Part shown: positions 1-22,087 of the stretch, one piece after another
Numbering within the stretch: position 1 is the stretch's first letter
Layout: every line of letters begins with the position of its first letter
IMG/VR virus record: IMGVR_UViG_3300023219_000215
Location: 1-22,087 of that record
Source: a virus
Strand: one strand, 5' to 3'
DNA: 22,087 nt
Notes under the pieces: model-generated
Seen by the model: only the letters and a program-made list of their open reading frames with translations
Database searches by the model: none
Told to the model about the DNA's origin: nothing
Program-made: the position numbers and the translations under genes

Positions 1-1724
1 TCGACTTTGAGTCGCAGATGGCCGACGTGCGCAAGGTGGTGAACTTCGATACGCCCGGCCAGTTCAAGGAAATGGGCGATGACATTGGCCGGATGTCAGA
101 ACGATTGCCCATGGCCGCGACGGACATTGCCAAGATCGTCGCGGCCGGTGGGCAATCGGGCATCGCCCGGGACGAGCTGCTGGGATTTGCCGAGGCTGCG
201 GTAAAGATGGGCATTGCCTTTGACCAGACCGCCGACGAATCCGGCGACATGATGGCCAAGTGGCGTACCGCGTTTCGCATGAACCAGGCTGAGGTGGTCG
301 GCCTGGCCGACCGTATCAACTTCCTTGGCAACACCGGCCCGGCCAACACCAAGCAGATTTCCGCCATCGTCACTGAGGTGGGCGCGCTGGGTGAGGTAGC
401 GGGCATGTCGTCGGCGCAGGTCGCGGCCATTGGCGCGACCATGGCTGGGGTGGGCGTTAAGCAGGACGTGGCCGCCACCGGCATCAAGAACTTCATGCTG
501 GCCATGACCAAGGGCACGGCCGCCACCAAGGCGCAGGCGGACGCCTACAAGTCGTTGCGGCTGGATTCCAAGACCGTGGCCGAGAACATGCAGAAAGATG
601 CGCAGGGCACCATGCTAGACCTGCTCAAGCGCATTGGTCAGGTGGATGCGGCGAAGCGTCCGGCGGTTCTGTCTGAGCTGTTCGGTACCGAGTCCATCGG
701 GGCCATCACGCCGCTGCTGACCAACTTGGAGCTGTTGCGCGGCAACCTGAATAAGGTCAGTGATGCCCAGCAGTTCGCCGGCTCCATGGAACAGGAGTAT
801 GCGTCGCGGGCGGCGACCACGGCCAACAACCTGCAACTGCTGCGCAACAGCGTGGCCGGTGTGGCCCGGGAGGTCGGAAACGCTTTGCTGCCGGGCATCA
901 ACGCTTGGGGGGAGCAGATTCGGCCGTTGATCTCGCAGGTGGCGCAGCTGGTGCGCAACAACCCGCAACTGGTGCACGGCATCGTGGTGGCCGGCGCGGC
1001 CTTCACGGCGCTGCGGGCGGCAGTGTTTGCGGCAACGGTGGCCACCCGGTTGCTGGGGGTGGCCTTCGCGGCTACCCCGATAGGCCTGATCGCAGTAGGT
1101 ATCGCGGCAGCGGCCGGCCTGATCGTGGCCAACTGGGAAAAGATTGGGCCGTTCTTCTCGGCGCTGTGGGAGCTGATCAAGGCTTATAGCGTGCCGTTCA
1201 TGGACTTCATGAAAACGCTGCTGGACTGGTCGCCGCTCGGGCTGATCACCCGTAACTGGGAGCCTATCGTGAAATTCTTCAAGGGCCTGTGGGATCGGGT
1301 CAGCCCCTATCTGCAGCCGATTCTCAAGCTGTTCGGCGGCGATGAAGGGGGGAGCCTGACTTCCCGCGTGCAGCAGGCAGCGGCAGCGCAGCGTGAGCGT
1401 AACGCAGGGGCGGGCGGTGGTACCGGCGCAATGGTAATGGCCGGCGCGGGCGTGGTGGCGAGTAATCGCCAGGCCTACAACCAGCAGAAGTTCGGTATCA
1501 ATCCGGGCGCCCTGCTACAGGCACCGGGCCTCATGCCTGAGCCTGGTTCGCTGTTGCGTCAATCTGCGCCGGGAGGCAAGGCGCAGCTGGATGGTGAGGT
1601 GCGCGTGGTGTTCGACGGTGCTCCGCCAGGCATGCGGGTTGAGCGGGCAACCAGTAGCCAGCCCGGCGTTACCGTAACGCCGACGAACGTTGGTCGTCGG
1701 ACCATGGGGGGTACCAATGAGTGA
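1..1724 (+). CDS. Phage tail tape measure protein, C-terminal part (5' end outside window)
   Basis: The reading frame is open from the left edge, so the gene is cut by the window; the ATG at 18 is internal. The visible 570 or so residues begin with an Ala/Gly-rich helical region typical of TP901-type tape measure proteins (roughly the first 290 residues). A strongly hydrophobic stretch follows at about residues 318-375 (counted from the ATG at 18), then an Ala/Gly/Gln-rich tail. In Mu-like phages this protein (Mu gp42) sets tail length inside the tube and helps genome passage through the host envelope. The next gene starts inside its 3' end with an 8-nt overlap, which suggests translational coupling. 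The following genes keep the Mu order, which supports the call. How much is missing upstream cannot be judged here. Confidence 0.9.
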   Translation, partial: DFESQMADVRKVVNFDTPGQFKEMGDDIGRMSERLPMAATDIAKIVAAGGQSGIARDELLGFAEAAVKMGIAFDQTADESGDMMAKWRTAFRMNQAEVVGLADRINFLGNTGPANTKQISAIVTEVGALGEVAGMSSAQVAAIGATMAGVGVKQDVAATGIKNFMLAMTKGTAATKAQADAYKSLRLDSKTVAENMQKDAQGTMLDLLKRIGQVDAAKRPAVLSELFGTESIGAITPLLTNLELLRGNLNKVSDAQQFAGSMEQEYASRAATTANNLQLLRNSVAGVAREVGNALLPGINAWGEQIRPLISQVAQLVRNNPQLVHGIVVAGAAFTALRAAVFAATVATRLLGVAFAATPIGLIAVGIAAAAGLIVANWEKIGPFFSALWELIKAYSVPFMDFMKTLLDWSPLGLITRNWEPIVKFFKGLWDRVSPYLQPILKLFGGDEGGSLTSRVQQAAAAQRERNAGAGGGTGAMVMAGAGVVASNRQAYNQQKFGINPGALLQAPGLMPEPGSLLRQSAPGGKAQLDGEVRVVFDGAPPGMRVERATSSQPGVTVTPTNVGRRTMGGTNE

Positions 1725-2976
1725 GTGGCGCGACTTGCGCCGCGAGGCGTCATTTCGCGGCGTGCCATTTTGGGTAGACAGCGACAGTGTCCCGGTTGGC
1801 CGGCGCACCCAGCTGCATGAATATCCTAAGCGCGATGAGCCCATGGTAGAGGACATGGGTCGGCAAACCCGGGAGTACAAGTTTGAAGGCTTTGTCGTCG
1901 GTAGCGACTTCATTGCCCAGCGTGACCGGCTGGAGGCTGCGCTAGACATTCCGGGGCCGGGCGAGTTGGTGCACCCCTGGTATGGGCGGCTGATGGTGAC
2001 GGCGGGTAAGTGTGAGGTCTCGCACGCTCGCAGCGAGCTGGGCATGACCCGGTTCACCCTGACGTTCATTGCCGGCATGTTGACCTTCCCGGTGCAGCGG
2101 GTGAACACCCGTCGCCAGTTGGCGGCCCATGTGCCTTCGCTGCTGGAGCGGATCAAGGCGCGTTTTGATGCCGTGATGGCTAAGGTGGACTGGGCTCGGC
2201 AGCAGGTCAACAAGGTGCGCAGGGCCATTGCCAGTGCTTATGCCTTCGCCATCAACTTCTTGAAGCCGCTCACCACGCTGGCGGCCGACTTGGGCGCGTT
2301 CGTGCAATCAGTGATCAATGCGCCCGGCGCCTTGGCAGCCAGCCTGCTGAGCGATCTGGCAAGCATCGAACGCTGGTTCAGCGGGTACGGTTCCAGCGGC
2401 TCGGTGCACTCGTCCAAGAGCAAGGCGCAGGCCATCGTGGCCCTGTCTACCGAGCGCCCGGAAACGGACGATCCCGACATTGCATTGATCCAGTCGGCCG
2501 TCATTGGCCTGGTGCAGGATGCGGCCTTGGTTGACCTGCTGTTGGACATGGCGGAAGTGCCGGTGGCCAGCGTGCGTGCCGTCGATCAGCCGGCTGCCTT
2601 GAGCGTTCAGCTTGAGCAGCAGGGGGCGACGGTCGAGGCGGGTAGCTCCATGGAATCCACCGTGCCAGTTGCTGACGACATTCTGGCAGCGCGGGACGCG
2701 ATCAGTGAGGCAATGTGGGTAGTTGCTGGGGAAAGTGAGCCGGATTACTTCGGGGCGCTCAGTGACGCTCGTTTGGCCTTGGATCGGCACTTGACCGAGG
2801 TGGCGCGCAGCGGTGTCTGGCTGCGCCCGTATCAGCCCCGCGATACGCTGTCCTCGCTGGTGTTGGCCCACCAGCTGTACGGCGACGCCCTGCGCGGCGC
2901 TGAAATCGTTTCGCGCAATGCGATTCGCCACCCGGGCTTCGTGCCTGCCATAGAACTGCAAGTCGCCAAGAGTTAA
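1717..2976 (+). CDS. Mu gp43-like DNA circularization / tail protein
   Basis: Encodes 419 aa. The N-terminal 90 residues or so match the 'DNA circularization protein N-terminal' family: a short start (MSEWRDLRREASFRGVPFW), a Gly/Arg-rich turn, and the FEGFVVG and HPWYGRL segments. The rest is helical and variable. In Mu this is the product of gene N, a tail/baseplate component placed between the tape measure and the hub; the circularization role is inherited from the family name rather than shown here. I chose the ATG at 1717 over the in-frame TTG at 1690 because it follows a GGGGGG run, overlaps the tape-measure stop by 8 nt and gives the usual N-terminus. The gp44-like gene follows after 3 nt. 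Confidence 0.87.
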   Translation: MSEWRDLRREASFRGVPFWVDSDSVPVGRRTQLHEYPKRDEPMVEDMGRQTREYKFEGFVVGSDFIAQRDRLEAALDIPGPGELVHPWYGRLMVTAGKCEVSHARSELGMTRFTLTFIAGMLTFPVQRVNTRRQLAAHVPSLLERIKARFDAVMAKVDWARQQVNKVRRAIASAYAFAINFLKPLTTLAADLGAFVQSVINAPGALAASLLSDLASIERWFSGYGSSGSVHSSKSKAQAIVALSTERPETDDPDIALIQSAVIGLVQDAALVDLLLDMAEVPVASVRAVDQPAALSVQLEQQGATVEAGSSMESTVPVADDILAARDAISEAMWVVAGESEPDYFGALSDARLALDRHLTEVARSGVWLRPYQPRDTLSSLVLAHQLYGDALRGAEIVSRNAIRHPGFVPAIELQVAKS

Positions 2977-2979
2977 GCC

Positions 2980-4089
2980 ATGGAGCCAGATAACACCGTC
3001 ACCCTGAGCGCTGGCGGGCACGACTACGCCGGTTGGAAAGACGTGAGCATTAGCGCCGGCCTGGAGCGCCAAGCGCGTGACTTCACGGTTTCAATCACCT
3101 GGAAGTGGCCGGGCGGCGGTGATGCGCCGGTGCGCATTCGCCAGGGTGAAGAAGTCGAGGTGCGCATTGGCGATGAGCTGTTGCTGACCGGCTATGTGTT
3201 CAGTACGCCGATTCGCTACGACGGCACATCCATCACCCTGAGCATTTCCGGCCGCTCGAAAACCGCTGACCTGGTGGACTGTGCCGCGATCAACTCACCG
3301 GGCCAGTGGCGCGGGCAGAGCGTGCAGAAGATCGTCGAGGCCTTGGCCAGTGAATACGACATCAAGGTGGTCAACGAGGCCGCTGTAACGCTCGGCCTGG
3401 ATGATCACACCATCGAGCCGGGCGAAACCGCATTCGAGAGTATCGACCGCCTGCTGACGCTTTCCCGGCTGTTCAGTACCGACGACGGCCGTGGCCGTTT
3501 GGTGATCGCCACCCCGGGCACGGCCGGGCGTGCGGTCGATGCGCTGGAACTGGGCAAGAACATTTTAACCGGTGACACCTCGCTGGATTTCTCCAACGTG
3601 TTTTCCGAGTACATCAGTCGGGGGCAGCGCAGCGGCACCGACGCTTCGTTCGGCGCAGCCGCATCCGAGGTGGAAGCGCGTATTAGTGATGACCGGGTGG
3701 CGCGTCGACGGGTGAAGGTGATCAGTCAGTCGGGGCAGTTGACCGAAAAGATGGCACGCGACCGCGTGCAGTGGGAGCGGGCCAACGCCCTGAGCAAGGC
3801 CATGACGCTCAATTACACCGTGCAGGGTTGGCGGCAGAGCAGTGGCGAGCTGTGGCGGCACAACATGATCGTGCGGGTGATTGACCCGTTGATCGGGCTG
3901 GACCGCGACATGCTCATCAGTGAAATCACCTACGAACTGGGCGAGTCGGGCACCTTAACCAAGATGACCGTTGCCCCACCTGACGGCTTCCTGCCTGAGC
4001 CGAACGATGCCTACGAGAGCCGCAAGCTCAAGAAGGGCAAGAAGACAGACAACTTCGAATACCTCATTCCTGCGGACTACAAGCCATGA
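2980..4089 (+). CDS. Baseplate hub protein, Mu gp44 (gpP)-like
   Basis: Encodes 369 aa, close to the length of Mu gp44. It begins with a beta-rich segment (VTLSAGGHDYAGWKDVSIS) and carries the family features RDFTVSITWKWPG, a TGYV strand and SGRSKTADLVDCAA near residue 100. Mu gp44 forms the trimeric baseplate hub, related to T4 gp27, on which the spike sits. The gene is 3 nt behind its upstream neighbour and its stop overlaps the ATG of the spike gene (ATGA), so the hub and spike, which assemble together, are translated together. No frameshift or missing region is apparent. Confidence 0.92.
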   Translation: MEPDNTVTLSAGGHDYAGWKDVSISAGLERQARDFTVSITWKWPGGGDAPVRIRQGEEVEVRIGDELLLTGYVFSTPIRYDGTSITLSISGRSKTADLVDCAAINSPGQWRGQSVQKIVEALASEYDIKVVNEAAVTLGLDDHTIEPGETAFESIDRLLTLSRLFSTDDGRGRLVIATPGTAGRAVDALELGKNILTGDTSLDFSNVFSEYISRGQRSGTDASFGAAASEVEARISDDRVARRRVKVISQSGQLTEKMARDRVQWERANALSKAMTLNYTVQGWRQSSGELWRHNMIVRVIDPLIGLDRDMLISEITYELGESGTLTKMTVAPPDGFLPEPNDAYESRKLKKGKKTDNFEYLIPADYKP

Positions 4090-4598
4090 GAAACCCCTTA
4101 GCGAGCGTGCTGGCTCGCGGTGTGGTCGTGCTGGCCAACTCGGCGCGCAAGCTGCAAAGCCTGCAGTTGCGCATCACCGCCGGGGAGATCAAAGACGACA
4201 TGGAGCATTTTGAGCCGTATGGCTTTACATCATGTCCCTTGCCCGGCGCCGAAGCGCTGGCTGGGTTCATGGGTGATCGCAGTCACGGTGTGGTAATCAT
4301 GGTGGCAGACCGGCGCTTTCGCCTGCAGGGGCTCAAGCCGGGTGAGGTGGGTTTGGCCACCGATGAAGGTGACTACCTGGTGTTCAAGCGTGGTCGGGTG
4401 ATCGAGGTGGAAACGGTCACCTTCAAGGTCAAGGCCGAATCGGCGGTGGAGTTTGACACGCCGGTCATTCGCACAACCGGCCGTATCGAGTCGGATGGCG
4501 ACCAGGTGGCGGGCGGCATCAGCCAGATCGAGCATGTGCATGACAACGTGCTGAACGGGCCGGGCAGCACCAACAAGCCGGTAGGGGGTGGCGGATGA
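4086..4598 (+). CDS. Baseplate spike, Mu gp45-like
   Basis: Encodes 170 aa. It is the short central-spike protein that follows the hub in Mu-like tails. The body is beta-strand rich with an OB-like N-terminal half, and the C-terminal part carries a His-x-His pair at about residues 150-152 (EHVHD), followed by a Gly-rich end. In related contractile-tail spikes an HxH motif binds an iron ion at the trimer tip; that role is inferred by analogy. It starts inside the gp44 stop (ATGA overlap) and its own stop overlaps the next ATG in the same way. The protein would pierce the outer membrane on tail contraction. Confidence 0.88.
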   Translation: MRNPLASVLARGVVVLANSARKLQSLQLRITAGEIKDDMEHFEPYGFTSCPLPGAEALAGFMGDRSHGVVIMVADRRFRLQGLKPGEVGLATDEGDYLVFKRGRVIEVETVTFKVKAESAVEFDTPVIRTTGRIESDGDQVAGGISQIEHVHDNVLNGPGSTNKPVGGGG

Positions 4599-4981
4599 CC
4601 CGTGAAGACCTGCTGCGCCGAGCCGTCACCATCAGCCTGTTCACCTGGCGCCGGGCCGGCGCCGATGACCCGCTAGACGATGACGACCGTAAGGGCTGGT
4701 GGGCTGACGCCGTGCCCACGGTGGCCGGCGACCTGATCGGCTCCCGCTTGTACCTGCTGCAGCGCCGGACCATCACGGCGGACACCCTCAAGGATGCGAA
4801 GGAATACGCCGAAGAGGCCCTGCGCTGGATGACCGACGACCAGATCGTGACGACCGTTACGGTAACGGTGGAGCGGCAGGGCAATGACCGGGTGAACATG
4901 CTGGTGCGCCTCACCGAGGCCAACGGCGAAACCGTCGACCTTGCCTTTGAAGACACTTGGAGCCTTATCAATGCCGTATGA
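4595..4981 (+). CDS. Phage GP46-family baseplate protein
   Basis: Encodes 128 aa. It matches the small, acidic Mu gp46 family (equivalent to the T4 gp25/P2 gpW position): N-terminal LRRAVTISLFTWRRA, then a DDDDRKGWW segment and GDLIGSRLYLLQR, typical of this wedge/sheath-initiator protein. It starts in an ATGA overlap with the spike gene and overlaps the gp47-like start by 11 nt, so it is embedded in the coupled baseplate operon. Its job is at the baseplate-sheath junction, where the related proteins nucleate sheath polymerisation. Confidence 0.87.
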   Translation: MTREDLLRRAVTISLFTWRRAGADDPLDDDDRKGWWADAVPTVAGDLIGSRLYLLQRRTITADTLKDAKEYAEEALRWMTDDQIVTTVTVTVERQGNDRVNMLVRLTEANGETVDLAFEDTWSLINAV

Positions 4982-6014
4982 CATTCCGACGCTACCGGCG
5001 CTGATCACGCGCACCGAGGCGGACTTTGAACGCAACGCCCCGGACGCACTGCGCCGCTCGGATGCCAAGGTGGCAGCCCGTGCGCTCAGTGGTGCGGCGT
5101 TCCAGCTGTTCGGCTATATGCAGTGGATTGCCAAACAGTCGCACCCGGCGACCTGTGATGAAGACATGCTGCTGCTGTGGGCGGATTGGCGCCTGGAGGA
5201 AGGGCGCAAGCCGGCTGTGTCGGCCTCTGGCTATGTAACCGTGACGGGTTCCAGCGGCGCACTGGTCGATGCGGGCGTGGTGTATCAGTCCGACGACGGC
5301 CGGCGCTACGTGGTCCGGGAAGCCGCCACGCTGGTGGCCGGATCGGCTCAGGTGCTGGTGGCTGCCGAGACAGCCGGGACGGCGGGCAACATCGAGGCCG
5401 GTACGCTGACGGCTGTGGCGCCTGTGCTGGGCGTCAACTCGACCGCAACCATTGGCCCGGCCGGGATTGCTGGCGGAACCGAGCAGGAAAGCGTTGACGA
5501 CCTTCGGGTCAGGGTGCGGGCCGCGTTTAAGAACCCCAGCAAGGTCGGCAACGGTGAAGACTTCGTGGAATGGGCGCTGGAGGTTCCGGGGGTAACCCGC
5601 GCGTGGGCGCTGCACCGCTGGATGGGCCCGGGCACCTTCGGCCTCACCTTCGTCTGTGACGGTGATGAAGATATTTTCCCCAGCGAGGCCAAGGTGGCAG
5701 AGATGCAAGCCTATCTGGAGCGCAAGCGGCCGGTCACCAGCGAAATCTACCCGTTCGCCGCCCAGCGCTTGGCGATCACGCCGCGTATCAAGCTGGTGCC
5801 CGACACGTCGGCCACCCGCACGGCCGTAGAGAAAGCGCTGACCGCCCTGGTTAACGATGAGGGCGGCTCGGGTTCGGTGATCCTGCTGACCCATATCAGT
5901 GAGGCGATCAGCAATGCGCCCGGCGAAACGGACCACAAGCTGGAATGGCCCACGGCTGACATCGCGGTGGCCAGCAACCAGGTGGCCACGCTGGAGGGCA
6001 TTCAATGGCTATGA
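4971..6014 (+). CDS. Baseplate J-like protein, Mu gp47-like
   Basis: Encodes 347 aa, a usual length for Mu gp47. Features of the Baseplate_J family are visible: an N-terminal helical part (LPALITRTEADFERN), a central beta domain with GYVTVTGSSGALVDAG and AGTAGNIEAGTL, then GGTEQESVDDLRVRVRAAF and an EVPGVTRAW segment. It forms the wedges of the baseplate. I chose the ATG at 4971, not the in-frame TTG at 4941, because it gives the family N-terminus MPYDIPTLPAL and overlaps the gp46-like stop by only 11 nt. Its stop overlaps the next start. Confidence 0.92.
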   Translation: MPYDIPTLPALITRTEADFERNAPDALRRSDAKVAARALSGAAFQLFGYMQWIAKQSHPATCDEDMLLLWADWRLEEGRKPAVSASGYVTVTGSSGALVDAGVVYQSDDGRRYVVREAATLVAGSAQVLVAAETAGTAGNIEAGTLTAVAPVLGVNSTATIGPAGIAGGTEQESVDDLRVRVRAAFKNPSKVGNGEDFVEWALEVPGVTRAWALHRWMGPGTFGLTFVCDGDEDIFPSEAKVAEMQAYLERKRPVTSEIYPFAAQRLAITPRIKLVPDTSATRTAVEKALTALVNDEGGSGSVILLTHISEAISNAPGETDHKLEWPTADIAVASNQVATLEGIQWL

Positions 6015-6646
6015 CCGAAAACGACTACCGCGAACAACTGCGCGGCTTGCTGCCGCCGGGGCCTGCCTTCGACCTTGAGCTGCAGCCCGATTGGGCGCAG
6101 ATCGTGGCTGCCCTGGCGCCCGAGCTGGCCCGTGTGGATCAGACGCTGGACGGCCTGCAGCTGGAACTTAACCCGGCCACGGTCAGTGCCTTGCTGATCG
6201 ACTGGGAGGACTATTTAGGCCTGCCGGACGCCTGCACGGTGCCGGGCTCGCAAACTCTGGCGCAGCGCCGGCAAGCCGTGTTGGACAAGCTGACCGCATC
6301 CGGCGCGCCGCAGTTGGAGTATTACCGCAGGCTCGCCAAGCAGGCTGGCGTGACTATCACGATTGAAGAATTCCGCCCGGCGCGGGTCGGGCCTACTCAA
6401 GTGGGCGACTTTCTGTATGGCGACGGCTGGCCATGGTCGTGGATCGCATCGGCACCACTGGCTGCCTATGGGACGGCCGAGGCGGCGGCAGCGCAGTGCC
6501 GCCTAGAGCTGGAGGCGCCCGATTACACCGACGTGGTGGTCGGCTTTGGTCGTGACGAGGTGGCCGGAATCGCGGCGAAGGTCGGCCAGCTGTTCCACGC
6601 ATTTCATTATGTGACGCCGGCCGCCCTGGCCGGCCTTGAGGATTAG
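6005..6646 (+). CDS. Baseplate wedge protein, Mu gp48 / YmfQ (DUF2313)-like
   Basis: Encodes 213 aa. The N-terminus (YREQLRGLLPPGPAF) is the hallmark of the YmfQ/DUF2313 family, to which Mu gp48 belongs. A middle part with RRQAVLDKLTASG and YYRRLAKQAGV follows, as in tail proteins of the gpI type. It links baseplate wedges to tail fibres. Two ATGs (6005 and 6011) are possible and differ by two residues; 6005 overlaps the gp47-like stop by 10 nt. The tail-fibre gene starts 3 nt after its stop. Confidence 0.9.
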   Translation: MAMTENDYREQLRGLLPPGPAFDLELQPDWAQIVAALAPELARVDQTLDGLQLELNPATVSALLIDWEDYLGLPDACTVPGSQTLAQRRQAVLDKLTASGAPQLEYYRRLAKQAGVTITIEEFRPARVGPTQVGDFLYGDGWPWSWIASAPLAAYGTAEAAAAQCRLELEAPDYTDVVVGFGRDEVAGIAAKVGQLFHAFHYVTPAALAGLED

Positions 6647-6649
6647 AGT

Positions 6650-7561
6650 ATGCAGCGCATTTCAAGCTGGACGGATCTTGTCGGGGCGCTGGGCCGCTTT
6701 CGTTACGGGTCGCTCGCCCATGGCATTCCGCCTACGCCGCTTAAGGCGGAGTGGCTGAACATGGTGCAGGGAGAAATCGCTAACGTGGTGTTGGCGGCTG
6801 GCATCGAGCTGGACGCCACCAAGGAAGATCAACTGAAGCAGGCGATCTTGAAGATTGCCAGTGGTTACCTGCCATTGGCGGGTGGCACCCTGACCGGCTT
6901 ACTCAAGGCGAGCAAGGGCGTTCGCACGGCGAAAGGCCTGCCGACTGCTGGCAATGCCAGTTTGGTGGGCTACGGCTTCGCCGGGGACGGTGACACCGGC
7001 CTGTATGCCACGGGCGGTACCGATGACGACGGTTCCGCCGTGGTGCTGGTTGTGGATGGTGTGGAGGTGGCCCGCTTCAAGAGCGACGGCACACTGACAT
7101 TGGCGGGCTCCTACAGCCCGTACCATACGGGCAATAAGCCGGCCATGCTGGGTGTGGTGTATCCGGTGGGTTCGATCTACATGAACGCCACGGACGCGAC
7201 TAACCCTGCCACGCTGCTGGGCTTTGGCACCTGGCAGGCGCTGGGCACCGGGCGAATGCTGATCGGCGCCGGCAGCGGCACCGATGCGCGCAACGAAACC
7301 AAGACGTTTGCCGGCGGTGCCACGGGCGGTGAGTACAACCATGTGCTGACCGTGTCGGAAATGCCGGAGCACGCCCACCAGACGCCACAAGGCAGTACGG
7401 CGCCCAGTGGCACCACGGGTCCAGTTTACGCCTCTGGCGACGATGAGACGCGGACCACCATCGGGAGCAACATCCCGGACAGCGGCAAGGTTGGCGGTGG
7501 TGCTGCGCACAACAACTTGCCGCCCTACCTCACCGTGTACATGTGGCGGCGAACGCTCTGA
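6650..7561 (+). CDS. Tail fibre / collar-domain protein
   Basis: Encodes 303 aa. The N-terminal third (IPPTPLKAEWLNMVQGEIANVV) is the usual start of short phage tail-fibre proteins that dock on the baseplate. A middle repeat-like part (LPLAGGTLTG, GDTGLY) is typical of fibre shafts. The C-terminal half is a collar/gp10-like receptor domain: YPVGSIYMN, LLGFGTWQ, GRMLIGAG, His-rich EMPEHAHQT and the ending NNLPPYLTVYMWRR. It probably contacts the cell-surface receptor. The gene closes the tail operon, with a rho-independent terminator 15 nt after the stop. No chaperone gene follows it directly, unlike many Mu-type fibres. Confidence 0.88.
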   Translation: MQRISSWTDLVGALGRFRYGSLAHGIPPTPLKAEWLNMVQGEIANVVLAAGIELDATKEDQLKQAILKIASGYLPLAGGTLTGLLKASKGVRTAKGLPTAGNASLVGYGFAGDGDTGLYATGGTDDDGSAVVLVVDGVEVARFKSDGTLTLAGSYSPYHTGNKPAMLGVVYPVGSIYMNATDATNPATLLGFGTWQALGTGRMLIGAGSGTDARNETKTFAGGATGGEYNHVLTVSEMPEHAHQTPQGSTAPSGTTGPVYASGDDETRTTIGSNIPDSGKVGGGAAHNNLPPYLTVYMWRRTL

Positions 7562-7575
7562 ACCAAGATTTTGTG

Positions 7576-7598
7576 AAACCCGCTTTGGCGGGTTTTTT
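7576..7598 (+). terminator. Rho-independent terminator after the tail-fibre gene
   Basis: An 8-bp stem, AAACCCGC/GCGGGTTT, encloses a 4-nt loop (TTTG) and runs into a T-rich tract. It lies between the tail-fibre stop and the RBS of the SGNH tail gene (GGAGA at about 7604), so it would lower transcription into the next gene. Its layout is nearly copied at 11319-11340. Confidence 0.85.
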
Positions 7599-7618
7599 GA
7601 TGCCTGGAGAAATATTCA

Positions 7619-10198
7619 ATGACCGAAGTGGCGGCCGTAGAGGCTTACGCGGGGCAGCTTTCAGAAGCGGCGCAGAAGGCAACGACGCTGGCCGAAATGC
7701 AGCGCCAATACATCAATGGCAATGATCAAACCGACATCTACACCGAGACTGGGCCAGTGCCTACGCTGGCCAAGCAGGCACGACTGGGGCAGGAGAAGGT
7801 CACCGCTGCTCTGTCGGACGTAGCCACGCAGATGGCCGGCGCCATGGTATTTGACACCACGGCCATCGGCTTGTTGAAAACGCAGAACGGTGGCTATTTC
7901 AGCGTGCCCAGCGCGGAAATAGCCGAGTATCTGATCCTTTACAAGAATGCTGCGGGTGTTGCGCAGAGGATTAAGAGCTACCCGGCCGTTGAGGCTATCA
8001 CCGAGATCAATGAAAAGATCGAGGAGATCGAGGTCAGCGAATCCCCCAATGTGGCGTTTGCGGTCCAGGATGAAATGGGCCGGGCGGCGTTGAGTGTGGC
8101 CGATGACGGTACCGTCGATGCGCAAAAGCTGCGCGCGCAAGAGGTTGAGGTTTCATTGCCCCAGTCCGCCCCGGTTTTCTCCGTCGAGGATGATTCGGGT
8201 AACGCGGCCATTTCGGTCGATGCCAACGGCAAGGCGATCATTCCTAACCTGCAGGTGTCTGGGCTCAGTCTGGCCGCCGCTGAAATGGCCAGCGCGCCAT
8301 TCCCGCAAATCGCGTGGGGCATCTCTGACGAGGATGGCAACACGGTCGCCGGCTTTTATGAAGATGGTACGCCTTTTGGGTTTGGTGCTTCGTCCAGCAC
8401 GAGCGCTGAGCCTTGGCAGTACCTGTCGCTTGGCCTGGATGATGCCATTGCGCACATCGGTGACAGTTACGGCGGGGCGCATTACGTGTTGCCGGACAAG
8501 GCCTACATCAGCCAGCTAGCGCAGCTTTCGCCATTCCGCCATGTGAACTTCGCGGTCAGCGGCAACGACCTGCTGGACATGCAATATCGCGTGATAAACG
8601 GTGCCAGTTCCACCGGCAGCACCTTGGCGGCGATGAAAGTGCGCTATGCCTTCCTTACGTCGTTCACCAACGATGCCGCGTTCCGCAACGTTGACCGCAG
8701 TTTCTATGCGGAGAACTACCGCCGGCTGGTCGATACGGTGCGCGGGCTGGGCATCGAGCCAATCATTACTACCGAATTCCCGGCGGGGTCTATCGACAAT
8801 GCGTTGCTGAGCGCCCTGGCGGATGAAATGGGCTGTGCGTTTGTCGACTGTTCATCCATCGACGCGGAAGTTGGTGGGCTGAAACCGGGGCCTTTTCAGG
8901 AGGTTTCGGGGCATCCCGGCACCCGCACCGGCGGCGTTTTCTGGCAGCCGATGCTTGACTTCATCGACCGCCTGCCGCGCCCTGAACAGGCGATCAAGAT
9001 CTATCGCAAGCGGTCTACGTTCAATGCAGCTCAGGCCGCAGACCTGCTGTACAAAGACCGACTCGACCGGGCAGAAAAGTGGAAAGAACTCAGCGTGTAC
9101 CACTACGCGCTGAGCACGCCTGAGCGGTTCGAAGAGCTAAACCAGCTTGGCGTCTTTGGTACAGACTGGGGCTATACCGTCAAGGCAGATGAATACCTGA
9201 GATTGCAGAACGGATCGGCCGTCAGCTTCACCGACTATGGCCTGATTGAACTGACCCTGCCGGGCGACGCGGCAAGCCTGTCCACCGTTGAGATCAGCTT
9301 GGGTCTGACTGGTACGCCGAGTGTTTTCGCGCGTGACAATCTGGATGTGGATGCCAGCATGCCCGGCAAGATTCAGGGGTCTACCCCGACCGACGCTACC
9401 TATCTGTCCAAATGGAACAAGCCGCGCGGAGCGTGGCGGCTGTTGGGGGCGGCCCCGTCGGTGATCAGCTTGACCGGTTCCGAACTGTCCCGATCGATGG
9501 TCGGCCGAACGCTGACATTGATGGTTCAGGGGGCGTTCACCCTGTCTTCGCTCAGTGTCCGTTACAAGGGTCGGACGCGGATCAACGACATTGCCGTGCG
9601 CCGCCGCCGTAACGTAATTGGCAACAACCTGCTGGCCACTTCGGTGTGCGGTAACGCGCAGCAGCTGGCCGGCTGGACAGTCAGAGGCGCGCCTAAGACG
9701 CTGGTGCCGATTGACCTGGTGAATGCCCCGAGGGCGCCGGGAGGCGCTGCACCGGTCGATGGCGTCGTGACCATCACGGCCGACGACAATATCGGCCAGA
9801 CAGTCAACTTGCCGGCTGACGGAGGGCGCAAGCGTCGCTACCGGCTGACGGTGTGGGCGCGCTACTTCCCGAAAGCCTACTTGGACCCGGCACGTTATCC
9901 GGGCCTGGATGCCGAGCAGATCATCGACCGTATGACCAGCGCCGAGCCGGCGCCGATCACCTCGGACACCTTGGACCTGCGCACCGTCAAGTGTGAGATG
10001 TGGACCGGTAGCGCCTACCCGACTGCTGGCGGGATGGAGCAAACCACCTTCGCGTCGCTGCAGTACCGCGCGCTTGAATTCGAATATGAGGCCCTGCCGT
10101 ACCGGACAGGGCAGACCTTGAGCTTCAACCTTTCTTGCCTGAACGGATCGGTTCAGGTGGCCAAAGCTGATTTTGTGGAGATCGAAACATGGGCATGA
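7619..10198 (+). CDS. Large tail protein with SGNH/GDSL hydrolase domain
   Basis: Encodes 859 aa. The N-terminal 145 residues are helical and probably attach to the virion. Then come three related segments of about 40 residues (starting near 147, 187 and 233) with the pattern [FW]-x-[VI]-x-D-E/D-x-G. The SGNH domain follows: G-D-S-Y at 281-284 (nucleophile Ser283), S-G-N-D at 314-317 (Asn316) and G-H-P-G with His432 as candidate catalytic His. The usual Asp three residues before this His is not evident. The C-terminal 400 residues are beta-rich and unrecognised. Such virion hydrolases usually remove acyl groups from surface polysaccharides; the substrate here is unknown. The start ATG has a good RBS (GGAGA), and the stop overlaps the next gene by 10 nt. 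Confidence 0.8.
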   Translation: MTEVAAVEAYAGQLSEAAQKATTLAEMQRQYINGNDQTDIYTETGPVPTLAKQARLGQEKVTAALSDVATQMAGAMVFDTTAIGLLKTQNGGYFSVPSAEIAEYLILYKNAAGVAQRIKSYPAVEAITEINEKIEEIEVSESPNVAFAVQDEMGRAALSVADDGTVDAQKLRAQEVEVSLPQSAPVFSVEDDSGNAAISVDANGKAIIPNLQVSGLSLAAAEMASAPFPQIAWGISDEDGNTVAGFYEDGTPFGFGASSSTSAEPWQYLSLGLDDAIAHIGDSYGGAHYVLPDKAYISQLAQLSPFRHVNFAVSGNDLLDMQYRVINGASSTGSTLAAMKVRYAFLTSFTNDAAFRNVDRSFYAENYRRLVDTVRGLGIEPIITTEFPAGSIDNALLSALADEMGCAFVDCSSIDAEVGGLKPGPFQEVSGHPGTRTGGVFWQPMLDFIDRLPRPEQAIKIYRKRSTFNAAQAADLLYKDRLDRAEKWKELSVYHYALSTPERFEELNQLGVFGTDWGYTVKADEYLRLQNGSAVSFTDYGLIELTLPGDAASLSTVEISLGLTGTPSVFARDNLDVDASMPGKIQGSTPTDATYLSKWNKPRGAWRLLGAAPSVISLTGSELSRSMVGRTLTLMVQGAFTLSSLSVRYKGRTRINDIAVRRRRNVIGNNLLATSVCGNAQQLAGWTVRGAPKTLVPIDLVNAPRAPGGAAPVDGVVTITADDNIGQTVNLPADGGRKRRYRLTVWARYFPKAYLDPARYPGLDAEQIIDRMTSAEPAPITSDTLDLRTVKCEMWTGSAYPTAGGMEQTTFASLQYRALEFEYEALPYRTGQTLSFNLSCLNGSVQVAKADFVEIETWA

Positions 10199-11007
10199 TC
10201 ATTCGTGTAAAGGGCGTCAACTGGGCCGGTAAAGGCTTCCCGCTGGCCAATGGCTTCATCGCGCAAGCGAACCTTGAGGCCGCCTATGACTTTCGACCGC
10301 GTGCCTCACGCTTGCTGGAGGTGACGGGCAAAGGTTTCCTGGTGCAGCCGTACCTTAATAAGCTGGACGGTACCGTGGTGGCTGACCCTACAGTGATCAG
10401 GGACACCACCAACGGCCAAGGGATCATCGTCAAGAACGGGTTCATTGACTACGGCGTTGCGAACAAGACCTACACCGTTGGCGGCAGCGATGCTTTCACC
10501 CTGATGGTGGTGGGTGGCTATTCCGGCTTGGACTTTGAAGCAGGCCAGCCGGCCAACAATGCGTCCATCTGCAACCTGGCTGAAATGGGCAACGGCGTTT
10601 CCAGCGGGCCGACCTTACCCATGCTGCAACAGTACAGGGTCGACGGAACGCTGGGTGCCCGCGCGAACGCGGCGTATTCCTCCAACGTGGGCGCAGCGGA
10701 AGCGGTGGGCAAGAAGTCGTGTTTCTTCGTCAGCTACGACGGCGCCAAGATGACCTACACCAACAAGACTACCGGCGCCGTGGTGGTGAAAACCAACGCC
10801 GAACTGGGGCTGCCGGCTGGCCCGCTGGCACCGGCCACTCGGGCCAAGAACCTGACCAGTGGTAACTACTACCTCGGCACCACGGCGGTGATTGGCCTGT
10901 ACCCGGAGCTGTATCAGGTGGCTCGCTGGAACAAGGTGCTGAGCGCGGCGGAAATGCAGGACCAATACAACTCGTCCCGCCTGCTGTTCTCAAAGGTGGG
11001 TATCTGA
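10189..11007 (+). CDS. Tail protein with LamG / concanavalin A-like fold (putative receptor binder)
   Basis: Encodes 272 aa. The N-terminus (MGMIIRVKGVNWAGKGFPLANG) is short and polar; the rest is beta-rich. The C-terminal part, YPELYQVARWNKVLSAAEMQDQYN, is the characteristic end of laminin-G/concanavalin A-like lectin domains. The gene starts 10 nt inside the end of the SGNH tail gene, so the two are probably co-translated and may act together on a surface glycan: one binding, one modifying. That joint action is inferred from context. The stop lies 1 nt from the end of a convergent small gene. Confidence 0.7.
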   Translation: MGMIIRVKGVNWAGKGFPLANGFIAQANLEAAYDFRPRASRLLEVTGKGFLVQPYLNKLDGTVVADPTVIRDTTNGQGIIVKNGFIDYGVANKTYTVGGSDAFTLMVVGGYSGLDFEAGQPANNASICNLAEMGNGVSSGPTLPMLQQYRVDGTLGARANAAYSSNVGAAEAVGKKSCFFVSYDGAKMTYTNKTTGAVVVKTNAELGLPAGPLAPATRAKNLTSGNYYLGTTAVIGLYPELYQVARWNKVLSAAEMQDQYNSSRLLFSKVGI

Positions 11008-11008
11008 T

Positions 11009-11236
11009 TTAAGCGTGCCGGTCAGCACGGGCCTCATTCTCAACGTGCTCAAGCCAGGCTTTCTCCATTTTGGCATCGACGTACCGGCCATCAGGCTTTC
11101 TCTCAATAGACCTCATTCGTAAGGCTGGGGTGAGAGAGGCTTGGTGTTCGAACGATGGGCGTTCTGACTCGTATACATACTCTTCTTTGGATAATCCACG
11201 GAGATGAGTTAGGAAGCGGATGAGTTGGAAAAGCAT
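11009..11236 (-). CDS. Small hypothetical protein (possible moron gene)
   Basis: Encodes 75 aa on the minus strand, opposite to every neighbour and converging on the LamG-like gene with a 1-nt gap. The ATG at 11234-11236 is preceded by AAAAGGGAC, a fair ribosome-binding site. The protein is charged and helical, with an ending rich in Glu/Lys/Trp (DGRYVDAKMEKAWLEHVENE). There is no membrane segment or recognised domain. A lone reverse-strand gene inside a late operon is typical of a moron expressed from the prophage, but that role is inferred. Confidence 0.6.
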   Translation of the reverse strand: MLFQLIRFLTHLRGLSKEEYVYESERPSFEHQASLTPALRMRSIERKPDGRYVDAKMEKAWLEHVENEARADRHA

Positions 11237-11318
11237 GCTAGTCCCTTTTTGCAGCGATTGACCTGGCTATTTGAACACGCTTCGACTGAATCTCCCAATC
11301 TCAGACCATCTTGCAAAG

Positions 11319-11340
11319 CCCGCCCAGAGCGGGTTTTTTT
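11319..11340 (+). terminator. Rho-independent terminator before the lysis cassette
   Basis: Stem CCCGC/GCGGG with loop CCAGA, followed by seven T residues. It lies 18 nt upstream of the lysozyme-like start, and its downstream part (TTTTATGCTTGGAGAAAT) nearly matches the same position after the terminator at 7576-7598. Confidence 0.8.
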
Positions 11341-11357
11341 ATGCTTGGAGAAATGTA

Positions 11358-11810
11358 ATGGCAACAGCACTACCCCGAGGAGTACGCAACAACAACCCTG
11401 GGAATATCGACTTCAATTCCCGGAATGCTTGGTCAGGCCAGCTCGGCCTGGAGCTGGGAGTGTCGAAGCCCCGATTTGCCCGCTTCGACTCGCCGGAGAA
11501 CGGCATTCGTGCACTGGGCAAGCTGCTGCTGAACTACCGGGGCAAGGACGGTATGCCCGGTGTTGGCCGTCTTGGCATCGACACCCCGCTGGAGTTCATC
11601 AGCCGGTGGGCGCCGTCCAGCGAGAACAACACCTTGGCCTACGCCCAGGCCATTGCCAAGCGCCTGGGCGTTGGCGTGCGCGATTCCATCGACATCTCCA
11701 AGCCGCAGGTGCTGCGCGAAGCCGTGGTCGGCATCATCGTCCACGAGAACGGCGACAACCCCTACAAGGCCGAGGTGATCGACGAGGGCGTGCGGAGGGC
11801 GCTGGCATGA
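11358..11810 (+). CDS. Lysozyme-like peptidoglycan-degrading protein, putative endolysin ('structural protein P5' type)
   Basis: Encodes 150 aa. It carries the signature RGVRNNNPGNI near the N-terminus, found in a family of phage proteins with a lysozyme-like fold often labelled structural protein P5. Further family features are FDSPENGIRALGKLLLNY and LEFISRWAPSSENNTLAYAQ. There is no signal peptide. Its place directly before DUF6527 and Rz/Rz1 argues that it is the endolysin of this prophage, though a virion-borne role is possible. I chose the ATG at 11358 because it has a GGAGAAAT ribosome-binding site just after the terminator; the frame stays open upstream to 11271 but crosses that terminator. 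The stop overlaps the next start (ATGA). Confidence 0.75.
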   Translation: MATALPRGVRNNNPGNIDFNSRNAWSGQLGLELGVSKPRFARFDSPENGIRALGKLLLNYRGKDGMPGVGRLGIDTPLEFISRWAPSSENNTLAYAQAIAKRLGVGVRDSIDISKPQVLREAVVGIIVHENGDNPYKAEVIDEGVRRALA

Positions 11811-12124
11811 CCATCAAGACGATTGGCCGCTGCATTGGCCGAGCGGAAGACGGCTCGCTGTGGTTCTTCTGCCTCGGCTGCAAACTGCCGCATAGCCTGA
11901 ACGTGGGTGCCGGCCCTGGCCCGCGCTGGGGGTACAACGAGAATGCAGACGCACCGACCTTCACGCCGTCTGTGCTTTCGCGGTACCGCATGGGTAGTAA
12001 AGAAACGGTCTGCCACTCCTTCGTGACCGACGGCCGCATCCAGTATCTCGCCGACAGCACCCACGGCCTGGCCGGGCAAACGGTTGACCTTCCAGAGTGG
12101 GAGGCGGCATGGAACAGCTGGTAG
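11807..12124 (+). CDS. DUF6527 family protein
   Basis: Encodes 105 aa. It matches the DUF6527 family (sometimes mis-named ammonia monooxygenase in annotations): LWFFCLGCKLPHSLNV with a Cys-x2-Cys-like start, W and P-rich middle, TFTPSVLSRY, then CHSFVTDGRIQYLADSTHGLAGQ. The Cys and His residues suggest a small metal-binding fold. The function is unknown; it is common in tailed-phage late regions. I chose the ATG at 11807 because it overlaps the previous stop (ATGA), has GGAGGG 7 nt upstream and fits the family length; the much longer in-frame reading from 11225 passes antisense over the small reverse gene and through the endolysin. It overlaps the Rz start by 16 nt. Confidence 0.8.
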   Translation: MTIKTIGRCIGRAEDGSLWFFCLGCKLPHSLNVGAGPGPRWGYNENADAPTFTPSVLSRYRMGSKETVCHSFVTDGRIQYLADSTHGLAGQTVDLPEWEAAWNSW

Positions 12125-12651
12125 CGAAACTTTCATTGCCGCTGCGCTTGCTGGTCGTGCTCCTGGTGGTCGCCTCCTATTGGGGCATATACCAACATGG
12201 CCGGTCGGTTGAGCGAGCAGAGGCTGGCCAAGCATCGGCGCAACGAGACAGCGGTGACCGGCTGGCCGAAGTGATCGGCGAGCGCGGCGCTCGGCAGGAA
12301 GAACAACGACGCGCCACGGCGCAGGAGGAGGCGAGAGCCAATGCCCAGGAAGAACGTACGATTGCTAATGCTGGCGCTGCTGGCGCTGACGCTGCTGGCC
12401 AGCGGGTGCAGCACGACGCGGCCCAGTTCGCCGCCGCCGTCAGTTGCCCCGGCCCGGATACCGCCGCTATCGCCAGAGGCCAGAATGCCACCCGCGCCGC
12501 CATGGTGCTCTCCGACCTGTTCCGACGGGCTGACGCGCGAGCGGGAGAGCTGGCGAAAGCTTATGACAACGCCCGCATCGTAGCGAACCAGTGCGCCGCC
12601 GAGTACGACGCCTTGGTCATGAGACGGGGGACCGAACGGCCCCGCCAGTAA
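12109..12651 (+). CDS. Rz: Rz-type inner-membrane spanin (DUF2514 family)
   Basis: Encodes 180 aa. One N-terminal membrane segment at about residues 9-30 (LRLLVVLLVVASYWGIY) is followed by a long Ala/Glu/Arg/Gln-rich coiled-coil region. The C-terminal signature of Pseudomonas DUF2514 Rz-like proteins is ATRAAMVLSDLFRRADARAG. Spanins join inner and outer membranes and disrupt the outer membrane at the end of lysis. I prefer the ATG at 12109, preceded by GGGAGG, over the in-frame GTG at 12097. A lipoprotein gene of Rz1 type is nested in the +1 frame, which supports the call strongly. Confidence 0.85.
   Translation: MEQLVAKLSLPLRLLVVLLVVASYWGIYQHGRSVERAEAGQASAQRDSGDRLAEVIGERGARQEEQRRATAQEEARANAQEERTIANAGAAGADAAGQRVQHDAAQFAAAVSCPGPDTAAIARGQNATRAAMVLSDLFRRADARAGELAKAYDNARIVANQCAAEYDALVMRRGTERPRQ
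12341..12583 (+). CDS. Rz1: Rz1-type outer-membrane spanin lipoprotein, nested in Rz
   Basis: Encodes 80 aa, wholly inside the Rz gene in the +1 frame. It has a signal peptide (MPRKNVRLLMLALLALTLLA) ending in a lipobox L-A-S-G-C with Cys23 as the lipidated residue. The mature part of 58 residues is Pro-rich (PSSPPPSVAPARIPP), as expected for an o-spanin. Two overlapping strong Shine-Dalgarno sequences (AGGAGGAGG, 12323-12331) precede the ATG. Rz/Rz1 nesting is a known arrangement in tailed phages, and both features together make chance unlikely. Confidence 0.82.
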   Translation: MPRKNVRLLMLALLALTLLASGCSTTRPSSPPPSVAPARIPPLSPEARMPPAPPWCSPTCSDGLTRERESWRKLMTTPAS

Positions 12652-12671
12652 TTCGAAGGCTTCATGCAAAG

Positions 12672-12758
12672 AGAGCGGCCACCGGGGATGCGTCAACATC
12701 CCTGCTGACCGCCGAACCCGCAGACCATACCTGCAAGCCCAGCCAAGGCTCCCGCTCT
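12672..12758 (+). ncRNA. Branched structured RNA, C4 antisense RNA-like
   Basis: A closing stem AGAGCGG (12672-12678)/CCGCTCT (12752-12758) encloses three smaller hairpins: GGGATG/CATCCC (12685-12690/12697-12702), GCAG/CTGC (12720-12723/12731-12734) and AGCC/GGCT (12741-12744/12747-12750). This multi-branched layout between lysis genes and a phage gene resembles C4 antisense RNAs of P1-like and many other prophages, which mask the translation start of a downstream gene. The segment AGGCTC (12746-12751) can pair with GAGCCT at 12775-12780, upstream of the methyltransferase start. The family call is from memory of its general shape and is tentative; the structure itself is directly visible. Confidence 0.5.
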
Positions 12759-12801
12759 GTGCACAAAGCACGGCGAGCCTAGCACCTGTTCATTTCCTTG
12801 G

Positions 12802-13572
12802 ATGGGCGGCAAACGCCGCCTGGCCGACCGCTTGATTCCGCTTTTCCCCGCCCATGAGTGCTACGTCGAGGTCTTCGCCGGTGGCGCTGCCCTGTACTTC
12901 ATGCGACCACAACCCGCCCCGGTGGAGGTCTTGAATGATCTCAACGGCGATCTGGTCAATCTGTACCGGGTGGTGCAGAACCATCTGGAGGAGTTTGTCC
13001 GGCAGTTCAAATGGGCGCTGTCGTCCCGGCAGATCTTCGAGTGGCAAAAGATGGCGAGACCGGAGACGCTGACCGATATCCAGCGCGCCGCCCGATTCTT
13101 CTACCTGCAGCAGCACGCCTTCGGCGGCAAGGTCACTGGGCAAACGTTCGGTACCGCCACCACCGGACCTGCCATCAACCTCCTGCGCATCGAAGAGAAT
13201 CTGTCCGCCGCCTGGCAGAGGTTGGCCGGCACCTACGTCGAAAACCTGTCTTGGCTCGACTGTGCGCAGCGCTACGATCGCGCGCACACCTTCTTCTACA
13301 TGGACCCGCCTTACTGGCAGACCGCCGGGTACGGGGTCGATTTCCCGTTCGAACAATATCAGCGGATGGCTGAGTTCATGCGCACTTGCAAAGGCAAGGT
13401 GATGGTCAGCATCAACGATCATCCAGACATTCGAGCAGCCTTTGACGGGTTCCACTTCGAACAGCTGGATATCCGGTATACCACCGCGAACCAGCGACAT
13501 GGCCAGGCCGAAGTGACCGGAGAGCTGGTGATCATGAACTGGGCGCCGTCTGAACTCGGCCAGCTTTTTTGA
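12802..13572 (+). CDS. dam: D12-class DNA adenine methyltransferase
   Basis: Encodes 256 aa from the first ATG. SAM-binding motif EVFAGGAALYF lies at residues 23-33 and the catalytic D-P-P-Y at 168-171, in the order expected for Dam-like (D12) N6-adenine methyltransferases. The family N-terminus usually reads W-x-G-G-K near residue 10 with F-P or F-L before it. Here W-M-G-G-K overlaps the first ATG and the codons for C-S-F-P-W just upstream are in frame and look conserved, yet no ATG, GTG or TTG and no ribosome-binding site precede them; the frame is open back to about 12709. Translation may start at a weak codon or be controlled by the RNA structure upstream. In phages these enzymes protect DNA from restriction or alter regulation; the target sequence is unknown. 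Confidence 0.85.
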   Translation: MGGKRRLADRLIPLFPAHECYVEVFAGGAALYFMRPQPAPVEVLNDLNGDLVNLYRVVQNHLEEFVRQFKWALSSRQIFEWQKMARPETLTDIQRAARFFYLQQHAFGGKVTGQTFGTATTGPAINLLRIEENLSAAWQRLAGTYVENLSWLDCAQRYDRAHTFFYMDPPYWQTAGYGVDFPFEQYQRMAEFMRTCKGKVMVSINDHPDIRAAFDGFHFEQLDIRYTTANQRHGQAEVTGELVIMNWAPSELGQLF

Positions 13573-13640
13573 ATGGAGAGGGTGGCGTAGCAAGCGGTAG
13601 CTTAGAGGCGGTACGGCGGGATCGGCCCGCTGATCGGCAA

Positions 13641-13669
13641 TTGCCTCATGGGCATTCGCTCTATACGAT
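13641..13669 (+). promoter_or_regulatory. Sigma-70-type promoter of the SOS-box operon
   Basis: A -35 element TTGCCT (13641-13646) and a -10 element TACGAT (13664-13669) are spaced by 17 nt, each matching the consensus at four of six positions. Transcription would start near 13676, inside the LexA-type operator, leaving a leader of about 23 nt before the ATG at 13699. Confidence 0.55.
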
Positions 13670-13670
13670 A

Positions 13671-13686
13671 CTGTTTTTTTATACAG
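13671..13686. promoter_or_regulatory. LexA operator (SOS box)
   Basis: CTGTTTTTTTATACAG fits CTGT-N8-ACAG with an AT-only spacer, the LexA-box pattern of gammaproteobacteria including Pseudomonas. It directly follows the -10 element and covers the expected transcription start, so bound LexA would block the two small genes downstream until DNA damage. Confidence 0.8.
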
Positions 13687-13698
13687 TATTGGTGCCCC

Positions 13699-13992
13699 AT
13701 GTATTTCCTCCTCGTTCGTCGCCGCGAGAAAGGCGTGGCCATACCATCAAGTAGCCTTCGGAAAATTCAGCCCCTGCGTGCAGATGTCCACATCGGTGAT
13801 CACCATAGCGATTCGCTTGGCCGGGTATCGACCCAGGCGTGGGTGTTCAACCCTACGCCTGGACCCGATGTCATTCCCCGGTTGCACGATGCTAAGGTCA
13901 ACGGCATGGCCCAGCTGGGAATGAACATCAACGGAGTGGAGGACATCGACGGCGTGTTGTACGCCCAGTCCTGGTGGTGCAGGGCAGAATGA
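13699..13992 (+). CDS. SOS-box-controlled small protein of unknown function
   Basis: Encodes 97 aa (MYFLLVRRREKGVAIP...). It has no signal peptide or membrane segment and is rich in His, Asp and Gly in the middle (RADVHIGDHHSD), with Trp-Trp near the C-terminus (AQSWWCR). I do not recognise a named domain. The start at 13699 was chosen because it lies downstream of a promoter and SOS box; an in-frame ATG at 13648 would place translation across the promoter. The ribosome-binding site is weak (TTGGTG). It overlaps the next gene by 4 nt (ATGA), so the two are a small operon induced with the prophage or with host DNA damage. Confidence 0.7.
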   Translation: MYFLLVRRREKGVAIPSSSLRKIQPLRADVHIGDHHSDSLGRVSTQAWVFNPTPGPDVIPRLHDAKVNGMAQLGMNINGVEDIDGVLYAQSWWCRAE

Positions 13993-14291
13993 TGAGTTCA
14001 CTACCGAGAGCGTGGCTCGATGAGCTCAACGACGAGGCCGAGTTGATCAGTGACCCAGACGGGCGCGCAACCGTATTGACTGAAATGGCGATCGCGGCCC
14101 ATCGGCGCCGCGAGGTCGATTCAGATCAGCTTTCTGATATGTTGGAGTTCGTCGAGGCTGCTCGATACTTCGGTTTGAACGAGGTTGATGAGTGGTACGA
14201 GTTGGGGATATTTGGCTATCACGAGCCGTTGCCCGCATGGGGCAATCAGGTCATCAAGGGGACAGGGAAAATCCCGCGTGCTGATGGGTAG
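13989..14291 (+). CDS. Small acidic protein, second gene of the SOS-box operon
   Basis: Encodes 100 aa. It is helical and acidic in the first two thirds (LDELNDEAELISDPDGRA, QLSDMLEFVEAARYFGLNE), ending in a Gly/Pro-rich tail. No domain is recognised. It starts in an ATGA overlap with the upstream gene (a second ATG at 13992 is equally possible) and has no promoter of its own that I can see. It is the last protein-coding gene before the tRNA-Ser junction, a position where prophages commonly carry accessory genes. Confidence 0.65.
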   Translation: MMSSLPRAWLDELNDEAELISDPDGRATVLTEMAIAAHRRREVDSDQLSDMLEFVEAARYFGLNEVDEWYELGIFGYHEPLPAWGNQVIKGTGKIPRADG

Positions 14292-14324
14292 CCAATCTGT
14301 CGGCAGAACGCCGGAGGAGGGTGT

Positions 14325-14408
14325 AAATCGATTCCAAAACTGAAACGGCGACCCTTGCAGTATGCGGCCTGTAGCCGTGCTGTTTCGTCTTTGTTTTGGA
14401 ATCGATTT
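14325..14408. repeat. 16-bp perfect inverted repeat, 52 nt apart
   Basis: AAATCGATTCCAAAAC (14325-14340) is the exact reverse complement of 14393-14408. Inside, GAAACGGC and GCCGT..GTTTC partly extend the pairing and CGGC-CTGTA-GCCG forms a tip hairpin, so one strand folds into a long imperfect stem. No T-run follows. It sits between the SOS operon and the tRNA-Ser fragment, where phage attachment-site arms or an RNA element would be expected. Confidence 0.85.
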
Positions 14409-14444
14409 TGCGGTACAGTCCGCATGGGATGGGGCTTTATCCCA

Positions 14445-14506
14445 CGGTCTTGAAAACCGGCGAACGTTAATCGCGTTTCCAGGGTTCGAATCCCTGGTTC
14501 CCCGCC
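14445..14506 (+). other. tRNA-Ser(UGA) 3' portion; probable prophage attachment site (attR)
   Basis: From the anticodon arm onward the sequence is a normal serine tRNA: stem CGGT/ACCG around loop CTTGAAA (anticodon TGA at 14451-14453), a long variable arm, T-arm CAGGG-TTCGAAT-CCCTG and 3' acceptor strand GTTCCCC with G-C-C. The expected 5' acceptor strand (GGGGAAC) is absent upstream; instead two hairpins abut it: TGCGG/CCGCA (14409-14424) and TGGGAT/ATCCCA (14425-14444). A tRNA cut at the anticodon arm is what remains at the integrase-distal end when a phage integrates in the 3' half of a tRNA gene. The intact copy would be at the other end of the prophage, left of this window. Confidence 0.65.
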
Positions 14507-14525
14507 GCGAATTCAATAAAATCAA

Positions 14526-14556
14526 GGGCTTAGGTGCAAACCTAAGCCCTTTTTTT
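14526..14556 (+). terminator. Strong rho-independent terminator after the tRNA-Ser fragment
   Basis: Perfect 9-bp stem GGGCTTAGG/CCTAAGCCC with loop TGCAAA and seven T residues. It probably is the original terminator of the host tRNA-Ser gene, marking host-derived DNA to the right of the attachment site. Confidence 0.9.
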
Positions 14557-15617
14557 ATGATTTTTTCCATGAAAATTGACCAGCGCAGTCTCGCTAATTG
14601 TAGCTCTGATACCTCGCCAGTTAAGGGGCAGCTACAGAGTTGCGTAATGTTGCGTCTTGTTGCATTCATTTCTGCTCCTTCTGCGAAATCGTGCAACTCA
14701 ATAGTGGCTGAAGGCGTTAGTTGCTTCGCTTATCTCAGTGACTATTGAGTGAGATTAATTCATTTTCTCTGGGTTCAAGATGATCTGTGGTCATGATGCT
14801 GGGGCAGCCGAGATGAACTGCTCGGCGCTGTCGGCGGTGAGTGCGAGCTCATGCTAGGTGTGTAGCCTGGTAGGGGATCTGTCTCGCTTTATGCGTTGAG
14901 TCCTTTTCCCAGATGGGAGGATGAGTGACTACCTCTGCCCGCAACCGATTCGTTTATTGAGCTGATCGCATCTCAGCTGATGCCTTCAATTCGGAGCAGC
15001 TGTAAGCTCTATAACGAGTCAGGATTTGTGGCGGGCGCGCGCTGAAATGCGCAAAGGACACCACTATCCTAAGCCCTCGGAAGGATGACCTGAGGGTAGG
15101 TGTGTTGGCTCCGGCGTGCTCCACGCTATCAAAATAGCCAGACTGCGCCCCTTCTACCATCGCGTCGCACTTGTCCTTTGATCGATGCTCGTTCTCTTCC
15201 TAGGGATCTATGCGCCCGGTTTGGGCTCACTCCTTTTTGCTGCTCTGGCCGCTATCCAAGCGGTTACGCATCCCTGCCAAGTGCCGCTGTCTCGGTTGAA
15301 ATAATTTCGCAACCGACGCATTCACTCATGAGCCGATAAATGAGCGATGCCTCCTATGCAGCGCATCGAATCCTGTCCCATTTTTAGTTAATGCAAATAA
15401 CTCTTATTCGCGAAGGCGGGCTGTTCTTCGGTATGGGTGTGCTCAGAGCCCCGGAGAGGGGCGTTTATGCGCAATTAAAGAGCAGAGCTAGGCCCCCAGC
15501 TCTAGGACTCATTCGGCACTAAAAAGGCCCCGATAGAGCGAACAAAAAACAGTATGCTGCGAGTATACTCTAAGGTGCAACTAAATAATTGCATCTTGTT
15601 GATTTGCGAAAAAACCT
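14557..15617. other. About 1 kb without a convincing gene; hairpins and short repeats only
   Basis: No reading frame here has a believable start, length and composition. Visible structure: three GTTGCGT-like direct repeats with a 10-bp period (14639-14665), a GC hairpin GCCCC/GGGGC (15448-15462), AGAGCT/AGCTCT (15484-15503), the palindrome GAGTATACTC (15561-15570) and TGCAA/TTGCA (15576-15593). The last two lie just before the recombinase genes. The stretch may contain the left end of the island and recombinase binding sites; degenerate remnants of older insertions are possible. Confidence 0.6.
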
Positions 15618-15686
15618 GTGGAAGGATGCGTCCAAAATTTGGGGCCGAGGTGCTCTGAATGCAACTCCGAGGATAAGCCACGAGTT

Positions 15687-17108
15687 ATGAAGCATGTAGA
15701 GTTGTATGAAACGACTAGGAATGGGGTTCCTACTTTCAGGTTGATCTCGTCAGATCCAATGATGAATGAGTTTTTTGATAGCTGGGCATACCAGTTAGCT
15801 AAAGTTAGGAAATTTCAGACTGTTAAAGCGTACTGCTACGCTTCTGCAGGGATGCTGAATTTTATACATCAAGTAAGCTTGAACAATGGTGGGCTTACAC
15901 CATTTTTGCTTAATGAGGCATTGGACAGCTATGAAAGCTATTTGGTTTTCGGTGTTGAAAGTGACTCCCCAATTGCAAGTGATGCGGCTAAGGTGCTTGG
16001 ATCGCGGAATTTGGCGGGAGCGTCTGTAGGAACGAGTTTGGCTGGCTGCAATAAATTTATTCAAGCTAGCGAGGCGATGCGAGATGGCTTGTTACAAATG
16101 CAAGGGAGTGGTTATGTAACGGATACCATTGCGTCGATGGTGCCGCTTCTCGTTGAAAAATTCGCTGATGCACCCCGCCAGGTGAGTGCAGCGATCAAAG
16201 CGAACAGTTGGCTAGCAGGATGCATCGCGGGTGGCGTGAAAAAAATTAGGAAGCAGAAGCTCACGCCGACCTCGAAAGCACCAACCATGGCGCACACAGA
16301 TTTTTTTGGTGGCGACTATAAAGCGTTCCCTATCGATAAATGTGTTGCATTGATCGACAGTGCGGAGTGCCTGCGAGATAAAGTGCTTTGGTCTTTTCTG
16401 GCTGCCTCAGGCTGCCGGGTTTCTGAAGCGCTTACCGTTCTTATGGATGACATCGTCATTGATATTGAAAATCCAGCACTGAATCGTGTGTATATTATCG
16501 ATCCAGATACTCGGCGTGAACTTTTGATTAAGTTCATTCCAGAGCGGTTGCTCAATAAGCTGGATCATAAAGGGCGAGACAAACCTGATACTTTCCTCAT
16601 TGAGCCGTTTGCATCTATTTTTTGGATGAATTTGGCGCTCTATCATGAGGAACAGATTGCGAAGGAGAAGCAAAGGCATCGGCCTGTATTGCATCCTTTC
16701 CTTTTTCGTAATCTCCGTGACGGTGGCGCCATGCCGTCTTCGTACCAGGCTGTATGGGAACGCTTTAACAAAGCGGCGCTCAAAGTTACTGGCACTAGCT
16801 ATGGGTTCCATTCTTTGCGTCACATGTACGCCTATTATCTGGTGAATCATTGCCCAAATCCAAGGGATCCCAAGCGGTTTGGTCTTGACCTCAAAATGGT
16901 ACAGCAACTTATGGGGCATAAATCTATTGCGTCCACGGAGCGCTATGCGCGCAAAGATGCAAGGATGCTCGAAGCTACGTTTGCTGCTCTCAATATGCTC
17001 CGTATGTCCGCTTCGAATTTCAATGTTGCTAAGGTTCAACTTCAGCATTTGGAATGTGAAGTAGAGCAAATCAAGAAAATTTTGGGTGAAGGCAATGACA
17101 ATCATTAA
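15687..17108 (+). CDS. gmtY: Tyrosine recombinase, probable Gamma-Mobile-Trio recombinase GmtY
   Basis: Encodes 473 aa. The C-terminal half has the full tyrosine-recombinase set: Arg244 (GCRVSEAL), H375-x2-R378 with His379 (HSLRH), Gly-His at 410-411 (LMGHKS) and nucleophile Tyr420 (TERYA). The N-terminal 190 residues are a probable core-binding domain with helical sequence (QTVKAYCYASAGMLNFI). I chose the ATG at 15687; the frame is open to a GTG at 15618, but that extension (Cys-rich, no ribosome-binding site) looks non-coding. It overlaps the next gene by 14 nt. A recombinase of this size before a very large second recombinase and a small coiled-coil protein matches the GmtY-GmtZ-GmtX trio. 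Codon use is more AT-rich than in the prophage, so it belongs to a different element. Confidence 0.75.
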   Translation: MKHVELYETTRNGVPTFRLISSDPMMNEFFDSWAYQLAKVRKFQTVKAYCYASAGMLNFIHQVSLNNGGLTPFLLNEALDSYESYLVFGVESDSPIASDAAKVLGSRNLAGASVGTSLAGCNKFIQASEAMRDGLLQMQGSGYVTDTIASMVPLLVEKFADAPRQVSAAIKANSWLAGCIAGGVKKIRKQKLTPTSKAPTMAHTDFFGGDYKAFPIDKCVALIDSAECLRDKVLWSFLAASGCRVSEALTVLMDDIVIDIENPALNRVYIIDPDTRRELLIKFIPERLLNKLDHKGRDKPDTFLIEPFASIFWMNLALYHEEQIAKEKQRHRPVLHPFLFRNLRDGGAMPSSYQAVWERFNKAALKVTGTSYGFHSLRHMYAYYLVNHCPNPRDPKRFGLDLKMVQQLMGHKSIASTERYARKDARMLEATFAALNMLRMSASNFNVAKVQLQHLECEVEQIKKILGEGNDNH

Positions 17109-20100
17109 TCTCAGCAAAGATAATCCTATTTGGCTGGTGCCAGAGGAAAAATTAAACTATGAGTTTCGGAAAGCCGTAAGGCTTGTGTTGCAGGTCTACA
17201 AGAAGACCTGTGGAAATGCAAAAGGTGGCGCTACCACAAGAGTTGAGGCTGCTTTTCGGTATGGGATTGATTTCAAAGGTTGGAAGTTCCATGAATTCGA
17301 GCTTCTTCTTAAGTCCACGTTCCGCAAAAGTGAGATCAAACTTGGGCATATTGATCGCAAGCTTCACGGCTTGCCTTCATCATATGATGAGCCCTTGTCT
17401 CAGTTCTTTCGCGTGGTTTTCATTGCTCTCTGGGCGCGTAAAGTGTTCATCGCGCCTTTGTCAATCCAAACGATCAACCACCTGGCAGGGTCATTTGATC
17501 TGTTGTGCGAAACAGTCGACCTTGAGTGTCTCACCATTATCCGTGGTGTCCATCCTCAATCTCGTATCGAAAGCATTTTCAAACGTGACGAGTTTAATAA
17601 TGGTAGCAGCCGAGTTAATTTTTGGCTGCGGCTGTTGTTGAGCACGAATTTCTATAACGTCGAAGACATCACGGAGGAAGGGTGCAAAATTCTCTTTGAT
17701 GGTGCTAATGGTTCTGGCGAACTGCCGCTGCGGCGGTACTACGTCAACGACTTCTTGCTGACCATCACCAGTTCATCGCCTGCCAAGAAAAAAATGGTTG
17801 AAGGTATTGTAAATCAGTACCAGGACTCTAAGCGTAAGAATACGGTTGCCAAGGTTTACAAAGGGCGCCGGGTGGCACAGAAAAAAGATGTCAAAACTAC
17901 AGCGCAAGAAGCGCACGAGATTGCGTATAAAATGGCGCAAACTCTGGCTAACGGTGAGGTTGAATTTGACTTCGAGCCGGTGTTCAAGACCCACTTCCAG
18001 CCATACCGAATGAAAGGGATTTTCAGCCTAGGCGAGGATGGTGATCGGCTTCCTTTTGTAGAGGCATCACATCCCCAAGTGAAGAATTTTGCTATTTATA
18101 TTGATGGTGTGTTTCGCTCATTTATGAGGTCGAAGCGACTGCAAAAATCAAGTGGTTATACAGCTTTGCTTAGCATTTTTATGAGCTATGTCACAATGTA
18201 TTTGCCAGGCTTCTATATGCGTCGTGATGGAAGCCTTGAGAACTATCCGAGGACGATTAATGATTTCACTTGTACTCTCTACTTTACTCGTGAGTCAGTG
18301 TTTTTGGACGGGGTTATCAAGTTTGAGAAACAGCCGCCTAGAACGTTTTTGGCATACTTGGAGGCTTACGCGCGTGCTCATGGCTGGGGGAATGATACTC
18401 ACTATGCCCGTGTGCTGGTCATGGATCACTTCTGCCAATACATTGAGGATAACAAGCTAGCCCTGCCTGATGCGGATCAGTTCAAATGCAATTTCACCAG
18501 TGCTTGTTATCCGCCTGTAGAGAGGAGGGTGGGGACGGTTAAGAAGCCAATTCCTAGGGTGTACTTTGCAACATTTTTGAGCATGCTTTATAGCCTTGAG
18601 TATCTGACTGATCACATTAACAATATGCCTTACTACGAGGAGCAAGACGAAAAGGATATCAATTATGGAGTTTTGAATGGTAAGCTGTATCAGCCAACGA
18701 TGGCTGAACTTCAGAATAGTCATGCATGGGCTGGCCTTTACACGAGGGAGGCTAGGGGATTTGGCGAGGTCAACCAATCACTGCTCAACTATACTCCCAT
18801 TTTCTACCATGAGCAGAAAATTTACCGGTTTGAGATCCTTCCGAGGTTCTACAAAGTGGTTGATTTTGAGTTTAATGGCCAAATTGTTCAGCGCATTTCT
18901 CCAAACTCGGTGCGCTTGACAATTCTTATGTGCGAAACGGGGCTGCGTCAGCAGCATCTTATTTGGCTTAATAAAGACAAATATGATTGTGTGTTCGACA
19001 GGTACTGGGATAGTCCGTTGGCGCCGTTGTTTGTCAGCTCGGACAAATCACATAGTGAATGGACAGCGATTGTTTCGCGTCATGTTATCGATGTCATGGA
19101 TCGCCAAAAAGCTTGGTATGAATCATGTAGTGATCCTGCTTATCAAGAAGATCTTTGGTATGGCTTTACCAAGGGTTCTAAGTTTGGCAAATTCAAACCG
19201 CTGTTCCGGGATGCTGGGAAGGGTACGAGCTATTGGGCAAATTATCGGCATTTTCCTGTCTACTTGTTGATGCTTCAGCACTTTATCAAGGAGGTGATTG
19301 GGGATGATACTGGAAAGGACTTGGTCTTCCTGAAATCGGCGGACGAGAAAAATAAGCCTATTGCGGGCTACGACAACGTGTATTTGAGCTCTCTTTCGGT
19401 CGACGAATTGACCAGTCCCCATACTCCGCATGGTCTGCGGGCGGGCTTTGTTTCCGAAGCGATGCGCTTTTTGCCGCCATCCTTGATTGGTCAGTTTATG
19501 ACGGGGCAGACGGAGCAGCTGGTCTGGTACTACACCATCTTCGATGGGGAAAACATGCCAGATCATCAGAAACTGCTGGCAGACTACATGCTCAAGAACA
19601 TGGACAAGCTCAGCGGAGGTGATGCACCTGAACTTGCTGCTGCCGCACTACGGTTGAACGCCAGGCTGGCGGACAGCATCCGTGTGGATCCAGTCAAAGC
19701 CATCGAGACGCATGGCTTGATCAGCCTCACAGGGGTGAAAGCAGAAGATAGCGGACTTGAGGTGTTGCGAGCCAAGAGGTACACGAAGCTGGCATACAAC
19801 AACTGTCATATCTGCCCATTTGATAACCGCTGCCCCAAAGAAGTAATTCAACAGATTGGAGCAGGGAGACCTTGTGCGCTTTGCCCGTATGCTATCCGGG
19901 GTGTTGACCACCTGCCCGCTATTAGTGCGGAAAAGGATAAATCCAAAGAGGTAATGAAGGAGGTCATGGGCAAGTTGCGTGAGTGGCGTGCTTTGAAACC
20001 AGCCTCACGCAACGCTCAAGATGCTGAGAAGCTGAATGAGGAATATGATCGCTATGCTAGGGAGGCTTATGCCCTGGAGGTGATCGAGCATCAGCTCTAC

Positions 20101-20541
20101 CGTATGGCGAAAAGCGGGGATTTTAAGAGCTATTTCCTTCCTGAGAAAGACGGGTTGGTAGCTCATTTCGAGAAGGTTAATGTTACCGAGGCAGAGCACG
20201 TGCTGAAGCGTTTGATCGACGTTCAGAACTTCCCAGATGCGTCGAGTGAGAGCTTGAATCAGAAGTTCGCCTATATGCGTATGGCAATGCTGATGAATCA
20301 GGGGAAATTTGACGAGCTTTTGCGTGTCGACCCAAGGCCTCCAAGCCATCAACTCTCGTCGCAGATCTCCAGCATGATGACTGCAGGAGTTCTCGATGTG
20401 AGGGATGTCATTAAGATCGGACATGCGGCCTCTAACCCGCCCGTCCTTACCAAACCGGGTCATTCGATCTCTGCGACCTTGGGCATCGAAAAACTGGCCA
20501 AGGAGTCTTCTGACTCCATTCCTGGTGTAAAGATTGCCTAG
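17095..20541 (+). CDS. gmtZ: Very large integrase-like protein, probable Gamma-Mobile-Trio integrase GmtZ
   Basis: Encodes 1148 aa, far longer than ordinary integrases. Residues 1-600 are helical and unrecognised. A divergent tyrosine-recombinase domain follows: Arg618 (ETGLRQQHL), H779-G-L-R782 (PHGLRAGF), and Gly804-Gln805 where Gly-His is usual, then Tyr812/Tyr813 (VWYY) as candidate nucleophile. After it comes a cysteine cluster, C904-x2-C907-x5-C913-x13-C927-x2-C930, probably metal binding. The last 180 residues are helical. I chose the ATG at 17095, which overlaps the gmtY stop by 14 nt behind GGGTGAAGG; a GTG at 17086 adds three residues. It is co-transcribed with gmtY. The pair would act together in moving the island, as known for the trio family; individual roles are not evident here. 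Confidence 0.72.
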   Translation: MTIINLSKDNPIWLVPEEKLNYEFRKAVRLVLQVYKKTCGNAKGGATTRVEAAFRYGIDFKGWKFHEFELLLKSTFRKSEIKLGHIDRKLHGLPSSYDEPLSQFFRVVFIALWARKVFIAPLSIQTINHLAGSFDLLCETVDLECLTIIRGVHPQSRIESIFKRDEFNNGSSRVNFWLRLLLSTNFYNVEDITEEGCKILFDGANGSGELPLRRYYVNDFLLTITSSSPAKKKMVEGIVNQYQDSKRKNTVAKVYKGRRVAQKKDVKTTAQEAHEIAYKMAQTLANGEVEFDFEPVFKTHFQPYRMKGIFSLGEDGDRLPFVEASHPQVKNFAIYIDGVFRSFMRSKRLQKSSGYTALLSIFMSYVTMYLPGFYMRRDGSLENYPRTINDFTCTLYFTRESVFLDGVIKFEKQPPRTFLAYLEAYARAHGWGNDTHYARVLVMDHFCQYIEDNKLALPDADQFKCNFTSACYPPVERRVGTVKKPIPRVYFATFLSMLYSLEYLTDHINNMPYYEEQDEKDINYGVLNGKLYQPTMAELQNSHAWAGLYTREARGFGEVNQSLLNYTPIFYHEQKIYRFEILPRFYKVVDFEFNGQIVQRISPNSVRLTILMCETGLRQQHLIWLNKDKYDCVFDRYWDSPLAPLFVSSDKSHSEWTAIVSRHVIDVMDRQKAWYESCSDPAYQEDLWYGFTKGSKFGKFKPLFRDAGKGTSYWANYRHFPVYLLMLQHFIKEVIGDDTGKDLVFLKSADEKNKPIAGYDNVYLSSLSVDELTSPHTPHGLRAGFVSEAMRFLPPSLIGQFMTGQTEQLVWYYTIFDGENMPDHQKLLADYMLKNMDKLSGGDAPELAAAALRLNARLADSIRVDPVKAIETHGLISLTGVKAEDSGLEVLRAKRYTKLAYNNCHICPFDNRCPKEVIQQIGAGRPCALCPYAIRGVDHLPAISAEKDKSKEVMKEVMGKLREWRALKPASRNAQDAEKLNEEYDRYAREAYALEVIEHQLYRMAKSGDFKSYFLPEKDGLVAHFEKVNVTEAEHVLKRLIDVQNFPDASSESLNQKFAYMRMAMLMNQGKFDELLRVDPRPPSHQLSSQISSMMTAGVLDVRDVIKIGHAASNPPVLTKPGHSISATLGIEKLAKESSDSIPGVKIA

Positions 20542-20570
20542 TCGAAATTGATCGTGTAGAGATCGCCTAT

Positions 20571-20606
20571 GTAGCAGTTGCAGTCATTTGTTGACAATTC
20601 TGCTAC
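20571..20606. repeat. 7-bp inverted repeat upstream of gmtX, possible operator
   Basis: GTAGCAG (20571-20577) and CTGCTAC (20600-20606) flank 22 nt containing TTGACA (20591-20596); TACAAT (20604-20609) follows. The two promoter-like boxes are only 7 nt apart so they cannot form one promoter. The symmetry suggests a site for a dimeric regulator controlling gmtX separately from the gmtYZ pair. Confidence 0.45.
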
Positions 20607-20638
20607 AATGGGTTCCTCGACCGAGAGTGAGTGATTCG

Positions 20639-21289
20639 ATGGGACGCAGAGATACATTTCTGGAGTATAGGGGAAAGCATAAGGCTGCTAGAATTTCGCA
20701 TATTCATAGCGCCCTAAAGGTTTTGTCCAATGCTAACTATGAAAATGTTACTGGCCTTGCTAAAGGCGTGGCGAAAATAGTTACTGAAATAGAGTTGCGT
20801 AACCATCTCAGCTTACCTGAGCATGAAAGGGTAACTGACCTCAAGCCCGTAAGTCACGTTACGCTGCTTAGGAATCCAGACTATCGCAAGATTTTAGAGG
20901 ATAGTTTTTCTCCTGATGTTAGCGTTGATGCGCCAGTCTCAATTAGCCTCTCGGATTATGAGGCATTAAAGATTCGAAATGCGGGTCTGGCAGGTCAAAT
21001 TGTACAGCTTAAGCATACAATCAGAAATCTAGATGCTGGTGATGTTGTGGTTTCTGGTGACTCGGAGAAATTAAAAGCGGAAATCAATTTTTTGAATGAT
21101 GATTTGAAGTTCTTGATTTCTTTTATAGATAATATGCAGAGTGAGGCATCAGATGTTTTCCTTACGGTCAGGCCTGGTGAGGAAAGCTCAGAATTTAGTG
21201 CGGCTGGCTATTATGGGGTCATGAACATGGTCGCGACATATGACGAGCTTTTACGTCTAGAAAAGTTGCGCCAGAAGTTTGAGGCATAG
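20639..21289 (+). CDS. gmtX: Probable Gamma-Mobile-Trio protein GmtX
   Basis: Encodes 216 aa from the ATG at 20639 (MGRRDTFLEYRG), which follows GAGAGTGAG; the in-frame ATG/TTG codons upstream overlap the inverted repeat and are less likely. The N-terminal 95 residues are basic and helical (RISHIHSALKVLSNANYENV), with a possible DNA-binding segment, and residues 110-175 form a coiled coil (YEALKIRNAGLAGQIVQLKH, LKAEINFLNDDLKFL). No enzyme motif is visible. Its position 97 nt behind the large integrase and its size fit GmtX, the third member of the trio, whose function is unknown to me. The next gene is convergent. Confidence 0.62.
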   Translation: MGRRDTFLEYRGKHKAARISHIHSALKVLSNANYENVTGLAKGVAKIVTEIELRNHLSLPEHERVTDLKPVSHVTLLRNPDYRKILEDSFSPDVSVDAPVSISLSDYEALKIRNAGLAGQIVQLKHTIRNLDAGDVVVSGDSEKLKAEINFLNDDLKFLISFIDNMQSEASDVFLTVRPGEESSEFSAAGYYGVMNMVATYDELLRLEKLRQKFEA

Positions 21290-21314
21290 CGCGAGGCTTT
21301 CTGCACAATCATAT

Positions 21315-21334
21315 GCGCTGATGAGCTTCAGCGC
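21315..21334. terminator. Hairpin between convergent genes, possible bidirectional terminator
   Basis: GCGCTGA (21315-21321) pairs with TCAGCGC (21328-21334) around a 6-nt loop. It lies between the stops of gmtX and the reverse helix-turn-helix gene. There is no clear T-run on either side, so termination is only suggested. Confidence 0.4.
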
Positions 21335-21360
21335 CTCCACCTTGCGTTAGCGCATGTAGA

Positions 21361-21834
21361 CTATTCTTTTGCCCAATATCGGCGCACAGAGGTGAGCGGA
21401 AGCTTTAGATACTCTGCTACTTCTAGCTGGCTCAATCCCTTTGCCTTTAAATCAAGGACGGCTTGCTCATTTGCTAAATTGAGTGGCTTCCCACGGCTCC
21501 TCTCTACCAGCTTACCTTCCACGTCGAATTGAGTATCAAGCGTCTTTAGTGCGCCTTCTGACTCCAGCGCCTGTAGTTGAGCGTTAGCTCGCATGAGGAC
21601 ATCCTGATAGGACTGTCCTGACGAGGTGGCAATAGCCAGGGCATGCATGGCCACGCCATCAAGATCTAGTGAGTTGGCGATTTCGTCGAATCGCTCCAGG
21701 GTGACGCTTACGTCGCCGTTCTCGAGGGCGCTTATCTTGCGCCTAGAGAGCGCATCCGACAGATCTGTGTAGCGCGCCTTGCGAAGGATGCGGAGTGTTC
21801 GAAGTACGCCTGCAAAGGCGATGCGCAATTCCAT
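21361..21834 (-). CDS. Regulator with two helix-turn-helix segments (XRE-type N-terminus)
   Basis: Encodes 157 aa on the minus strand. The N-terminal 60 residues resemble an XRE/Cro helix-turn-helix, with SRRKISALENGDVSVTLERF as recognition and following helices. The C-terminal end, VLDLKAKGLSQLEVAEYLKL, resembles a resolvase/recombinase-type helix-turn-helix. The middle (residues 70-120) is helical and charged. It could repress island genes or act as an antitoxin-like or replication-control protein; no toxin gene lies beside it within the window. The start is the ATG at 21832-21834. It converges on gmtX and is divergent from the insertion sequence at the right. Confidence 0.65.
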   Translation of the reverse strand: MELRIAFAGVLRTLRILRKARYTDLSDALSRRKISALENGDVSVTLERFDEIANSLDLDGVAMHALAIATSSGQSYQDVLMRANAQLQALESEGALKTLDTQFDVEGKLVERSRGKPLNLANEQAVLDLKAKGLSQLEVAEYLKLPLTSVRRYWAKE

Positions 21835-21940
21835 GTGGCGGCCTCAAAATTCAGGATCTAGCCACAGCGAAGGCGTGCCAATAAACGTCAAAAAGGTGTA
21901 TTATCGGTTTTGCGAGCCCGTTCGAGCTTGGCTTCACCCC

Positions 21941-22087
21941 TGTCTGAATCGCCCCTGGTTTCGTAGACACCTCCAAGCCTCATAATGAGGCCCAAATAGG
22001 AGGTGCCATGAGTCGTCAGCGTTACCCCGAAGAATTCAAGATCGAAGCGGTCAAGCAAGTGACCGAGAAAGGCAAACCTGTCGCCGA
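21941..22087 (+). mobile_element. Left end of an IS3-family insertion sequence (truncated by window)
   Basis: The segment TGTCTGAATCGCCCCTGG from 21941 has the look of an IS3-family terminal inverted repeat, followed by a short leader with TAGGAGGTGCC as ribosome-binding site and the OrfA start at 22008. The exact first base (21941 or TGAATC at 21945) is uncertain because the other end is outside the window. Confidence 0.6.
22008..22087 (+). CDS. IS3-family transposase OrfA, N-terminal fragment (runs off window)
   Basis: The first 26 residues (MSRQRYPEEFKIEAVKQV...) match the N-terminal helix-turn-helix start of IS3 OrfA proteins, which bind the IS ends and, by frameshift, form the OrfAB transposase. 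A strong AGGAGG ribosome-binding site precedes the ATG. The gene is cut by the right edge of the window, so its intactness cannot be judged. Confidence 0.85.
   Translation, partial: MSRQRYPEEFKIEAVKQVTEKGKPVA

Follow-up and report, generated by a model that had tools for sequence, protein, structure and literature searches.

A recombinase trio in Pseudomonas islands linked to broken single-copy tRNA genes and complete replacement tRNAs

Three consecutive genes on a contig stored as a virus most probably encode the integration machinery by which a family of Pseudomonas islands enters the T-loop of a single-copy tRNA gene through site-specific recombination, a reading to which we assign a probability of roughly 0.85. 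In relatives with mapped ends, the resident tRNA gene is broken and the island brings a complete tRNA gene with the same anticodon. The window, that is, the whole stretch of DNA analysed, is a complete IMG/VR record of 22,087 bp, and the contig ends at position 22087. It holds only the 3' part of such a tRNA and the left part of an island; because both island ends lie outside the contig, its membership in the family rests on relatives that are 58-78% identical. Its features are as follows.

1-14444, + strand: right-hand portion of a prophage, with PHROGs and Pfam matches to tape measure, baseplate, tail fibre, Rz spanin and D12 methyltransferase; not part of the island
14445-14459, + strand: CGGTCTTGAAAACCG, tRNA anticodon arm and putative attR core of the prophage (same 15-bp arm at the junction in locus L003)
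14445-14506, + strand: 3' part of the island's replacement tRNA-Ser(UGA), identical to the 3' part of the L003 island tRNA, with the 5' part displaced by the prophage
14524-14551, + strand: intrinsic terminator behind the replacement tRNA (12-bp stem, then a T run)
15572-15597, no strand: palindrome AAGGTGCAA-CTAAATAA-TTGCATCTT upstream of the trio, recurring in relatives
15687-17108, + strand: ORF1, tyrosine recombinase of 473 aa (Pfam PF00589, invariant catalytic R, K, H, R, H, Y)
17095-20541, + strand: ORF2, large second tyrosine recombinase of 1148 aa with a C-terminal Cys/His cluster (family profile, XerA match, hhalign to GmtZ)
20639-21289, + strand: ORF3, small helical protein of 216 aa (homologue or positional counterpart at the same place in related loci; structure model)
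21361-21834, - strand: Cro/CI-type HTH protein of 157 aa (PF01381)

The trio genes lie where the preliminary description had placed them, all on the + strand, and the reading frames of ORF1 and ORF2 overlap. ORF1 is the tyrosine recombinase that had been proposed: Pfam Phage_integrase matches it with an E-value of 1.4e-13, and the catalytic residues R244, K295, H375, R378, H411 and Y420 are invariant across 27 homologues. The 1148-aa product had been called recombinase-like, which agrees with the match of the ORF2 family profile to the XerA structure 4a8e at the TPHxLR...YY motif (E 8e-6) and identifies ORF2 as a second tyrosine recombinase. Invariant residues in ORF2 are R618, K651, H779, R782 and Y813 together with C907, C913, C927, C930 and H939, a cluster that looks metal-binding. 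Since Gln stands in ORF2 where XerA has its second active-site His, catalytic activity may be low or lacking. An AlphaFold model of the protein was poor (mean pLDDT 39; four sequences) and was left unused. ORF3, which had been read correctly as the small coiled-coil third protein of a movement module, gave a mostly helical model (mean pLDDT 75); its fold search returned no PDB match at E 0.001, and it shows no recombinase features. It is likely an accessory DNA-binding subunit.

Related loci, among them P. peli and a second IMG/VR contig (78% identity), have the three genes in the same order and at similar lengths, an arrangement far beyond chance. The ORF2 gene of L003 is frameshifted (L003:10001-13410; 526 + 626 aa), and the trio of that locus may therefore be inactive or mis-sequenced. 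The palindrome AAGGTGCAA-N8-TTGCATCTT, expected about 0.01 times per window by chance, recurs upstream of ORF1 in L003, L036, L039 and L122 and is found ~130-140 bp inside the right end of the islands in P. peli and genome G228, which makes it a putative binding site for a recombination or regulatory protein. Homologues of the HTH protein adjoin the trio in L003, L036 and L039, also in L041, L055, L087 and L095, and in L122 by sequence. The 157-aa protein has a second HTH-like motif at its C-terminus, and homologues occur in related loci, either close to the trio or at another position.

At all 24 mapped left ends (21 from the locus table and three from prediction genomes; 10 Ser, 7 Ile and 7 Gly), the tRNA is cut in the T-loop at GTTC|TTA[TC], its 3' half is replaced by unrelated sequence, and an intact tRNA with the same anticodon follows in the same orientation. 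The gap between the cut and the intact tRNA is 41-65 bp overall, with 53-64 bp for Ser in the 21-locus table, 64-65 bp for Ile and 41-43 bp for Gly. The 5' part of the split tRNA ends in GTTC and the 3' part starts with GAATC or GATTC, leaving dead fragments at both island ends. The native tRNA-Ser(UGA) of P. peli and G228, which neighbours yccA, breaks off after GTTC; where GAATC would be expected the sequence reads TTAT..., and 63-64 bp further on stands an intact tRNA-Ser(UGA). Empty sites in other Pseudomonas consist of yccA followed by a single uncut tRNA-Ser(UGA) with the same promoter side; the broken 5' part of G228 is matched, within the tRNA, by the empty sites of G009 and G005, and that of G100 by those of G007 and G013. 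Comparison with island-free strains, which the preliminary description had suggested for locating the borders, thus yielded both empty tRNA sites and broken-tRNA island ends in Pseudomonas relatives.

A matching 3' remnant marks the right end in P. peli (C9:1073259; island of ~41.8 kb), G228 (C51:167536; ~64 kb), G100 (3011009), G017 (~65 kb) and G301 (~109 kb). A search for the 3' fragment within 40 kb had not found the Ser right ends because the islands are larger, and a genome-wide pattern search found them; for Ile and Gly islands, no right end was found within 20 kb around the trio. The right end reads GGTACCTTGGATAAGGGTTC|GAATC and the left ends GTTC|TTATCTTAGGTACA, from which it follows that the termini form imperfect inverted repeats on the two sides of GGGTTC in the tRNA. 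Since the trio is inverted or near the right end in some islands, trio and tRNA are not always adjacent. The Gly-clade trios at L088:2618-10837 and L093:2299-10521 are inverted relative to the tRNA end and lie ~3 kb away from it.

The intact island tRNA-Ser is found by ARAGORN in L003, L036, L039, L002 and L040, and a stem-loop with a T run stands behind the island tRNA in Ser-clade islands. The tRNA with a CAT anticodon is labelled tRNA-Met by ARAGORN and is taken here as tRNA-Ile2. In two Ile islands (L084:3692-4005; L086 ~2325-2647), the replacement tRNA-Ile(CAU) contains an anticodon-loop intron of 236 or 244 nt, and the L084 intron scores 27.8 bits (E 4e-5) with the Rfam group I intron model RF00028, below the curated threshold of 50.

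Copy counts set island genomes apart from island-free ones. tRNA-Ser(UGA) is present in two copies in 6/6 island genomes, one broken and one intact and 121-133 bp apart, and in one copy in 4/4 island-free genomes; for tRNA-Gly(CCC), the counts are two in 7/7 and one in 5/5, leaving aside another glycine tRNA that the pattern also picks up in most genomes with two mismatches. tRNA-Ile(CAU) occurs twice in five of seven island genomes, the other two having an intron-split second copy, and once in all five island-free genomes. By these whole-genome pattern counts, the gene carried by the island is the sole intact copy that the patterns find in these genomes. An out-of-sample prediction held in 3/3 cases: G301, G128 and G154, which have Ser-clade trios and no tRNA in 20 kb around the trio, each have two tRNA-Ser(UGA) genes at a distance of 119-121 bp, one intact and one broken at GTTC|TTAT. 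Only one tRNA-Ser(UGA) is present in the non-Ser genomes G114, G169 and G076. The idea that the broken outer tRNA is still functional was dismissed, since nothing restores the 3' half of its acceptor; even so, one such fragment scores 39.9 bits in Rfam.

The window itself shows how such an island came to be filed with a phage. A prophage end is present, as had been described; it is not located at the trio but in tRNA-Ser at ~14445, ~1.2 kb upstream of ORF1. The reported shift in base composition is also seen, with a GC content of ~0.58-0.66 over most of the prophage and 0.44-0.52 from ~14.5 kb. The L003 prophage abuts the broken native tRNA in the same 15-bp anticodon arm, CGGTCTTGAAAACCG, and the island left end and the intact tRNA follow; L122 has the same arrangement as the window, with 13+ bp of the arm. 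These three junctions imply that the anticodon arm of tRNA-Ser is the target of an independent phage, which lies in tandem with the island. In the window, the prophage ends in the arm of the island's own tRNA-Ser, which explains why the trio is near a prophage end; the left end of the island must lie to the left of the prophage, beyond the contig. Because prophage and island share one tRNA site, host island DNA was stored as virus records (window, L003 and L122), and the analysis brought these islands in IMG/VR to light. An inverted repeat, CGATTCCAAAA...TTTTGGAATCG, is conserved between the window (~14330-14410) and L003 (~7221-7303) at the prophage right end, immediately ahead of the tRNA junction.

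One could still regard the trio as the integration module of the prophage, given that the window is a single virus record in IMG/VR and that the trio also lies to the right of the tRNA junction in the IMG/VR contigs L003 and L122, with similar phage late genes clearly preceding it in one of the two. In Pseudomonas chromosomes, however, its left neighbour is the chromosomal yccA and not phage genes, the prophage ends in the anticodon arm while the island ends in the T-loop, the L003 prophage border lies outside the left end of the island in the native tRNA fragment, and GC drops across the junction; we consider this origin very unlikely. A conventional tRNA island would account for an intact and a partial tRNA side by side: in classical islands, the split gene is rebuilt from a tRNA fragment supplied by attP, which leaves one intact and one partial tRNA (Islander definition, PMC4383910), in which case the intact tRNA here would be the restored native gene and the upstream piece a displaced fragment. 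The trio islands share with classical islands and prophages a tyrosine recombinase, a tRNA target (24 left and five right junctions in relatives) and tRNA fragments at the ends. Yet the upstream piece, beside yccA, still has its native promoter side and 5' sequence, and exactly the 3' remainder that it lacks stands at the far end of the island; the intact tRNA between them diverges from the native gene over its full length, which makes three tRNA pieces, not two. Neither end rebuilds the split gene, and a separate, complete and divergent tRNA takes over. The junctions of P. peli, G228, G100, G017 and G301 are inconsistent with a restored native gene, which we judge very improbable. As phages and islands often carry tRNAs, the carried gene might also be neutral cargo or a decoding booster whose match to the split gene is incidental; an anticodon identical to that of the split gene in 24/24 cases, across three tRNA species and with a constant end, orientation and distance of 41-65 bp, leaves next to no room for such a coincidence.

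The preliminary description had assigned the trio to the Gamma-Mobile-Trio (GMT), islands with the genes GmtY-GmtZ-GmtX reportedly described by Mahata et al. 2024. The resemblance that it noted is real: the order of tyrosine recombinase, large recombinase-like protein and small protein is the same in the window and in Pseudomonas GMT loci, protein sizes are alike, and ORF1 and GmtY can be aligned as tyrosine recombinases. In hhalign, the ORF2 family aligned with GmtZ with a probability of 99 and an E-value of 5.5e-18 over 562 columns at 13% identity, and two ORF2 family members score 31 and 51 bits with GmtZ. The NCBIfam models, which had been named as the check, nevertheless speak against membership. 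Against cut-offs of 340 bits for GmtY (NF040693), 600 for GmtZ (NF047926) and 40 for GmtX (NF040692), ORF1 reached 48.3 bits with GmtY, below XerD (51), ORF2 had no NCBIfam match, GmtZ included, and ORF3 did not match GmtX, NCBIfam giving one irrelevant sub-threshold match; a lack of GmtZ and GmtX matches was the very outcome that the preliminary description had set against its own assignment. As a control, GmtY passes its cut-off in 8/149 Pseudomonas genomes (434-536 bits), with neighbouring genes scoring 627-1030 bits for GmtZ and 177-249 bits for GmtX. Real GMT loci thus pass all three models, which confirms that the models work and that both kinds of trio coexist in Pseudomonas. ORF3 was not alignable with GmtX by hhalign (probability 10), and a search of seven Pseudomonas GMT loci found no tRNA. 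GMT membership was rejected because the three models fail where the positive controls pass, and we give it very little credence. The trio is better seen as a separate, GMT-like module in which ORF2 is, by profile comparison, a distant homologue of GmtZ, with kinship at the superfamily level. No member of the tRNA-swapping family passes the GMT models, the small proteins are unrelated by sequence, and the family, unlike the seven GMT loci, targets the T-loop of a tRNA and carries a whole replacement. The broader claim of a putatively mobile gammaproteobacterial island holds, as the relatives sit in Pseudomonas.

A protein search recovered trio relatives in 32 of 399 Pseudomonas species at identity levels of ~39-58%, 27-29% and 22-26%, and the order of the trio was kept in the loci examined. 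A class-wide profile search of 369 sampled gammaproteobacterial genomes added one weak match only; no ORF2 relative was found in plasmid and phage collections, nor any match when viral sequences were scanned with Gly-clade and Ile-clade proteins. In the recombinase tree, the Ser clade and the Ile clade are each fully supported, and the Gly islands fall into a third clade together with three members that have no assigned target. The target goes with the recombinase clade and is tRNA-Ser(UGA), tRNA-Ile(CAU) or tRNA-Gly(CCC). The trios of L055, L089 and L091 form a subclade among the Gly-target branches, with no split tRNA alongside and a single tRNA-Ser(UGA).

Based on the termini, we propose that ORF1 and ORF2 would act together as a complex of two recombinases at GGTACCTTGGATAAG / CTTATCTTAGGTACA, the imperfect inverted repeats on either side of the crossover region GGGTTC. 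The palindrome, which precedes ORF1 and in two islands also lies near the right end, may be bound by ORF3 or the HTH protein. The replacement tRNA would be transcribed by read-through from the native promoter of the broken gene, as suggested by the short spacer, the lack of a promoter-like site in the cut-to-tRNA gap of the one Gly locus scanned, and the terminator stem directly behind the Ser tRNAs. Precise excision of the P. peli island would restore the T-loop GTTCGAATC, and the circle would join ...GGATAAGGGTTC to TTATCTAAGG...; since the broken tRNA is single-copy, loss of an island by any route other than precise excision would presumably remove the only copy of the cell. In the window, a later prophage would then have attached at the anticodon arm of the tRNA-Ser that the island carries.

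Islands in tRNA genes are usually regarded as harmless since the split gene is rebuilt, whereas the trio family breaks the gene and substitutes a divergent tRNA. Three tRNA species are affected, of which Ser-UGA and Ile-CAU are expected to be essential from general knowledge. Whole-tRNA replacement may thus be a simple mechanism of retention by dependence, and it offers a route for the exchange of tRNA genes between species, two of the carried tRNAs having an intron. Pairs of tRNAs that share an anticodon, one broken and one intact, at a distance of ~100-130 bp provide a search signature for more islands. The open-access literature searched contained no earlier account of islands that replace a whole tRNA, and one may exist elsewhere.

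Other multi-recombinase elements resemble the trio in part. Tn554 encodes two recombinases and TnpC, and by description Tn554-type TnpABC and recombinase-in-trio elements likewise have several recombinase genes in one operon; recombinase-in-trio elements have three tyrosine recombinases, whereas here there are two and ORF3 lacks recombinase features. To our knowledge, neither type has been described as carrying tRNAs. GInt, with the four-gene core ginABCD and insertion in a protein gene (PMC5385486), and strand-biased circularizing elements, with the four-gene core intA-tfp-intB-srap (PMC10214605), share a multi-recombinase operon near one island end, occurrence in gammaproteobacteria and a small accessory protein. 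Going by these descriptions, the trio is set apart by its two recombinases plus one small protein and by its tRNA targets, and it does not have the four-gene core with three recombinase-like proteins.

Some resident tRNAs bear on what becomes of carried genes. G013 has a single uncut tRNA-Gly(CCC) (L150) in native flanks that is identical to the island-carried tRNA of another genome, and the single tRNA-Ser(UGA) of G006 (L193) is of island type and also sits in native flanks. Judged from their sequences, these genes may have been left behind by an island, and they would fit equally well with islands acquiring tRNAs from such species. The single resident tRNA at L143 in G005 is likewise of a sequence type that is otherwise island-carried, and it may be another such leftover. 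Serial insertion of one island into the tRNA of another is possible in G340, G249 and G028, where the outer fragments lie at the native site and may be of native type. We tentatively speculate, while regarding it as somewhat doubtful, that the islands are tRNA-swapping machines that drive tRNA turnover in Pseudomonas by disabling a single-copy tRNA, imposing dependence, offering a fresh landing site for islands and phages, and leaving their tRNA as a resident gene after decay.

To the right of the trio, the window contains only the HTH gene and an open frame before the contig ends, and the expected cargo would lie beyond it; the HTH gene would be the first cargo gene of the island or a regulator gene. 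The island of P. peli encodes a ThsB, ThsA, ThsB set (L189:449-3031; Thoeris, ThsA 519 bits) and an Mrr-type nuclease (L002:16486-17244). Defence cargo, a further likeness to GMT islands, is therefore plausible for the tRNA-swapping family, as seen in this one relative.
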